Below the pieces are notes generated by a model that made no database searches, was not told where the DNA came from, and saw nothing but the letters and a program-made list of their open reading frames with translations. Positions 1 to 64,000 of a stretch of DNA of 64,000 nucleotides are shown in pieces (within the stretch, counting starts at the first letter, position 1; each line of letters starts with the position of its first letter). The DNA comes from Cyanobium sp. Tous-M-B4 (GTDB lineage: Bacteria > Cyanobacteriota > Cyanobacteriia > PCC-6307 > Cyanobiaceae), in the NCBI RefSeq assembly GCF_024345395.1, contig NZ_JAGQBA010000006.1, positions 62,001-126,000 on the forward strand. The letters are read 5' to 3'. Position numbers and translations under genes: made by a program.

Positions 1-6
1 CGCTCG

Positions 7-21
7 CCCCGGGGGGGGGGG
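7..21. repeat. C4-G11 homopolymer at the window edge
   Basis: Four C then eleven G sit 33 bases before the first gene. Such a run is exceptional in this window. It may be a contig-edge or sequencing artefact, or a slippage-prone tract upstream of a surface-glycan gene; the window ends too close to tell. Confidence 0.6.
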
Positions 22-54
22 AAGTAAAATAAAGGAAATTGCAGGAAGAAAGCT

Positions 55-1305
55 TTGGTGGCTGCGCTTGACCTCATGACCCCGAAGCCATGCCCATTTC
101 CGCTTATTCGTATTGGCGGCGATTCGGATGGAGCTTATCTGATTCCAGATGACTTGGCGGATATAGAGGCGTGTTTTTCTCCTGGCGTTGATTCGTTTAA
201 ACGTTTTGAAGATCAGTTGCTTTGGGAATATGGGATTCAATCATACCTTTGTGATTTTTCTGCCAATCCAAATGATCTTGACACAGCACTCGTAGAGGTC
301 ATGCAGACTTTTGAGAAAAAATGGCTTGACGTTGATGACTCCGCTAATTCGATTACCCTTGATAACTGGGTGGCCAAGTATGTACCTGATTGCGGAAGAG
401 ACCTTATTCTCCAGATGGATATTGAAGGAGCGGAATACCGTAATATATTGCAATCGCCGTCCAATCTTCTTGCCCGGTTCCGAATAATAGTCGTGGAAGT
501 TCACGGCCTTGCGCCATTAGAAGATGGCGGCATCGGGCCTGCTTGTCTCGATTCCTGTTTGCAAAAATTGGCCCAGACGCATGTTTGCGTTCATGCTCAT
601 CCAAATAACTGCTGTGGCGATTCTATCCATCAGCCCTCTGGTCGTAATATTCCAAGAGTGTTAGAACTTACCTTCCTTCGCAAGGATAGATTTGGGGGCT
701 GCGATGAAAAATGCCTCGTTCCCGTCATGCTTCCACACCCGGAGGACATTGTTTTCAATGTCCAGTCGCTCCCTCCTCTTCATCTAAATGTCAATTGGTT
801 GTTCGATTGTAAATATCCCAAAGAGTCCTTTGCCAAGATTCGTTCTGACTACGCTATTTATAATTCTGTTCGTTCGCTCGATCGGACTGCGGATAGAGCC
901 AAGGCGATAGATATTGAGCTTGAGAGCTTGAGAGAAGAGAAGGAAGGATTGCAGAAGGAGTTGGGTGAGGTGAGAGGAGAGAAAGAAGGATTGCAGAGGG
1001 AGTTCGGTGAGGTGAGAGGAGAGAAAGATGGATTGCAGAGAGAGTTGATTGATGCCCGAGAGGAATCTGAGCTGTTGTTGCTCCAACTCCATCAGGTACA
1101 GGAAGAACTTGAATACTATTTCCTAGAGAATCAGCGCAAGGAAGAAAAGCTGCACGGGTTGCGCGGTCAGCGGGAAGTACTGCTGCGCATGCTGCGTCTG
1201 CATGGGCGTTTTCAGCAGCGCTTCTTGGCCCTGGATGGACGCATCGCTTTGCCTTCCCTGCGCCGGCAGCTGATGCCTTGGTGGCAGCGTCTCCAGCGCT
1301 CTTGA
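55..1305 (+). CDS. FkbM-family methyltransferase with C-terminal coiled coil
   Basis: A 416-residue protein. The N-terminal 230 residues look like an FkbM-type SAM-dependent methyltransferase: the core LQMDIEGAEY motif is at about 118-127, followed by a VVEVHGL strand. These enzymes O-methylate sugars or other glycan parts. The tail (about 283-415) is a charged coiled coil with three 14-residue repeats, then the motif QLHQVQEELEYYFLENQ (344-360), which recurs in the orphan gene at 7520. The start is TTG, or GTG one codon later, about nine bases after an AGGAAG ribosome-binding sequence; an in-frame stop at 25 prevents a longer gene. It overlaps the next glycosyltransferase gene. The early part is AT-richer than the housekeeping genes, which suggests acquisition. 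The family is clear; the substrate is unknown. Confidence 0.8.
   Translation: MVAALDLMTPKPCPFPLIRIGGDSDGAYLIPDDLADIEACFSPGVDSFKRFEDQLLWEYGIQSYLCDFSANPNDLDTALVEVMQTFEKKWLDVDDSANSITLDNWVAKYVPDCGRDLILQMDIEGAEYRNILQSPSNLLARFRIIVVEVHGLAPLEDGGIGPACLDSCLQKLAQTHVCVHAHPNNCCGDSIHQPSGRNIPRVLELTFLRKDRFGGCDEKCLVPVMLPHPEDIVFNVQSLPPLHLNVNWLFDCKYPKESFAKIRSDYAIYNSVRSLDRTADRAKAIDIELESLREEKEGLQKELGEVRGEKEGLQREFGEVRGEKDGLQRELIDAREESELLLLQLHQVQEELEYYFLENQRKEEKLHGLRGQREVLLRMLRLHGRFQQRFLALDGRIALPSLRRQLMPWWQRLQRS
925..1050 (+). repeat. three tandem 42-bp coding repeats
   Basis: Three consecutive 14-residue units, residues 291-304, 305-318 and 319-332, follow the pattern EVRGEKEGLQREFG. The second and third units are nearly identical at DNA level. 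They extend a predicted coiled coil, and their number could vary between strains by slippage. Confidence 0.85.
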
Positions 1306-3659
1306 CATCCCGCCCACCGTCGGCTGTTGGTCCAGCCATCTCCGTGTTGATGCCCTGCTTCAACCCGGGGCCCTTTCTTCAGGAGGCCGTCGCCTCAGTG
1401 CTGGCCCAGCCTGAATGTCTTGAGCTCCTTGTGGCCGACGGCGGGTCCACCGACGGCTCCCTGGAGTTCCTCCATGAATTGGTATCGATTGGTGTTCGGA
1501 TTCGTGTTATTCATGGTCCGGACCAGGGCCCTGCCGATGCCCTCAACAAGGCTCTCGCTCAGGCAACTGGAACCTTGATCGCCTGGCTGAATGCCGATGA
1601 CCTTTTTCCCCCCGGTGCTTTGGGCCGTGCCGCTGAGGCCTTATTGGCTAATCCCAACTGGCTGATGGTTTATGGGGAAGGGGAGGAGTTCAATGCCTCC
1701 ACCGGCCTGCGTCAGCGCTATCCCACCTTGCAACCCGAGGTGGGCCTCAATGGGTTCCGCTCCCACTGCTTCATTTGTCAGCCCTCCGTGGTCTTTCGTC
1801 GCACCATGGTGAAGCAACTGGGGCGATTTGATCTCCAGTGGCGTACTGCCTTCGACTTCGACTACTGGCTGCGGGCTTTTGCCGCCTTTCCCGAACGTAT
1901 CGGCTACATCCCCTACCTACAGGGGTTGACACGCCTCCATGCCAACACCATCACCAGTCGCCAGCGATTCCAGGTGGCACTCGAGGCTACGGCTCTATTG
2001 GCCAGGCATTTTGGCCCCGGCTCTGCCATGCGCCTGCGGTATTACGCCCATGAGCTCCAACTGGGTATCGCCCAACTTCCGGCCAACTCCGATCTGGCTA
2101 TCCACCTGGCCGACCTGTTTCGTCAAGCCAGCCCCTACCTAAACAGTGAAGCCCGCACTCAGTTGTGTGAAGAATGGCTGCTCGATCCTGCGGCATCACC
2201 AGCCCTGGTGGCTGCGGAGCAGATGGCAGCCCAGGGCAATTGGCACCGTTCTTTTCCGGTGCTGTTGCTCCAGGCTTTGAATCCGCAGCTGCAACTCCAG
2301 GCTCCAGGTCCATTGGCAGGCCCTCATCTGCGTTTGCAGAAAGCTGTGCAACAGCAGGCAGTTATTTTCCCCTTGCTGCAATCTCTTGAGGCTGACGCTC
2401 AGGCCCCCAAAACGGCTGGCCCCATCCCCCCCTTCGCAGAGCGTCCTTTCGGTGTGAATCTGATCGGCCATGCCTTCGATGTGTTTGGCATCGGTGAAGA
2501 TGTCCGTATGGCGGCCCGTGCTCTCGAGGCTGCCGATGTGCCTTTCTGCGTGATAGATCACCCTGCCGCCAATGGATCTGCGCGTTCCGACCCCAGCCTT
2601 GCTGCCCACCTTCATTCCAACCCTGAGGGCGGCCCCTACGCCTTCAACCTGGTCTGCATGACAGCGCCAGTTCAAGCACGCTGGCTTTTGCAGGTTGGCC
2701 TTGATGGCTTGCGGGAGCGCTACACCATTGCTGCCTGGCCCTGGGAAACTCAGCAGTGGCCCGATCCTTGGCGACCGGTGCTGCACGTGGCTGATGAGCT
2801 CTGGCCATCTAGCCGATTCAGCAGCAAAGCACTGGAATCGTATGCCGGCCCCGAGCGACCACTGCGGCTGATGCCGATGGCCGCAGAGATCAGCCAGCCG
2901 GAGCGATTCACGGCGGCGGCCATGCGAGCACATAGGCGAGAGCTGCATGGATTGCCAATCGACGCCGTGATCTTTGGCTATGGCTTCGATCTCAACTCCA
3001 CCGCCGCGCGCAAAAATCCCATGGGTGCATTGGAGGCCTTTCAGCAGGCCTTCCCTCCCTCAAGTGCTGGATCAGTCGCCTTGATGATCAAGACCTTTCC
3101 ACCGCGGAAGCGCACCAATGCTGCCTTTGAGTGGTTGCGTCGTCGCGTTGCAGACGACCCTCGAATTAGTTTAATTGTAGGCAGCCTTGATCGCGACGAG
3201 TTACTGGCCCTCTATGGCTGTTGCGATGTGTTTCTTTCACTCCACCGTTCCGAAGGCTTCGGGAGAGGAATCGCTGAGGCACTTCAGCTCGGTTTGGATG
3301 TTATCGCCACAGACTTTGGGGGTAACACCGATTTTTGTATTGGTCCACTTTCCCATCCGGTGCGCTATCAACCAGTGCCGATTCCATCCAATACCTATCC
3401 TTGCGCCGATGGGCACCTCTGGGCGGAACCAGACCTTGCTCACGCCATATGCTTGATGCGCCAAGTAGCTCATGAGCGCCAGTCAACCCTCGCCAGTCTG
3501 CAACCAGTCAGCACACGGCAGGCCTACCACCAGATGTTCAGTGCCGCTCATGCAGGCTTCCGTTACCGCACCAGGCTTGAAGAACTCTGGGGTCGACGAG
3601 ATCAGATTGGTTCCAAATTGCGATGGCGTGCCGGCAGCAGCCCAATCCCCTATGCCTAA
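1278..3659 (+). CDS. bifunctional GT2-GT4 glycosyltransferase
   Basis: A fusion of two glycosyltransferases. Residues about 20-240 are a GT-A/GT2 domain: ISVLMPCFNPGPFLQEAV, the DGGSTDGS nucleotide-binding loop (54-61) and a DxD-like NADD (105-108). Residues about 410-780 are a GT-B/GT4 domain containing GYGFDLNS and the acceptor/donor motif HRSEGFGRGIAEAL. It probably adds two sugars to a surface polymer in the cytoplasm. The ORF opens with TTG at 1278, but a TTG at 1302 overlapping the previous TGA is equally plausible; both leave the GT2 domain intact. It overlaps the next gene by eight bases. Specificity cannot be read from the sequence. Confidence 0.85.
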   Translation: MVAASPALLTSRPPSAVGPAISVLMPCFNPGPFLQEAVASVLAQPECLELLVADGGSTDGSLEFLHELVSIGVRIRVIHGPDQGPADALNKALAQATGTLIAWLNADDLFPPGALGRAAEALLANPNWLMVYGEGEEFNASTGLRQRYPTLQPEVGLNGFRSHCFICQPSVVFRRTMVKQLGRFDLQWRTAFDFDYWLRAFAAFPERIGYIPYLQGLTRLHANTITSRQRFQVALEATALLARHFGPGSAMRLRYYAHELQLGIAQLPANSDLAIHLADLFRQASPYLNSEARTQLCEEWLLDPAASPALVAAEQMAAQGNWHRSFPVLLLQALNPQLQLQAPGPLAGPHLRLQKAVQQQAVIFPLLQSLEADAQAPKTAGPIPPFAERPFGVNLIGHAFDVFGIGEDVRMAARALEAADVPFCVIDHPAANGSARSDPSLAAHLHSNPEGGPYAFNLVCMTAPVQARWLLQVGLDGLRERYTIAAWPWETQQWPDPWRPVLHVADELWPSSRFSSKALESYAGPERPLRLMPMAAEISQPERFTAAAMRAHRRELHGLPIDAVIFGYGFDLNSTAARKNPMGALEAFQQAFPPSSAGSVALMIKTFPPRKRTNAAFEWLRRRVADDPRISLIVGSLDRDELLALYGCCDVFLSLHRSEGFGRGIAEALQLGLDVIATDFGGNTDFCIGPLSHPVRYQPVPIPSNTYPCADGHLWAEPDLAHAICLMRQVAHERQSTLASLQPVSTRQAYHQMFSAAHAGFRYRTRLEELWGRRDQIGSKLRWRAGSSPIPYA

Positions 3660-4773
3660 CCCTACCAATCTTGAATACCGTGGGGATCAAGAACAGCCCA
3701 CGTTGTACCTCCATATTGGTCATCCCAAGACTGGATCCTCGGCTTTTCAGGCATTTCTTGCATCTAATGCTGATCATCTACGAGCTGCAGGCATCTTCTA
3801 TCCCCATCACGATAGTTTCGCCGCAGCAGCTAGAGGTTATGTAAGTTCTGGCAACCTTCCCCTTGGAGATCTTACAGACAATTGGTTGTTGGCTCGTGTG
3901 CTTCCAGTGGTGCAGCAGTGTCCGGAGGACTGCCGAGCCCTTCTCTTTTCCAATGAGAACTTGTTGCATCGTATGGCAGAATTCTATGATGCAGTTGATT
4001 TTGTGCTGCCTTATTGCAAGCCTCACGTGCTGTTAGCAGTTCGCAATCCTCTTGATCAACTTGCCTCGGTGTATCAGCAGCTCGTGAAGCGCCATGGTTT
4101 TACTGCGGACTACAACAGTTTTCTTTCGCAGCATCGCTACCGCTGCAACGCTTTGCATAAATCTGCCCAGATAGCTGAACGATTGGATCAAATGGGGATT
4201 GACTATACTTTGCTTAATTATTCCGTTCTTGGCCGTGGAATTGTTCCCGCTTTGGGTCGGTGTGCTGGATTTCCTGAAGAATTGCTGTCTTCTGTCGCTC
4301 CGGAAGCGGAGGATGCATCTCCTGTGAATCGATCCCTTTCCGCGTCGGAACTGCAGCTGGTGTTGCTGACCAACTCGATTCATGGGCGGGATGCGGGTCG
4401 GCGCCTTGCGGATGCTCTAGTTAACCGGCTACCCGATGTTCAGCCTGTAAAGCTGGCTATGGACCCTGTTGCCCGGCACTGCGTTGAATTTGAAAACCAG
4501 ACGGCGCTCAAGGTCCTGAATGCACGCCTTCCGGCTGAAGCACCCCTTACGTTTGCAGGCTATCAAGGTGATCCTGTTGCCTTTCACTGTGGGCTTACCT
4601 CGGAGCAATTGGCGCTTTGTCGAGATGTTTTTAACCGGGCTGCTGGACGTGATAGCCCGAGGGTCTATGACATGCAGCGCCAATTGCTTGATCGTCTGAT
4701 TAAGCTACTGAATAAAATTGCCGCCCAATGTTTGAATATGTCGAAGGCCAGTCGCCGTGCCAATAGTGGATGA
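3652..4773 (+). CDS. sulfotransferase family protein
   Basis: A 373-residue cytosolic-type sulfotransferase, predicted to transfer sulfate from PAPS to a carbohydrate. The 5'-phosphosulfate loop is HPKTGSS (24-30) in the leading strand-loop-helix. The 3'-phosphate motif is RNPLDQLAS (131-139). The reading frame is open from 3472, but the ATG at 3652 is preferred: it overlaps the upstream stop (ATGCCTAA) and starts just before the conserved core. The stop overlaps the next ATG by four bases, so the two sulfotransferase genes are probably co-translated. The acceptor is unknown; context points to a surface glycan. Confidence 0.75.
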   Translation: MPNPTNLEYRGDQEQPTLYLHIGHPKTGSSAFQAFLASNADHLRAAGIFYPHHDSFAAAARGYVSSGNLPLGDLTDNWLLARVLPVVQQCPEDCRALLFSNENLLHRMAEFYDAVDFVLPYCKPHVLLAVRNPLDQLASVYQQLVKRHGFTADYNSFLSQHRYRCNALHKSAQIAERLDQMGIDYTLLNYSVLGRGIVPALGRCAGFPEELLSSVAPEAEDASPVNRSLSASELQLVLLTNSIHGRDAGRRLADALVNRLPDVQPVKLAMDPVARHCVEFENQTALKVLNARLPAEAPLTFAGYQGDPVAFHCGLTSEQLALCRDVFNRAAGRDSPRVYDMQRQLLDRLIKLLNKIAAQCLNMSKASRRANSG

Positions 4774-5690
4774 TGCCTGATCTTTTTCTCCACATTGGCA
4801 CGGAAAAAACGGGCAGCACAGCCATACAGCGATTCCTTGTTGAGCAACATGAGGCTCTTACTCAGCTCAATGTGCACGTGCCCCAATGTCTGGGGCATGC
4901 TGAGCACTGGCTCTTTCCATTATTATTCTATGCTGATGACCAGCACGATGACCTCACTGAGCGTGCAGGCTTTCAGCGGTTTTCCCCAGTGCAGCGCCGC
5001 GCGGCACTGGGTGAGCTTCAGGCAGCTCTGGATCACGAGCTGAAGAGCACGACAGCCAAGACTTGGATTATCTCCAGCGAGCACATCCATTCTCGCTTAT
5101 TGTTTCGAGATGGCGGAATGGAAGCTCTGGTAGCTTTTCTACGTGAGCGCTTTCATCGGGTGCAGGTTATTGTCTACCTGCGCGAACCCTTGGATGCGGC
5201 GCTTTCCCTTTGGTCCACGGCGGTTCGAAACGGGGCTCCTCTCTTCGTTCTCCCTTTGCCACAGCCAGGATACTGGCACCATTTATGCGATCACTGCAGC
5301 ACAGTTAAGCGTTTAGAGCGCTGGTTTCCTGGTGCATTCTTATTGCGTCTATACCTTCCCTCTGAATGGAAGTATTGTGATGTCGTGAGCGACTTCATTG
5401 AAGCCCTGGGGCTTCCGCAGTATCTGTTTCAACCGGCTGATGCGCCACGAGTGAATCGATCTCTGTCTTGGCTTGCTCTACATATGCTGGCTCGTTTAAA
5501 TGCCCGAGTGAAGCCATCTCGTCAACATGTAGCCGCAATTTGTGAGGCCTTTGATCGTTATCCGCCGCCTCGGGCCACCCGCGAACAGAAACTACAATAT
5601 GATTCGGCTTTTCACGAGTCAAATGATTGGGTATGTCGTAAGTATTTCCCAGAGCGTTCTCAGCTTTTTCCTTCGAATGGTGGGGATTGA
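4770..5690 (+). CDS. sulfotransferase family protein
   Basis: A 306-residue protein with the same layout as its upstream neighbour: LFLHIGTEKTGSTAIQ with the PAPS loop TEKTGST at 11-17, the ISSEHIHS segment at 101-108 and the 3'-phosphate motif REPLDAALS at 138-146. It starts with ATG overlapping the preceding TGA (ATGA), with a second ATG immediately after. Its 3' end overlaps the convergent GT2 gene by 31 bases. Probably cytosolic, acting on the same glycan as the neighbouring transferases. The gene is a distant paralogue of the ones at 3652 and 18661, not a recent copy. Confidence 0.75.
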   Translation: MMPDLFLHIGTEKTGSTAIQRFLVEQHEALTQLNVHVPQCLGHAEHWLFPLLFYADDQHDDLTERAGFQRFSPVQRRAALGELQAALDHELKSTTAKTWIISSEHIHSRLLFRDGGMEALVAFLRERFHRVQVIVYLREPLDAALSLWSTAVRNGAPLFVLPLPQPGYWHHLCDHCSTVKRLERWFPGAFLLRLYLPSEWKYCDVVSDFIEALGLPQYLFQPADAPRVNRSLSWLALHMLARLNARVKPSRQHVAAICEAFDRYPPPRATREQKLQYDSAFHESNDWVCRKYFPERSQLFPSNGGD

Positions 5691-7438
5691 ATTCTAGCTC
5701 TTCCTGCACCGATACCCGCTTGCTCAAGATCAGGGTGATCAGGAGAGAAGCCATTGATGATTACGCTGTCTGCTGAGTAGATTTGTGCGTCGTCGCTTTC
5801 AATTCGATATGCCCATCGTCTTACGAATTGATGCCGGCTCCATCTGCTGTGGCTGAATCGACCCGGTGCTCGGCTCTCGCCATGCAACACGTCGATGCCC
5901 CCCATGCTTAAGCAGGCAGCCCGCTGAGGTAACCGCAGCAATCTTAAGCAGAGGTCGATGTCTTCTTGACTGTTGATATATCGGCAGTCAAATCCTCTAA
6001 TGCTGGCAAAGTCTTCGGCGCGAACGGCCATGCAGGCTCCCGTAAGTGCTTGCAAGAAGTGGTCTTTCTGCGTGCATAGCAAGGAGCTTGGCTGACCAGC
6101 ATATAGAGGGTATCCAAGTGTCTGAGAATAATTAAATACAACCCCTAGAGATTGCACACTTCCATCGAGTTTCAAGAGTCTTGGTTGCGTTGCAGCGATG
6201 CGGGGGTTCTCCAGTGGTGCGATTAGCTCGTCAAGCCAGCCGCTCTTTACCTGGCAGTCGTTGTTGAGTACAACAAGCCATGTGCCCGAGCTTACGGAGA
6301 AGCCCAGATTGCAACCCAGGGCAAACTGAAGATTCTCTCCAGGCCATATGGCACGGATTCGCTTATCTTCTTTTCTGTGCCTATTGATTACGCTGCAGCT
6401 TGCTGCAGATTCATCATTCATCACTGCAATGATCTCCCATTGGAGCTTGTTCACTGCTTTTCGCACACTTCTTATGCAGCTATCAGTTTCTCTGGCATCC
6501 CCATATACAGGAATGACAATGCTCACGCATTTTTGACCCCGATCCATCAGTTTGAGCGCTTCCCAGTTGATGGCGGAGTCATTCTTCTCGCAGAAACGTG
6601 CTGCCATTAACGGGCTGCTTATTTCAGGTGACAATGCTTCAAGGCTGTTTAGCTGAGCACCATCCACGGCTAGGCGTGGTCCTAGTGCGATCGTTCTCCA
6701 GTTCTCCTGCTCCAGCTTTTCGGAACTCCCATCGAACCTCTCACTGCAATTGATCGCTATTCGCTTCCATAGCTCTCCTGTAAGGTCGTCGATGGCAGGA
6801 AGACAGCCTAATCGAGTCTTTAACTCGTTGATGGAAATACCCACTTCGTACCTAGCCTCCCCGTCACTTCTATCTTCCACAAGTACGGCCGCTCCCCAGA
6901 TTAGTTTGTAGAGCATGCCTATAATAACTAGTGGCATCGATACCCCTTGGAGGATTAAGCAGTCTGCCGGGTTGTTGCCAATCTTTTCCAGTCCCCACCT
7001 TATCAAGTCATTGTGATTTGATGGTATTGTTAATTCGACTATGCTGATGTTGGCGTATTGATCCTTGAATGCTTCGGTCACCCGATGAGTTGGTTTGCCT
7101 GGGAAGTCTTCGGCTGCAATAATGAGCATGGTTTCCTGCTGCGCTTCGCGGATGACCCGTTGCCTCAATCGCAGGTAATCACCCCGCTCCGTGTTCAGTG
7201 CGCGTGCAATTGAAAGACTGGCTTCTGGTATATGTGTGAGTATCGATAGATTCCTGATGATGGCTTTTTGGCAGGCGCGCTCTAGTTCGGACACACTTGT
7301 GGTTTCCATGGCATGGTTGCGGGTATTGAGCTTGGACCTCTTTAAGGATGTGACCCATCGAGTTCCTTTGATGAACTTTAATAATGCTCCATAATTGGCA
7401 TGACCAGTTCTTATACCCTTAGGGTGAACCGTATGCAA
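5660..7438 (-). CDS. GT2 glycosyltransferase with N-terminal GT-B-like region
   Basis: A 592-residue protein. The C-terminal half (from about residue 300) is a GT2 domain: CVSIVIPVYGDARETDSCI, a VVLNNDCQ DxD-like site and the QEDIDLCLRLL motif typical of rhamnosyl-type GT2 enzymes. The N-terminal part has DCLILQGVSMPLVIIGML and a VLVEDRSDGE segment that resemble half of a GT-B fold, perhaps a degenerate second transferase. The ORF begins with TTG at 7438; an ATG at 7309 would remove 43 basic residues and may be the true start. It runs against both flanking gene groups and so has its own promoter, probably in 7439-7519. Confidence 0.75.
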   Translation of the reverse strand: MHTVHPKGIRTGHANYGALLKFIKGTRWVTSLKRSKLNTRNHAMETTSVSELERACQKAIIRNLSILTHIPEASLSIARALNTERGDYLRLRQRVIREAQQETMLIIAAEDFPGKPTHRVTEAFKDQYANISIVELTIPSNHNDLIRWGLEKIGNNPADCLILQGVSMPLVIIGMLYKLIWGAAVLVEDRSDGEARYEVGISINELKTRLGCLPAIDDLTGELWKRIAINCSERFDGSSEKLEQENWRTIALGPRLAVDGAQLNSLEALSPEISSPLMAARFCEKNDSAINWEALKLMDRGQKCVSIVIPVYGDARETDSCIRSVRKAVNKLQWEIIAVMNDESAASCSVINRHRKEDKRIRAIWPGENLQFALGCNLGFSVSSGTWLVVLNNDCQVKSGWLDELIAPLENPRIAATQPRLLKLDGSVQSLGVVFNYSQTLGYPLYAGQPSSLLCTQKDHFLQALTGACMAVRAEDFASIRGFDCRYINSQEDIDLCLRLLRLPQRAACLSMGGIDVLHGESRAPGRFSHSRWSRHQFVRRWAYRIESDDAQIYSADSVIINGFSPDHPDLEQAGIGAGRARIQSPPFEGKS

Positions 7439-7519
7439 GTGGTCACGAGCTTTAATTCTGCCGTTTGGAGGGGAGGCGCTGTTAACCGGTAGATTAGGTA
7501 AGCGATGGGTTGGGATTGA

Positions 7520-8251
7520 GTGCCTACCAACTGGTACTGCCCTTTTCTTCTGGCTCCCTCCGCTGAGTCCAGATTATTGTCTGCTGGGCTTAGGCCTCAC
7601 ATCGGCCCCGTGGATTCGCTCCCCAGCGGCAGCATTCTGGTCTACGACTCCCCTGACCGTGTGCTGGAGGTGCTCCGTTTGCGTGAGCCTGTTCCAGTGA
7701 CTGCTTCTCAGCTTGTTGAGCGCTATCAACGACTCGGTGGAATGGCTTGTTCCCATCGATTAATTTCATGTTGGTGCTTATCGCAGCTTTCTCTGCAAGA
7801 GCTTGAAGATTGGGCCCTTAACCCTGACGGATACGACGCTACTTATTTTTCTGATTGGCTGCAATTTACCCCAGTCGAGCGCCCTCCTGTTGCAGCGTTG
7901 ACAGCTGCAGTTCTCTTTTCATTTCTTAACGACTTCCCTGAATGCGTTGACGTCTATATACAGCTTGACCTGATTTCTGAGCGCTTTGGTGCGCCACCTG
8001 ATGCTAACTTCTTGCTCAGAGCTAGTCAATCCCTAGGGGCTACTTCAATGTTGGACGACTGGTGGCAGCCATTCTCCGATCATCATTTGCTCAAGTTGCA
8101 GCTTGAGCAGGTTGAGGAGGAGCTGCTTACTCTTTTTCTTGCTAATCAGAGACAGCGTGACCTGCTGGCTGCTCAGCATTTATGGCTTCGGCGCTTATTT
8201 ACTGACTTTAGGCGTCTTCACGGATTGCTGAGTCGGTTGGTGAGCTCATGA
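7520..8251 (+). CDS. orphan glycan-locus protein, paralogue of the next gene
   Basis: 243 residues; not recognised. It has no signal peptide or clear membrane segment. Residues 1-175 align by eye with the next gene product: APSAESRLLSAGL against APSLDVELLRSGL, and DVYIQLDLI against TVYIALEEH. The C-terminal 50 residues are helical and contain QLEQVEEELLTLFLANQ (194-210), matching a motif in the FkbM protein at 344-360 in 11 of 17 positions. The start is GTG at 7520, the first in-frame start that keeps the shared N-terminus. The stop overlaps the next ATG (ATGA), so the pair is translationally coupled. Location between glycosyltransferases suggests a role in glycan assembly, which is inference only. 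Confidence 0.65.
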   Translation: MPTNWYCPFLLAPSAESRLLSAGLRPHIGPVDSLPSGSILVYDSPDRVLEVLRLREPVPVTASQLVERYQRLGGMACSHRLISCWCLSQLSLQELEDWALNPDGYDATYFSDWLQFTPVERPPVAALTAAVLFSFLNDFPECVDVYIQLDLISERFGAPPDANFLLRASQSLGATSMLDDWWQPFSDHHLLKLQLEQVEEELLTLFLANQRQRDLLAAQHLWLRRLFTDFRRLHGLLSRLVSS

Positions 8252-9093
8252 GTCCTTTGACTTCTCCTGTCGCCATTCAGCTGTGGGCCCCTAGTCTTGA
8301 CGTCGAGCTTCTTCGATCTGGTTTAAGCGCTGCAGGGTTTGAGGTTTTTGATGTCAAATATTTTCGTGAGATTTCACCTGGACTTCCGCTTCTCCTTCCT
8401 TATGCTGATCCTTTCGTTCTGGGTCTACAGGAGGAATGCGATAAAGCTGCTATGGCTTGCTGTGAGTTAATTGCATTGCTTGCTTCGCTCGACACCTCAT
8501 TGGTGCCATTCCGGCTGGTTAACCTCACATGTATCCATGTGCCTTCCATAGTTGGATGGTGTATCCAGCCTTATGACCCTCCTGGCCAGGAGGCGATTGC
8601 TGTCTTTCCTCAGCCTGATCCATTGCAGGCATTCCTTGCTTTAGAATTGCTAAAGCGGCACCCATCTCTAGCGACTGTTTATATTGCCCTCGAAGAGCAT
8701 CCTCTTTCTTGTTCTCTCGATTGCCGGCTGCCAGACAGCCTCTTTCTAGATCGTTATCTGACAGCTTGTAGTTGGGATTCCCTCCTAAAGGCTCGAGCTG
8801 AGCAAGCAGCCTTTGAGCGCGAATTACGTGAACTTGCTCTGAAATTAGGTGTCTGTGAGACGCAGCAGCTCACGATTCAGTTGCAAACCGAGCAGCTACA
8901 AGATCTTGGCTCGCGTCTTGAGGCGTTGAACGTCCTACGAGATAGCTGTATTCAGAATTCTCTTGTCATTCAATCCCAGCAGGATGATCTTGAGGTTCTT
9001 TGCCGGCGGTTGGCTGTGCTTGAGGATCTTATTTCGAGGGCCAGTCATTCGTCGGAAGCTATTCAGTACTGCTTTGCTCAGTTGTTAGCCTGA
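8248..9093 (+). CDS. orphan glycan-locus protein, second member of the pair
   Basis: 281 residues; not recognised. The first 175 residues are related to the preceding gene product at low identity, including the closing LPDSLFLDRYL segment against PPDANFLLRAS. The rest (about 180-270) is a long, heptad-rich helix (ERELRELALKLG, LQDLGSRLEALNVL), predicted coiled coil. No catalytic motif is visible. The gene starts with an ATG overlapping the upstream TGA and ends 133 bases before rfbF. The pair looks like an old tandem duplication whose tails have diverged; one partner may bind the other through the helices. Confidence 0.65.
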   Translation: MSPLTSPVAIQLWAPSLDVELLRSGLSAAGFEVFDVKYFREISPGLPLLLPYADPFVLGLQEECDKAAMACCELIALLASLDTSLVPFRLVNLTCIHVPSIVGWCIQPYDPPGQEAIAVFPQPDPLQAFLALELLKRHPSLATVYIALEEHPLSCSLDCRLPDSLFLDRYLTACSWDSLLKARAEQAAFERELRELALKLGVCETQQLTIQLQTEQLQDLGSRLEALNVLRDSCIQNSLVIQSQQDDLEVLCRRLAVLEDLISRASHSSEAIQYCFAQLLA

Positions 9094-9197
9094 CTTCTAA
9101 GTTTAACTCGCTTCGGCTGCCTAGTGTTGATCGATGATGCCACAGCATCCACTGTCGCTCGTCGACTGATTTTGTTTTTACCGGTTTTCTCTGTTCG

Positions 9198-9206
9198 TGT
9201 TATTAT
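9198..9206 (+). promoter_or_regulatory. candidate extended -10 promoter for rfbF
   Basis: TGTTATTAT is an extended -10 element (TGn followed by TATTAT) about 20 bases before the rfbF ATG, in the only sizeable gap of this strand run. No good -35 is seen at 17 bases, so the call rests on the -10 alone. Confidence 0.3.
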
Positions 9207-9226
9207 CGCAAGAGCACTATTTTTTC

Positions 9227-10000
9227 ATGAAAGCCGTCATTCTTGCCGGTGGCCGGGGCACCCGCCTCGCCGAAGAAACCGTGGTACGCCCCAAGCCTCT
9301 GGTGGAGGTGGGTGGCCTGCCAATTCTCTGGCACATTCTCAAGATATATAGCTCCTTTGGCATCAACGATTTCATCGTGTGCTGTGGCTACAAGGGCTAC
9401 ATGATCAAGGAATACTTTGCCAACTATTTCCTGCACACCAGTGATGTGACTTTTCACATGGATGTAGGCAATCACATGGAGGTGCATCAGCGCACCACTG
9501 AGCCCTGGAAGGTCACCCTGATTGACACCGGCGACAAGACCGAAACCGGCGGTCGCTTGGGACGAGTGCGCTCCTATCTCGACGACGAGCCCTTCTGTTT
9601 CACCTACGGCGATGGGGTGGCAGATGTCGACATGACTGCCCTGATCGCCCAGCACCGTCAGCAGGGGTTGCAGGCCACCCTCACTGCCGTGCAGCCACCC
9701 GGTCGTTATGGCGCCCTGCATCTAGAAGACAACCGCGTTGCCAACTTCCAGGAGAAGGCCGACGGTGAGCAAGCCTGGATCAATGGTGGCTTCCTTGTGC
9801 TTGAGCCCAGCGTCTGCGACTTAATCCACTCCGACGCCTGTCTGTTTGAAGCCGACGTGCTTGCCGAGCTCTCCAGGAGCGGCCAGTTGGGTGCTTACCG
9901 CCACCACGGCTTCTGGCAGTCGATGGACACCCTGCGTGAGCGCAACCGTCTCGAGGACCTCTGGGATAGTGGCCAGGCCCCATGGAAGCTCTGGAGCTGA
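9227..10000 (+). CDS. rfbF: glucose-1-phosphate cytidylyltransferase
   Basis: 257 residues from the ATG at 9227, the family's usual length. It makes CDP-glucose from CTP and glucose-1-phosphate, the first step to CDP-linked 6-deoxy and dideoxy sugars. The nucleotidyltransferase signature [17 protein letters not shown] opens the protein, followed by PKPLVEVGG, the family segment [13 protein letters not shown] and the [11 protein letters not shown] metal site. A TTG 30 bases upstream could extend the frame but would push the signature inward. The gene ends 19 bases inside rfbG, so the two form an operon. Confidence 0.95.
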
Positions 10001-11136
10001 TGGCCCGCCCTGGTTGCAGCCCTGATCCTTCCTTCTGGGCCGGCCGGCGGGTGCTGCTCACCGGCCACACCGGCTTCAAGGGCAGCTGGCTGGCGCTTTG
10101 GCTTCTGAAGCTTGGTGCCCGCGTCACTGGCGTGGCCCTCGACCCCGACACCAGCCCCAGTCTCTTTGGCGCCATTGATCTGGCCGCAGCCGCTCTGCCC
10201 GGCGAGCTGCAAGACAGCCGCGCCGACATTCGTGACGCCGACGCCCTGGCTGCGCTGGTGGCGGCAGCCGACCCCGAGGTGGTGCTGCATCTTGCGGCCC
10301 AGCCCCTGGTGCGCCGCAGCTACCTCGATCCCCTCGGCACCTGGGCCACCAATGTGATGGGGTCGTTGAATGTGCTCGAGGCCCTGCGCGGCCTGGATCA
10401 TCCCTGCTCGGTGGTGATGGTCACCACCGACAAGGTGTATGAAAACCGCGAGTGGTGCTACGGCTACCGCGAAACCGATCGCCTCGGCGGCCACGACCCC
10501 TACAGCGCCAGCAAGGCCGCTGCCGAGCTGGCTATTGCCTCCTGGCGCGCCAGTTTCTGCGGCAGCGCCCCCCACCAGACGCCCCATCTCGCCATCGCCA
10601 CTGCCCGTGCCGGCAATGTGATCGGCGGCGGCGACTGGGCGGCAGATCGGATCGTGCCTGATGCCATGCGCGCCTGCGCCGCCGCCGAGCCCCTGGTGTT
10701 GCGCAACCCCAGGGCCACCAGGCCCTGGCAGCACGTGCTCGAGCCGCTTTGCGGTTATCTCAGCCTCGCCGAAGCCCTGGCGGCTGACCCCGCCGCCTAT
10801 GCCGAGGCTTGGAACTTCGGCCCCCAGCTGGAGGCCAACCGGCCCGTGGGCGAGCTGGTGGAGGCCCTGCATCAGCACTGGAGCGGCCAGTGGCGCGACC
10901 TCAGCGATCCCGGTGCCCCCCATGAGGCCGGCCTGCTGCATCTAGTGATCGACAAGGCCAGCCAGCGCCTCGGCTGGCAGCCCCGCTGGGACTTCGCCAC
11001 CACCGTGGCCCGTACCGCAGCCTGGTACCGGCAGGTGGCGGCCGGCGCCTCCCCGCTCGCCTGTTGCCGCGCCGATCTGGAGGCTTACGCAGCCACTTTT
11101 AATTCGCCAGGGGCTACGGCGCCAGGGGCATCTTGA
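9982..11136 (+). CDS. rfbG: CDP-glucose 4,6-dehydratase
   Basis: Up to 384 residues; a short-chain dehydrogenase-type enzyme converting CDP-glucose to CDP-4-keto-6-deoxyglucose with bound NAD. Visible features are the Rossmann motif [10 protein letters not shown], the [12 protein letters not shown] segment with the active-site threonine, and the YSASK catalytic Tyr/Lys pair. ATG at 9982 overlaps rfbF by 19 bases; an ATG at 10000 (TGATG overlap, with GGAG just before it) would shorten it by six residues and is a real alternative. The 3' end overlaps the convergent dehydrogenase gene by 23 bases. GC content is far higher than in the genes to the left. Confidence 0.95.
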
Positions 11137-12406
11137 GCTGTTCGGCGTAGAGCTGGTGCGCCAGCTGCTCGCTCGGGGCCTCCACATCGCTCCAGTGGAT
11201 CGGCTGATCCTTGGCGATGGCACGCTTCAGCCGGCAGCCCTCCGCTAGCCCCTCGGGCAGCAGCCCCTCGGCCCGCACCACGCTCGCCTTCTCCGCCTGG
11301 CCGTAGGTCAAATAGCGGCCAAACGAATCGAGGCTTTCGCCCGCCAGCAGGTCGCGCTTGGCGATCGCCACCACCTCCACCACCGGCGCCCCCAGGGGTT
11401 GGCCCACCGCATCGCCGAACAGCACCGCTCTCGCCACGCTCATAGGTGCCTCCAGATAGCAGAGGTGATAAGGCTGGTAAAAGCTGTAGAGGGGTCCGTC
11501 GCCCAGCTTGTAGAGCGCCAGATAGGAGGCATGGCGCTCGTCCTCCATCTCCGCCAGGCAGAACACCCCCGGGGAGGGGCGGGCGCCGATCACGAAATCC
11601 ACTACGCCGCCCAGCTCCCGCAGTTGCTCGAGGTCGTAGGCGGCGGTGAGCTCGTCGATGTGGCCCCGGTGCTCCCGCCGGCTCATGCCCCGCTGGGCCA
11701 CGGTGAAGCCGGTGGCATTGGCCACGATCGCCTGCTCGAAGTTCACTTTCGAGCCATCGGCAAACGAGGTCACCATCGTTACGTCCTGGTGCCACTGCTC
11801 TGCAAACCCTTGCTGGGTGGTGGGGGTGCGGTACTCGTCCTGCAGGCCCTTGATGTTGCCCAGCACCCGTGGCGTTAGCCCCAGTCCCTGCACGTAGCGC
11901 CAGAGGTTGAGCTCCACGCCGGGCTGGTCGCCGTCGCAGCAGGTGAGCAGCACCCCCGCCCGGCGTGCCTTCTCATGCAGGATCGGCCCCACCGTGGCAT
12001 CCACCTCCGCATTCATCAGCACCAAGGGCTTGCCCTCGCCGATCGCCTCTAGGGCCCGGGCGGCGCCGAAGTTCACGGCTCCGGTCATATCGATCAGACA
12101 GTCGATGCCAGCTGAGCGCGCCAGCAGGCTGGGGTCGTCGGTGATCGCCGGCGTCCCGGCCGCTATTGCCCGATCCAGTTCCGCCAGGTTGCTCACCGCC
12201 ACGGCCCCGCCTCTGCCGGCAAAGCCATAGGCGTCAGCTGCTTTTTGCAGAGTGCGGTTGGCGATCGCCACCACCTCCATGCCTGGCACCAGCTCCGACA
12301 CCTGGGCCACAAAGCCCCGAGCCATCGCCCCGGCCCCATACATGCCAACCCGTACCGGGCGCCCTTCGCTTTCGCGCTGGCGCAAGGCGGTGTCGACAAG
12401 AATCAT
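11114..12406 (-). CDS. SAF-domain NAD(P)-dependent dehydrogenase, copy 1
   Basis: 430 residues, resembling the homoserine-dehydrogenase-like COG4091 family: an N-terminal Rossmann fold (RVGMYGAGAMARGF, then EVVAIANRT), a central catalytic region (LVLMNAEVDATVGPIL, CCDGDQPGVELN) and a C-terminal SAF domain (about 345-415). The family has members of unknown substrate in sugar loci. Between rfbG and an RmlC-like epimerase, a role in reducing or modifying the CDP-4-keto-6-deoxy sugar is likely but inferred. It starts with ATG, 18 bases after the stop of a paralogue sharing roughly three quarters of its residues by eye. No true homoserine pathway gene is nearby. Confidence 0.8.
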   Translation of the reverse strand: MILVDTALRQRESEGRPVRVGMYGAGAMARGFVAQVSELVPGMEVVAIANRTLQKAADAYGFAGRGGAVAVSNLAELDRAIAAGTPAITDDPSLLARSAGIDCLIDMTGAVNFGAARALEAIGEGKPLVLMNAEVDATVGPILHEKARRAGVLLTCCDGDQPGVELNLWRYVQGLGLTPRVLGNIKGLQDEYRTPTTQQGFAEQWHQDVTMVTSFADGSKVNFEQAIVANATGFTVAQRGMSRREHRGHIDELTAAYDLEQLRELGGVVDFVIGARPSPGVFCLAEMEDERHASYLALYKLGDGPLYSFYQPYHLCYLEAPMSVARAVLFGDAVGQPLGAPVVEVVAIAKRDLLAGESLDSFGRYLTYGQAEKASVVRAEGLLPEGLAEGCRLKRAIAKDQPIHWSDVEAPSEQLAHQLYAEQLKMPLAP

Positions 12407-12424
12407 CCAGGGCCAGCCGTATGG

Positions 12425-13717
12425 CTAAACGCTACCCCACCTCTGCTGCTGCTCGGCGTAGAGCTGGTGGGCCAGCTCCTGGCTGGGGGCCTCCACGTCG
12501 CTCCAGTGGATGGGCTGGTCTTTGGCGATGGGGCGCTTCAGCCGGCAGCCCTCCACCAGACCCTCTGGCAGCAGACCTTCGGTCCTCACCACACTGGCTT
12601 GCTCGGATTGGCCGTAGGTCATGTAGCGGCCGAAGGAGTCGAGGGTTTCACCCGCCTCCAGGTCGCGCTTGGCGATGGCCACCACCTCCACCACGGGCCC
12701 ACCGATCGGTTGGCCCACCGCATCGCCAAACAGCACCGCCCGCGCCAGGCTCATCGGTGCATCCAGGTGGCAGAGGTGATAAGGCTCGTAGAAGCAGTAG
12801 AGCGGCCCATCGCCTAGGCCCTTGGCCGCCAGCATCGGCGCGTGGCGCGGGTCGGCCAGCTCCGCCAGGCAGAACACCCCCGGCGCCGGCTGAGCGCCCA
12901 CCACGAAATCCACTACTCCACCGAGCGTCCGCAGCTGGTCCAAGTCGTAGTGGGTGGTGAGGTCTTCGACCGGACCGCGATATTCCATCCGGGAGGTGCC
13001 GCGGCGCAGCACCGTGAAGCCGGTGGCGTTAGCCACGATGCACTGCTCAAAGTTCACCTTCGAGCCGTCGGCAAACGAGGTCACCATCGTCACGTCCTGG
13101 TTCCACTGTTCGGCGAACCCCTGCTGGGTGGTGGGGGTGCGGTATTCGTCCTGCAGGCCCTTGATGTTGCCCAGCACTCGCGGGATCAGGCCCATGCCCT
13201 TCACCTTGCGCCAGAGGTTGAGCTGTACCCCGGGCTGGTCGCCGTCGCAGCAGCTGAGCAACACCCCCGCTGCCCGCGCCTTCTCGTGCAGGATCGGCCC
13301 GATCGTGGCATCCACCTCCGCGTTCATCAGCACTAGCGGTTTGCCGTGCTCGATCGCCGCCAGCACAATGGCGGCGCCGTGGTTCACCGAACCGGTGATG
13401 TCGATCAGGGCATCGATCGCCCCCGAGCGCACCAGCAGCGCCGGGTCGCTGGTGATAGCTGGTTCGCCGGCGCTCAGGCTGCGTTCCAGCGCAGCCAGGT
13501 CGGAGGCGGCCACGGCTCCGTCGCGGCCGGCGAAGGCGTAGGCATCGGCCGCCCGCTGCAGGGTGCGGTTGGCGATCGCCACCACCTCCATGCCGGGGAT
13601 CTGGTTGGTGATCAGGGCCACCACGCCCCGGGCCATCGCCCCGGCCCCGATCACGCCGATGCGCAGGGGCCGGCCCTCCTGTTCGCGCTGCCGCAGGGCC
13701 GTGTCGAGCAGGATCAA
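12425..13717 (-). CDS. SAF-domain NAD(P)-dependent dehydrogenase, copy 2
   Basis: Also 430 residues and colinear with copy 1 along its whole length. The glycine-rich loop is RIGVIGAGAMARGV, and the longest identical blocks include ILHEKAR, CCDGDQPGV, LQDEYRTPTTQQGFAEQW and VTMVTSFADGSKVNFEQ. Differences cluster in surface-like positions and around residues 235-300, so the two copies may form a heteromer or act on successive intermediates. The TTG start overlaps the TGA of the epimerase gene by four bases, giving an epimerase, copy 2, copy 1 operon. Substrate is not predictable from sequence alone. Confidence 0.8.
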   Translation of the reverse strand: MILLDTALRQREQEGRPLRIGVIGAGAMARGVVALITNQIPGMEVVAIANRTLQRAADAYAFAGRDGAVAASDLAALERSLSAGEPAITSDPALLVRSGAIDALIDITGSVNHGAAIVLAAIEHGKPLVLMNAEVDATIGPILHEKARAAGVLLSCCDGDQPGVQLNLWRKVKGMGLIPRVLGNIKGLQDEYRTPTTQQGFAEQWNQDVTMVTSFADGSKVNFEQCIVANATGFTVLRRGTSRMEYRGPVEDLTTHYDLDQLRTLGGVVDFVVGAQPAPGVFCLAELADPRHAPMLAAKGLGDGPLYCFYEPYHLCHLDAPMSLARAVLFGDAVGQPIGGPVVEVVAIAKRDLEAGETLDSFGRYMTYGQSEQASVVRTEGLLPEGLVEGCRLKRPIAKDQPIHWSDVEAPSQELAHQLYAEQQQRWGSV

Positions 13718-14295
13718 ATTTTCAGACCCTCTGACAAGGTCATTTGCTCGCGGATGCTGGCCAAGCTTTCGTTCAGCAGCGGCCAGGAGGCATCTTTGGG
13801 CGAGATTTCACTGACCTCCAGAGGCCAGCTGATGGCCAGCTCGGGATCATTCCAGCGCAGGCCGAATTCTGCTTCTGGGGTATAAAACTCGCTCACCTGA
13901 TAAAGAATCTCTGTGGCATCAGTGAGGGTCTGGAGTGCATGGCAGCAGCGCTCCGGAATCAGCACTGCTTGGTGGTCTTCCGCGCGCAGTTCCACCATTT
14001 CGGTCTGCAGAAAAGTGGGTGATTCAGGGCGCAGGTCCACCAGCACATCTACCAACTCTCCACCTACGCACCGCAGAAACTTGTGTTCTGCATAGGGCGG
14101 AAACTGAAAGTGAAAGCCCCGCAGGGTGCCAGCTCGCTGGTTGTAGGAGCGATTGATCTGTCGCACCTGGAAATCCACCCCATGCTCGAGCAACTCTTTC
14201 TGGCAGAAGGCTCTTGCAAACCAGCCACGCTCGTCGCCGATGGGCGGGCTCGTGACCTTGAAAGCGCCTGCGATGGCCAGGGGTTCGTACTGCAT
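13714..14295 (-). CDS. rfbC-like: dTDP-4-dehydrorhamnose 3,5-epimerase-like protein
   Basis: 193 residues from the ATG at 14295, matching the RmlC cupin family in length. Motifs are RGWFARAF, RQINRSYNQRAGTLRGFHFQ (the catalytic His region, with FHF where dTDP enzymes usually have LHY), the VDLRPESPTF strand and FGLRWNDPELAISWP. Together with rfbF and rfbG it more likely epimerises a CDP-4-keto-6-deoxyhexose than a dTDP sugar, since no rmlA/B/D is present here; this is inference. A TTG at 14325 would add ten residues. It is the first gene of a three-gene minus-strand operon with the two SAF dehydrogenases. Confidence 0.85.
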   Translation of the reverse strand: MQYEPLAIAGAFKVTSPPIGDERGWFARAFCQKELLEHGVDFQVRQINRSYNQRAGTLRGFHFQFPPYAEHKFLRCVGGELVDVLVDLRPESPTFLQTEMVELRAEDHQAVLIPERCCHALQTLTDATEILYQVSEFYTPEAEFGLRWNDPELAISWPLEVSEISPKDASWPLLNESLASIREQMTLSEGLKI

Positions 14296-14367
14296 CGGAA
14301 GGGTGAGGTAGCCCCAGGATGGCAAAGGTAAATCAATTTACCGTTTGCTTTGCAAAATTGCTTGCAC

Positions 14368-15696
14368 TTAGCTCTGGTCCTTGGCTCTGAGCAGCACGGG
14401 TAGGCGCAGTTCCGCGCGCAAGCCTCCGCTTGGAGCCTCAAGTAGGGCCAGTCTTCCCTGGTGATCGAGGCAGAAGCGTTCCACGATTGCTAGTCCCAGC
14501 CCTCGATGGCGTTGGCGTTGGCGGTCGTTGCTGCGGCTGGGGCCGGGCATGGTCAGCAAGGTGTCAGTGGCAATACCCGCTCCGTGGTCGTCCACCCGCA
14601 AAAGCACCTGGCTGCCCTGGCGCACTGCACTCAGTTGCACCGGCGGTGCGCCGTACTCCAGCGCGTTGTCGATCAGGTTGTTGAGGGCTCGCTCCAGTCC
14701 GTCGGGGTCGAGTTTCACCAGCAGCCGCGGCATTCGTAGGCGGATCAGCTGGGAGGGGTGACTGGCCACGATGCGGCCGCAAAGGTCGTCGAGGGCGCAG
14801 GCCTGACGCCGCTCAGCCGGCAGCTCTTGCTCTCCCAAAAGGGCCAGTTGGTCAGTGAGGCTTCGCAGTCGTTCGAGATCCATAGCCATCGCTTTGGCTA
14901 CTTCCCCGTTGCCGCCATCGAGCCGCTCGCAGAGGATTTCGGTGCGCAGCATCAGCCGGGCATGGGGGCCGCCTAGGTCGTGGGTGAGGCCGTGCAGCAG
15001 CTGGCGTCGCGCGGTCGCGGTGTTGTTGATCCGCTCAAGCAGCCGGTTGATGCGGAGGCTGAGTAGACGGATCGGCGCGATTCCCTCCTCGGGCAGCAGT
15101 CGCAGCGGGCCGGCTAAATCTTGTTCGCTCAGGCGCTGCAACATCAGCGAGAGCGGCTGCTCCACATTCGCCCTCAGAAACAGCACCAGTCCGCCCAGGC
15201 CCCCCACCGCAATCATCAGGATTCGCAGCAGGGGCAGGTACCAGAGGCTGTTGCTGAGCCGCTCCGACTGGTAAAGCCATAGGGGGTGGCCGCTTGGGTC
15301 CCGGCTGCTCAGCCGCACCCAGTGCCCTCCCCATGGATCCTGAAGCGGCGGCTGGTCCCGCAGGATGCGGCGCTCGAGGCCGAATTCCCGGCGCATTGCC
15401 TCATGCACCAGCCGATCGAAGCGGCTTTGTACCGTTGTTTGCGACTGGGACAGCTCGCTGTCCGGGCGGATCACTACCCCGGCAGGCAGGCCATCCGGCA
15501 GGCGAATTTGCAACACTTGCTCCACCAGCACCACGTGCTTGCTTAAGCGCAGGGCGCTCTCGCTCACGATGCGCGGCTCCAGCAGCAGGCGCATGGCCAG
15601 GAGCAGCCCCAAATAGCCCGCCGTGCCCCCGGCCAGCAGGCTGGCCAGCAGCCGCAGCCAGTCGAGGCCGGTGAGGCGAGCTCTGCCCTTGGCCAT
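14368..15696 (-). CDS. sensor histidine kinase (EnvZ/RstB-like architecture)
   Basis: 442 residues. Two membrane helices (about 13-38 and 153-174) bracket a 115-residue periplasmic sensor domain. A HAMP-like linker follows, then a histidine phosphotransfer helix with GLTHDLGGPHARL (His239), and an ATPase domain with N box NNLIDNALEYG (339-349), G1 box DDHGAGI (369-375) and G2 box RGLGLAI (398-404). The H box reads DLGGP rather than the usual DLRTP. The kinase gene follows the response-regulator gene after four bases, so they form a pair. It should sense an envelope or periplasmic signal; the ligand is unknown. Confidence 0.9.
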   Translation of the reverse strand: MAKGRARLTGLDWLRLLASLLAGGTAGYLGLLLAMRLLLEPRIVSESALRLSKHVVLVEQVLQIRLPDGLPAGVVIRPDSELSQSQTTVQSRFDRLVHEAMRREFGLERRILRDQPPLQDPWGGHWVRLSSRDPSGHPLWLYQSERLSNSLWYLPLLRILMIAVGGLGGLVLFLRANVEQPLSLMLQRLSEQDLAGPLRLLPEEGIAPIRLLSLRINRLLERINNTATARRQLLHGLTHDLGGPHARLMLRTEILCERLDGGNGEVAKAMAMDLERLRSLTDQLALLGEQELPAERRQACALDDLCGRIVASHPSQLIRLRMPRLLVKLDPDGLERALNNLIDNALEYGAPPVQLSAVRQGSQVLLRVDDHGAGIATDTLLTMPGPSRSNDRQRQRHRGLGLAIVERFCLDHQGRLALLEAPSGGLRAELRLPVLLRAKDQS

Positions 15697-15700
15697 CGGC

Positions 15701-16417
15701 TCAGTTCCCTCTGGCCGGCAGCCGGCGCACCGGTGCAGTTAGTCGGTAGCCCTGGCCGCGTACGGTCTCGATCATCTGCTCCCCCGGCTGCAGCTCCAGC
15801 AGCAGCCGCCGCAGTCGCGACAGACGCACGTCGATGCTGCGGCTCTGCTGAACATCCACCAGGCTGCCGCTGGCCTGGCCCAGCTCCTGTCGGCTCACCA
15901 CCTCACCGGCCCTGCTGCAGAGCAGCTGTAGCAGGGCTACCTCGCCACGGGAGAGCTCCTGGCCCTGGCCATCGGCCCGCCCCAGCCAGAGATGCAGGGG
16001 ATCTAGGCGCAGCTCCCCCAGCTGCCAGACCTGATCCGCTGGCGGCAACGGCTGCCCCACCCTGAGCAGCTGCTCCACCCGTAGCTGCAGCTCCCTAAAC
16101 AGGAACGGTTTGCCCAGGTAGTCATTTGCCCCGGCCTCCAGTCCGGCAATCCGGTCGCGGGGGGCGCCCAGAGCGGAGAGCATCAGCACCGGCAGCTGGG
16201 CATGGCCCTGGCGCAGCCGCAGCAGCACATCCGTGCCCCGCTGGCCGGGCAGTAGCTCATCGAGCACGAGCAGGTCTGGGACCGCCTCGTCCAGCGCCTG
16301 CTCGAGTTCGCGCGGATGCTGCAGGTGGCGAGCCTGCCAGCCCCGCTGGCCGAACTGCTCAAGCAGCAGGCTGCCCAGGTCAGCGTCGTCGTCGAGGATC
16401 CAGATGCAACCGGCCAT
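15701..16417 (-). CDS. OmpR/PhoB-type response regulator
   Basis: 238 residues with a receiver domain (1-118) and a winged-helix DNA-binding domain (about 135-232). Acidic residues are at 9-11, the phosphoacceptor is Asp53 in LLVLDELLPG, with Ser81 and Lys103 (GKPF) completing the switch. The output domain has the SRGEVALLQLL and VDVRLSRLRR segments and ends in VRGQGYRL, typical of OmpR-family regulators. It starts 39 bases after the GT61-like gene on the same strand, so it may be cotranscribed with glycan genes and control them, although that is untested. Confidence 0.92.
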   Translation of the reverse strand: MAGCIWILDDDADLGSLLLEQFGQRGWQARHLQHPRELEQALDEAVPDLLVLDELLPGQRGTDVLLRLRQGHAQLPVLMLSALGAPRDRIAGLEAGANDYLGKPFLFRELQLRVEQLLRVGQPLPPADQVWQLGELRLDPLHLWLGRADGQGQELSRGEVALLQLLCSRAGEVVSRQELGQASGSLVDVQQSRSIDVRLSRLRRLLLELQPGEQMIETVRGQGYRLTAPVRRLPARGN

Positions 16418-16456
16418 GGGATCAGTGGCGCGTGGGGCAGGGACCCCTGCAGCTCA

Positions 16457-17587
16457 TCATTGCTCGGCCAGTTGGCGCATGGTGTCGATCACCTGCCCCA
16501 CGGCAAACGGGTTGCGGCGCTGAAAGCTGCCGTCGTTGTCCCTACCTAGCTGCTCACCAGCGGGCGTGCAGTCGAGCAGGCGGTCGCCAAATCCGAACAC
16601 CCGGTCGAGGTTCACCCAATTGCTGTTCAGGCTTTGGGGCCCAGCTGTGAACAGAAACAGGGACGCGAGCTCGCTGGACTGGTGGAAAGGCACGAAATAC
16701 TTGAGGTGCAGGGCGGCCTGGGGGAAGCCGGTGATCAGCGGATAGCGGCGGAACAGCTTCAACTTCTCCCGGATCGAGAGTTCCTCCGGGCAGATCACAT
16801 CCACATTGGACAGCTTGGCGAGCGCCTCCACTACCTCTTGTTCGCCCTCGAAGCAGGTGGTGCCCTGCTGTAATTTGTGGCGGGAGAAGTAAGCGATCCG
16901 CCCTTGCAGTTGCTCCTCTTGCAGGAGCCGCTTTCGTAGTCGGGGCGCAAGGGCGGCGCGGGCGGCTTGGGGGAAATCTGTGGTCACAAATTCCCGGTCG
17001 CGATAAAGCACGCTGGAAGATACCAGCATGGAGCTTTCTAATTTGTGCCGGATCAGGCGTGCCCGTTTGCGAATACCGAGGCAGCGCAGCCACTCGTCGA
17101 CCAGTGGATGGTCAAAATATCGCGCTTGTGTTTCTTTCGGATTTATGTTGCTTTTTCTGACCAATTCAGGGTAGTGAAACCAGATCGGCTCTTTGCTTCT
17201 GCGGAATAGCCGAAGTAGCTGGTAAGTGCGCGTCAGATCTAGGAGAAGATGTCCGAAGTGTTCAAAAATGCTTCCTCCATACATGACTAGCTCTTGCTGT
17301 CTGCGCGACTGTCCATGCTCTGCATGCTCCTCAGTGAGTTGGGGCAAGGGATAGATCAGTCGGCTGCCCCGTCGATCCGTAAGGGCGTCGATCGGGCGGC
17401 CCTGTCGGTCCAGCGCTCCTTGCTTGCTGGTTTCCCACCAATGTGCAGTTGGCTTGCCAGTATTGCGGGTAGGCTCCAACCTGGCGTCAGGCTCGATTAG
17501 CCAGGAGGCCGTATGCGGGATGTTGATCTTTCCCCAAAGGCAGGGATGATCGTTGGAGAGATGGGCTAGTTCCTCAGCAATTGGCAT
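16457..17587 (-). CDS. GT61-like glycosyltransferase (DUF563 type)
   Basis: 376 residues. The pattern fits GT61/DUF563 capsule-type transferases: MYGGSIFEHFGHLLLDL (about 102-118), then RIAYFSRHKLQQG, a VICPEELSIREKLKLFRR segment and GFPQAALHLKYF, the place of the family's G-SALHN motif. No membrane helix or signal peptide is seen, so it should act in the cytoplasm on a lipid-linked glycan. ATG start. It is 51 bases downstream of the GT2 gene at 17639 and 39 bases before the response regulator gene. Family assignment rests on motif spacing and is moderately sure. Confidence 0.65.
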   Translation of the reverse strand: MPIAEELAHLSNDHPCLWGKINIPHTASWLIEPDARLEPTRNTGKPTAHWWETSKQGALDRQGRPIDALTDRRGSRLIYPLPQLTEEHAEHGQSRRQQELVMYGGSIFEHFGHLLLDLTRTYQLLRLFRRSKEPIWFHYPELVRKSNINPKETQARYFDHPLVDEWLRCLGIRKRARLIRHKLESSMLVSSSVLYRDREFVTTDFPQAARAALAPRLRKRLLQEEQLQGRIAYFSRHKLQQGTTCFEGEQEVVEALAKLSNVDVICPEELSIREKLKLFRRYPLITGFPQAALHLKYFVPFHQSSELASLFLFTAGPQSLNSNWVNLDRVFGFGDRLLDCTPAGEQLGRDNDGSFQRRNPFAVGQVIDTMRQLAEQ

Positions 17588-17638
17588 TGAAGCCTTCGGA
17601 GATCATGAATTAGATCAGGATATAGCGAGACTTTGCTT

Positions 17639-18664
17639 TTAACTCAATGCTCGGCTGAAATTGTTTTCGCTGAGAAGCGGAACTCCCAGGGAGGTCGCGA
17701 GTTTGCAAAGCTGTTTTTTGCGTTCAGGGATGCTGCTGAGCAGGCGCTCTCTCTCCTTGCGGTTTTGCCAGCGGGGTAATTGATACTGTTCAAGGATGTC
17801 TTCGAAAGTCTTGCTGCGCATCAGTTCCCACACCGATTCGGTCTGCTGGTAGTGGGTCACAGCCAGGATGTTTGCGAGCTCGACGCTGTGGCGAGCCACT
17901 TGAAGGCGCCAGTGGCTCGAGGCCCGCAGCCTGGCAATTAGCAGATTCGGACTACCTTCCACCGGGTTGTAGCGCCAGCGCAGGGCCAGTCGTTTGTTCT
18001 GGCGCTGAATGCGCGCTAGCAGAGTGTTGCGGAAGCCGCTGAAGAAGGGCTGCCTGGCCAGCTGCTGGGGGTCGGCGATCAGTTCACTGTCGAGCCTGGG
18101 GGCTTCTGAGTTCTTGCCCGCCATCTTCTGGCCCTGCTCGCGGAAGCTTTCTGGTTGAAACAGCAGCGGCTTGAGCTTGCGTTTCTTTAGGCGCCGGTAG
18201 AAGTCCACGTCATCCCCCCCCCAGCCCGACATATGATCGTGGTATCCACCGGCAGCCTTCATCAGGTGGCGCGGAGCTAAGCACAGACCCGATGAAGTTC
18301 CCATTTTGCAGTATCCCTTGAAGAAGATGCCGGGTTCGTCGGCCATCCTCTCCACATAGGGCCGGATGTTCACGGTGGCGACATCGGCGTCGGTTTTGAG
18401 CACCAGGTCGGCCTCGGCTAGCCCCAGACCAATGTTCTGGGCCCGGCCCTGGCGCCAGAGCGATTCATCTTCTACCCGCACCACCGTGACCCGTTCGCTG
18501 CTCAGGTCACCCAGTTCCTCGATCACCGGGGTGGTGGAGTTGAAGTCCACCACGATGATCTGCTGCAGCTGCGGGCAGGCCAGCCAGGAGGGCAGGCTGT
18601 CGCGCAGATACTCCACCCGGTTGCGGCAGGGTGTGATCAGTTCGACGCTGGGGAGCTGGCTCAT
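17639..18664 (-). CDS. GT2-type glycosyltransferase (galactosyltransferase-like)
   Basis: 341 residues from an ATG that overlaps the upstream sulfotransferase stop (ATGA at 18661-18664); the frame is open to 18688. The GT-A fold is clear: VELITPCRNRVEYLRDSLPS at the N-terminus, IIVVDFNS, a DADVA metal site after LVLKT, and GGYHDHMSGWGGDDVDFYRRL, the Gly-Trp-Gly-Asp-Asp motif of beta-1,4-galactosyltransferase-like and chondroitin-type GT2 enzymes. It probably extends the sulfated polymer. The C-terminal 120 residues are basic and helical with no recognised fold. Confidence 0.8.
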   Translation of the reverse strand: MSQLPSVELITPCRNRVEYLRDSLPSWLACPQLQQIIVVDFNSTTPVIEELGDLSSERVTVVRVEDESLWRQGRAQNIGLGLAEADLVLKTDADVATVNIRPYVERMADEPGIFFKGYCKMGTSSGLCLAPRHLMKAAGGYHDHMSGWGGDDVDFYRRLKKRKLKPLLFQPESFREQGQKMAGKNSEAPRLDSELIADPQQLARQPFFSGFRNTLLARIQRQNKRLALRWRYNPVEGSPNLLIARLRASSHWRLQVARHSVELANILAVTHYQQTESVWELMRSKTFEDILEQYQLPRWQNRKERERLLSSIPERKKQLCKLATSLGVPLLSENNFSRALS

Positions 18665-19740
18665 GGCGTGGGGGAGGGGGTGAACCACGCGGCGGTGGGT
18701 TGCTTCTGGCTCAGCATCCAGCCCAGGGTTAGGTACTGGGCTTCCCGGGTGAGGGGGGTGATGCTGCTGTCGTGAGCCTGGTCTTTGATCGTGGGGCCTG
18801 ATACGAATTCAGGGCAGAAGCTGGCACGAATCTGGTCGTCGTCGGCCAGAAAACTGCGCCGCAGGCGGCGGATCTCCCTCGGAGTGAGCCAGCTGTTGAT
18901 CTGTTTCAGCGAGGCCACGGCACCGGTATCGCTGTTTTTTGCAAATCGCCGGCGCCCCTTGTTGTACATCCGGATAAGTTGTTCGCGAGGTAAGCCCTCC
19001 ATGGCGTTGAGATAGCGCTTGAACAGCACACAGGGAATCGGGTGCCCTATGTTGAACTGAGATTTCTGTTCTCCCGCGTCTGGAGGCGGTGAGATCGAGC
19101 CGGCCAAGTTGTGGAGGAAGCGCTGGGTGATGTCCTGCTGCTCGCACAGATTCTCGTAGCTCAATGTGCGCACAGGAAAATGCTGCTGCCAGGCCTTCAA
19201 CTGCCTTTGGTATTCAGCTACGTGCCGAAAAGACTTAAGAAACTTCTGGATCGACTTGCGATAGAAGGTGGCAAGGATGAACTCACTGTAGCTGCTCTGC
19301 AGGTAGCTAGACCGTTCGCGGATTACGCACACCACCTCCACATCCATTTCGCTGCCGAGCAGTCTGCGAATGAGCTCTACATTTTCGGCCTTCTTTTGCC
19401 ACATCTGATCGGGACCGTCATCTCCATCGATGCGCCCAAAGCCGATTCTCCAGAAGGCTTCCGCACTAATGATTGTGTGGGTGTAGCGCCTAGACCGTTC
19501 TCGCAGGGCTTGCGCCATCTCCTGCAGTTGGGCTTCGCTGTAGGGCTTCGGCTTGCTGGTGCAGTCGAGGGAGCGGGCAAAGTTAAGGTGGTTTGGGGCA
19601 TTCCGACCGCCGCTGAGCAACTCAGCCTCCCGGGGATACCACAGGCCTTGAGTGGCATAGAAATCGGCGTTGCGCCCTAGATGGCGCTGAATTGCAGTGG
19701 TGCCGGTTTTGTGCGTGCCGATGTGCAGAAAGATAGTCAT
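18661..19740 (-). CDS. sulfotransferase family protein
   Basis: 359 residues. The start MTIFLHIGTHKTGTTAIQ carries the PAPS loop THKTGTT (9-15). IISAEAFW and VVCVIRERSSYLQSSYSEFI correspond to the later 3'-phosphate region. It resembles the two plus-strand enzymes at 3652 and 4770 and so belongs to the same bacterial subfamily. The gene lies three bases after the sulfotransferase at 19744 and overlaps the GT2 gene downstream by four bases, placing it firmly in the glycan operon. The target sugar is unknown. Confidence 0.75.
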   Translation of the reverse strand: MTIFLHIGTHKTGTTAIQRHLGRNADFYATQGLWYPREAELLSGGRNAPNHLNFARSLDCTSKPKPYSEAQLQEMAQALRERSRRYTHTIISAEAFWRIGFGRIDGDDGPDQMWQKKAENVELIRRLLGSEMDVEVVCVIRERSSYLQSSYSEFILATFYRKSIQKFLKSFRHVAEYQRQLKAWQQHFPVRTLSYENLCEQQDITQRFLHNLAGSISPPPDAGEQKSQFNIGHPIPCVLFKRYLNAMEGLPREQLIRMYNKGRRRFAKNSDTGAVASLKQINSWLTPREIRRLRRSFLADDDQIRASFCPEFVSGPTIKDQAHDSSITPLTREAQYLTLGWMLSQKQPTAAWFTPSPTP

Positions 19741-19743
19741 CGC

Positions 19744-20574
19744 CTACAGGTCCCAGGTATTCAGAGGCTTGTCCATGTAGGCCAGCATCTGTTCGGCATC
19801 GGGCCGCACCACCCCCAGCACCTGGCTGCGCAGCTTGTCCGTCCAGGCGGGAGCCGCCACCATGGCTCTGCCCTTGTCACCGGCTTCGTTTACCCGTGGT
19901 AGCTCGCCATCATCAAGCAGCAGATCTAAATGCTCGGGGTCTGTTGAAGCTCCCAGGAAATTCAATAGAACTGTAAGTGTGGGGCGAGGTGCTGCGATCA
20001 GATCTTCGAAAGTAAGACAGTGGATCTGGTCGTCAGGATAAAATTTGCGAAAGGCTTGCAGGCGTTCGTGATATAGAGAACAGCCCACCACTAGGCGACG
20101 CAGGTGGCCAGAATTCATCAAACCACTGAAATCACGGGTGCCAGGTTGGCGCCCCTTGCGATGGCGCCACTGGGATACGATTCTATCGAGTGGATGGCGT
20201 ACCACATACACCAATTTCAGATTGGGTAGATAGCGGTGCATCAGTGCTGGAGCGTTGGTAGAGCTCTTGAGTGCGCTGGCGTACATGGTGCTACCTTCGC
20301 CGCGCAATTTGCAGGCCTTGCCAGCTTTAAAAAGACGGCCATACCATTTCCAGCCCATGTCGTAGCGCCGACCAAAGAATTTTGGCTCTTTCGGTTTGCT
20401 GATGAAGAAGTCGGGGTGGCGAGGCAGTATTGAAGTGAGTGTTGTTGTGGCAGATTTTGCCGCTCCAATAATGATGAAATTTGGCAATCTGCGGCCCAGT
20501 GCTTGCACTTCGGCCTCGTGTTCGCCCCGTAATCCGGCCTCAATTACTTTTCGCAATTGACGGTTGAGGCCCAA
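19744..20574 (-). CDS. heparan-sulfate-type sulfotransferase domain protein
   Basis: 276 residues, closer to the PF00685/heparan sulfotransferase type than its neighbours. The 5'-phosphosulfate loop is GAAKSATT (37-44), followed by KPKEPKFF (60-67), a family hallmark, and the 3'-phosphate motif RHPLDRIVSQ (126-135). No signal anchor is visible, so it is cytosolic, unlike the eukaryotic Golgi enzymes. ATG start. It lies 61 bases after the next sulfotransferase gene upstream and three before the following one. A sulfated surface sugar is the likely product. Confidence 0.85.
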   Translation of the reverse strand: MGLNRQLRKVIEAGLRGEHEAEVQALGRRLPNFIIIGAAKSATTTLTSILPRHPDFFISKPKEPKFFGRRYDMGWKWYGRLFKAGKACKLRGEGSTMYASALKSSTNAPALMHRYLPNLKLVYVVRHPLDRIVSQWRHRKGRQPGTRDFSGLMNSGHLRRLVVGCSLYHERLQAFRKFYPDDQIHCLTFEDLIAAPRPTLTVLLNFLGASTDPEHLDLLLDDGELPRVNEAGDKGRAMVAAPAWTDKLRSQVLGVVRPDAEQMLAYMDKPLNTWDL

Positions 20575-20635
20575 GACGATCTCCTTAGTGGGTGGGGTTT
20601 GGTAGTGAGTATTTTACGTCAATCGCCTAGCCTGA

Positions 20636-21412
20636 TCAGGCGGGCAGCATCGCTGTGATGCGTTCCAAGGGGGTTGGTGTCACGCTGAGCTGGCCTCGGG
20701 CAAGTTTATACAAGTCGTGATCGCCGTAAAATAGCTCCACGTCCTCTCGGTAGCGCTCTCTAGCGAGGCTGATCAGGTTTTCGTCGCTGAAGTGGGCGGT
20801 AAGGTCAGTCTCGCCAGCTCTGCGCACGTTTTTACTGGGTAACTTGCCAAGTGCTGGCAAACCAGCTTGACGCATGCGACGGCGTAGCAGCTGCCAATGG
20901 TCTGCCATTGCTTCCATTTGGCCTATGAATCCAGGCACCGGCACACCGTCTATGCAAAGAATGCTGCTTTGGGGGAGTAGGTGTACGTCTAAATCAGCAT
21001 CTGCTGTGGCGACCACCACCTCCAGAAAGCGTCGAAACGGCATATGACGCTCCAGCCCCATTCGTTGCATCGCAGTCGACAACGTGTCGTTTTCGATCAG
21101 CTTGTTGTTATAGGCCGACACCAAGCGATCGAAGGGGTTGCGCACGAAGCTGAAGCAGAAGTGGCTGCTACGTCGTTGCATAGCCTCCATCGCGTCGACC
21201 ATCGTGGTTTCGCCATGAGTTCCCTTGCGCCAGAGGGCATCGGCGGTGGTGCGGTAGCCCTCCTCTGGCGGTTGATCAAGCAGTCGGGTAAGCGCGGCCT
21301 TAACTGACGAATTGGCCACCTTGGGCACCCGCCCATAAATCAGCGGCAATTGTTGGAAAAGGATGAAGTGCTCATCCACTGCCGCCGGCATCGCAGGGTT
21401 GGCGGCCGTCAT
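20636..21412 (-). CDS. sulfotransferase family 2-type protein
   Basis: 258 residues from an ATG overlapping the stop of the NeuB-like gene by four bases; the frame is open to 21475, but that would run into the upstream gene. YGRVPKVANSS (PAPS loop PKVANSS, 30-36) and FSFVRNPFDRLVSAYNNKL (3'-phosphate site about 91-101) are characteristic of the PF03567 group that includes HNK-1, chondroitin and dermatan sulfotransferases. Coupling to the nonulosonate synthase gene suggests the acid sugar or its neighbour is the acceptor, which is inference. Confidence 0.8.
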   Translation of the reverse strand: MTAANPAMPAAVDEHFILFQQLPLIYGRVPKVANSSVKAALTRLLDQPPEEGYRTTADALWRKGTHGETTMVDAMEAMQRRSSHFCFSFVRNPFDRLVSAYNNKLIENDTLSTAMQRMGLERHMPFRRFLEVVVATADADLDVHLLPQSSILCIDGVPVPGFIGQMEAMADHWQLLRRRMRQAGLPALGKLPSKNVRRAGETDLTAHFSDENLISLARERYREDVELFYGDHDLYKLARGQLSVTPTPLERITAMLPA

Positions 21413-23694
21413 GCTGCTACCAAATTGGGACCTACAGCTAGTTGATGCTGTTCCAGTCTCTCTAGGGCCAGCCAAGCCCCTTCCCCATTGTTTTTGTGTC
21501 CCTGCCAGATTTCCGGAATGAAGGAGGCTGTCGGAGCCATCTGGCGCAGCAGATTAAAAACATTTGCCCAGTCGATATCACCCTCATCTATTTGCAGGCC
21601 CTCTCCATCTACTCCGCTGGAGTCGGCTAGGTGCAAGTGAGCTGTTAGAGGCAGAATTCGCTCTAGGAAACTGGAGAAGGGCTGGTGTAGATGGTTGCAG
21701 GCAAGCTTGGAATGGGAAACATCCAGGCATACCCTTAGACCATGATTTCGGCAGAAGCTTTCGATGCAATCCGCATCGACAAATAGGTTGTGATATCGCT
21801 GGCCGCCGAAGTGCCAGGGAAACGGTGGCATGGTTTGGGGAATGATCTCCACTCCGTCGCAGTGCAATTCGCGCAGACTGGTCGCTAGTTTGTCTAGGAG
21901 CGGCAGTCTTTCCTGGCTGCTGAGATGGCGGTTCGCAGAGAAGCCCCCCACATTTGTCACCAGCAATACTTCGCCTGGGCACTCAAAGCGTTTACTCAGC
22001 CGGGCGGAGAGGTCGAGCACCCGCTGCAGTTCCGTCACTGAATGGCGTCGATAGTCTTCGTCTTGGCTGCAAAGGTCGAGGGTGTGGTCACCGGTGAATA
22101 GCTCAGGTGCGTGTATCACCAACCCCATTGGCACCCGTTTTGGTAGCACTGCGTCGATATCTACCTCCACATCTTTGTAGCTGAGATGTATTTCCACGAG
22201 GTCAAGGTTGCTGGCACCTTGGAACGCTTCGAGGTCGTGGTACCTCACTGGCACACCAAAGGGATTAGCGAAGCTGTAGGGCCTCGGGGTGGCTGCCGCG
22301 CGTTTCAGGTCGGATTCGAAGAAGCATTCGCCCTCGGCTTTATCACTGCTGATGCTCTGGCCTATTAGGTCGTTGAGCCGATAGGGCTGCAGTCCCTGTC
22401 CCGGACTCTGAATCCGCACCATCTCGCGGCTGATCGGAGTACCAGCTGCGATCGGACAGGCAGCCACCAGGCTCTTAGCCAGTACCTCCCGATTCATCAG
22501 CTCGCCCTGGCTGATGCTGCGGGGGGATTCCGAGCCCATCGACTCCTCCACCGCCCGAATCCCAGCCACCATGGCCGTGAACTCCTCGGGCAGCAGACTC
22601 ACTTTGTGGTCGTTGCCCTCCATCCCTTGGTCGAGGGTGATGTGCTTTTCGATCACTGCCGCCCCGAGAGATACGGCTGCGATTGGTACGGCAAAACCCC
22701 GCTCGTGGCCCGAGTACCCCACCGGCGCCTCAGCCAGCTCCGCTAGCCGCCGCAGATAGCGCAGGTTGACATCTTTGAAAGGGGTGGGATAGGTCGAGTT
22801 GCAGTGCAGCAGCGCGAAGGCAGCTCCCTGCTGACGCAGGTGACGAATGCCGGCACTGATTTCGAGCTCGGTGGCCATGCCGGTGGAGGCAATCAACGGC
22901 TTGCCAGTGGCGGCGATGGCACTGAGCAGATCGTGGTTGGTGAAGTCGGCCGAGGCCACCTTGTATCCCGGCATGCCCCAGCTATCGAGCTTCTCCAGGC
23001 TCGTGGTGTCCCAAGGGGTGCAGAGCGGGATCAACCCCTGGCTCAGGGTGTGATCGAAGCAGCGGAACAGGTCATCGTCGCTGAGCTGGAAACGCTCCAG
23101 TAGATCCAGGGTGTACTGGGTTCCCAGGTCTGAGGCCATGTCGTTGCTGTCGCCCGCGTTGACATACAGCTGGTTCATGTCACGCATCTGGAACTTGGCG
23201 CAGTCCGCACCGGCAGTGGCTGCTGCGTCAATCAGCTGTAGGGCGATCTCCAGGCTGCCGTTGTGGTTGTTGCCGATTTCCGCGATCAGAAATGAAGGGG
23301 CGCCCTCACCGATCGGTCGGCCTGCTAGCAGAAGCTGCCGCTGACCGCCTCGGGCCACTGCCACCACCCTGCCGTGGTCATCGAGCAGGGGGATGACCTG
23401 GATCTTCTGGGAGAAAAGGGCCGCCAAGTCGGCTGCTGCGCTGGCTTCGGCTGCTGCCACGCAATCTGGATTCATGGCATCGGTGACCGGCCTGTTCAGG
23501 TCAATCACGTCGCTTGCCGCGATCCAGCGGCGGAAGTCGCCATCGCTGAGCACCCCTTGGAGAATGCCTGCTTCTGACACCACAAAGATCAGCCGGCATT
23601 TGTTGGCCGTGATCTTGTTCAGTGCCGTCAGGATCGCGTCTTCGGCGAAGACGACGAACTGGGTGAAATTCCGCTCGATCTGAACCGATTGCAC
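21409..23694 (-). CDS. neuB-like: multidomain NeuB-like nonulosonate synthase
   Basis: 761 residues in four modules: two CBS repeats (about 10-118), a NeuB/SpsE TIM barrel (133-385), a SAF/antifreeze-like domain (about 400-465) and a C-terminal xylose-isomerase/AP-endonuclease-type TIM barrel (about 470-750, with EIHLSYKD, HAPELF, CLDVSHSKLA and PEIWQGHKNNGEG). The NeuB core shows FLIAEIGNNHNGS, KFQMRD, YSGHERG and IEKHITLD, as expected for condensing phosphoenolpyruvate with an aminosugar to a sialic-acid-like nonulosonic acid. The CBS pair could bind a nucleotide and regulate the enzyme. The last module's function is unknown; isomerase or epimerase activity on the sugar precursor is possible. 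GTG start. CMP activation is supplied by the neuA gene of the same run. Confidence 0.88.
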   Translation of the reverse strand: MQSVQIERNFTQFVVFAEDAILTALNKITANKCRLIFVVSEAGILQGVLSDGDFRRWIAASDVIDLNRPVTDAMNPDCVAAAEASAAADLAALFSQKIQVIPLLDDHGRVVAVARGGQRQLLLAGRPIGEGAPSFLIAEIGNNHNGSLEIALQLIDAAATAGADCAKFQMRDMNQLYVNAGDSNDMASDLGTQYTLDLLERFQLSDDDLFRCFDHTLSQGLIPLCTPWDTTSLEKLDSWGMPGYKVASADFTNHDLLSAIAATGKPLIASTGMATELEISAGIRHLRQQGAAFALLHCNSTYPTPFKDVNLRYLRRLAELAEAPVGYSGHERGFAVPIAAVSLGAAVIEKHITLDQGMEGNDHKVSLLPEEFTAMVAGIRAVEESMGSESPRSISQGELMNREVLAKSLVAACPIAAGTPISREMVRIQSPGQGLQPYRLNDLIGQSISSDKAEGECFFESDLKRAAATPRPYSFANPFGVPVRYHDLEAFQGASNLDLVEIHLSYKDVEVDIDAVLPKRVPMGLVIHAPELFTGDHTLDLCSQDEDYRRHSVTELQRVLDLSARLSKRFECPGEVLLVTNVGGFSANRHLSSQERLPLLDKLATSLRELHCDGVEIIPQTMPPFPWHFGGQRYHNLFVDADCIESFCRNHGLRVCLDVSHSKLACNHLHQPFSSFLERILPLTAHLHLADSSGVDGEGLQIDEGDIDWANVFNLLRQMAPTASFIPEIWQGHKNNGEGAWLALERLEQHQLAVGPNLVAA

Positions 23695-23727
23695 GTCTAT
23701 TTCGCCCGCTGTTTCCAGTTGCGGACT

Positions 23728-25038
23728 CTAGAGCCGGAACCGGGGGGTAACCAGTAAGGCCAGACGGCGCAGCCAGCGGTTGCTCTGTTGCAGTGCTGCC
23801 AGTCGGCGACTGATATTGCGGTTGTCCGGCCGCTGTAGCAGCGCAACTTCGAGCAGCCGCCGGGCTTCCCCATAGTCTCGGCAGCGTATGGCGGCCTCGG
23901 CTCCACGCCGTAGCTGGTTTGTGGAGAGGTCGGCGGCATTAACTACATAACCAGGATGGTTCAGGTTTAGAAGGCTGTTCTGCGAGTTGTGCCCCAGTTG
24001 CTTCAAGGCCTGCAGCAGGTTGGCTGGGGTGAAATCGGTGTGATACCCAACCCAATGCAACCAGTCGGGATCCGGATCGGGGCCCCCATCCAGGCTGTCG
24101 AGATCCTCTGCCGTTGCCAGGGATCGCAGTAGGCCTGAGCCGGCAAAAAACGGCGTGCCGAGGTCGTGACGTAAGCCAAAATCGTTCACGACCACCGGTC
24201 TGCAGCCCAGGTCGAGGGCGTCGAACAGGGCGGTTGACGACACGGTGGCCAGCAGCCGGCTGTTCAACAGCAGTTCCGCAAGGGGTTCGTAGCTGAGCCG
24301 CAGGTTGGCTGGAGGGCTGCCCAGGGTTTCCACCAGGGTGTGGCTGATATGGCTTTCGACCGTGTGAAACGTCGTTTCATGGGGGGCGACCCGCGGTTTG
24401 ATCACCACCTCCCATTCGGGTGAGCGGCGGGCCAGCCGCGTCAAAATACGGATTAGGTGTCTCCGCTCAGAGACGGCCGCTGGCATCACAACCTGTTCGG
24501 CGAACACCAGCCTTTTTGGTCGCTCCCCGCGCTCCCGCACTGGAAGGTTGCGGCCTAGGCCAGTGAGCACGCTGCGCTGCTGTTGAAAGGGGGTGTGGCG
24601 CAGCAGCAGATCCAGGCGGGCCTGGTCACGCGGGCCATTAAGGCAGATCAGGTCGTAACCCAACCTCCAGGCAATTGCTTCCTCGAAGCGCTCCAGCACC
24701 ACCCCGTTGAAGCCACAGAACAGGGGACGAGCTTGGCGCTTCTGCTGCAGGCAGTTGCGGTGGTAGCAGCTGCGGAATTCGGCCAACTTGCTGCCAGTGA
24801 GATACACCCCGATCGCGTCGAATTGGTCGAGCCGTCGATCTGCCAGCAGAGCCTGGGCATTCAGCCTCCACACCGTTCCGATCAGTTCCAGTCCCTGGAG
24901 CACGCCTTCCGGGGTCCCATCGCGCGGAATGGCGTTCACCGTGATTGTTGCCCCGTTTGCGTTGCTGAAGCGAGCCAAGGCCTGGCAAGCCAGTAGCTGG
25001 CTGTCGCTGTCCGCAATCAGCAGGATCTGGAGGGTCAT
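23728..25038 (-). CDS. putative glycosyltransferase resembling DUF6716, paralogue 1
   Basis: 436 residues from an ATG overlapping the upstream TGA (25035-25038). It starts MTLQILLIADSDSQLLACQ, has VVIKPRVAPHETTFHTVESH and the TVSSTALFDALDLGCRPVVV stretch followed by FFAGSGLL, all matching my recollection of the DUF6716 putative glycosyltransferases (GT-B-like, no confirmed substrate). A C-terminal 110-residue extension has a tetratricopeptide-like pair of helices and a basic end. It sits between a second paralogue and the NeuB gene, so it may transfer a nonulosonate. The family name is from memory; the kinship to the two upstream genes is seen directly. Confidence 0.65.
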   Translation of the reverse strand: MTLQILLIADSDSQLLACQALARFSNANGATITVNAIPRDGTPEGVLQGLELIGTVWRLNAQALLADRRLDQFDAIGVYLTGSKLAEFRSCYHRNCLQQKRQARPLFCGFNGVVLERFEEAIAWRLGYDLICLNGPRDQARLDLLLRHTPFQQQRSVLTGLGRNLPVRERGERPKRLVFAEQVVMPAAVSERRHLIRILTRLARRSPEWEVVIKPRVAPHETTFHTVESHISHTLVETLGSPPANLRLSYEPLAELLLNSRLLATVSSTALFDALDLGCRPVVVNDFGLRHDLGTPFFAGSGLLRSLATAEDLDSLDGGPDPDPDWLHWVGYHTDFTPANLLQALKQLGHNSQNSLLNLNHPGYVVNAADLSTNQLRRGAEAAIRCRDYGEARRLLEVALLQRPDNRNISRRLAALQQSNRWLRRLALLVTPRFRL

Positions 25039-26063
25039 GGCCGCGGCTCCACCAGCTGCTTCAGCCGCCGCAGTAGCCGTTGGGGGCCATTGGCGATGGC
25101 CCAGCCCCGATCTGCCAACCATTGGCGATTGGGCCGCTTCAGCTTGGCGAGTCGATCCAAGGGCACACAGTCGGCAAGTTGATGCATGGCACCAGAGCCG
25201 AAGAACAGCGGTCCGTTGAAGTCGGTGCGGATGCCGTAGTCACCGAGCACCACGGTTGGCTTACCCCACACCATGGCCGTGAGCAGCCAGGGAGAGGCGA
25301 TGCCAAGGCAGGCGCTGGCCTGGACCAGGGCAATGGCCAGGTCATCAACCTGGCCGAGTTGAAGGTTGCTTGGGGGGTGCAGATCCTGCTGGAAGTGCCA
25401 GGCCAGGGAAGTTGAGGGCTCCTGCGCCCCCTCAGTCCCCAAGGGTGCATCGGGCTGTATGCGGATCTGCCAGGAGGGGCAGTCCAGGGCGATCGTGCGC
25501 AAGCGTTGAAACAAGACACCGTTGGCAAAAGGGGAAGGGGGGATGTCTTGCTGATCAAGCACCAGCAGCAGTGGTGCTTGGCTGTTGGCGTGGCCCACCG
25601 GCTCGGTTGGCAGGCACCAAAGGCCAATGGCCTCGCTGGCCTGGGATGCGCTTTCGCTGCCGCGCACCAGCCAGGCCAGTTCCTGCATCTGAGCCTTGCC
25701 CTGCAGGCAAATCAGGTCGTAGCCCAGGCGGGGCAGCAGGTCTGCCATCAAGGTGTCCCCATACAAGGGGCGAATTGGGCCCGTAAATAAGGGGCAAGGC
25801 CGCTTCCCCCTCAACCGAGCCGACTCCAAATGCACCTGCCGGAATTGGGTCAGCTGGGCCCCCTCTAGAAACACGCCAACAGCGTCAAGCCCATTGAGAA
25901 GGTCGCTGCTGGCGGCAACTAGAGGCTGCAGGGGTAACCAGTGCTGATCGCTGGCTTCGGGACTGATCAGAGTCACCTCCGCTCCCAACAATCTCAGTTC
26001 CGCCGCGAGTAGCTGGCAGGCTCCCAGTCCGGGCTCTCCGTCGCAAACCAGTGCCAGTTTCAT
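25035..26063 (-). CDS. putative glycosyltransferase resembling DUF6716, paralogue 2
   Basis: 342 residues, the shortest of the trio. It keeps the layout: KLALVCDGEPGLGACQ at the N-terminus, DAVGVFLEGAQLTQFR (compare DAIGVYLTGSKLAEFR in paralogue 1), RLGYDLICLQG, and PTVVLGDYGIRTDFNGPLFFGSGA. The KPR-E-T motif of the middle region is replaced by RIQPDAPLGTE and the serine-rich SST loop by ASPWLLTAM, so residues likely to matter for catalysis differ. It may be an inactive partner or have another donor. ATG starts overlapping the previous stop; the end overlaps paralogue 1 by four bases. Confidence 0.6.
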   Translation of the reverse strand: MKLALVCDGEPGLGACQLLAAELRLLGAEVTLISPEASDQHWLPLQPLVAASSDLLNGLDAVGVFLEGAQLTQFRQVHLESARLRGKRPCPLFTGPIRPLYGDTLMADLLPRLGYDLICLQGKAQMQELAWLVRGSESASQASEAIGLWCLPTEPVGHANSQAPLLLVLDQQDIPPSPFANGVLFQRLRTIALDCPSWQIRIQPDAPLGTEGAQEPSTSLAWHFQQDLHPPSNLQLGQVDDLAIALVQASACLGIASPWLLTAMVWGKPTVVLGDYGIRTDFNGPLFFGSGAMHQLADCVPLDRLAKLKRPNRQWLADRGWAIANGPQRLLRRLKQLVEPRP

Positions 26064-27361
26064 CGGCCCTTAAAAAGCCGCTCCAGTCCCCAGAGACCTA
26101 CCACCCTCTGGCGTGCCCGTCGCAGCAGATTCCGTCCGCGATGACTCGCCACTAGTCGGGAGCGGGCGCCGGCAGAGCTCAGCATTTTCTTACCCCCTTT
26201 TGCCAGGGCGTAGGTCTGCCAGGAATTACTACCCCAGCCCGGGGGACCTTCCCTATCTGCCGACTCGGAAGACTGGGGCGGATTTATCAGTCGGCTGGCC
26301 AGGGCAGCAATAAAAACCTGGTCACCTCCAGGAATGTGACCATGGCCCTCCGGCCAGGCCTGATCGAGGCGGAGGCTGAAGGGGTCTCGAATGATTGAGT
26401 CGAAATCGGCGATGGCTGCCGATTCAAGAAAGTAATGATTGCCCAAGGTTTCATTGACTCCCAGGTCCGAGACAATGCGGGTGCTCACACCCAAAGCCAT
26501 TGCTTCCATGGCAGCGGTGGAGGACACAGTGATGGCGCAGCCGCACTTTTTCAGCAGAGTCAGGCTGGGCTTGTAGCTGATCTGCAGGTTGGGTATGCGG
26601 CGGCTGAGCTTCTCAACCCGGCTGGCCATCTCACCATGCTGGCGATGCAGCGTGGCTTCGATTTTCGAGGTGCGTGGCTTAAAGATCACCGGATGTGCCG
26701 GCCAGGCCTGGGCCAGATCGGCAAGGCGCCTACAAATGTATTTGCGTTGAATCGGGTTGTCAGGCACTGAGGGCTGCTCGAAAAACACGATCGAGGCGGC
26801 ATCCGGTACTTGGAGTCTTGGTTCGATCGACCAGAGGATCGGCAGTCCAGTCACAACAGCATTGCTGCTGTCCAGCCCTAGGGCACTGCAGGCCTGACGA
26901 TAAAGCTGGGCGTCGGTTTCTCCGTTTAGGCACAACAGTTCTACGCCGGAGCGATCCATCATTCCCTCCAGTTGATGGCGGAACAGAATGCCCGGATAGG
27001 CGCTAATCAGTACGGGCCGCCGGAGCTGATCCATCCAGGCCGATTGCAGCAACAGCTGGGTCTCTCGGGTGCGGCGTCCATCCAAACCGAGCACAAGGGC
27101 ATCGACTTGTACAAGATCGGTGCGCAGCTCTCGCAGTTGGCCCCACTCGTGCTGCTTGATGGCGGTGCGGGGATCTATGCGGCGGATCTCCAGCACCTGG
27201 CGGCGTGAGAGTTTGCGTCCAGGCAGTTCAAGCAGATGCAGGCTCGTCGATGCTCCTTCCTTCCGCGCCACGCGCAGCAGGTTCATGGCGGTTTTGCCGA
27301 AGGAGTCGAAGCAGGCCAGGGCTGCCACCTGGCGCCCCTGCAGGCTGCCCATCAATTGCAT
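26060..27361 (-). CDS. putative glycosyltransferase resembling DUF6716, paralogue 3
   Basis: 433 residues. Shared family segments are VAALACFDSFGKTAMNLLRV, VIFKPRTSKIEATLHRQHGE, NLQISYKPSLTLLKKCG and ITVSSTAAMEAMALGVSTRI, then NHYFLESAAI. It is closest to paralogue 1 in having both the KPR-x3-E and SSTA motifs, so it is probably active. The C-terminal 60 residues are strongly basic. The ATG at 27361 overlaps neuA by ten bases; an ATG three codons later (27352) would give a one-base overlap and is equally possible. Confidence 0.62.
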   Translation of the reverse strand: MQLMGSLQGRQVAALACFDSFGKTAMNLLRVARKEGASTSLHLLELPGRKLSRRQVLEIRRIDPRTAIKQHEWGQLRELRTDLVQVDALVLGLDGRRTRETQLLLQSAWMDQLRRPVLISAYPGILFRHQLEGMMDRSGVELLCLNGETDAQLYRQACSALGLDSSNAVVTGLPILWSIEPRLQVPDAASIVFFEQPSVPDNPIQRKYICRRLADLAQAWPAHPVIFKPRTSKIEATLHRQHGEMASRVEKLSRRIPNLQISYKPSLTLLKKCGCAITVSSTAAMEAMALGVSTRIVSDLGVNETLGNHYFLESAAIADFDSIIRDPFSLRLDQAWPEGHGHIPGGDQVFIAALASRLINPPQSSESADREGPPGWGSNSWQTYALAKGGKKMLSSAGARSRLVASHRGRNLLRRARQRVVGLWGLERLFKGR

Positions 27362-28113
27362 TCCGATGAAGTGTGTTCCGATGAAGCTTGATTGGCCCCA
27401 TTCAACAGGGGCGCTAATCGATCGCAGAGCTCAAGGTCTTGCATGCTGTCTATCTCAGGGGCTAACCCTTCCAGGGGTACGGGCAGGGTGGGCTGGATGA
27501 ACCGGGTTCCGTGTTCCAGAAACGCTTTGGTACGAATTGCGTAAATGGCACCGGTCTCTAGATACGCGGGCTCCAAGTCCTGGCGCCGGCGGCGGGGTTC
27601 GTTGGAGTTGTGATTAATTCCTACCCCGTGGCCATTGCCATCGATGCACCACAAGAAGCCGTGCCATGGCATCACGCTGAAAGCCATGTTGGCCTGGCTG
27701 AGTTGAAGGGCGTTCACCACAGCATCAATCTGGGGCCCAGTGGTGAAGGGCGAAGTGCACTGCAGAAAAACAAACAGGGCGGGCAGAGGGCCGCGCTCTG
27801 CTAGTTCGTTGAGGGCGTGGAGCAGGGCCAATTCTGATGATGCTTGGTCGCCCGAGAGCTCACTTGGTCTCTGCAGCCAACTAGCACCCTCCTCTTCGCC
27901 AAGGTGGCCGATGCCGGCATCGTCGCTGCTCACCCAGATGGCTCCGACGCTCGAAGCTACCCTGGCGGCCCTTATGCAGCGTGCAAGCAAGGGAATCCCG
28001 CCAACGGAGCGAAGATTTTTGCCGGGAACCCCTTTGGAGCCCCCGCGCGCAGGAATCAAAACAAGCGGAGCCAGATCTGGATCCATTTGGATCGCCAAGG
28101 CAGGAGGACTCAT
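27352..28113 (-). CDS. neuA: CMP-nonulosonate (N-acylneuraminate) cytidylyltransferase
   Basis: 253 residues. It activates a sialic-acid-like sugar with CTP. The mononucleotide-binding motif PARGGSKGVPGKN is at 21-33, followed by WVSSDDAGI, LQRPSELSGDQ and FLQCTSPFTTGPQID, all typical of the NeuA/KdsB-like family. KdsB is less likely because of the GGSKG-PGKN form and the NeuB gene in the same run; whether the sugar is neuraminic, legionaminic or another nonulosonate cannot be told. The ATG overlaps the upstream small ORF by four bases and is preceded by an inverted repeat (CCAGCG-4-CGCTGG, 28114-28129). Confidence 0.88.
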   Translation of the reverse strand: MSPPALAIQMDPDLAPLVLIPARGGSKGVPGKNLRSVGGIPLLARCIRAARVASSVGAIWVSSDDAGIGHLGEEEGASWLQRPSELSGDQASSELALLHALNELAERGPLPALFVFLQCTSPFTTGPQIDAVVNALQLSQANMAFSVMPWHGFLWCIDGNGHGVGINHNSNEPRRRRQDLEPAYLETGAIYAIRTKAFLEHGTRFIQPTLPVPLEGLAPEIDSMQDLELCDRLAPLLNGANQASSEHTSSECN

Positions 28114-28388
28114 CCAGCGCTACCGCTGGGGGGGCGCAGCCTGCCGTTGGCACCAAGGGGGTAGAAGCGCAGGTGATCTTCAGGTCCTTGGGGCTCGGGA
28201 GCCGACTCGACGCAGGTGCTGCTTTGGTGTCGCTGGAGCGCGAGCACAACTTTTTTGATCCGGCCAGCAGGCATGCCCGTTTCGGCCGAGATAGCGGCAC
28301 ACAAACTGTCTAGGGGGTCTTGGATCTGCATGCGTCGGATGACCGGCCTACTGCTTTCAGTACAGAAATCGAAGCTAGCAGTGTTCAC
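28110..28388 (-). CDS. small ORF leading the nonulosonate operon
   Basis: Up to 92 residues from a GTG, or 73 from an ATG at 28331. Not recognised. The part QDPLDSLCAAISAETGMP and a following basic helix (GRIKKVVLALQRH) look like a folded small helical domain; the end is Pro/Gly-rich. The main argument for a real gene is the ATGA overlap with neuA and the lack of any other gene in this 280-base stretch. It could also be a leader whose translation opens the hairpin at the neuA start. Confidence 0.4.
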   Translation of the reverse strand: MNTASFDFCTESSRPVIRRMQIQDPLDSLCAAISAETGMPAGRIKKVVLALQRHQSSTCVESAPEPQGPEDHLRFYPLGANGRLRPPSGSAG

Positions 28389-28480
28389 CTGTCGGTACCT
28401 TGGTTAAAGGGAATCCGTAGCGCCACCCGCCTTTGGTCTATCCATCCTCCGCAGTTCGACTGGGCCTGCCGGATGCAGGA

Positions 28481-30433
28481 ATGTTCCGTCACGCAACCTT
28501 GAAGGCCCTGCTGGCTCCTTTCAGCTTGGTGCGCGGTTCGGGTCGTTGCGGTCGTGAGCAGTTGGATGCCCTGCTGGCCTGGGGACGCAAGCCCAGCGCT
28601 CGAGCTGCTGAGCGGCTGGCTGTCGCCCGTGATCTACCCATTTGGCGATGTGAAGATGCCTTTGTTCGTTCCCTGGGTTTGGGAGCAGACTGCCCGCCTC
28701 TTGGTCTGGTCCTAGATGATTTAGGGATCTACTACGACGTCTCAGAACCCAGCCGTCTTGAGCAGCTGATTGCCCGTAATCACAGCCCTGACGAGCTGGC
28801 GCGTGCGATCAAGCTGCAGCGCCTCTGGCGCGAGCACCGAGTCAGCAAGTACAACCAATCAGCCGATGTACCGGCACCTGTTCAGCCCTACGTACTTGTG
28901 GTTGACCAAACCGTTGCCGATATTTCGATACGACTGGGTTCAGGTTCTCAAGATCAGTTTGCCGCCATGTTGGCCGCGGCGCTTAGAAATCATCCTGGTC
29001 TCAAAGTGGTGGTCAAAACCCACCCCGATGTGGTCGCTGGCAGAAAGAAGGGACATTTTACGGCCGAACAACTAGCCGATTCACGCATAATTTTAGACTC
29101 TAGTGGTGGTCATCCCGCGGCTCTGCTTGAGCAAGCCGAGGCTGTGTATGTGGTGACTTCCCAGCTGGGCTTTGAAGCCTTGATGTGGGGGAAGGAGGTC
29201 TACTGCTTCGGACTTCCTTTCTTCGCTGGCTGGGGACTAACCCATGATGAGCTGCCTTCGCCGCCTCGACGGGCTTCCGCAGGCCAGCGACAGCTGGCTG
29301 ATCTTGTGCATGCAGCTTTGGTCGAGTATGCAGTTTATATCGATCCTCATACTCTTAAGCCCTGCGAAGTTGAAGATCTACTGTGTTCGATTGGCTTGCA
29401 ACGTCAGAGATTGGCTGCCGATCCCGCCCGGGCTGTGGCGCTTGGCTTTACACGCTGGAAAAGACCCTTCTTGCGGCGCTTTATGCCTGGTTGCGAGTTG
29501 TCTTTTTTGCGCTCACGCGAGCGGCAACGCCATAGGCGGATTGTGCACTGGGGCCGGGCTTCTGAGCAGCTTTTGTTGGCCCATCCTGGTCAAGTAATTC
29601 AGGTTGAAGATGGCTTTCTGCGTTCAGTTGGATTTGGCAATAAGATTCATTTGCGAATAGTTCAGCTACTTAATAATGTTGGGATCAGGGCTGCTCGTCC
29701 CCCCAGCCCTTTGTCATGGGTGGTAGACCACCAGGGTGTCTATTACGACTCCACCCGTCCTTCAGCGTTGGAAAGCTGGCTTGCGACTGCTGATCCCAGT
29801 ATTGAGCAGCTCGAACGGGCCGCTGCCCTGCGCCAGCGTCTAGTTCAAGAGGCAATTACTAAATATAATCTTTCGGCTCCAGCTTGGCATAGGCCATCAG
29901 GCTTGCGGCGGGTAGTGCTGGTGCCAGGCCAGGTAGAAAGTGATGCTTCAATTCGTTTTGGGGCGCCAGGAATAAGAACCAACTTAGAGCTGATTCAAGC
30001 CGTGCGCAATGCGGAGCCAGATGCATATATTATTTATAAGCCCCATCCCGACGTAGTCGCGGGGTTGCGTCGATCTTCGGTTGCTGAAAGTCAAGCCTTG
30101 TTGGTTGCTGATTTGGTGCTAAGAGAAGCTTCTGTGCAGCAATTATTTGCTCAAGTAGATGCGGTTCACGTGCTCACCTCTTTGGCCGGATTCGAAGCTC
30201 TGCTGCGAGGCATAGAGGTCCATGTTTGGGGGCTTCCCTTCTACGCCGGCTGGGGGCTTACCAAGGACGCAAACAGTTGCTCTCGTCGAGGGAGAAAGAT
30301 TAGTCTAGATGCCCTTGTGTATGGGGCATTAATAGCTTACCCGCGCTACGTCAGTCGTCGCAGCGGCTGGCAGATCACCCCGGAGCAGGCTATCGACGAG
30401 CTGGTGGCATGGCGCGCATCTTCTACTGCTTAA
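28481..30433 (+). CDS. kpsC: KpsC-type capsule beta-Kdo transferase homologue
   Basis: 650 residues made of two related halves, the known layout of KpsC, which with KpsS builds the Kdo linker on a phosphatidylglycerol-type lipid in group 2 capsules. Repeat 1 has CEDAFVRSLGLG (58-69), VVVKTHPDVVAG (176-187) and CFGLPFFAGWGLT (242-254). Repeat 2 (about 335-640) has VEDGFLRSVGFG, YKPHPDVVAGLRR and VWGLPFYAGWGLT. The ATG at 28481 is preferred; the frame is open to a TTG at 28433. Divergent from the nonulosonate operon, with promoters expected in 28389-28480. AT-richer than the housekeeping genes. A Kdo requirement implies kdsA/kdsB elsewhere. Confidence 0.88.
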   Translation: MFRHATLKALLAPFSLVRGSGRCGREQLDALLAWGRKPSARAAERLAVARDLPIWRCEDAFVRSLGLGADCPPLGLVLDDLGIYYDVSEPSRLEQLIARNHSPDELARAIKLQRLWREHRVSKYNQSADVPAPVQPYVLVVDQTVADISIRLGSGSQDQFAAMLAAALRNHPGLKVVVKTHPDVVAGRKKGHFTAEQLADSRIILDSSGGHPAALLEQAEAVYVVTSQLGFEALMWGKEVYCFGLPFFAGWGLTHDELPSPPRRASAGQRQLADLVHAALVEYAVYIDPHTLKPCEVEDLLCSIGLQRQRLAADPARAVALGFTRWKRPFLRRFMPGCELSFLRSRERQRHRRIVHWGRASEQLLLAHPGQVIQVEDGFLRSVGFGNKIHLRIVQLLNNVGIRAARPPSPLSWVVDHQGVYYDSTRPSALESWLATADPSIEQLERAAALRQRLVQEAITKYNLSAPAWHRPSGLRRVVLVPGQVESDASIRFGAPGIRTNLELIQAVRNAEPDAYIIYKPHPDVVAGLRRSSVAESQALLVADLVLREASVQQLFAQVDAVHVLTSLAGFEALLRGIEVHVWGLPFYAGWGLTKDANSCSRRGRKISLDALVYGALIAYPRYVSRRSGWQITPEQAIDELVAWRASSTA

Positions 30434-30500
30434 ATATGGACACTTTTATTGTTCTAAGCATGGCAAAATTAACTCCAAATCTAGCTCAAGGGATACTCGT

Positions 30501-32534
30501 TTGAACTCTTCCAGGCCTGCGACCTTGGTTCAAGTACAGATTAATGGCCCTGTGTTGCTGTTGATCGGCCCGATTGGTCTGTTCTTTGCACGCTTCTGTA
30601 ACTACCTCCGCGGCTGTGGTATTCCAGTAGTCAAGGTGGCGTTTCCCCTGCATGAATTTGGTTTTGCGCGAGATGTGCGCGTGCCATTCAATGGCTCAAT
30701 GGAGGAGTGGCGCCCCTTTTTGCGCCAGCTGCTGGTGGAGAGAGGAATACGCCACATCTTTATGTATGGAGATTTTATAATTCCCCATCGCGTCGCAATT
30801 GAGGAGGCTCAGCGCATTGGCGTTGAGGCTTGGGTGTTTGAACTCGGCTATATCAGGCCTAATTACGTAAGCTTGGAGCGGGATAGGGTGAACTCCCGCT
30901 CTAACCTAAATCAACCACTTGAATTTTATAGGGCCCTGCCGCCTGTAAATGTCTTGCCTGGTGGTTGTCTGGAGCCAGGTTGGAGGTGGCGCAAGATTTG
31001 GAAGGCTCCAACTTTCCTTCAGCATGCTTTCACTCGTTATCCGATTATCGAGGGTGAGCACAAGTTGCAACCCTCGCCTCAGTTTGTCTGGTGCCAGCTG
31101 CGCGGTAATTGGCGTTTCTGGCTTTATAGATTTAGTGAGCGTTCGATCAAGAGGAGGCTGCTTGAACATCTCTCCTTCTTCTTGGTTGTGCTTCAGGTCT
31201 CTAGTGATTCGCAGATCCAGATGGGCTCGCCCTATCGGGGCATGCATGATTTTATTGAGGATGTAATCAGTTCGTTTGCTGCGAACGCCCATGCCTCTGA
31301 TCACCTTGCCTTTAAGCATCATCCACGTGATCGTGGATATAATCATTACGGTAGGCTCATTCAGCTTTTAGCCACCCGTTATGGAGTCTCCGGACGTGTG
31401 CATTATTTTCACGATGGAGCCTTGAGTCGTTTTCTGCGTGCCTGCAGGGGCGTTGTAACGGTCAACAGTACGGTTGGTTTGCAGGCCTTGTTTCATGCTG
31501 TGCCTACAAAGGTTATGGGGCAAACTTTTTATAATTTACCTGGCCTTACTGATCAAAAGCCTCTGGATCAATTCTGGCAGCAGCCCCAGACTAGTGATCG
31601 GCCACTCTTTTATCGCTTTTACTCCCACCTTGTCACTAGCACTCAGGTTAATGGCAATTTTGATGGCGATTTCCCCTTTCGGACTACTTTCCCCATAGGT
31701 CCAGATGCTCGCCGGTTAGCGCCTTCTCCCCAGCTGCCAGATGCCCCCGTGCCCAGTCGCAGATCCGGCGTGATCCTGCTGCCTCGTCTGCTAGGCCGTT
31801 TGGGCTGGGCTGCAGGGTTTTTTGCGATTTATGGCTTGCAGTTACTGGCACTTGCTTTGGGCTTTAAGCGTGCTGCTTCCTGGTTGCTTGCTTGTACAGC
31901 TGGGGCGGGACTAAGGGCTCTTGGTGTACAGGTGGTCCTTGATGACAGCCAGCCCAGCGAGCCAGTTGGTGTGCCCTTGGTTCATATCTGGAATCACACA
32001 AGCCCGATAGATGTGCTGGTGGTGCAAGGGGTGATCAGGTTGCCAAGTATCACAACTGCCAACCTGCACATGAGCCACTTCATGCCTTGGTTTGCCCAGT
32101 CGGCTGCTAATGCGGGCCATGCGCTGATGAATCATAAAGATGGGCGATCGCGCACTGCTGCTTTATATGCTGCCTCCCGCACGCTGGCGGAACGGGGACA
32201 GGTGATCCTGGCGCCCAATGGTTCATTGGTTACGCCAATACATCAGAGAGTTTCGGCGAGCCCCTTACTGCTAGCCCGTCGTCATAGTGCCCTTGTTGTG
32301 CCATGGACCTTTGTGCAGGAAGGATTGCCGAGTCCTGAAGACTTGCGCTATCGCCCCCTTAGATTGCTGCTGTCAAGACTTACAGCTCCGATTGGCACCA
32401 TTTATTGCCGGCGAGGGCGTGCCAGGGATCTGCTGCTGCCTGAATCAAACTGTGACGTCGGCAGCTTTAAGGCAGCGGTGCAGGCTTATTACGCCCGCAC
32501 CACTAACCTTCCCAGTAGAACTGATAAGGGGTGA
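30501..32534 (+). CDS. kpsS-like: KpsS homologue fused to a PlsC-like acyltransferase
   Basis: 677 residues. Residues 15-400 are KpsS-like: LLIGPIGLFFARFCNYL, FELGYIRPNYVSLE (113-126), AFKHHPRDRG (270-279) and GVVTVNSTVGLQAL (317-330). After a proline-rich linker comes a hydrophobic stretch (about 433-467) and a 1-acylglycerol-phosphate-type acyltransferase domain with the H-x4-D motif in NHTSPID (His499, Asp504), a GHALMNHKDGRS block and PNGS (572-575) in the usual EGT-like position. KpsS of capsule systems lacks this domain as far as I know. The fusion suggests that acylation of the lipid acceptor is coupled to linker synthesis. TTG start with AAGGGA about seven bases before it. Its TGA abuts the opposite-strand stop within TGATCA. 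Confidence 0.82.
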   Translation: MNSSRPATLVQVQINGPVLLLIGPIGLFFARFCNYLRGCGIPVVKVAFPLHEFGFARDVRVPFNGSMEEWRPFLRQLLVERGIRHIFMYGDFIIPHRVAIEEAQRIGVEAWVFELGYIRPNYVSLERDRVNSRSNLNQPLEFYRALPPVNVLPGGCLEPGWRWRKIWKAPTFLQHAFTRYPIIEGEHKLQPSPQFVWCQLRGNWRFWLYRFSERSIKRRLLEHLSFFLVVLQVSSDSQIQMGSPYRGMHDFIEDVISSFAANAHASDHLAFKHHPRDRGYNHYGRLIQLLATRYGVSGRVHYFHDGALSRFLRACRGVVTVNSTVGLQALFHAVPTKVMGQTFYNLPGLTDQKPLDQFWQQPQTSDRPLFYRFYSHLVTSTQVNGNFDGDFPFRTTFPIGPDARRLAPSPQLPDAPVPSRRSGVILLPRLLGRLGWAAGFFAIYGLQLLALALGFKRAASWLLACTAGAGLRALGVQVVLDDSQPSEPVGVPLVHIWNHTSPIDVLVVQGVIRLPSITTANLHMSHFMPWFAQSAANAGHALMNHKDGRSRTAALYAASRTLAERGQVILAPNGSLVTPIHQRVSASPLLLARRHSALVVPWTFVQEGLPSPEDLRYRPLRLLLSRLTAPIGTIYCRRGRARDLLLPESNCDVGSFKAAVQAYYARTTNLPSRTDKG

Positions 32535-33785
32535 TCAGGCCGCCAGGATCAGGCTGATGTTGTGGCCGCCGAAGCCGAAGGCATTCTTGAGGGCATAGCG
32601 CTCGCTGTTACGGCTTGGCAGTGCTAGCGACTCCTGTTGAACCACTGCAAGATTTATGGCTGGATCGAGAGGGTTTGAGTTCAGGCTGCGCGGCACTATT
32701 CCTTGACGCAAAGCTTGCAGGGCAAGGATCGTTTCCACTGCGCCTGCAGCTCCGAGTAGGTGTCCAAACTGGCCCTTAGGCGCTGTTACGGGCATGTGGT
32801 CTAGGGCATTGCCTAGGCCGCGGCGCAGGGCTCGCGACTCTGCCAGGTCTCCCACTGGTGTGCCCGTGGCGTGAGCCTGAACGAAGCTGAGGTCCGCCAC
32901 TGTCAGATCCGCCCGTTGCAGGGCATCGGCGATCGCTTGGCTTGCTTGCAGGCCTTCTGGTTCAGGAGCAACGATGTGGTGACCATCGCTGCTGCAACCG
33001 CAGGCCTGGAGTATTCCCAAGGGAGCAGGTGCTCCGCTGGCTAGGTCCCGCTCCCTTTGCAATACCAATACGCCTGCGCCCTCTGACAGCACGAAACCGT
33101 CCCTGTCCTTGCCATAGGGCCTTGAAGCCTGCTCAGGCTCCTCGTTACGACTAGAGAGGGCCCGCATTGCGGCAAACCCGACCAATCCCAGTCGATTCAC
33201 AGGGGCTTCTGTGCCACCGGCTAAAACCACGTCAGCCCGATTGTCATTGATCAGTAGCTGGGCCAGCAGCAGGGCTTCGGCGCCAGATGCGCAAGCTGAA
33301 ACCGGCGTATGGGCCCCTCCGTGCAGTCCAAGGTCGATCGCAATATGGCTTGCCGCTGCATTTGGTATCAGCATTGGCACGGTCAGGGGGTTCACCCGCG
33401 TCGGGCCCGCATTCAGCAGGATGGTGTGCTGGCGCTCAAGTGTGGCCAGGCCACCGATCCCTGTGCCGATCACAACTGCAATTCGGGCAGGATCTACACC
33501 TGAGAGGTGCGGTGAAGCCTGAGCCCATGCTTGACGGGCTGCTAGAAGGGCCAGCTGGGAACAGCGATCCAGGCGCCGTTGTAGTAAAGGCTCCAAGGTC
33601 TCAATTAGATCTTGCTGTACGCAGCCTGCCAACCTGATCGGCAGGTCTTTCGCCCATTCATCAGCGAGTGCCCTAACTCCGGAGCGTCCAGAGAGAATTG
33701 CTTGCCAAGTGCTTTCGGGGTCGTTCCCTAATGGGTTTATCGAGCCCCAGCCTGTAACCGCCAGCCGTTCAGGTGGCTTGCGCAT
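32535..33785 (-). CDS. FabF-like 3-oxoacyl-ACP synthase
   Basis: 416 residues, a complete beta-ketoacyl-ACP synthase II: active-site Cys165 in VSACASGAE, His304 in QAHATGTPVGD and His341 in GHLLGAAGA, with Lys336 before it. It condenses malonyl-ACP with a growing acyl chain. All catalytic residues are present, so it should be active. It overlaps the acyl carrier protein gene by 17 bases, and neither lies next to fabD, fabG or fabH, so this looks like a second, specialised FabF rather than the housekeeping copy. Context suggests it makes the acyl chain of a glycolipid anchor (inference). ATG start. Confidence 0.9.
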   Translation of the reverse strand: MRKPPERLAVTGWGSINPLGNDPESTWQAILSGRSGVRALADEWAKDLPIRLAGCVQQDLIETLEPLLQRRLDRCSQLALLAARQAWAQASPHLSGVDPARIAVVIGTGIGGLATLERQHTILLNAGPTRVNPLTVPMLIPNAAASHIAIDLGLHGGAHTPVSACASGAEALLLAQLLINDNRADVVLAGGTEAPVNRLGLVGFAAMRALSSRNEEPEQASRPYGKDRDGFVLSEGAGVLVLQRERDLASGAPAPLGILQACGCSSDGHHIVAPEPEGLQASQAIADALQRADLTVADLSFVQAHATGTPVGDLAESRALRRGLGNALDHMPVTAPKGQFGHLLGAAGAVETILALQALRQGIVPRSLNSNPLDPAINLAVVQQESLALPSRNSERYALKNAFGFGGHNISLILAA

Positions 33786-34158
33786 CGGGTTGCTCCATGG
33801 ACCTCAGATGATTCTGAATATCGCCCACCGTTTGGAATTTGAGCAGGTCTTCCTCCCTTATTTTGATGCCGAGGCACTCATCGGCTTCGATCAGAATTTC
33901 GTAGAAGCCAAGGGAGTCAATGCCTATGTCTTCGATCAGGCGGGCCTCTGGGGTGATCCGGGCGGGGTCAGCGCCTGAGATCTGAATCAGAATCTGAGTC
34001 AACCGATCCTGAAGTTCCTCGGGGTTTTGAAGCGAGACTGAAGCAGTTGAATGCCCGGGGTTTGTAGGCAGATTGGCCTCTGAGCTTGGTTGGCGGGAAG
34101 GGTTCGCAGGGCTCAACGGCAGGAGTTCAGTCTGGTCGTTTTCAGGGTTCGCGCGCAT
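33769..34158 (-). CDS. acyl carrier protein with N-terminal extension
   Basis: 129 residues from the ATG at 34158 (a TTG at 34170 would add four). The C-terminal 80 residues are an acyl carrier protein with the phosphopantetheine Ser in DIGIDSLGFYEIL, acidic helix 2 and a closing FQTVGDIQNHL. The first 45 residues are Pro/Ser/Asn-rich and probably disordered, unusual for the roughly 80-residue housekeeping ACP. It overlaps the ketosynthase gene by 17 bases and follows the N-acyltransferase gene by 50, so the three likely form one operon with the ACP as acyl shuttle. Confidence 0.88.
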   Translation of the reverse strand: MRANPENDQTELLPLSPANPSRQPSSEANLPTNPGHSTASVSLQNPEELQDRLTQILIQISGADPARITPEARLIEDIGIDSLGFYEILIEADECLGIKIREEDLLKFQTVGDIQNHLRSMEQPDAQAT

Positions 34159-34208
34159 CGAGGACCCCAAAGCGACTGCATGGAAACGTACCAGCCCAGA
34201 GGGCTGGT

Positions 34209-35192
34209 TCAGCTGCCTCGGTACCAGCTGAAATGCCGGTAGACAGGTTGGTGGACGAAGTCGATGAAGTGCTGTAGCCGGCTGCTGGGGATGCGGCTGA
34301 GGTCGGCAGCCATCAGGATTTCGGTGATTTGATTGAAGTCACGGGCCAGGGAGAGGTTTCGAACCCTGGCTTCCATCAAGTTGATGTACTGGCGGAGCAG
34401 CACGGGCAACCGAAAGCTTGGCTCCAGCTGCTCCCTGATCTGCTGTTCAAGGCCCTGAATGGTCTCGATGGATCCCTGGGCTTCCATTGGTTCAAGCCAG
34501 CTAAGCGAATGGCGGGGCTGGGGACAGGGCAGCTCCGTTTCCAGAAATGGTGCCCGCATCAGGCTGCCTAGAAAGCTTTGGTTGACTGCGTCGCTGTAGG
34601 CAAAATGGTTGTAGGAGACCAGTCCATGGATGGATTGGTAGCCAGAGGAAACTGCCACCTGAAGTCCGCCCCTAAACAGGCACATCAAGGTGTGAGGCTG
34701 GCGCTGGAAGCGGGGCGCAAGAGCTACTCGACCAATTTCCAGGTGATTGCCTCGCTGGGCCAGCATCGTTTTGATGCCTGGATAAACGTGCTCCAGGTAG
34801 GACTGATGGCCTGCTGGAGTTGGCGTCTTGTCACCTGCTTGGCCGCTTTGGCCGAAGTCATGTCTAGGCACGAACTGGAGCCGGGCGGAGCCCGCCAACT
34901 CGCCGCTACAGCCCTCCACCAGTAGGAAATGGTCGTAGAAGCAGTCCCTGCTATCGAGGTCACGGGTCTGCCCCGAGCCAGAAAGTTGTTGGCGGTAGGT
35001 CAGTTCCCGCAGGATGCCTACTGGGTCTGCATAGGGTGCAAAATGTTCACCAGGCAGCAAATAAAGGTCGAGGCCCTGGGAGCTGAACAAAAAGTAAGGG
35101 GCGAGCTCTGCCTCTACCTGCTGAAGAGGAAGGGCTACCGGGGCTGGCTGATTCAAGATGGTCCCTTCCTTCCCCTTCACGCTTGGGCTCAA
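34209..35192 (-). CDS. OlsB-like GNAT N-acyltransferase
   Basis: 327 residues. The layout resembles the acyl-ACP-using N-acyltransferases of the OlsB/hemolysin-like type (PF13444): ILRELTYRQQL followed by a D-rich stretch and DHFLLVEG, then NHLEIGRVALAPRFQRQPHT, the E-(I/L)-GR-x2-L-P-F-R signature, and HGLVSYNHFAYSDA. OlsB acylates ornithine; related enzymes acylate other amines. Here the acceptor is unknown and might be an aminosugar or lipid headgroup of the capsule anchor. TTG start. The C-terminal 90 residues are helical and extend past the usual GNAT core. Divergent from the Wza-type gene, with an 84-base gap. Confidence 0.75.
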   Translation of the reverse strand: MSPSVKGKEGTILNQPAPVALPLQQVEAELAPYFLFSSQGLDLYLLPGEHFAPYADPVGILRELTYRQQLSGSGQTRDLDSRDCFYDHFLLVEGCSGELAGSARLQFVPRHDFGQSGQAGDKTPTPAGHQSYLEHVYPGIKTMLAQRGNHLEIGRVALAPRFQRQPHTLMCLFRGGLQVAVSSGYQSIHGLVSYNHFAYSDAVNQSFLGSLMRAPFLETELPCPQPRHSLSWLEPMEAQGSIETIQGLEQQIREQLEPSFRLPVLLRQYINLMEARVRNLSLARDFNQITEILMAADLSRIPSSRLQHFIDFVHQPVYRHFSWYRGS

Positions 35193-35276
35193 AGTAGGTG
35201 AAGATTAGCCCCGACTAGAGACCGCACTGGTTTAGCTGCTACGCCGATTTCCAAACCCCATCGCCTTCCAGGACCC

Positions 35277-36455
35277 TTGCCTGCAGATTTCCATTCCCAA
35301 CCGTCTGCTACCCGCAGGCCCCTGGCCAGGCTGATCGTGGCCACAGCACTGGGTGCCCCATTCAGCTGCCTTGCTGCTCTGGCTCAGCCCCAGCTGCAGT
35401 CTTACCCCATGCCAGGGGCACCAGGAGCTCTGCCGAGCGCCTCTGCTGTGTGGCCAGCGGATCCGGGCAGGAGCTTCCGCTATCGGCTTGGTCCAGGGGA
35501 CCGGTTGCGTATGTCCGTATTCAAGGTTGAAGGCTACGCCGCAGAAGTGGAGATACTCAGCGACGGCACTATCAACTTGCCACGGTTGAACTCAGTGCCC
35601 GTCTCGGGCCTCAGCCTGGATGAAGCTCAGAAACGGATTACAAGCTTGTATTCCCGTTACCTGCGCAGACCTCTAGTCTATCTCGATTTAATTGCTCCCC
35701 GTCCGGTGCGGATCACCGTGGTGGGGGAGGTTCAGAAGCCAGGTTTCTATAGCCTCACCCAGGAGGCCAAGAGTTCCAGCCTCCAGGCTGTCGGCGCCCA
35801 GCAGACCACTATTACAAGCGCTGGTTGGCCCACCTTGGTCGATGCGGTTCAGAAGGCAGGAGGCATTACTGCTACTGCCAATCTCTCTGATGTTGTGCTG
35901 ATCCGTCAGGGAAGCAGGCCTGAATCGCCCAAGACCAGCTTTCGCTTTGATTTTCTAGCTACTCTTTTGGGCCAGTCCCAGACGGTCAATCCCCTGCTGA
36001 TGGATGGGGACACAGTTCAAGTTTCCAAGCTTGAAGGTGTTACTACTAATGAGATTTTGATCAGGGCTGGTAAGTCGAATCTTTCCGCTGATGCCATTGC
36101 CGTTACGGTCGTGGGAGAGGTTAATGTTCCTGGCCTTAAGCAAGTTCGTTCCAATAGCTCGCTTACTGAGGCGGTAATGGCAGCCGGAGACTTAAATCAG
36201 CTGAGAGCCGATGCCAATTTCATTCGCCTGTTGAGGATGCAGAGCGATGGCACAGTTGTTTCAACTCGATTGCGTTTTCAGCCAGGAGCCACACTTGGAT
36301 CAATCAACAATCCTGCTCTGCAGAACGGTGATGTAATTGTTGTAGCTCGTAATGGCTGGACGAGTTTCAATCAGCGTCTTGCCCAAACTGTGGAGCCCCT
36401 TGGTCCCTTGCTGAATGCGGCTTCCCTCTACAACATTTTGGTTAAAGGCCCCTAG
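35277..36455 (+). CDS. Wza-type polysaccharide export protein
   Basis: 392 residues. A hydrophobic segment (about 16-36, ending ALAQ) looks like a Sec signal peptide; Cys31 lies in it without a canonical lipobox. The polysaccharide-export domain starts at YRLGPGDRLRMSV (69-81), and SLBB repeats follow (ITVVGEVQKPGFYSL near 150, and VTVVGEVNVPGLKQV). It should form the outer-membrane channel for the polymer. No Wzc-like kinase, KpsMT or KpsE gene is next to it. TTG start following AGGA by three bases. A short three-base gap to rlmH suggests read-through. Confidence 0.88.
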   Translation: MPADFHSQPSATRRPLARLIVATALGAPFSCLAALAQPQLQSYPMPGAPGALPSASAVWPADPGRSFRYRLGPGDRLRMSVFKVEGYAAEVEILSDGTINLPRLNSVPVSGLSLDEAQKRITSLYSRYLRRPLVYLDLIAPRPVRITVVGEVQKPGFYSLTQEAKSSSLQAVGAQQTTITSAGWPTLVDAVQKAGGITATANLSDVVLIRQGSRPESPKTSFRFDFLATLLGQSQTVNPLLMDGDTVQVSKLEGVTTNEILIRAGKSNLSADAIAVTVVGEVNVPGLKQVRSNSSLTEAVMAAGDLNQLRADANFIRLLRMQSDGTVVSTRLRFQPGATLGSINNPALQNGDVIVVARNGWTSFNQRLAQTVEPLGPLLNAASLYNILVKGP

Positions 36456-36458
36456 GCA

Positions 36459-36902
36459 GTGATCAACCCAGCCCGCATCCGCATCCTGGCAGTGGGCAAA
36501 GTGCGCAAGGGTTGGGTGCAGGAAGGTATTGCCCTTTATCGCAGGCGGTTGCCCGGGCTTGAGATCGCGGAGCTCAGAGACTCCACGATGGCTAAGGAGG
36601 CGGAGGCGATCAGCGCAGCCCTGCGGCCTGAGGAGCGGCTGGTGGTGCTCAGCGAAGAGGGATGCACCTTGGATTCGCTGGCCTTTGCCGAGCAGCTGCG
36701 TGGATCTGGTTCTGATCGGATTGCCTTCGTGATCGGCGGTGCGGATGGCCTGGAGCCGGCGCTCAAGGCCCAGGCTGCCTGGCGCCTCAGCCTTTCGCCG
36801 ATGACCTTCCCCCATGAGTTGGCGCGGCTGTTGTTGCTCGAGCAGCTTTATCGCGCCAACACCATTCTTCAGGGTGGGCCCTACCACCGCCCAGGCGCTT
36901 GA
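36459..36902 (+). CDS. rlmH: 23S rRNA (pseudouridine1915-N3)-methyltransferase
   Basis: 147 residues, standard for RlmH/YbeA, which methylates pseudouridine 1915 in helix 69 using SAM. The start [18 protein letters not shown], the SAM-binding knot region FVIGGADGL and the C-terminal [20 protein letters not shown] and GGPYHRPG segments are all present. GTG start, chosen because it precedes the conserved first strand. It follows the export gene closely, ends one base before the OsmC-like frame opens, and has no other glycan link. Confidence 0.93.
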
Positions 36903-36926
36903 GTGGGGTGGTGCTTACGCCACGCG

Positions 36927-37328
36927 ATGCCCACGATTGATAGCCGCTACGAGGGAGCCCTGCGCTGCCACTCCAGCCATGGCCCCTCTGCCTCTGTGCT
37001 CGAGACCGATGCCCCCACCGACAACCAGGGCAAGGGGGAGCGTTTCTCGCCCACCGATCTGGTGGCCACGGCCCTGAGCACCTGCATCCTGACGATCCTG
37101 GGGATCGTTGCCGAGCGCCACGGCTGGCCGCTGCAGGGTGCAACCGCCCGGATTGAAAAAACCATGACCCCTGAGGCGCCGCGGCGCATTGCCCTACTGG
37201 AGGTGTGGATCAGCTTGCCGGCGGGTCTCAGCGAGCAGCAGCGGTCCGTTCTGCGTCAGGCCGGTGAAAGCTGCCCGGTCAAGCTGAGCCTGGAGGGGTC
37301 AGTGCCGATGCGGCTGCACTGGGCCTGA
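36927..37328 (+). CDS. OsmC-family peroxiredoxin-like protein
   Basis: 133 residues from the ATG at 36927 (open upstream to 36903). The fold's two conserved cysteines appear in ALSTCILTIL and ESCPVKLSL, with GKGERFSPTDLVATALS before the first. OsmC-family proteins reduce organic hydroperoxides with these cysteines; this member is nearer the general YhfA/OsmC group than to Ohr. It lies 24 bases after rlmH on the same strand and converges with purB. Cytosolic. Confidence 0.88.
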   Translation: MPTIDSRYEGALRCHSSHGPSASVLETDAPTDNQGKGERFSPTDLVATALSTCILTILGIVAERHGWPLQGATARIEKTMTPEAPRRIALLEVWISLPAGLSEQQRSVLRQAGESCPVKLSLEGSVPMRLHWA

Positions 37329-37354
37329 ATTGCCTGCCAGCTCAAACCCCCGGC

Positions 37355-38650
37355 TCAAATCCCCAGTCGCTGCCAGATCACGCCCAGGTTGGCCTGATGC
37401 AGATCGGTGCTGAAACACTCAGCCAGCTGCTCAGCGCTGAGCTTGCTGGTCACCTCCCCATCGGCTTCAAGGTTGGCGCGGAAGTTGCCGCCATCTTTGT
37501 TCCAGGCGCTGTGGGCGTTGCGCTGCACAATTCGGTAAGCGTCTTCGCGGTTGATGCCGGCTTCCACTAGGGCCAGCAGCACCCGCTGGCTAAAGACCAC
37601 GCCTCCGTAGACGTTCATGTTGCGGGCCATGTTTTCTGGGTAGACCCCTAAGCCCTTCACTACCTCGGTCATCTCCCGCAGCATGAAGTGCAGGGTGGTG
37701 GAGCAGTCGGGCAGCATCATCCGCTCTACAGAGCTGTGACTGATGTCGCGCTCGTGCCAGAGGGCACAGTTTTCCAGGGCCGCCACCACATAGCTGCGCA
37801 GCACCCGCGCCAGGCCGCTGATCCGCTCGCTGCGGATCGGGTTGCGCTTGTGGGGCATGGCCGAGCTGCCCTTCTGCCCCTTGGCGAAGTTCTCTTCCAC
37901 CTCGAGCACGTCGGTGCGCTGCAGGTTGCGGATCTCGGTGGAGAAGCGCTCCAGCGCCGCGCCCACCAGGGCCAGGGTCTGCACGTATTCGGCGTGGCGA
38001 TCGCGGGCGATCACCTGGGTGCTGGCCGTATCTGGCACCAGGCCGAGCTTGGCGCAGGCGATCGCCTCCACCTGGGGGTCGGTGTTGGCGTAGGTGCCCA
38101 TGGCGCCGCTGATCTGGCCCACGCTCACCACCCGCTCGAGCCGCTCGAGGCGCTCGCGGTTGCGTTCCACTTCCGCCAGCCAGCCGGCCACCTTGAAGCC
38201 GAAGCTGATCGGTTCGCCATGGATGGCATGGCTGCGGCCGATCATCACCGTGCCCTTGTGCTCGCGGGCTAGCGCCCTGAGGGCATCGGCGAGTGCGTCG
38301 AGCTCGGCGCGCAACAGGGCCACCGATGCTTTCATCTGCAGGGCCAGGCCTGTATCGAGCACATCTGAGCTGGTCATGCCCACGTGGATGTAGCGGCCCG
38401 CATCGCCCACGTGCTCGTTCACATTGGTGAGGAAGGCGATCACGTCGTGGCGCACTTCGGCCTCGATCTCGAGGATGCGCTCTACCGAAAATCTGGCCTT
38501 CGCCTTAATCGTTGCGACCGCCTCAGCAGGCACTCGCCCCAACTCACAGTTGGCCTCGGTGGCAGCGATCTCCACGTCGAGCCAGCTCTGAAACTTGGCC
38601 TCTTCACTCCAGAGGTTGCCCATCTCGGGCAAGGTATAACGCTCGATCAA
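37355..38650 (-). CDS. purB: adenylosuccinate lyase
   Basis: 431 residues. It splits adenylosuccinate and SAICAR in purine synthesis. The N-terminus IERYTLPEMGNLWSEEAKFQ is typical, with TSSDVLDTGLALQ, GRSHAIHGEP (a catalytic His) and the fumarase/aspartase signature KGSSAMPHKRNP. Start TTG at 38650; this is the only start before the conserved N-terminus. It converges with the osmC-like gene and follows the small ORF at 38717 by 66 bases. Confidence 0.96.
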   Translation of the reverse strand: MIERYTLPEMGNLWSEEAKFQSWLDVEIAATEANCELGRVPAEAVATIKAKARFSVERILEIEAEVRHDVIAFLTNVNEHVGDAGRYIHVGMTSSDVLDTGLALQMKASVALLRAELDALADALRALAREHKGTVMIGRSHAIHGEPISFGFKVAGWLAEVERNRERLERLERVVSVGQISGAMGTYANTDPQVEAIACAKLGLVPDTASTQVIARDRHAEYVQTLALVGAALERFSTEIRNLQRTDVLEVEENFAKGQKGSSAMPHKRNPIRSERISGLARVLRSYVVAALENCALWHERDISHSSVERMMLPDCSTTLHFMLREMTEVVKGLGVYPENMARNMNVYGGVVFSQRVLLALVEAGINREDAYRIVQRNAHSAWNKDGGNFRANLEADGEVTSKLSAEQLAECFSTDLHQANLGVIWQRLGI

Positions 38651-38716
38651 GGCCGCGCCTGGCTCACTGCCAGACCAATGTATGGGTGCGCCCCTGCCTC
38701 CCTTAGTCAGCGCTCT

Positions 38717-38929
38717 TTAGGCAGCTGCCGTCAGGCGCTGGTGCTCCACCTCCCACTGCACCAGGCTGCCCCAGGCCTGCTGCCGCACCCAGCATCGCCC
38801 CCCGCGGCACTGGATCAGCTGGAAGGGGGGCAGGTCGGAGGGTTGATTGCGCAGTTTGACGAAGCTGCCGGGATAGAGCAGTTCCAGCACATTGGCTGCA
38901 GCATTCGCGCTCCGGATTGAGGTGGCCAT
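38717..38929 (-). CDS. small hypothetical protein upstream of purB
   Basis: 70 residues, ATG start. The sequence FVKLRNQPSDLPPFQLIQCRGGRCWVRQQAWG looks like a small beta-rich domain with two cysteines and a C-terminal basic tail; no known family was recognised. Similar short genes sit near purB and tlyA in related picocyanobacteria as far as I recall. It is divergent from tlyA with 113 bases between. A real gene is likely from its codon pattern and length, not proven. Confidence 0.55.
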   Translation of the reverse strand: MATSIRSANAAANVLELLYPGSFVKLRNQPSDLPPFQLIQCRGGRCWVRQQAWGSLVQWEVEHQRLTAAA

Positions 38930-39042
38930 CGGTGCCGGATCAACTTCTCGGCGCCATCCTCTGCCGGGTTTTGGTGCGGAGGCGGAGATGCTTGGAATCT
39001 GTTCCGGTTGCGTTGTGGTTTGATCACAAAAGGTGGAGCGCC

Positions 39043-39969
39043 ATGGCTCGCAAGCAACGACTGGATTTGGAGCTCGTGGCCCGCGGACTGGCGGCTAGCC
39101 GTCAGCAGGCCCAGCTGTTGATTAGGGCCGGCCGGGTGCGCCAAGGCGACAAAGTGCTCGATAAACCAGGCACCGAGGTGCTGCCGGAGGCGGAGCTGCT
39201 GGTGCAGCAGCTTCCTCGCTACGTATCAAGGGGTGGCGAAAAGCTAGTGAGGGCACTAGAGGCCTTCCCAGTAGCCGTGCAGGGTCGCGTTTGCCTTGAT
39301 GGCGGCATCTCCACTGGCGGCTTCAGCGATTGTCTGCTTCAGCACGGGGCCTGCCGGATTTACGGGATCGATGTGGGCTACGGCCAGACGGCCTGGAGCC
39401 TGCGCAGTGATCCGCGGGTAGTGCTCAAGGAGCGCACCAACCTGCGTCACCTCACCCCGGCCGAGCTCTACGGGCCCGAGGACCCCTGGCCAACCCTGGC
39501 TGTGGCCGATGTGTCGTTCATTTCCCTCGCCCAGGTGCTGCCGGCCCTGCTGGGGTTGCTCCTGCCCGAGGCGCCGCTGGATCTGCTGTTGCTGGTTAAA
39601 CCTCAATTTGAGGTGGGCAAGGGCCGGGTGGGCAAGGGCGGGGTGGTGCGTGATCCGGTTGCCCACTGCGATGCGATTGCGGGGGTGATGGCGGCGGCCG
39701 GGGCGTTGGGGCTTGAGGCCTGCGGCCTGGTGGCCTCACCGATCACCGGGCCTGCCGGCAACCATGAGTATCTGCTCTGGCTGCGGCGCTCTGATTGCGA
39801 TGGGCAGGTCGGAATGGGTGATGTTGCCGGTGATGTTGCAGGGGATGTTTTTGAGCCTGTTGAACAGCTTGTTGAACCAGCCCAAACCGACCCGAAATTC
39901 CGCCCTGGGGCAATCAGCCCAGAGCAAATAAAAACCCTGGTAGCCAGCACGCTGACTCCCAGGGCATAA
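39043..39969 (+). CDS. tlyA: TlyA-family rRNA 2'-O-methyltransferase
   Basis: 308 residues. The N-terminal S4 RNA-binding domain is at 1-65 (ARGLAASRQQAQLLIRAGRV), followed by an RrmJ-like methyltransferase with LDGGISTGGFSDCLLQHGA and DVGYGQTAW. Family members 2'-O-methylate rRNA; some are called hemolysin A. ATG at 39043 follows AGGTGGAG by four bases. The last 50 residues go beyond the usual end and contain a repeated VAGDVAGDV; the DNA there also carries a hairpin read as the glnB terminator. Confidence 0.92.
   Translation: MARKQRLDLELVARGLAASRQQAQLLIRAGRVRQGDKVLDKPGTEVLPEAELLVQQLPRYVSRGGEKLVRALEAFPVAVQGRVCLDGGISTGGFSDCLLQHGACRIYGIDVGYGQTAWSLRSDPRVVLKERTNLRHLTPAELYGPEDPWPTLAVADVSFISLAQVLPALLGLLLPEAPLDLLLLVKPQFEVGKGRVGKGGVVRDPVAHCDAIAGVMAAAGALGLEACGLVASPITGPAGNHEYLLWLRRSDCDGQVGMGDVAGDVAGDVFEPVEQLVEPAQTDPKFRPGAISPEQIKTLVASTLTPRA
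39929..39964 (-). terminator. intrinsic terminator for glnB
   Basis: On the minus strand CCCTGG and CCAGGG pair around a partly paired 18-base loop, followed by TTTTTATTT. It lies 28 bases past the glnB stop, inside the 3' coding end of tlyA. The mirrored A-run and GCATAAAAA on the plus strand may also let it stop tlyA transcription. Confidence 0.6.
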
Positions 39970-39991
39970 AAAGCAAAAGGGGCGCTGGCGC

Positions 39992-40360
<369 letters not shown>

Positions 40361-40395
40361 TCAGGAAATCCCTGCCGATGGTAGGGAGTAAAGCC

Positions 40396-40437
40396 ATTAG
40401 GCCCGAGCTTTGCGGGGGTCGTCGTAGCGATTGCTAC
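40396..40437 (-). promoter_or_regulatory. NtcA-activated promoter of glnB
   Basis: On the minus strand GTA-N8-TAC (40424-40437, itself near-palindromic) is followed after 22 bases by CCTAAT (40396-40401), which matches the class II NtcA promoter arrangement. The box is 94 bases before the glnB ATG. NtcA regulation of glnB is established in cyanobacteria; the exact start here is inferred. Confidence 0.75.
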
Positions 40438-40516
40438 CGGCTCGGGCAGCTGTTGGCTGCGGCCACTTTCCTTAAGATCGCCTAGTGGCACTGGCCCTTT
40501 CCCTTTCCTTGCTCCG

Positions 40517-40942
40517 ATGTCTTCCAGCCCAGTTTCTGCCAGCGCGTCCTCCCTCACCCAGACGCCCATGTATGGCGAGCGCGCCATCGCTGAAGCGGAG
40601 CTGATCTGTTTTGACAATCCCAGGCCTGGCCGTGCCTACGAGATTTCGATCGAGCTGCCGGAGTTCACCTGTAAGTGCCCGTTTTCCGGTTACCCCGATT
40701 TTGCGGTGTTGCGCTTGATCTACCAGCCCGGCCCCCGGGTGGTGGAGCTCAAGGCGATCAAGCTCTACGTGAACAGCTACCGCGACCGCTCCATTTCCCA
40801 TGAAGAGGTGACGAATCGCATCTTGGATGATCTGGTTGCCGCCACCGATCCCCAGTGGATGCAGCTGGAGGCTGATTTTCACCCCCGCGGCAACGTTCAC
40901 ACCGTGGTTCGCGTCAGCCACGGCACGCGGCTGGCTTGTTAG
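40517..40942 (+). CDS. queF: NADPH-dependent 7-cyano-7-deazaguanine reductase
   Basis: 141 residues, the short type I QueF. It reduces preQ0 to preQ1 for queuosine in tRNA. The catalytic region [14 protein letters not shown] has Cys54 (thioimide nucleophile) and Asp61. [22 protein letters not shown] holds the NADPH-binding QueF motif and the zinc-free metal-like site. ATG at 40517. Divergent from glnB and overlapping ccsB convergently at the stop codons. Confidence 0.96.
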
Positions 40943-42237
40943 AGCTGGGCGAGCATCTGGGGCAGCTCGGCAGCGAAGCCGGTGAGATTGCGGTTGCAGA
41001 GTCCGGCAACATGCAGCTGACCCGCCTGGCCGGCTGGCTGCTCGGCAATGGCCCAAAGCTGACGCGTAGCAAGCAAGCTGAGCCCGCCGCCGGCCAGGGC
41101 GATCGCAAATCCTGCGTACACCAAAGGCACGCCAGGATCACGCTTCAGCAGGATGCCACTGGCGGGTAGAACGCTTTCGACCCGTATCGGCAGCCCCTTT
41201 ACCTCCACAGCTGCGCCGCCTGGGGCTAGGCGAGCTAGGGAGATTCCGTCGGCGCCGTAGATCTCAATTGGTCCTTGTTCGCTGCCCAGGCTGAGTAGCA
41301 CCGGCTCGCTGCCATCGGGACGGGTGGGCAGGACGATGCCCCAAATCTGTTCGCCTAGCTGAGGAAAGCTCTGCAGCGGCAGCTCCAGCAGGGGGCTTTT
41401 GCCGAGTTGCAGGCTGATGGTGGCCAGGGCCCAGTCGGCTTGATAAAGGGTGACCCCCTGGAAGCGCAGCGGATGGTTGACGCTGATCTCGGCCTGCTTC
41501 AGCAGGCTGCCGCCGCTGCCATCGCCCTCGAGGATGCGCAGCTGGGAGGTGAATTGCTCAGGTCGCCCGGCGGGATCGCGCTGGATTGAAAAGCCGTCGA
41601 GGGCAAGGGTGAGTTGGCTGCTGCCCCGGCTGTCCATCAGCTCCAGGCTGCGGCCGGGGGCCAGGTATTGCTCAGCCCGTTGCCCACCAAGTGCTCCCCA
41701 GGCCGCTCCGAGCATCAGCACCACCATCCCGGCGTGTACCAGCAGGGGCCCGACCCGGCCCAGCAGCCCCTTGCGGGCGGCTAGGCGGTCGTGATGGCGC
41801 TGAATTTGCCAGCCCTGGAGTTGCAGCAGTCCGGCCAGCTGATCGAGGCTCTCCTTGGGGGTGTCGGTGCTGAGGGTTTCAGCCACGCTCAGCTTGCTGA
41901 GCTGGCGGGGTGAGCTGTAGTCGATCCAGCGCAGGGCGGCCTGCAGGGCGGGCCACTGGCGGCGCCAGCTGCAGAGCAGCAGGGCTAGGGCCAGCCAGGC
42001 CAGCAGCCCTAGGAACCAGCCGCTGGAATACACATGGTCGAGCTGCAGGGCAAGCACCCCATCAGCGTTCAGCAGTCCAAGCCAGGGCTGGGGGTCGTAG
42101 AGCCGGTGGTAGAGCTCTGCGGGTTCCCGCTGGGGGATGGCCGTGCCGACGCCACTGGTGATGGCAATCACCAAAAGCAGCACGATCGCCACCCGCAGAT
42201 CGGAGATCCAGCCCACAACTCGCAGCAAGGCTTTCAT
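40939..42237 (-). CDS. ccs1: cytochrome c biogenesis protein CcsB/Ccs1 (ResB-like)
   Basis: 432 residues from the ATG overlapping the ccdA stop (42234-42237); the frame is open to 42480 but only as ccdA shadow. It is part of the System II haem ligation complex with CcsA. Visible are N-terminal membrane helices ([23 protein letters not shown] and [18 protein letters not shown]), a third helix at [22 protein letters not shown] with a likely haem-handling His, a large lumenal domain, and a last helix ([20 protein letters not shown]). The ccdA-ccs1 order is usual in cyanobacteria. Confidence 0.93.
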
Positions 42238-42971
42238 CGCCAGTTGGCCACAAGGGTGAGGGCGCCGGTTGTCACCAGCACCACGCCGCTGATCGGGGGA
42301 ACCCATTGGCCCAGCCGCCTCAGGCTCAGCAAGCCCGGCAGGCTGGCGGCCGCCGTGCCGGCCAGCAGCAGGGGCACCACCTGACCCGCTCCGAAGCTGG
42401 TGAGCAGCAACATGCCTACCAGGGGTTTGCCGTTTTGGGCCATCCAGGCCAGCAGCACAGCCAGCACTGGCGTTGTGCATGGGGTTGCGGCTAATCCAAA
42501 AGCTAGGCCTGCGGCTATGGGAGCCAGGGGTGCCGGCACCCGGCGACGCCAGATTTCAGGATCGGGTCCGGCGGGCAGGGGCAGCTTCAGCAGGCCCAGC
42601 AGGTTTAGGCCCATCAGCAGGGCAAGCACAGCCACCACCGTGGGAATCAGCCCGGGGATTTGGCCATAGATCCGGCCCAGTAGGCCGCTAACCAGGCCCA
42701 GCAGCACTAGGGAGGCCACGATGCCGGCCGCAAAGCTGAGGCTGCGCTGCCAGGGAGCCTGGCTGGGCTTAACGCCGGGCGTGCCGCCAAAGCCAGCCAG
42801 ATAGGCAAGGGTGACCGGCAAAAGCGATAGGGAGCAGGGCCCCAGGCTCGTGAGCAGGCCGCCAGCAAAGACAACCCCAACGGTGGTGGGGGTGGGGCTG
42901 GCCAGGGAGTGCTGCAGCAGCGCCTCGCTGCTGCGGGCCCAATCGGCCAGTTGGGGCCCAAAACTAATCAT
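42234..42971 (-). CDS. ccdA: thiol:disulfide transporter CcdA
   Basis: 245 residues with about six membrane helices. The redox cysteines are Cys46 ([12 protein letters not shown]) and Cys165 ([15 protein letters not shown]). It moves reducing equivalents across the thylakoid or plasma membrane to keep apocytochrome c cysteines reduced. ATG start. It lies nine bases after ftsW and overlaps ccs1 by four, so an ftsW-ccdA-ccs1 operon is likely. Confidence 0.94.
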
Positions 42972-42980
42972 GGGATCAGC

Positions 42981-44186
42981 CTATCGGGCAGCTGCGGTGC
43001 GCCGGCGCCTGGGGGTAGGGGCAAGACCGCCTGCCTCCAGCGAGCACCGGATCAATAGGCCGCAAACAAGCAGGCTGGCCATCAAGGAGTTGCCGCCATA
43101 GCTGATCAGTGGCAATGGCAGGCCGGTGGTGGGCATGGCACCGCTGGCTACGGCGATATTGAGGATGGATTGGCCCACCAGCAATGTGGTGCAGCCGATG
43201 GCGATCAGGCGCTGCTGGTTGCTGCGGCAGCTGAGGGCAACCCTCAGCCCAACAAAGCCAAACAGCAGCAAAAACAGCAGTAGCACCACCGAGCCCACGA
43301 AGCCAAATTCCTCAGCAAACACTGCAAAAATAAAATCGGTGCTCTGGATCGGCAGGTATTGCAGCTTCTGGGTGGAAAGGCCAAACCCCTCGCCTAGGAA
43401 GCCTCCTGAGCCGATCGCCATCAAGCTCTGCACCAGTTGGTAGCCGTCCCCCTGGGCATCTCGCCAGGGATCCAGGAAGGACACCACCCGCAAACGCTGG
43501 TATTCGTTGATCATGATGCTGGCGCTGCCAAGCAGCCCCCCCGCTCCGGCTGCCCCGAGCAGCATGGGCAGAGAAAGGCCCCCAGCCAGGGCCAGCAGCC
43601 AGAGCAGCAGCCCGGATAGGGCCGCGGTGCTGAGGTTTGGTTGCTTGAGGATCAGCAGGATCAGGGCGCCAAATGCCCCTAGCCAGAGCAGTTTCTGGTC
43701 GTTGCCGATGCGCTTCCAGTGGGCAAAAAGAGCAGCGCCCTGCAACACCACAAAAGGCTTGACTAATTCCGATGGCTGCAGCTGTACCGGTCCAAGCACC
43801 AACCAGCGACTGGCGCCGTTGACAGTGCTGCCCATCACCAGGGTGGCTGCGACCAGAACGATCCCAACCCATAACCCCAGCGGTGCCAGGTGCAGCCAGC
43901 GCCGCAGGCTGGTGCGCAGGCCGAGCCAGAGCAGCCCCCAGCTGGCAGCCATCCAAATCAACTGGCGCTTGAGATAAAAGGCGCCGTCACCCATCTCCCG
44001 TTCAGCTACCCACCAACTGGCAGAGGTGAGCACTAATAGTCCGATCACGCTCCAGAGCGCCACCATGCCCAGAAGCAACCTGGCCTCTGCTGGCCACTGG
44101 GACCAGGGCAACGGCAGCAGCGCCCCAGCCTTCGGAGGACCGCCGACAGCGTCGCGGTGGGGGTTGTGAGTTGCGGTGCGGGCCAA
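42981..44186 (-). CDS. ftsW: FtsW-family peptidoglycan glycosyltransferase (SEDS)
   Basis: 401 residues with around ten membrane helices. SEDS signatures are STVNGASRWLVLGPVQLQPSEL (extracellular catalytic region) and QSTDFIFAVFAEEFGFVG, and a C-terminal MPTTGLPLPLISYGGNSLMA. It polymerises septal peptidoglycan with a class B PBP. FtsW rather than RodA is favoured by the order next to ccdA in picocyanobacteria and by the sequence type, but RodA cannot be ruled out by motif alone. TTG start; no ATG exists before the first helix. Confidence 0.88.
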   Translation of the reverse strand: MARTATHNPHRDAVGGPPKAGALLPLPWSQWPAEARLLLGMVALWSVIGLLVLTSASWWVAEREMGDGAFYLKRQLIWMAASWGLLWLGLRTSLRRWLHLAPLGLWVGIVLVAATLVMGSTVNGASRWLVLGPVQLQPSELVKPFVVLQGAALFAHWKRIGNDQKLLWLGAFGALILLILKQPNLSTAALSGLLLWLLALAGGLSLPMLLGAAGAGGLLGSASIMINEYQRLRVVSFLDPWRDAQGDGYQLVQSLMAIGSGGFLGEGFGLSTQKLQYLPIQSTDFIFAVFAEEFGFVGSVVLLLFLLLFGFVGLRVALSCRSNQQRLIAIGCTTLLVGQSILNIAVASGAMPTTGLPLPLISYGGNSLMASLLVCGLLIRCSLEAGGLAPTPRRRRTAAAR

Positions 44187-44281
44187 GGCTGAAATTGGGG
44201 AGTGGCGGAGGTAGGGCCATCGTCAACCCATTGAGCCGTGCCCGGGGGGGTGTTGTCGACCCCTGGCAACCAGAGTCAAAC

Positions 44282-44310
44282 AATAAAAAAGCCCGGCATC
44301 TGCCGAGCTT
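44282..44310 (-). terminator. intrinsic terminator of apcABC
   Basis: On the minus strand AAGCTCGGCA-GA-TGCCGGGCTT forms a ten-base stem with one G-T pair, followed by TTTTTT. It lies 25 bases past the apcC stop and 96 bases before the ftsW start, separating the two units. Confidence 0.88.
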
Positions 44311-44335
44311 GGGGAGAAACCAAAGGCACTGAATG

Positions 44336-44536
44336 TCAGTTGCCGACGTTCTGTTGGCGACGCCCAGTGGCTAATTCCACTTTGAGGATCTTGCCGCCCT
44401 GTTTCATGATCCGCTGCTGCTCAGCGAACCAGCTGTCGTAGGGCACCCATTTGGTGAAATAGGTGTTTTGAAGCTCACGCTGGGAGCGGCTCTTTTCCGG
44501 GCAAGGAATGCAAGCCGTGATCTTGAACAGACGCAT
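44336..44536 (-). CDS. apcC: allophycocyanin core linker, 7.8 kDa
   Basis: 66 residues, the usual length. ApcC caps the terminal allophycocyanin trimers of the phycobilisome core. The sequence RLFKITACIPCPEK and TYFTKWVPYDSWFAEQQRI matches the linker core, with a basic KILKVELA strand at the end. ATG start, 33 bases after apcB; third gene of the apcABC operon and last before the terminator. Confidence 0.96.
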   Translation of the reverse strand: MRLFKITACIPCPEKSRSQRELQNTYFTKWVPYDSWFAEQQRIMKQGGKILKVELATGRRQQNVGN

Positions 44537-44569
44537 GGAGATGATCCTCGGGTGTGCCGATGGCAGGGA

Positions 44570-45058
44570 TCAGTTGCCCAAGCCGGAGCAGATGTAGTCG
44601 AAATAGACGGCCATTTCACGGCCAGCATCAGGACCCACCAGGGCAGCGGTGGTTTCCTTCATGGCCTGGATGGATTGGACGGTGGCACCAATGGGTACAC
44701 CCAGGGAGTTGTAGGTCTCCTTGAGACCATTCAGTACACGCTCGTCGAGGATGGAGGTGTCCCCAGCCAGCATGGCGTAGGTGGCGTAGCGCAGGTAGTA
44801 GTCCAGATCGCGAATGCAAGCTGCATAGCGACGGGTGGTGTACATGTTGCCGCCCGGACGGGTGATGTCCGAATACAGCAGCGACTTGGCTACGGCTTCT
44901 TTGATGATGGCCGAACCATTGGCGCTGATGGTGGCAGCGGCGCGGACGCGCAGCTCACCACTGGCGAAGTACTGCTCCAGGCGGCCCATGGCGGAGCCGT
45001 CCAGGTACAGGCCCTGAACGTCGGCCTGGTTAATGACGTTGGTGATCGCGTCTTGCAT
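44570..45058 (-). CDS. apcB: allophycocyanin beta subunit
   Basis: 162 residues. Cys81 in [15 protein letters not shown] binds phycocyanobilin, and Asn71 in RPGGNMYTT is the usual N-methylasparagine site. The subunit pairs with ApcA to form the core (alpha-beta)3 discs that pass light energy to ApcE and the photosystems. ATG start; 42 bases separate it from apcA. Full length and no abnormality. Confidence 0.98.
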
Positions 45059-45100
45059 GAATCCGGCTGTGGTGGCGGGGAGTAGTAAAAGAACGCTGCC

Positions 45101-45586
45101 TCAGGAGAGGGCGCCAATGACGTAGTCGAAGTAGAAGCCGGCTTCTTCAGCGTCAGAGCCGGTGAGTAGGCCCATGGCGGCATTCTTCATTTCCCGCACG
45201 GACTCAGCCATGGCATCGAGGGGAGTGCCGAGGGAGCGATACATCTCCTTGGCGCCGATGATGCCGATCTCTTCGATGGGCGTCACGTCGCCGGCGATGA
45301 TCCCGTAGGTCACCAGGCGCAGGTAGTAATCCATGTCGCGGAGACACGAAGCGGTCATCTCCTCGCCGTAGGCGTTGCCGCCGGGGGAGATCACGTCGGG
45401 ACGCCGCTGGAACAGGGCGCCACCAGCGGTTTTGACGATGCGCTCGCGGCTTTCGCTAAGCACCTGGGCGACGCGAAGACGACGTTGACCAGCGCCCACG
45501 AAGGACTTGATCTGGTCGAGTTCGCCAGGGCTGAGATAGCGGGCTTCGGCGTCCGCGTTGATGATCGAGTTGGAGACGATGCTCAT
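45101..45586 (-). CDS. apcA: allophycocyanin alpha subunit
   Basis: 161 residues from the ATG at 45586; an upstream-open frame of 58 codons to 45760 is not part of the family. Cys81 in [15 protein letters not shown] carries phycocyanobilin. First gene of apcABC. Upstream lies a long leader with no other gene, in keeping with a highly expressed operon under its own promoter. Confidence 0.98.
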
Positions 45587-45882
45587 GCAGTTCTGCCTCG
45601 AAACAAGCGGCCGCCTTGACGGAGACCGATATCCGGTGGGTAAGGGGAAGGATCGACTTGCGCCGATCGCCGAATCATTCTGCGGCAAAGCCCCTCGCTG
45701 CCCCCTTGGCGGTAACAGTTCTTCATGGCGTTTATGCTTGAAAAACCCCTTGCGCCGCAATGGCTTTGGTCGATCTTGTTAATAGCGGCTTGGCGCAGCA
45801 ATTATTCATGATTTTGCTTCGCTAATCGCCCCACTTGTTTCGACTTGCCGCTCAACTTTTACGACAATTGTTATGTTGACCA
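45587..45882 (-). promoter_or_regulatory. leader and promoter region of apcABC
   Basis: About 300 bases between the apcE terminator and the apcA start, AT-richer than the genes around it. It must hold the promoter of the operon. Weak -10-like sequences (such as AATAAT near 45805) are present but no convincing -35/-10 pair. An open frame to 45760 is probably incidental. Confidence 0.5.
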
Positions 45883-45914
45883 TAAAAAACCTCCCGAAGT
45901 GTCTCCGGGAGGTT
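45883..45914 (-). terminator. intrinsic terminator of apcE
   Basis: On the minus strand AACCTCCCG and CGGGAGGTT pair around a nine-base loop, then TTTTTATG follows. It starts 23 bases after the apcE stop and shields apcABC from read-through. Confidence 0.9.
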
Positions 45915-45936
45915 GGGTGTGATTTGGCGTTTTGGG

Positions 45937-48900
45937 TCAGATTGCAGCCTTTGGCCCGGGGGTGAGTCCCGCATTGCCGCCATAGAGCTGGGCGGTGCGG
46001 TTGACCGTGCTGAGAGGAATGCCGTCGGCGCTGGCTAGGCCCCTTAGATAGGGAACCGTGTTTTGGCCAAAACTTTCGGCATATTCCTGGCTGCCCAACA
46101 GAGTTTCGATGGCCGCCAGTTGGCCCCGGCTGGACCTGGTTCCCAGGTATGCACTCACCTCATCGGGTTGGGCAGCTCGACCGAGCAGGGCGAGATAGGC
46201 CGCTGAAGCAGCGCGCAGGGGTGCCATGCGGTTGAGGCGTTCCTGGAAAAGGTCGCTGCCAGCTACTTGGCTAACAAGCTCCGCCACCGTGAGTTGCTGG
46301 TTGCGGAATTGGGATTCCATGTCTCCCAGGCGCTCGGCTGCAAAAGGAACTCGGTTCAGCAGTTGCTTGTAGACGCTTTCCAGCGCTTCCTGAACCTCGG
46401 TTTCACTATTGGTGCGGCCAAGTTGTATGGGGCGCCCCACGCTTTGGCGGCGGCTGAAGCCTTGAGGCCTTCCTGGCTGAATCGCCTTTGCCATGGCAGC
46501 GCCTGGCTGGTTGGCAAGGCCCGTGCTTTGGCCGCTGCCGACAGCTGCCCGCCAGCCCCCTGAGATGGCAGGGCGAGTGGCCGCAGCTGCGCCGCCGCTG
46601 GCGGGGCTGGAGCTCCAGAAGCCGGTGGTCGTTGCGGGGGTGCGGTTCCAGCTGCGGCTGGGTGCGGGTGCTTGGCGAATGCTGCCAGGTCCGGCGGTGC
46701 CACTGCCTTTGGGTTGCGCCATGGTTTCGCCTCCCACGATCTGGGCTGTCCAGCCCCCCACGATCATTAGGCGGCGCGCCGGCAGATTGCGATTGGTCAG
46801 ATCGCTGGTGGTGCGCAGGGTTTGGACTGCGGCCACGTCGGGGCGCTTGCCCGGTGTGAGGTCGGCGTATGCAGATGCATCGAAGGGGCGGTTGAGGCCG
46901 GGCACCTTGCGAGCATTGCGATCAGTAGCGGTGACAAAGCGCTCGTAGGGGACTGTGTCTTCGCCGTAGGTTTCGTTGTATTCGCGGCTGTTCAGAATCC
47001 CATCTACGACCCCATAGAAGCCGCTGCGAGCAGCGGTATCGAAGTAGGCGTCAATTTCCCATCGCCCGAAGGTTGGGCGACCTAGCAGCCGGCGATGCAT
47101 CACCTCGATAGCCTTGGTGATGTAAAGGCCGCTCCAATAACGGCGGCGGAAGGCCTTGGAACGGGCGACTTGGCGGATGAACTCCCGCAGGCTGATGTCG
47201 CCGTTCTCGAGCTTGATTTCCTCAACCTTATTGCGCTCTCCGGCATAGCCAGCAGTGCCTAAAACTTGCACATAGACCGCATTAATAACGGCCTGGGTGC
47301 TGGCTTCAGTGCCACGGATGCTGGGTTGGCCGCCGCGGCGCGGCACGGAGCTGCCCCCGGTAGCAATCTGCTGGAGGCGTACAACCTTGGGTCCCACCCG
47401 GCGTGGTTTGGACTTGCGGAACTGGGCGCTGTCCATCTGGCCAGGCTGGGCCAGGCCATTGCCGATCAGGATGCGGCGGCTGTCGTAGCCGTAGGGCGCT
47501 GGCCGGGTTGCCACTGAGGCGGTGCCGGAAGGGAAAATCGCGCCGTAAGTAAGGGCCAGGGGATCGTTGCCGCCGCCGTAGACGTGCTGATCGGCGAAGG
47601 GTTGGCGATAGGAGGCGTAGAGGGTGACGTATTGGGGTGCGCCTTCAAACGGAGCGCTGAAGCGGAATAGCTTGCGGTTTGATCCCCAGCCGGCACTCTC
47701 CTGGGCTTCTTCACCGAGATCCCGCAGGTAAGGCACGGTTTCCTCGCCAAACACCCGCGCGTATTCCAGGGTGTTGATCAGGGAATCCACTAGGCCATTC
47801 AGGCCTTGGACGCTGACGATGTCGAAGTAGCGGGTGAATTCCTCACGGGAGCTGATGCCGCGGCCTAGGAAGTGGCGGAAGGCCAGCTCAACCGCCCTGC
47901 TATTGGAGAAGCGGCCGAAAAACTGTTGGCGATATTCCTTGCTGTGGCCGAGGGAGCGGATGAATTCCCGCATCGACAGCTGGCCCTGGCGCACCTGGGT
48001 GGCTTCTACCGGGCAGGGCGTCTGGCTGTAGGCCTTGGCGATGTCCCGTTCGAAAACCTGGCGATAGGCGGCTCGAATCACTTCGGCTTTCTGGGCACCA
48101 CTTAGGCGCGGCCGCATGATGAAGCGCTGCTTGCCGTCTGCGGCTAGCGCATAGGTGGCAGGCAGCTGCAGGCCCTGGTTTTCAGGGCTGCCGAGGCGCT
48201 GCCGGGTGCTTGGTGTGGCCACCTGCAGTTCAGCGATCAGCACGTTGAAGTACTGGATCACCAGCTGGCGGGCCTGGGGATTGTCTTTGCAAAGGCCGGC
48301 GGCTGCGGCGCGCATTTCCTGCAGAGCCACATTGGTGGCAGCCAGGGAGCAGGCCTTCTCCAGCACATCCCTGAGGCCACGGGTGTTTACGGCCAGGATG
48401 CTGGGGTCTCCTGCCACCAGGGCATAGCCCACATAGCGGAGGAACCAGGCCATGTCGCGCAGCGACTTGCGCATCCGATCGGTGCCGTAGCGGCCTACTG
48501 CGATCGGGCTGAAGCCGGTGGGCAGCACTACCCGCACGTCGGCATCGCCACCAGCACCCTCAAGCAGGCGGCTGATCAGGTTGCCGCCGGAGTCGCCGGT
48601 GCCCTGGGCGAAGGTCTGCACCGAGCGCTGGAAGGCGGCCTGGTCTGCGGCCAAGGGGGTGGCGTCGCTGGCCCCCCCACTGACGACGCTCAAGGGAGCA
48701 TCTAGGTAGGAGAGGGGCGTGCCGCCGGAGAAGATCCGGTTGGCCGCCTTGGCCACGATGAAATCAGCGTTTTCGGAGATGCGGCGTGCAGCTTCTAAGC
48801 GCTGCTGGCCACTCTGGAAAAACGCCACCAGGGTTTCAAGCTCCCCGCCGTCTGGGAAGCGATCCTGTTGCTCCGCCTGACGGACGCTGGAGAGCGGCAG

Positions 48901-48957
48901 GGTGTCGTAGCGCTGGGGTGAAACCCTGGTGCTGCCGCTGCTGGCGGTCACGGTCAT
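45937..48957 (-). CDS. apcE: phycobilisome core-membrane linker ApcE
   Basis: 1006 residues from the ATG at 48957 (MTVTASSGST); the open frame reaches 49014 but the shorter form matches the family. A phycobiliprotein-like domain (about 20-245) is interrupted by a loop (75-155); Cys203 in EKACSLAATNVALQEM is the likely chromophore site. Three linker REP domains follow at about 285-410, 555-670 and 853-970, implying a three-cylinder core. A Gly/Ser/Ala/Pro-rich stretch (740-850) precedes the last repeat. ApcE is the terminal energy emitter and anchors the phycobilisome to the thylakoid membrane. It has its own promoter and terminator, separate from apcABC. Confidence 0.97.
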   Translation of the reverse strand: MTVTASSGSTRVSPQRYDTLPLSSVRQAEQQDRFPDGGELETLVAFFQSGQQRLEAARRISENADFIVAKAANRIFSGGTPLSYLDAPLSVVSGGASDATPLAADQAAFQRSVQTFAQGTGDSGGNLISRLLEGAGGDADVRVVLPTGFSPIAVGRYGTDRMRKSLRDMAWFLRYVGYALVAGDPSILAVNTRGLRDVLEKACSLAATNVALQEMRAAAAGLCKDNPQARQLVIQYFNVLIAELQVATPSTRQRLGSPENQGLQLPATYALAADGKQRFIMRPRLSGAQKAEVIRAAYRQVFERDIAKAYSQTPCPVEATQVRQGQLSMREFIRSLGHSKEYRQQFFGRFSNSRAVELAFRHFLGRGISSREEFTRYFDIVSVQGLNGLVDSLINTLEYARVFGEETVPYLRDLGEEAQESAGWGSNRKLFRFSAPFEGAPQYVTLYASYRQPFADQHVYGGGNDPLALTYGAIFPSGTASVATRPAPYGYDSRRILIGNGLAQPGQMDSAQFRKSKPRRVGPKVVRLQQIATGGSSVPRRGGQPSIRGTEASTQAVINAVYVQVLGTAGYAGERNKVEEIKLENGDISLREFIRQVARSKAFRRRYWSGLYITKAIEVMHRRLLGRPTFGRWEIDAYFDTAARSGFYGVVDGILNSREYNETYGEDTVPYERFVTATDRNARKVPGLNRPFDASAYADLTPGKRPDVAAVQTLRTTSDLTNRNLPARRLMIVGGWTAQIVGGETMAQPKGSGTAGPGSIRQAPAPSRSWNRTPATTTGFWSSSPASGGAAAATRPAISGGWRAAVGSGQSTGLANQPGAAMAKAIQPGRPQGFSRRQSVGRPIQLGRTNSETEVQEALESVYKQLLNRVPFAAERLGDMESQFRNQQLTVAELVSQVAGSDLFQERLNRMAPLRAASAAYLALLGRAAQPDEVSAYLGTRSSRGQLAAIETLLGSQEYAESFGQNTVPYLRGLASADGIPLSTVNRTAQLYGGNAGLTPGPKAAI

Positions 48958-49118
48958 TGACGAGAGCGAACCGGGCTGGGCCACGTTACGGCGGGCCCTC
49001 GGGGCCTTTGCCAAGCCATGAACAAATGTTTGCAGCTTCGCTGGCTTGCTGATTCCAATTGACTCGTTCTAATGGCCGCTGGGCGTGAAAAGCTCAGCCG
49101 GTTGCCGCTGAACCGTCC

Positions 49119-50318
49119 TTGCCCGCCAGTGATGCCGCCACGCCGATGGTGAGCGCCTTTTACGACCGTTTCCCCTACCCGGGAGACCCCCTCCAAGACG
49201 GCCCACCCCCTGGATACAACTGGCGCTGGTGCGTCGATAGCGCCTGGGCTGCTGCTACTGGAGCCCTGCCGCCGCGCCCCGACCAGGGTGAACGCCCTTG
49301 GCGGATTCTCGACGCCGGCTGCGGCACCGGCGTCAGCACCGACTACCTCTGCCACCTCAATCCGGGTGCTGCGGTGTTGGCAGTGGATATCAGCGCCGGA
49401 GCGCTTGAGGTCGCACGGGAACGCACCCGTCGTTCAGGTGCGGCAAAAGCAGTGCGGGAGTTGCGTATCGAACAGCGCAGCCTGCTGGATCTGGCGGGGG
49501 AGGGACCCTTCGACTACATCAATTCCGTCGGCGTTCTGCACCACTTGCGCGAGCCAGAGGCTGGTTTGCAGGCATTGGCTGGATTGCTGCGGCCGGGCGG
49601 GCTACTGCATCTTTTTTTGTATGCGGATGGCGGCCGCTGGGAAATTCACCGCACCCAGCGGGCCTTGGCACGGCTGGCCGTCGGCTCAGGAGAGGAGGGA
49701 CTACGGCTGGGTCGCCAGCTGCTGGCTGAGTTGCCTGAGGGGAACCGACTGCGACAGCATCACGAGCGGCGCTGGATCGTCGACACGGCAGCCGACGCCA
49801 ATTTTGCGGACATGTATCTGCACCCCCAAGAGACCAGCTACAACCTCGAACGTCTGCTGGCTTTTGTCGCCTCAGCGGGTTTGGAGTTTGCCGGGTTTTC
49901 CAATCCGGAGGTGTGGTCGCCCGCACGCTTGCTTAGTGGTGAGCTGCTGGAGCGGGCCCAAGGCCTCAGTCAGCTTGAGCAGTGGAGCCTGGTGGAAGAG
50001 CTTGATCCAGATATCAGCCACTTCGAATTTTTTCTCAGCCGTGGTGCGGTGAAGACACCCGATTGGGGCGACGACGAAGTTCTGCTGGCAGCGCGGGGTG
50101 AAATCAACCGCTGCCTTTGGGGTTGGCCAGCCACCCGCTTGATGGGGCCAGACCTAATGCCCCTTGACGTCAGCGAGGAGGGGCTCAATTTGATGGCTGC
50201 CATTGAGAGCGCGCCGGGTGTGGCGATCGGCCAGCTGCCTTTGGATTGGCCTGCGGCGCAACGGATTGCCGTGGCTCGCCAACTGCTGAAGCAGAGGGTT
50301 TTGCTGCCGGTGCTCTGA
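49119..50318 (+). CDS. class I SAM-dependent methyltransferase
   Basis: 399 residues. The Rossmann methyltransferase core shows ILDAGCGTGVSTDYL (about 63-77), the acidic loop AVDISAGALEVAR and the post-motif GPFDYINSVGVLHHL. The N-terminal FYDRFPYPGDPL and GYNWRWCVD are characteristic of a cyanobacterial-conserved group of unknown substrate. The C-terminal 170 residues are an extension without a known fold. The frame starts at TTG 49119, but an ATG at 49146 that removes nine residues leaves the conserved core and may be right. Divergent from apcE and 59 bases before the atp operon. Confidence 0.85.
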   Translation: MPASDAATPMVSAFYDRFPYPGDPLQDGPPPGYNWRWCVDSAWAAATGALPPRPDQGERPWRILDAGCGTGVSTDYLCHLNPGAAVLAVDISAGALEVARERTRRSGAAKAVRELRIEQRSLLDLAGEGPFDYINSVGVLHHLREPEAGLQALAGLLRPGGLLHLFLYADGGRWEIHRTQRALARLAVGSGEEGLRLGRQLLAELPEGNRLRQHHERRWIVDTAADANFADMYLHPQETSYNLERLLAFVASAGLEFAGFSNPEVWSPARLLSGELLERAQGLSQLEQWSLVEELDPDISHFEFFLSRGAVKTPDWGDDEVLLAARGEINRCLWGWPATRLMGPDLMPLDVSEEGLNLMAAIESAPGVAIGQLPLDWPAAQRIAVARQLLKQRVLLPVL

Positions 50319-50377
50319 AGGGGCGGGGATCAGCACCGTGATAGATTCCGCGCGCCTTTTCAGGGATTTGAGCGCGC

Positions 50378-50860
50378 TTGTCGGTATCTCTCCCCTGCCC
50401 CCTACTTCCCGACCCTGAACCCACCGTTTCAACGGCAGTTCAGGCTGGTGAAGCGGTCGAGCAGTTGGATGATGCCACCGGTGCATCAACCCTGCCAGCG
50501 CTAACCGCCGATGTCAGCAATGGCATGGATGGTTATTTCCGGCTCCAACGCCGGCTTTTGCTAGCAACCTTGCTGCTTTCGGCAGTGGCGGTGGCAGGAA
50601 CAGCCGTTTTTGGCTCCATCTCCACGGCTTCCAGCCTGTTGGTGGGTGCTTTAGCTGGCCTTCTTTATCTGTGGCTGCTCAGCCGCAGTGTCACCAAGCT
50701 GGGAGAAAATGCCCGGCGGGTTAGCAAGGTTCAGCTGCTGGTGCCGGTCGTCCTAGTGCTGATCGCAGCCCGGACCCCCCAACTTTCGATCCTGCCGGCT
50801 CTTTTGGGCTTTCTGCTCTACAAGCCGGCCGTGATCCTTCAGGCAGTCTTCGACACCTGA
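50378..50860 (+). CDS. atpI: ATP synthase protein I
   Basis: Up to 160 residues. Four membrane helices (LLLATLLLSAVAVAGTAVFG, SLLVGALAGLLYLWLLS, VQLLVPVVLVLIAARTP and ILPALLGFLLYKPAVILQA) match the small AtpI (atp1) proteins that precede the a subunit and aid c-ring assembly or magnesium handling. The first 50 residues are poorly conserved in form; TTG at 50378 opens the frame, but an ATG at residue 50 is possible. First gene of the atp operon. A GC-rich inverted repeat directly precedes its start. Confidence 0.88.
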   Translation: MSVSLPCPLLPDPEPTVSTAVQAGEAVEQLDDATGASTLPALTADVSNGMDGYFRLQRRLLLATLLLSAVAVAGTAVFGSISTASSLLVGALAGLLYLWLLSRSVTKLGENARRVSKVQLLVPVVLVLIAARTPQLSILPALLGFLLYKPAVILQAVFDT

Positions 50861-50914
50861 TCCCCTTTCCGTTCCGTCGCCTTGGCGACCCCGAACTCCC
50901 CTTCGCTGGCTCCG

Positions 50915-51634
50915 ATGCCTCTCCTTCTCCCCTTTGCTGAACTGGAGGTTGGTAAACACCTCTACTGGCAACTTGGCAACCTCAAGATTCACGGACAGGT
51001 CTTCCTGAGCTCCTGGGTGGTTATCGGTGCCTTGCTTGCCCTTGTAGTGGTTGGCACCCGCAAGCTGGAGCGTGATCCCCGAGGCACCCAGAACCTGCTC
51101 GAGTTCCTCTGGGATTACATCCGCGATCTCTCCCGTGAACAGATTGGTGAGAAGGCTTACCGCGATTGGATGCCCTTCATCGGCACCCTGTTCCTGTTCA
51201 TCTTTGTCAGTAACTGGGGCGGAGCTCTGGTGCCCTGGAAGCTGATCCACCTGCCTAGTGGCGAGCTTGGTGCACCAACGGCTGATATCAACACAACCAT
51301 TGCTTTGGCTTTGTTGGTATCCCTTGCCTACTTCTATGCCGGCTTGAGCCGTAAGGGTCTGAGGTACTTCGAGTACTACGTGGAGCCGACACCGATCATG
51401 CTTCCATTCAAGATCGTTGAAGATTTCACTAAGCCCCTTTCCCTTTCCTTCCGTCTTTTTGGCAACATCTTGGCGGATGAACTGGTGGTCGCAGTTCTGG
51501 CATTTTTGGTGCCATTGATTGTGCCCCTGCCTGCAATGTTCCTGGGTCTTTTCACCAGTGCTATTCAGGCTCTGATTTTTGCCACCCTCGCTGCCTACTA
51601 CATCGGCGAGGCAGTTCACGAAGAGCACCACTAG
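50915..51634 (+). CDS. atpB: ATP synthase F0 subunit a
   Basis: 239 residues from the ATG at 50915; the frame is open from a TTG at 50882. Five or six membrane helices form the proton half-channels next to the c ring. Conserved segments are [36 protein letters not shown] (with the essential Arg) and [25 protein letters not shown]. Called atpI in cyanobacterial naming. Follows atpI (protein I) and precedes the c subunit after 159 bases. Confidence 0.96.
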
Positions 51635-51708
51635 TAGCTCTTCACCAGCAGCTCCGCTCCGGCGGTCTGCTAAATCTCCCTCGCGCAGGTCCGGCAGCAT
51701 CCCGGGCC

Positions 51709-51724
51709 CATCCTTGAAAGGATG
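51709..51724 (+). other. hairpin in the atpB-atpE spacer
   Basis: CATCCTTGAAAGGATG is a perfect inverted repeat with a small loop, 70 bases before the c-subunit start. No T-run follows, so it is not a terminator. A stabilising or processing role in raising c-subunit expression is possible. Confidence 0.5.
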
Positions 51725-51757
51725 TCCTCAGCGCAGGGTTTTATTCCCGGTCCATAA

Positions 51758-52042
<285 letters not shown>

Positions 52043-52141
52043 GCGTTGTTGTGAGTGGAAGGAGGGCGGGGGCTTGTTGCTCCTGCCCTCCCAGGCTCAC
52101 AAACCTCAATCCCGACCGATCGTTCCAGCGCCCTCGCCCAA

Positions 52142-52612
52142 ATGACCAGCTGGCTTCTGCTCGCCGAAGCAGGTGTCCCTGAGGGAGGTCTTTTTGACCT
52201 CGATGCCACCCTGCCGCTGATGGCGGTTCAGGTTGTTCTCCTCACTTTCATTCTGAATTCGCTGTTCTTCCGCCCCGTAGGACGGGCCGTGGAGGAGCGT
52301 GAGAGCTTTATCTCCACTAGCCGCGCCGACGCCAAGCAGAAGCTGGCTCAAGCCGAGCGGCTGGAAGCAGATCTCAAGGAACAGCTCAAGGACGCGCGTC
52401 AGCAGTCCCAAAAGCTGATTCTCGAGGCCGAGCAGGAGATGGATCGTCTCTACCGCGACGCCCTTGCCGCGGCTACTGCCGATGCCAATGCTTCCCGGGA
52501 GCAGGCCCGCCGTGAGATTGATTCTCAGCGAGATCAGGCGATGGACCGGCTTAATAAAGACGCCGACAAGCTCGGTGATCTGATCGTGACCCGCTTGCTG
52601 GCTGCCTCATGA
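52142..52612 (+). CDS. atpF2: ATP synthase F0 subunit b'
   Basis: 156 residues from the ATG at 52142 ([11 protein letters not shown]); the frame is open from 52055. One membrane helix ([20 protein letters not shown]) is followed by the dimerising helical stalk. Cyanobacterial F0 uses a b/b' pair as the outer stalk. Called atpG in cyanobacteria. Its stop overlaps the next ATG by four bases. Confidence 0.95.
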
Positions 52613-53133
52613 CTTTCCTGCTACCCACCTTGCTAGCAAGTCACGGCGGATTTGGTTTCAACCTCAATCCGTTTGAGACCAACATCATCAACTTGGCGAT
52701 TGTGATCGCCGGCCTTTGGAAGTTTTTGCCAGGTTTTCTCGGCAGCATCTTGGAGCGCCGTCGTGCAGCCATCCTCAACGATCTGCAAGATGCTGAGCAG
52801 CGTCTTCTCGCAGCAACTTCTTCGTTAGCTCAAGCCCAGCAGGATTTGGCTGCTGCCCAACAAAAGGCTGAGCAGATTCGCGCTGATGGTTTGGCTCGTG
52901 CCCAATCTTTGCGTCTGGAAAGCGAAAAGCGCACGATCGATGAAATGGCTCGCCTTAAGCAGGGAGCCATGGCCGACTTGAATGCCGAAGCAGCCCGCGT
53001 CACCGACCAGTTGCGCCGCGAAGCCGCCAATCGGGCTATTGCCCAAGCACTTGCCACCCTTCCCGGCAAGCTCAATGCAGATGCCCAGGCCCGACTGATC
53101 GATCAGTCCATTTCAACCCTGGGTAAAGCCTGA
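52609..53133 (+). CDS. atpF: ATP synthase F0 subunit b
   Basis: 174 residues. One membrane helix near the N-terminus ([21 protein letters not shown]) and a long charged helix ([20 protein letters not shown] onward) form the outer stalk with b'. ATG start overlaps the b' stop. The end overlaps the delta gene by one base (TGATG). Confidence 0.95.
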
Positions 53134-53670
53134 TGCCACTCCTCAACTCGATTGCTACTCCCTACGCCGAAGCGTTGCTGCAGGTAGCTGAATCTCGTAA
53201 TGAGACTGACGCTGTTGCCGAACAGGCAAAATCCCTTCTGGCCGTATTGACTTCAAGTCCCGAGCTCAGAGCTGCTCTGGCGTCGCCCGTGCTTGAAGCC
53301 GAAGCCAAGAAGGCTGCTTTGGCAAAGCTTTTCGACGATCAGGTCACCCCTGCGGTGCAAAACCTGCTCAAGCTCTTGGCCGATCGCCAGCGCCTTCCCA
53401 TGATGGAGGCTGTTTTGATGCGTTTCTTGGAGCTTTATCGGGAGCTGCGCAACATCACTTTGGCCAAGGTGACTTCTGCTTCTGCCCTCAGCGAGGAGCA
53501 GCAGGCTGAGCTCAACAGCAAGGTTCAAGCGATTGCAGGTTCTAAATCGGTGGAGTTCGATCTCGTGGTTGACCCCTCCTTGATAGGAGGCTTCATCGTC
53601 AGCATGGGCTCCCAAGTCATTGACGCCAGCCTGTCTGGTCAGGTGCGCCGCCTCGGACTGGCGCTGGCCC

Positions 53671-53681
<11 letters not shown>
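53133..53681 (+). CDS. atpH: ATP synthase F1 subunit delta
   Basis: 182 residues. The N-terminal helical bundle (SIATPYAEALLQVAESRNE) binds alpha, and the C-terminal beta part contains LVVDPSLIGGFIVSMGSQVIDASLSGQVRRL, which couples to subunit b. Called atpD in cyanobacteria. ATG overlaps the b stop by one base. An 18-base perfect palindrome is centred on its stop codon. Confidence 0.96.
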
Positions 53682-55301
<1,620 letters not shown>

Positions 55302-55316
55302 GGAGGGGCATAACTA

Positions 55317-56270
55317 ATGGCAAACCTCAAAGATATCCGCGACCGGATTGGTTCGGTCAAGAACACTCGCAAGATCACTGAGGCCATGCGCCTAGTGGCA
55401 GCCGCCAAGGTTCGCCGCGCTCAGGAGCAGGTGCTGCGCAGCCGTCCTTTTGCTGACAGGCTCGCCCGCGTGCTGGAAAATCTTCAGTCACGCATGCGCT
55501 TTGAAGATGCCGACGCTCCTCTGCTCGAGCAGCGCGAGGTTGCCACCATCACTCTGCTTGCCGTTACCGGTGATCGGGGATTGTGCGGTGGCTACAACGC
55601 CAACATCATCAAGCGCACCGAACTGCGCACTGCTGAATTGGTTGGCCAGGGCTACAAGGTGGATCTGGTCTTGATCGGTCGTAAGGCGATCACCTACTTC
55701 CAGAATCGTGCTAACCAGTACACGATTCGCGCCACCTTTACCGGTCTTGACCAGGTGCCCAAGGCCAGTGAAGCGATGGGTATCGCCAACGAAGTGCTGG
55801 CGGAGTTTCTCTCCGGCAGCACCGACCGTGTCGAGATCATCTTCACCAAGTTCATCAACTTGGTGAGCTCCAAGCCCGTAATCCAGACCCTGCTGCCCCT
55901 GGATCCCCAGGGCATTGCTATCCCTGAGGACGAGATCTTCCGTCTCACTACCCGGGAAGGTCGGCTGGGAGTTGAAGTGGGCACGGCTGCCAACTTGCAG
56001 CCCAAGCTGCCCTCCGACATTGTCTTTGATCAGAGCCCTGATCAGTTGCTCAATGCCCTGCTGCCCCTTTATTTGGAAAACCAGCTTCTGCGTTCTCTGC
56101 AGGAGGCCGCAGCTTCTGAGTTGGCCAGTCGGATGACGGCAATGAACAACGCCAGTGATAACGCCAAGGCTCTCGCTAAGAGCCTCACGCTCGACTACAA
56201 CAAGGCTCGCCAGGCCGCCATTACCCAGGAAATTCTGGAAGTGGTCGGCGGTTCAGCCGGCATGTCCTGA
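55317..56270 (+). CDS. atpG: ATP synthase F1 subunit gamma
   Basis: 317 residues. The rotor shaft helices are at the ends: [21 protein letters not shown] and [20 protein letters not shown]. The central part has the cyanobacterial insert (about 195-225), which lacks the redox cysteine pair of chloroplast gamma. Called atpC in cyanobacteria. ATG start, 15 bases after atpA. Last core gene of the operon. Confidence 0.97.
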
Positions 56271-56284
56271 GTCTGGGGGCTGGT

Positions 56285-56977
56285 TTGCAGATCGAGCCTC
56301 TGTTTCCGGTGGCTCTTGGCAGGGTGCAGCTCTCGCCTGATCCTCTGGATACGGCACTGCAACTTCAGGCCCTGCACGAGCTGCGGGGCCATGCCAGCTC
56401 CAACCCAGATCCTGGCTGTGCCTGGACCGGCGACCTCAATGGTGTCTGGCAGTTGCAGCGTCAGCCGGCCTTTGCACCACTGATCGCTGTCTTGACAGGC
56501 CATGCAGAAACTTATTTGCAGCAATTGGGTTTCGATCTCAGCCGAGTGGCCTTGCACCTGCAGCGCTGCTGGCCCGTGCTTAGTGAGGAGGGGCAGGTGG
56601 TAGGCCGCCACCATCACCCCAACGCTCACCTCAGTGCCATCTACTACTTCAACGGTGATGGCAGCGGCCGCAGTGGCTGTCTGCGCCTGTGGCCGCAGCG
56701 GCAGGTGAATGAGCTGGTGCCTGGGATGGCCGTTGGCCACGAAGGTCCGTTGGCTGCATCGCCTTGGAGCGCACCTTGGCTGGATGTGGCTCCCCAGGCA
56801 GGACTGCTGCTGCTGTTTCCCAGCTGCCTCGATCACGCGGTGCTGCCCAACGAGGACCCAGATGATTTGCGCTGCTCCCTCAGCATCGATTTCGCCCTAA
56901 CAGCCCCCGTGGCTAGGGATAGCTCCTCGCCACCGGAATACCTGGCTCCCCACCCAAGCCAGTGGCAGGAGCTTTGA
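56285..56977 (+). CDS. putative 2OG-Fe(II) oxygenase
   Basis: 230 residues. The double-stranded beta-helix oxygenase (PF13759-like) is suggested by HHHPNAHLSAIYYF (109-122, iron His), FPSCLDHAVLPNED (178-191, the second His) and Arg196 in LRCSLSIDF, which binds 2-oxoglutarate. The substrate is unknown. The TTG start lies 15 bases after the gamma stop, so it is probably transcribed with the atp operon, an unusual companion. An N-terminal extension is not seen. Confidence 0.75.
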   Translation: MQIEPLFPVALGRVQLSPDPLDTALQLQALHELRGHASSNPDPGCAWTGDLNGVWQLQRQPAFAPLIAVLTGHAETYLQQLGFDLSRVALHLQRCWPVLSEEGQVVGRHHHPNAHLSAIYYFNGDGSGRSGCLRLWPQRQVNELVPGMAVGHEGPLAASPWSAPWLDVAPQAGLLLLFPSCLDHAVLPNEDPDDLRCSLSIDFALTAPVARDSSSPPEYLAPHPSQWQEL

Positions 56978-57008
56978 TCGCCGCGGCTGGCGCGGGCGGA
57001 CTGGAACA

Positions 57009-57371
57009 ATGGCTTTTAGCTGCCCACTCCGGCACCATCCTGTGACCGAAACCCAGACCTTCACAATCACCGCCGAGTTTCAAGGCACCCAACACACCTT
57101 CCCTTGCCGCAGCGACCAAACCGTGCTGTCTGCAGCCGAGGCCGCTGGGGTCCCCTTGCCCAGTTCCTGCTGTTCAGGGGTCTGCACCACTTGCGCGGCT
57201 CTGATCAGTGAGGGCAGCGTTCAGCAGCCCGATGCCATGGGAGTCAAGACAGACCTGCAACTAAAGGGCTATGCCCTGCTCTGCGTTTCCTTCCCCCAGT
57301 CTGACCTGCGGCTTCAGGCGGGTATGGAGGATGCCCTTTATGAAGCCCAGTTCGGTAAGTACCAGAAATGA
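57009..57371 (+). CDS. [2Fe-2S] ferredoxin
   Basis: Up to 120 residues; a GTG at 57042 would give a 109-residue form closer to relatives. The cluster ligands are Cys54, Cys59, Cys62 and Cys92 in the plant-type C-x4-C-x2-C...C pattern (SSCCSGVCTTCA and LLCVSFP). The C-terminal FGKYQK tail and EDALYEAQ resemble picocyanobacterial divergent ferredoxins rather than PetF itself. It probably transfers electrons to a specific partner. Its stop overlaps the next small gene by four bases. Confidence 0.88.
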   Translation: MAFSCPLRHHPVTETQTFTITAEFQGTQHTFPCRSDQTVLSAAEAAGVPLPSSCCSGVCTTCAALISEGSVQQPDAMGVKTDLQLKGYALLCVSFPQSDLRLQAGMEDALYEAQFGKYQK

Positions 57372-57559
57372 GTGCTGCGGTGCTGCGCCTGCAGCCCGTA
57401 ACGCTGCAGTTCCGCCGCACTCCAGGGCCATTGTTGGCCCAGATCGAGGCCGCGTTGGCTCCGCACGGCCAACCGCTGCGCTGGGCGATCACCGCGGTGG
57501 AGCCAGGTCTGGGTGGATCTTGCCCATTGCTGACGCTTGAAGCGGTGGTGCTGGCATGA
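57368..57559 (+). CDS. 63-residue protein between ferredoxin and DUF3326 genes
   Basis: Not recognised. It reads like a small alpha/beta domain (VTLQFRRTPGPLLAQIEAAL then PLRWAITAVEP and a strand LLTLEAVVLA). Both ends overlap neighbouring genes by four bases (57368-57371 and 57556-57559), which strongly suggests a translated, coupled gene. Pairing with the ferredoxin or the DUF3326 protein is possible. Confidence 0.65.
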   Translation: MSAAVLRLQPVTLQFRRTPGPLLAQIEAALAPHGQPLRWAITAVEPGLGGSCPLLTLEAVVLA

Positions 57560-58611
57560 CGGCGAGCCTGCCTCTGCCCACCTTGCTGGTGATTCCCACC
57601 GGGATTGGATGTGAACTGGGTGGTTATGCGGGCGATGGCCTGCCCGCCGCCCGCTTGCTGGCGGCCGCCAGTGGCTGCCTGATCACCCATCCCAACGTGA
57701 TGAATGGGGCCTCCTTGTACTGGAGCGATTCCCGCATCCACTACGTGGAGGGCTGGGCCCTGGATCGCTTCGCAGCCGGCGAGCTGGCCCTGGCGCCGCG
57801 GGCGTCTCAGCGGGTAGGCGTTTTGCTCGATGCCGGCATCGAGCCGGAGCTGGCCCTACGCCACCGCCAGGTGATCGACGCCTGCCGGGCCAGCCTCGGC
57901 CTGCCGATCGGGCCGGTCCTGAGCAGCGAGCTGCCCCTGGGGGTGATTCTGCAGCAGGGGGCCAGCGGCAGCAGCTGGGGCACGATCGAACGCCCCGATG
58001 TCCTGCTCCGCGCTGGCGAGCAGCTGGTGGCGGCCGGTGCGACGGCCATCGCCGTGGTGGCCCGCTTCCCTGAGGATCCCGAAAGCGAAGCCCTGGCGGC
58101 CTACCGGGCCGGCTCCGGCGTCGATGCCCTGGCGGGCGCCGAAGCGGTGATCAGCCACCTGCTGGTGCGCCATCTGGAGATTCCCTGTGCCCATGCCCCG
58201 GCGCTGCTGCCCCTGCCTCTCGATCCAGCGCTAGATCCCCGCGCCGCGGCCGAAGAGCTGGGTCACACCTTTCTGCCCTGCGTGCTGGTGGGACTGAGCC
58301 GGGCGCCGGATCTGGTGCCCCTGGTGGACTCAGCAATGCGCGGAACGGCTCCGCTGCTGCACGCCGCGCAGCTGGGCGCGGTGGTGGCCCCCGCCGGTGC
58401 CCTGGGCGGAGCGGCGGTGCTGGCCTGTGCCGAGCGGGGCATCCCCCTGATCAGCGTCGCCAATCCCTGCCTGCTGGAGGTGACCGCCGAGGCGCTGGGG
58501 CTGGCGGCGATCCCGGCCAGCTCCTATGCCGAAGCCGCCGGGCTGGTGCTGGCCCTGCGCGAGGGGATCGATCCGGCGGCCCTGACCCGCCCGCTGGCTG
58601 GGTCAGCCTGA
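57556..58611 (+). CDS. DUF3326 domain protein
   Basis: 351 residues, resembling the DUF3326 family of cyanobacteria and plastid-bearing organisms: PTGIGCELGGYAGDGLPAAR near the start, THPNVMNGASLYWSD, and the glycine/alanine-rich GAVVAPAGALGGAAVLACAERG near the end. Function of the family is unknown. No signal peptide. ATG overlaps the preceding stop. YchJ follows after four bases on the same strand. Confidence 0.82.
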   Translation: MTASLPLPTLLVIPTGIGCELGGYAGDGLPAARLLAAASGCLITHPNVMNGASLYWSDSRIHYVEGWALDRFAAGELALAPRASQRVGVLLDAGIEPELALRHRQVIDACRASLGLPIGPVLSSELPLGVILQQGASGSSWGTIERPDVLLRAGEQLVAAGATAIAVVARFPEDPESEALAAYRAGSGVDALAGAEAVISHLLVRHLEIPCAHAPALLPLPLDPALDPRAAAEELGHTFLPCVLVGLSRAPDLVPLVDSAMRGTAPLLHAAQLGAVVAPAGALGGAAVLACAERGIPLISVANPCLLEVTAEALGLAAIPASSYAEAAGLVLALREGIDPAALTRPLAGSA

Positions 58612-58615
58612 ATCC

Positions 58616-59023
58616 ATGCAGAACCCCTGCCCCTGTGGTGGCTTTCTCTACTCCAGCTGCTGCGCGCCGCTGCACCGCGGCGAACGCCAGGCGGCCACGG
58701 CCGAGCAGCTGATGCGCTCGCGCTACAGCGCCTATGCCCTGGGGGAGGTGGAGTACCTGCTGCAGACCCAGCCCTCCCCGGTGCCCCTGGCGCGCCGGCG
58801 CCGGGAGCTGGCGGCCAGCATCGGCCAGCTCCACTGGCAGCGGCTACAGATCCTGGCCGTTACGGCCGGCGGCCCGCACGACCTCAGCGGCACGGTGACT
58901 TTTGAGGCCCACTACGACGCTGCCGGCCAGAGGGGTGTGATGCGGGAATGCTCGCTGTTCGGGCGGGCGGGCAACAGCCTCGAAGGTGGCTGGCTCTACC
59001 TGGAGGCGCTGGAACTGGACTGA
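58616..59023 (+). CDS. ychJ: YchJ-family SEC-C motif protein
   Basis: 135 residues. The N-terminal NPCPCGGFLYSSCCAPLH is the zinc-binding SEC-C-like motif, and EQLMRSRYSAYALGEVEYLL marks the YchJ/UPF0225 core. The function is unknown. It is four bases after the DUF3326 gene and probably in the same unit. It converges with alanine dehydrogenase, 41 bases apart. Confidence 0.92.
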   Translation: MQNPCPCGGFLYSSCCAPLHRGERQAATAEQLMRSRYSAYALGEVEYLLQTQPSPVPLARRRRELAASIGQLHWQRLQILAVTAGGPHDLSGTVTFEAHYDAAGQRGVMRECSLFGRAGNSLEGGWLYLEALELD

Positions 59024-59064
59024 CCCTTGTTTCATCGGCTCAAGCCGGCTCAGTGCAAGCCGTG

Positions 59065-60177
59065 TCAGCGCAGACAGGCCATCGGGTGGCGGGGTGTCAC
59101 ATCCAGGGCCCGGGCAACGCCGGGATGGCATACCGCCCCATGCACTGTGTTGAGACCGGAGAGTAGTTCGGGTCGGTCGGTGACTGCTTCGACCAGGCCC
59201 CGCCCCGCCATCACCAGGATGTACGGCAGGGTGACACTCACCAGCGCTTCGGTGGAGGTGAAGGGCACGGCCCCTGGCATGTTGCCGACGGCATAGTGCT
59301 GCACGCCGTGGAGCGTGTGCACCGGATCGGTGTGGCTGGTTTCGCGGCTGGTGGCAATGCAGCCCCCCTGGTCGATCGCCACATCCACCACCACGGATCC
59401 GGGTTGCATCTGCCGCACCAGCTCCTCCTCCACCAGAGTGGGTGCCCGGCCACCGGCGGTGAGCACGGCACCAATGAGCAGATCGGCACCCGGGACTAGG
59501 CGCTCGATCAGGCTGCTGCTGCTAACCAGGCTCACCAGCCGGCCGCGGCGGTGGGCCTCGAGGCTGCGCAGCCGCTCGGGCGAGCGATCCAGCAGGAATA
59601 CCTCCGCATCCATGGCGGCGGCGATCCGGGCCGCATTCCAGCCCACACTGCCTGCTCCCAGCACGACCACCCGCGCCGGCCGCACCCCGGTGCAGCCGCC
59701 CATCAGGATGCCGCGACCGCCGTGGGGGCGCTCCAGCAGGTGGGCCCCCACCTGGGCTGCCAGCCGGCCGGCGATTTCGCTCATCGGCGCCAGCAAAGGC
59801 AGGCTGCCGTCTTCGAGCTGCACGGTTTCATAGGCCACGGCAGTGGTGCCAGCCTCCAGCAGGGCCCTGCCCACCTCCGGGTAGGCGGCCAGGTGCAGGT
59901 AGGTGAACAGCACCAGATCGGAGCGCAGGAAGCCGAATTCCTCGGGCTGGGGCTCCTTGACCTTCACCACCAAATGGGCGCCCCAGGCTTCTGCGGCGCC
60001 CACCAGCCGGGCCCCGGCGGCGGCGAAGGCGGCATCGCTGAAGCCAGCCCCTAAACCTGCTCCCGCCTGGATGCGCACCTCCATGCCCTGGTTCACCAGA
60101 TCGGCTACCCCGTCAGGGGTGAGGGCCACGCGCTGTTCATCGCGCTTGATCTCTGCGGGCACGCCGATGCTTGCCAT
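59065..60177 (-). CDS. ald: alanine dehydrogenase
   Basis: 370 residues from the ATG at 60177, the standard length (the frame is open to 60273). It interconverts alanine and pyruvate with NAD. N-terminal IGVPAEIKRDEQRVALTPDGV, LVVKVKEPQPEEF with the substrate Lys, and LFTYLHLAAYP with the catalytic His are present, as is the NAD motif VVLGAGSVGWNAA. It lies 115 bases downstream of nadE on the same strand. Cytosolic hexamer in the family. Confidence 0.95.
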   Translation of the reverse strand: MASIGVPAEIKRDEQRVALTPDGVADLVNQGMEVRIQAGAGLGAGFSDAAFAAAGARLVGAAEAWGAHLVVKVKEPQPEEFGFLRSDLVLFTYLHLAAYPEVGRALLEAGTTAVAYETVQLEDGSLPLLAPMSEIAGRLAAQVGAHLLERPHGGRGILMGGCTGVRPARVVVLGAGSVGWNAARIAAAMDAEVFLLDRSPERLRSLEAHRRGRLVSLVSSSSLIERLVPGADLLIGAVLTAGGRAPTLVEEELVRQMQPGSVVVDVAIDQGGCIATSRETSHTDPVHTLHGVQHYAVGNMPGAVPFTSTEALVSVTLPYILVMAGRGLVEAVTDRPELLSGLNTVHGAVCHPGVARALDVTPRHPMACLR

Positions 60178-60292
60178 CGGTGCCGTCAGGCTGGCGCCGC
60201 TGGAGCTGGGGGGTGCCATGGTCGTGCTGCTGTTTGTGGTTCCAGGTTGGCTGCGGCTGGCGATTGGCGCCATGCACGATTCAGCGGCTGGT

Positions 60293-62014
60293 TTAGCGGG
60301 CTGCGATCGGCATGCGCCAGCCGCTGCCGAAGGCCCGGCCGCCGATCTTGAGCAGCGGTGGGGCCTGGCGCCGCTTGAACTCGGCCCGGCGCAGCAGCTG
60401 CATCACCCGTTCGGCCAGCTCCGCTGGGATGCCCCTGGCGATCAGCTGCTCCGGACTGGCCAACTCCTCGATGTAGGCCTTCAAGATCGGGTCGAGCACG
60501 GCGTAGTCGGGCAGGGAATCGCTATCGAGCTGGTCGGGGCGCAGCTCGGCGCTGGGGGGTTTATCGCGGATCGCCCGCCCCACCAGCTCGCCGTCGCCTG
60601 GCAGCCCCAGCTCACTACGGCAGGGGCCGGCGGCGGCCGAATCGAGCCAGGCGCAGAGCTCGAACACGCTGGTTTTGTAGAGGTCGCCGATCACGGCCAG
60701 GCCGCCGTTCATGTCGCCGTAGAGGGTGCAATAGCCCACGGCCAGCTCGCTTTTGTTGCCGGTGGAGAGCAGCAGCTGGCCCTGCTGGTTGGCCACCGCC
60801 ATCAGCAGGGTGCCGCGGATGCGCGACTGCAGATTTTCGGCGCTCAGACCGCCGGGCGGTCCCGCCAGCACAGGTGTCAGGGTGGTGTCGAAACTGGCCA
60901 TCAGCGCTGCGATCTCAGCGGTGTGGCTGCCCAGGCCCAGACGAGCGGCCAGGGCCTGGGCATCGTTTAGGGAGCCTGCCGAGCTCCAGGGGGAGGGCAT
61001 CATCAGTGCCTGCACCCGCTCACCCCCCAGGGCAGCGGCGGCGATCACGGCCACCAGGGCCGAATCGATGCCGCCGCTCAGGCCGAGCACGGCGCTGCTG
61101 AAGCCGCATTTGCGGGCGTAGTCGGCCACCCCCAGCACCAGGGCCCGAAACAACTGCTCGTTTTCAGTAGGCAAAGGTGCCACTGGCAAAGATGTCGCTG
61201 GCGCCGCGCCGTTGACTTCCCAGCAGCTCACTTGCTCCTTGCAACTGGCCAGCTGGCTCACCACTGCGCTGCCTGCCTCGACCCCACCTCTGGCATCCAC
61301 CACGAAGCTGGCGCCGTCGAAGACCAGCTCGTCGTTGCCGCCCACCTGATTGACGTAGACCACCGGGCAAGCGAGCCGGCTGGCGGCGCGGCGGGCCAGG
61401 CTCTGACGCAGGGCCACTTTGGCCTGGCCAAACGGTGATGCCGAGAGGTTGAGCAGCAGGTCGATGCGGCTTGAGAGCAGTTCGGCGACGGGATCGGCAC
61501 CAGCCAGGCGGTGGCCCTGCAGTTCCTCCTCAACCCAGAGGTCTTCGCAGATCGTTAGCCCCAGACGCCAGCTCCGGCCGCCCCGCTCAAGCTCCAGCAC
61601 GCTGGGCCCGGTGGCGGCGCAGAAGTAGCGCTGCTCGTCGAAGACGTCGTAGGTGGGTAGCAGCCGCTTACGGGCCACCACCCGCCAGCCGCCCGCCTCC
61701 ACTAAGGCCACCGCGTTGAACAGGTTGGGCAACGGCGCGGCACCTGATGGTTCGGCCATGCCCACCAGCACGGCCAGCTGGGGTAGCTCTTGGGCCAGGG
61801 ACGCTGCCAGCTGGTTGAGCACGGCGCCCTGCTCCCTTATCAGGCTGGGGCGCAGCAGCAGGTCGCGCGGGGGGTAGCCCCAAAGGGAAAGCTCGGGGGT
61901 GAGCACCAGATCGGCCCCATGGGCGGCGGCCTGACGGCTGGCCGCCAGGATCAGCTCGCCGTTGCCCGCCAGGTCGCCAACTAGCGGATTTAGTTGGGCC
62001 AGGGCGAGGCGCAT
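60293..62014 (-). CDS. nadE: glutamine-dependent NAD+ synthetase
   Basis: 573 residues. The N-terminal nitrilase-type glutaminase has Glu in TPELSLWGYPPRDLL, Lys in ARKRLLPTYDVFDEQRYF and Cys in GLTICEDLW. The C-terminal NAD synthetase has GLSGGIDSALVAVIA, the ATP-pyrophosphatase loop, and STGNKSELAVGYCTLYGDM. It makes NAD from nicotinate adenine dinucleotide with glutamine as ammonia source. Its ATG overlaps the nadD stop by one base. Confidence 0.97.
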   Translation of the reverse strand: MRLALAQLNPLVGDLAGNGELILAASRQAAAHGADLVLTPELSLWGYPPRDLLLRPSLIREQGAVLNQLAASLAQELPQLAVLVGMAEPSGAAPLPNLFNAVALVEAGGWRVVARKRLLPTYDVFDEQRYFCAATGPSVLELERGGRSWRLGLTICEDLWVEEELQGHRLAGADPVAELLSSRIDLLLNLSASPFGQAKVALRQSLARRAASRLACPVVYVNQVGGNDELVFDGASFVVDARGGVEAGSAVVSQLASCKEQVSCWEVNGAAPATSLPVAPLPTENEQLFRALVLGVADYARKCGFSSAVLGLSGGIDSALVAVIAAAALGGERVQALMMPSPWSSAGSLNDAQALAARLGLGSHTAEIAALMASFDTTLTPVLAGPPGGLSAENLQSRIRGTLLMAVANQQGQLLLSTGNKSELAVGYCTLYGDMNGGLAVIGDLYKTSVFELCAWLDSAAAGPCRSELGLPGDGELVGRAIRDKPPSAELRPDQLDSDSLPDYAVLDPILKAYIEELASPEQLIARGIPAELAERVMQLLRRAEFKRRQAPPLLKIGGRAFGSGWRMPIAAR

Positions 62015-62652
62015 CAGGGGCTTTTGAGGTGGCTTTTGAGGCGGTGTTTGAGGCTCGGATCGCCAACTAGGCCGTAGAGATTGTGCTCGAGCAGCAGCGG
62101 CAAAAGGGCCGCAGGCAGCTGGGTGGGGTCGGGGGTTTGGCGCACCGCCGAGCTGGCGGTGGCGGGAACCTGCAGGGGCAGGATCACCACCCGGCCCCCC
62201 AGCTGGGTGAGCTGCTCCAGTTGTTTGGGCTGCAGGGGCCAGCCGGCCCGGGGGGCAATTGCCAGCACGCAGGCCTTGAGCAGGGCTTCGGCTTGCTTCC
62301 AGCTGGGAATCTGGGCAGCCAGATCACTGCCCACCACAAACACCAGCTCGCTGCCAGGCCACTGGGCCGCTGCCCGCTCCAGGGTGGTTATCGCCCAGGG
62401 GCTGCTGAGCTCCTGCCGGTGGCTCAGCCTCGGATCGCCGATCGCTGCCACCAGCTCGCCCAGCAGGGTGGCCCGTTGCTCCAGGGGGGCGCCGTGGTGT
62501 TTTTGCGGGTTGTCGCTGGCCCAGGTGGCTACCTGGGGATAGAGCTGCACCAGGCCCTCCAGCAGGGCCTGGTGGCCCCGGGTCGGTGGGTCGGCGCTGG
62601 TGCCAAACAGGGCGATCGGCCCCTCTGCGGCTTTGACGACCCCGTTGCTCAT
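62014..62652 (-). CDS. nadD: nicotinate-nucleotide adenylyltransferase
   Basis: 212 residues. FGTSADPPTRGHQALLEGL is the nucleotidyltransferase motif (TRGH for HxGH), and the second motif SSAVRQ replaces the usual ISSTxIR. It forms nicotinate adenine dinucleotide, the NadE substrate, next door. ATG overlaps the upstream GTPase stop by four bases and the nadE start by one, giving an operon. Confidence 0.92.
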   Translation of the reverse strand: MSNGVVKAAEGPIALFGTSADPPTRGHQALLEGLVQLYPQVATWASDNPQKHHGAPLEQRATLLGELVAAIGDPRLSHRQELSSPWAITTLERAAAQWPGSELVFVVGSDLAAQIPSWKQAEALLKACVLAIAPRAGWPLQPKQLEQLTQLGGRVVILPLQVPATASSAVRQTPDPTQLPAALLPLLLEHNLYGLVGDPSLKHRLKSHLKSP

Positions 62653-63986
62653 GGCAGCAGGGCCTGCAGGTTGGGGGCCGGCTCGCTGCGCTCGCCCAGC
62701 CAGAGGCGCACCTGGGGATCGCTGATAGCCAGGCGCCGCAGCAGGGCGCCGGGTTGGCCGCCTCGCTGGGCGCTCCGCAGCAGTTCGGCGGCGGCGAGCC
62801 GGCCGGTGAGCCTGGTGGTGTGCACGGCTAGGGCCGCCTGGGCCAGGGCTACCGGGGCGGCTGGAGCGAGGCTGAGGCCGCCGGTGAGCGGTGCTGCCAG
62901 CAGCAGCAGTTGGCGTAGGGCGCCCAGGGCCAGCTGGATGCCGATCTGGGCGCCGCCCAGCAGGGCGTTGTGGCCGGAGAGCCGCCGCAGCAGCTGGCGG
63001 GCGCCGGCGCCATGCATCGGCAGGCCGTAGAGCTGGCAGAGCTGCAGCACCAGGGCGGTGTCGCAGGCCAGGCCGCCGGCCAGATCCAGCAGCACCAGGG
63101 GGTTGGCGGCCACGCCGGTGGCCTTGAGGGCGGCAAAGCGGCCGATCAGGCTTTGGGCGGCCTGGCGGCTGGTCCCCAGGCGCCAGCGTTGCAGGGACTG
63201 GTGAAAGCGCTCCGCGCTGCCCAGGGCATTGAGGGCGAGCAATAGGCAGCCGTGTTGCTCCAGCAGTTGCAGCAGGGACTGCCGCAGCGGCTCCACCTGA
63301 GGAGCTTGAACAACGCTGCGCACCCGGCCATCGGCCAGCAGCTGGGGTTGGCGTGGCGCGGCGGCCACCGGGATCAACTCCAGCTGCCGGGCAGCTGCCG
63401 GCAGCCGCCGCTTGATGCTGGCGATCAGCTCGGCCTGCTCGGCCTCGCTCCAGCAGTCGCAGCGGTTGAGCACCAGCAGTACCGGCTTGCCGCTGGCCAG
63501 CAGTGGCGCCAGGGCGTCGTGCTCGACGCTGGTGAGGTCGCCGTCGAGCACCAGCAGCACCAGATCTGAGCCGAGGGCTACTCGGGCCGCCAGTCGGGCC
63601 CTGGCGGCGGCGGCGATCTCATCGATGCCAGGGGTGTCCACCAGCTCCACCCGACTGAGCCCCGCCATGGGTTGCGCCCAGGCCTGGGCCTGCTGGTGGC
63701 GCGTGCAGCCGTGGGCCACGTCGGTGGCGAAAGCCGCCTCCCCCAGCAAGGCGTTGAGCAGGCTCGACTTGCCCACCCCCACTCGGCCGAACACGGCCAC
63801 CCGCAGACTGCGCTGCTGCAGGCGCCCTAGCTGGCGATCCAGGGCCAGCAGCTGGCCGGCTAGCTGGCTTTGCTCGCGGCCGCTGAGCTGGAGTTGGCGG
63901 CGCCACTGGTCGAGCAGGGATTGGCAGCGCTCCGGGATGGCGGGCGCGTGATGGGGGCACGGTTCGGTGCACGGTTCGGGCCTCAT
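62649..63986 (-). CDS. GTPase with C-terminal DUF697-like region
   Basis: 445 residues. The GTPase domain has G1 GRVGVGKSS (67-75), G3 DTPG (117-120) and G4 NRCD (174-177), in the Era/YcjX-like style. The C-terminal 150 residues are alanine- and leucine-rich helices resembling DUF697, probably membrane associated. Conserved in cyanobacteria, with roles in envelope or ribosome biology proposed for relatives but not shown here. ATG start; only 14 bases remain upstream in the window, so operon start is unseen. Confidence 0.85.
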   Translation of the reverse strand: MRPEPCTEPCPHHAPAIPERCQSLLDQWRRQLQLSGREQSQLAGQLLALDRQLGRLQQRSLRVAVFGRVGVGKSSLLNALLGEAAFATDVAHGCTRHQQAQAWAQPMAGLSRVELVDTPGIDEIAAAARARLAARVALGSDLVLLVLDGDLTSVEHDALAPLLASGKPVLLVLNRCDCWSEAEQAELIASIKRRLPAAARQLELIPVAAAPRQPQLLADGRVRSVVQAPQVEPLRQSLLQLLEQHGCLLLALNALGSAERFHQSLQRWRLGTSRQAAQSLIGRFAALKATGVAANPLVLLDLAGGLACDTALVLQLCQLYGLPMHGAGARQLLRRLSGHNALLGGAQIGIQLALGALRQLLLLAAPLTGGLSLAPAAPVALAQAALAVHTTRLTGRLAAAELLRSAQRGGQPGALLRRLAISDPQVRLWLGERSEPAPNLQALLP

Positions 63987-64000
63987 GGCCGCATCCCTTC

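Follow-up and report, generated by a model that had tools for sequence, protein, structure and literature searches.

The 677-aa open reading frame described here is a true fusion of a KpsS-type beta-Kdo glycosyltransferase and an acyltransferase of the LPLAT/PlsC fold. It lies in a 64,000-nucleotide stretch of Cyanobium sp. Tous-M-B4 (hereafter the window, meaning the whole of the DNA that was analysed), in a capsule locus that also encodes a GNAT-fold N-acyltransferase, a ketosynthase (KAS) and an acyl carrier protein (ACP) (Table 1). Our best explanation, to which we give an even chance, is that this module makes a dedicated N-acyl/O-acyl lipid, to which the fused LPLAT domain would add the second acyl chain and which the KpsS domain would then prime with Kdo. 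A further reading of the locus, held tentatively and at slightly less than even confidence, is that a KpsS/KpsC-type capsule would carry its Kdo linker on such an aminolipid-like anchor and not on phosphatidylglycerol (PG), one polypeptide performing both the final acylation and the initial glycosylation.

Table 1. Coordinates of the fusion gene, its domains and the neighbouring capsule and acyl-chain genes in the window.
Feature	Position	Strand	Basis
KpsS::LPLAT fusion gene	30501..32534	+	TTG start, 677 aa ORF
KpsS-type beta-Kdo glycosyltransferase part	30528..31685, about aa 10-395	+	PF05159, NF050054, structure match
LPLAT/PlsC-like O-acyltransferase part, with N-terminal two-helix element	31758..32504, about aa 420-668	+	PF01553, PlsC 5kym match
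FabF/KAS-like ketosynthase	32535..33785	-	ketoacyl-synt E 1.7e-47, FabF-like
Acyl carrier protein	33769..34170	-	PF00550 E 2e-10; phosphopantetheine serine in GIDSL
GNAT-fold N-acyltransferase, OlsB/FeeM/LuxI type	34209..35192	-	PF13444, OlsF match, fold model
Two-module beta-Kdo transferase KpsC, upstream neighbour of the fusion	28433..30433	+	PF05159, 4 stretches, E 4.1e-86
Wza/KpsD-like outer-membrane polysaccharide export protein	35277..36455	+	Poly_export E 2.5e-19, SLBB
CMP-sugar cytidylyltransferase, PseF/NeuA-like	27352..28113	-	profile matches
Three DUF6716 putative glycosyltransferases	23728-25122, 25035-26063, 26060-27361	-	profile matches
NeuB-type nonulosonate synthase, one protein with CBS, SAF and xylose-isomerase-like domains	21409..23694	-	
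Sulfotransferase-family genes	18661-19740 (below family cut-off), 19744-20574, 20636-21475	-	

Domains of the fusion protein

An earlier note on this DNA had read the gene as KpsS fused to a PlsC-like acyltransferase. Profile searches and structure prediction, run on both halves, bear this out. For the N-terminal half, PF05159 (Capsule_synth) matched residues 86-387 (E 1.7e-56) at 192 bits, above its curated cut-off of 20. The NCBIfam KpsS model (NF050054) aligned over nearly its whole length (13-387 of 390, E 2.7e-81) at 273.9 bits, which falls below its equivalog cut-off of 600. An AlphaFold2 model was built from 23 homologues (mean pLDDT 78.9, pTM 0.53; model residue numbers are ORF residue numbers minus 8), and VIA-align 2 superposed its residues 9-392 on the Kdo transferase WbbB (Z 13.7) and on KpsC (Z 13.1). 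The KpsS motifs FKHHPRDR (271-278) and NSTVGLQAL (322-330) lie at the residues given in the earlier note, and within them KHHPRD (272-277) and NSTVGLQ (322-328) are invariant in the alignments. The half also contains a QXXXD motif (Q232-V-S-S-D236), whose Q and D are invariant in 23 sequences; two beta-Kdo transferases, KpsC and WbbB, have their covalent nucleophile in this motif (PMC10148158). By profile and model, the N-terminal half is a KpsS-type beta-Kdo transferase domain, which would transfer Kdo from CMP-Kdo to a lipid.

The C-terminal half matched PF01553 (Acyltransferase, E 1.4e-5) at 25.3 bits, above the curated cut-off of 23, while TIGR00530 (AGP acyltransferase) gave a weak 19.2 bits and missed its cut-off of 102.95. 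Searched against the PDB, a profile of the domain had Thermotoga PlsC (5kym, E 5.5e-5) as its sole match. The same structure was matched by model residues 413-668 using VIA-align 2 (Z 15.8, rmsd 4.2, 230 of 241 residues), and PatA was also among the structure matches (Z 11.3). An NHx4D motif is present (N498-H499...D504, NHTSPID from 498), as is P572-N573-G574-S575-L576; the N, H and D of the first and the P-x-G-S-L of the second do not vary across an alignment of 24 sequences, made up of 23 fusions plus a single separate copy. The H-x4-D (His499, Asp504) and PNGS (572-575) that had been picked out from the letters alone are in place. Motif III is P[NS]GSL as against the classical FPEGT, with N or S where Glu is usual, which places the domain in the LPLAT superfamily but as no canonical PlsC. 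Two predicted helices open this part of the protein (model residues 411-444 and 448-465) and account for the hydrophobic stretch previously remarked on upstream of the domain. On these grounds, the C-terminal half is an LPLAT/PlsC-fold domain with an intact HX4D, a putative acyltransferase with a predicted substrate that is discussed below; the lack of any acyltransferase match, which the earlier note had named as a refutation of its reading, was not observed.

Each half is thus backed by its profile hits, its part of the AlphaFold model and its structural relatives (WbbB and KpsC for the first, Thermotoga PlsC for the second), and both Pfam families were matched by 23/23 homologous fusions, PF01553 at E up to 0.01. 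As the full-length pTM is modest, the mutual placement of the two halves is not fixed by the model.

Neighbouring acyl-chain and capsule genes

The ketosynthase gene is convergent with the fusion, with abutting stop codons, and the two genes end on adjacent bases. Its Cys-His-His motifs are conserved (ACASGAEA, AHATGT and GHLLGAAG), as is the DSL serine motif of the ACP. For the GNAT, PF13444 was found in 23/23 homologues, and the best NCBIfam match was to the C-terminal half of OlsF (E 1.1e-11), at 44 bits versus an equivalog cut-off of 620. Searching PDB sequences with the GNAT profile was unhelpful, as it returned irrelevant matches only, so a fold model (pLDDT 90) was used. The best structure matches of this model were LasI, BjaI and FeeM (Z 13.0-13.7), which couple an amine to acyl-ACP or acyl-CoA. 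Generic GNATs scored only about 1 Z below these LuxI/FeeM-type enzymes, so the fold alone leaves the substrate of the GNAT unfixed; that it could use another acceptor counts against our best explanation.

The GNAT was found in 26/201 genomes, including all 23 with the fusion. The other three are all drafts: in G032 it is the domain joined to KpsS that is degenerate, while the relevant contigs of G074 and G159 stop short of the full region. The GNAT adjoins the fusion in all fusion loci with enough contig on that side. The KAS and ACP, by contrast, are absent from a subset of loci that keep both GNAT and fusion (L046, L049, L068, L069, L073, L075, L076, L077 and L080; L046 and L074 are one contig). 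The GNAT and KpsS::LPLAT thus form the constant pair. Pairwise protein distances across the same loci, with kinship ignored, correlated with those of KpsS at 0.97 for the GNAT and 0.95 each for the KAS and ACP; the other neighbours, which served as an internal comparison, gave 0.72 (KpsC), 0.73 (PurB), 0.50 (Wza) and 0.23 (GlnB). This linkage and co-variation lie within one clade and partly reflect block-wise common descent. In two loci (L043 and L044), the KpsC match is on the strand opposite the fusion, unlike in the window, with the order fusion-KAS-ACP-GNAT the same.

KpsC was found in the fusion loci whose contig covers that side. KdsA is present in 23/23 fusion genomes (93/201 overall), and in the window's genome a KdsB above its cut-off lies about 0.6 kb from KdsA, apart from the PseF/NeuA-like gene, which probably serves a nonulosonate of the capsule. 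The window's contig also has, at a distance of about 50 kb, matches to KpsM (E 8e-27) and to the KpsE family (E 2e-45), both below their curated cut-offs, and a weak match to a KpsT-like ABC-transporter ATPase. The genome has the group 2-like capsule set of KpsC, KpsM, KpsE and a KpsD/Wza-type protein, and the whole gene set fits an ABC-transporter capsule that is probably acidic, sulfated and nonulosonate-containing. The window also holds a tandem pair of 430-aa paralogues that contain DRL_cat and SAF domains (11114-12406 and 12425-13717, minus strand).

The candidate lipid anchor, its alternatives and natural exceptions

The GNAT of OlsB/FeeM type, with its KAS and ACP, did not figure in the earlier note. 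It is the strongest contextual evidence and points to a purpose-built N-acyl/O-acyl acceptor. In the aminolipid route, a PF13444 N-acyltransferase makes a lyso-lipid from 3-hydroxyacyl-ACP and an LPLAT-family O-acyltransferase then adds the second chain (PMC11631085). Considering that some loci keep GNAT and fusion without KAS and ACP, the minimal pair would be the same as in OlsB/OlsA, an N-acyltransferase and an LPLAT. The GNAT, fed by acyl-ACP and in most genomes supplied by its own KAS and ACP, would make an N-acyl lipid with one chain on the inner side of the plasma membrane. Its two-helix element would hold the fused LPLAT domain to the membrane, where the domain would put a second acyl chain on a hydroxyl of this lipid, and the KpsS domain of the same polypeptide would move the first beta-Kdo from CMP-Kdo onto the head group of the finished product; the fusion would favour the priming of nothing but the completed two-chain lipid. 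KpsC would lengthen the Kdo linker, the capsule glycosyltransferases would build the chain (probably sulfated and nonulosonate-containing), and an exporter of KpsM, KpsT-like, KpsE and KpsD-like proteins would take the capsule out. The head group would have to hold a Kdo-receiving hydroxyl, as one of the N-acylated Ser/Thr/Tyr- or serinol-like kind would. We infer the chemistry throughout, including the substrates, the order of the steps and the head-group hydroxyl.

The earlier note had held that the fusion ties linker synthesis to acylation of the acceptor lipid, with lyso-PG as the lipid to assay. The coupling is plausible, while lyso-PG as the acceptor is unproven and is not the best fit given the adjacent GNAT, KAS and ACP. 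Were the LPLAT domain to acylate lyso-PG or another lyso-phospholipid, KpsS would prime diacyl PG, and the GNAT, KAS and ACP would serve another capsule step or a separate lipid. This would agree with (lyso)PG as the known KpsS acceptor (PMC10148158, PMC7694667) and with PlsC, a lysophosphatidate acyltransferase, as the nearest solved structure to the domain. However, it gives no account of an N-acyltransferase, often with KAS and ACP, that accompanies and co-varies with KpsS, and in E. coli a monofunctional KpsS is enough for a capsule built on (lyso)PG (PMC10148158). We consider this, the main alternative, unlikely.

Somewhat harder to credit is that the two acyltransferases decorate the glycan, with N-acylation of a nonulosonate or amino sugar by the GNAT, and O-acylation of Kdo or another sugar near the reducing end by the LPLAT domain, to give an acylated glycolipid. 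Related LPLAT-superfamily enzymes, such as the PatA matched above, do acylate glycolipids, the locus encodes a nonulosonate synthase, and the anchor of the Vi capsule is an acylated sugar (PMC12220298). Against this, the enzymes nearest to the GNAT in profile and fold act on amino acids or SAM together with acyl-ACP or acyl-CoA, and the fusion partner of the LPLAT domain is KpsS, which initiates, and not a later glycosyltransferase, so that glycan decoration appears quite improbable.

The C-terminal domain was found in 23/201 sampled genomes of the same family, always in long open frames, and the KpsS matches in complete contexts of this sample all bear the C-terminal extension. In a sample of 292 genomes from the phylum, strong matches to the domain were confined to the same family, with only two weak ones outside the picocyanobacteria (E 1e-4 to 7e-4), and no KpsS relatives were found outside the window's family at the sensitivity used. 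A wider contig scan, run once with the motif [AHF]P[NS]GSL[VKL]T[PS]I and hence limited to LPLATs bearing it, yielded 25 named loci, 7 of which equal a contig of the family sample in length, so that the two sets overlap. Of these loci, 24 are from Cyanobium, Vulcanococcus, Synechococcus and unclassified cyanobacterial records; the last is from a MAG labelled Bifidobacterium breve (L073), in which the cyanobacterial module is probably contamination. A phage origin was considered using blastn against a phage collection, which returned no match.

Several loci depart from the common form. Both NHx4D and P[NS]GSL are gone from the fused LPLAT domain of L070 (Synechococcus BS301-5m-G53), and an intact separate LPLAT gene directly follows the degenerate fusion (6753-8927, then 8854-9702). 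In G089, one extra LPLAT copy of 270 aa, separate and intact (L039:8759-9556), adjoins an intact fusion, with about 43% identity between them. Judging from these sequences, L070 and G089 would fit selection for acyltransferase activity at this locus. In G032, KpsS has a degenerate C-terminal domain without catalytic motifs (L095:7747-9627), with GNAT, ACP and KAS retained; a separate member of this LPLAT family was looked for in that genome and not found, so the acyl step is not universal. If the domain served KpsS chiefly by anchoring it to the membrane or by binding lipid, with catalysis secondary or lost, the hydrophobic helices at its N-terminal end would be explained, as would the G032 and L070 fusions, which lose the catalytic motifs while the rest of the domain stays. 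We regard this as very unlikely, because an anchor would need neither NHx4D nor P[NS]GSL, both of which are kept without change in 23 fusions and in one separate copy, and because the decayed fused copy of L070 has an intact one next door. With the same fold pair as in the aminolipid route and with the rkp-1 and Vi systems as precedents, an N-acyl/O-acyl acceptor is preferred over lyso-PG, glycan acylation and anchoring.

The joining of two genes by a sequencing, assembly or frame error, which the earlier note had named as what could undo its reading, was looked for and is ruled out for practical purposes, with nothing found in its favour: the ORF is also whole in the window's own assembly (G000:C6:92501-94531), with no internal stops, and independent assemblies, some of them single-contig genomes, show the same open architecture in 23 genomes and in 25 named loci.

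Significance and comparison with known systems

The lipid end of KpsS/KpsC capsules has been described as a conserved (lyso)PG terminus, to which the fusion loci would be an exception if our best explanation is true. The locus suggests that a lineage of tiny cyanobacteria builds a custom lipid anchor for its capsule. For freshwater and marine picocyanobacteria, this would be a capsule anchor of a kind that has not been reported elsewhere; a literature search, mostly without subscription journals, found no KpsS-acyltransferase fusion and no aminolipid capsule anchor. A KpsS with its own acyltransferase and a linked N-acyltransferase would show that the acceptor is replaceable, and the fusion lineage would give a genetic handle on lipid recognition by KpsS.

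Compared with E. coli KpsS, the initiator of group 2 capsules, the window protein shares the domain family, the QXXXD motif, a gene position beside a two-module KpsC, and a genome with Kdo-synthesis and KpsM/KpsE-type export genes. It differs in its C-terminal LPLAT domain, its score of 274 out of the 600 bits of the KpsS cut-off, and its GNAT, KAS and ACP neighbours. With PlsC/LPLAT enzymes (1-acylglycerol-3-phosphate acyltransferase), the C-terminal domain has the fold, the N-terminal helix pair and NHx4D in common, but it is fused to a glycosyltransferase, carries P[NS]GSL for FPEGT and falls below the TIGR00530 cut-off. The pairing of an acyl-ACP-type PF13444 GNAT N-acyltransferase with a PF01553 O-acyltransferase is that of OlsB/OlsA; unlike in OlsB/OlsA and OlsF, the O-acyltransferase of the window is fused to a Kdo transferase in a capsule locus, and the GNAT is below the OlsF cut-off.

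In rhizobia, RkpJ is a KpsS-like protein that is not known to be fused. The rkp-1 region (rkpA, rkpGHIJ) is likewise a capsule locus, and some of its genes are proposed to make and modify a lipid dedicated to carrying or anchoring the capsule (PMC3557214, PMC4881576), although its lipid enzymes are different and form a fatty-acid-synthase-like cluster. Finally, the Vi capsule of Salmonella Typhi (VexE), another capsule of the ABC-transporter type, has a lipid anchor that is not PG (PMC12220298), as is proposed here. It has neither KpsS nor KpsC and uses a diacyl-HexNAc anchor, whereas the window's genome keeps both KpsS and KpsC.
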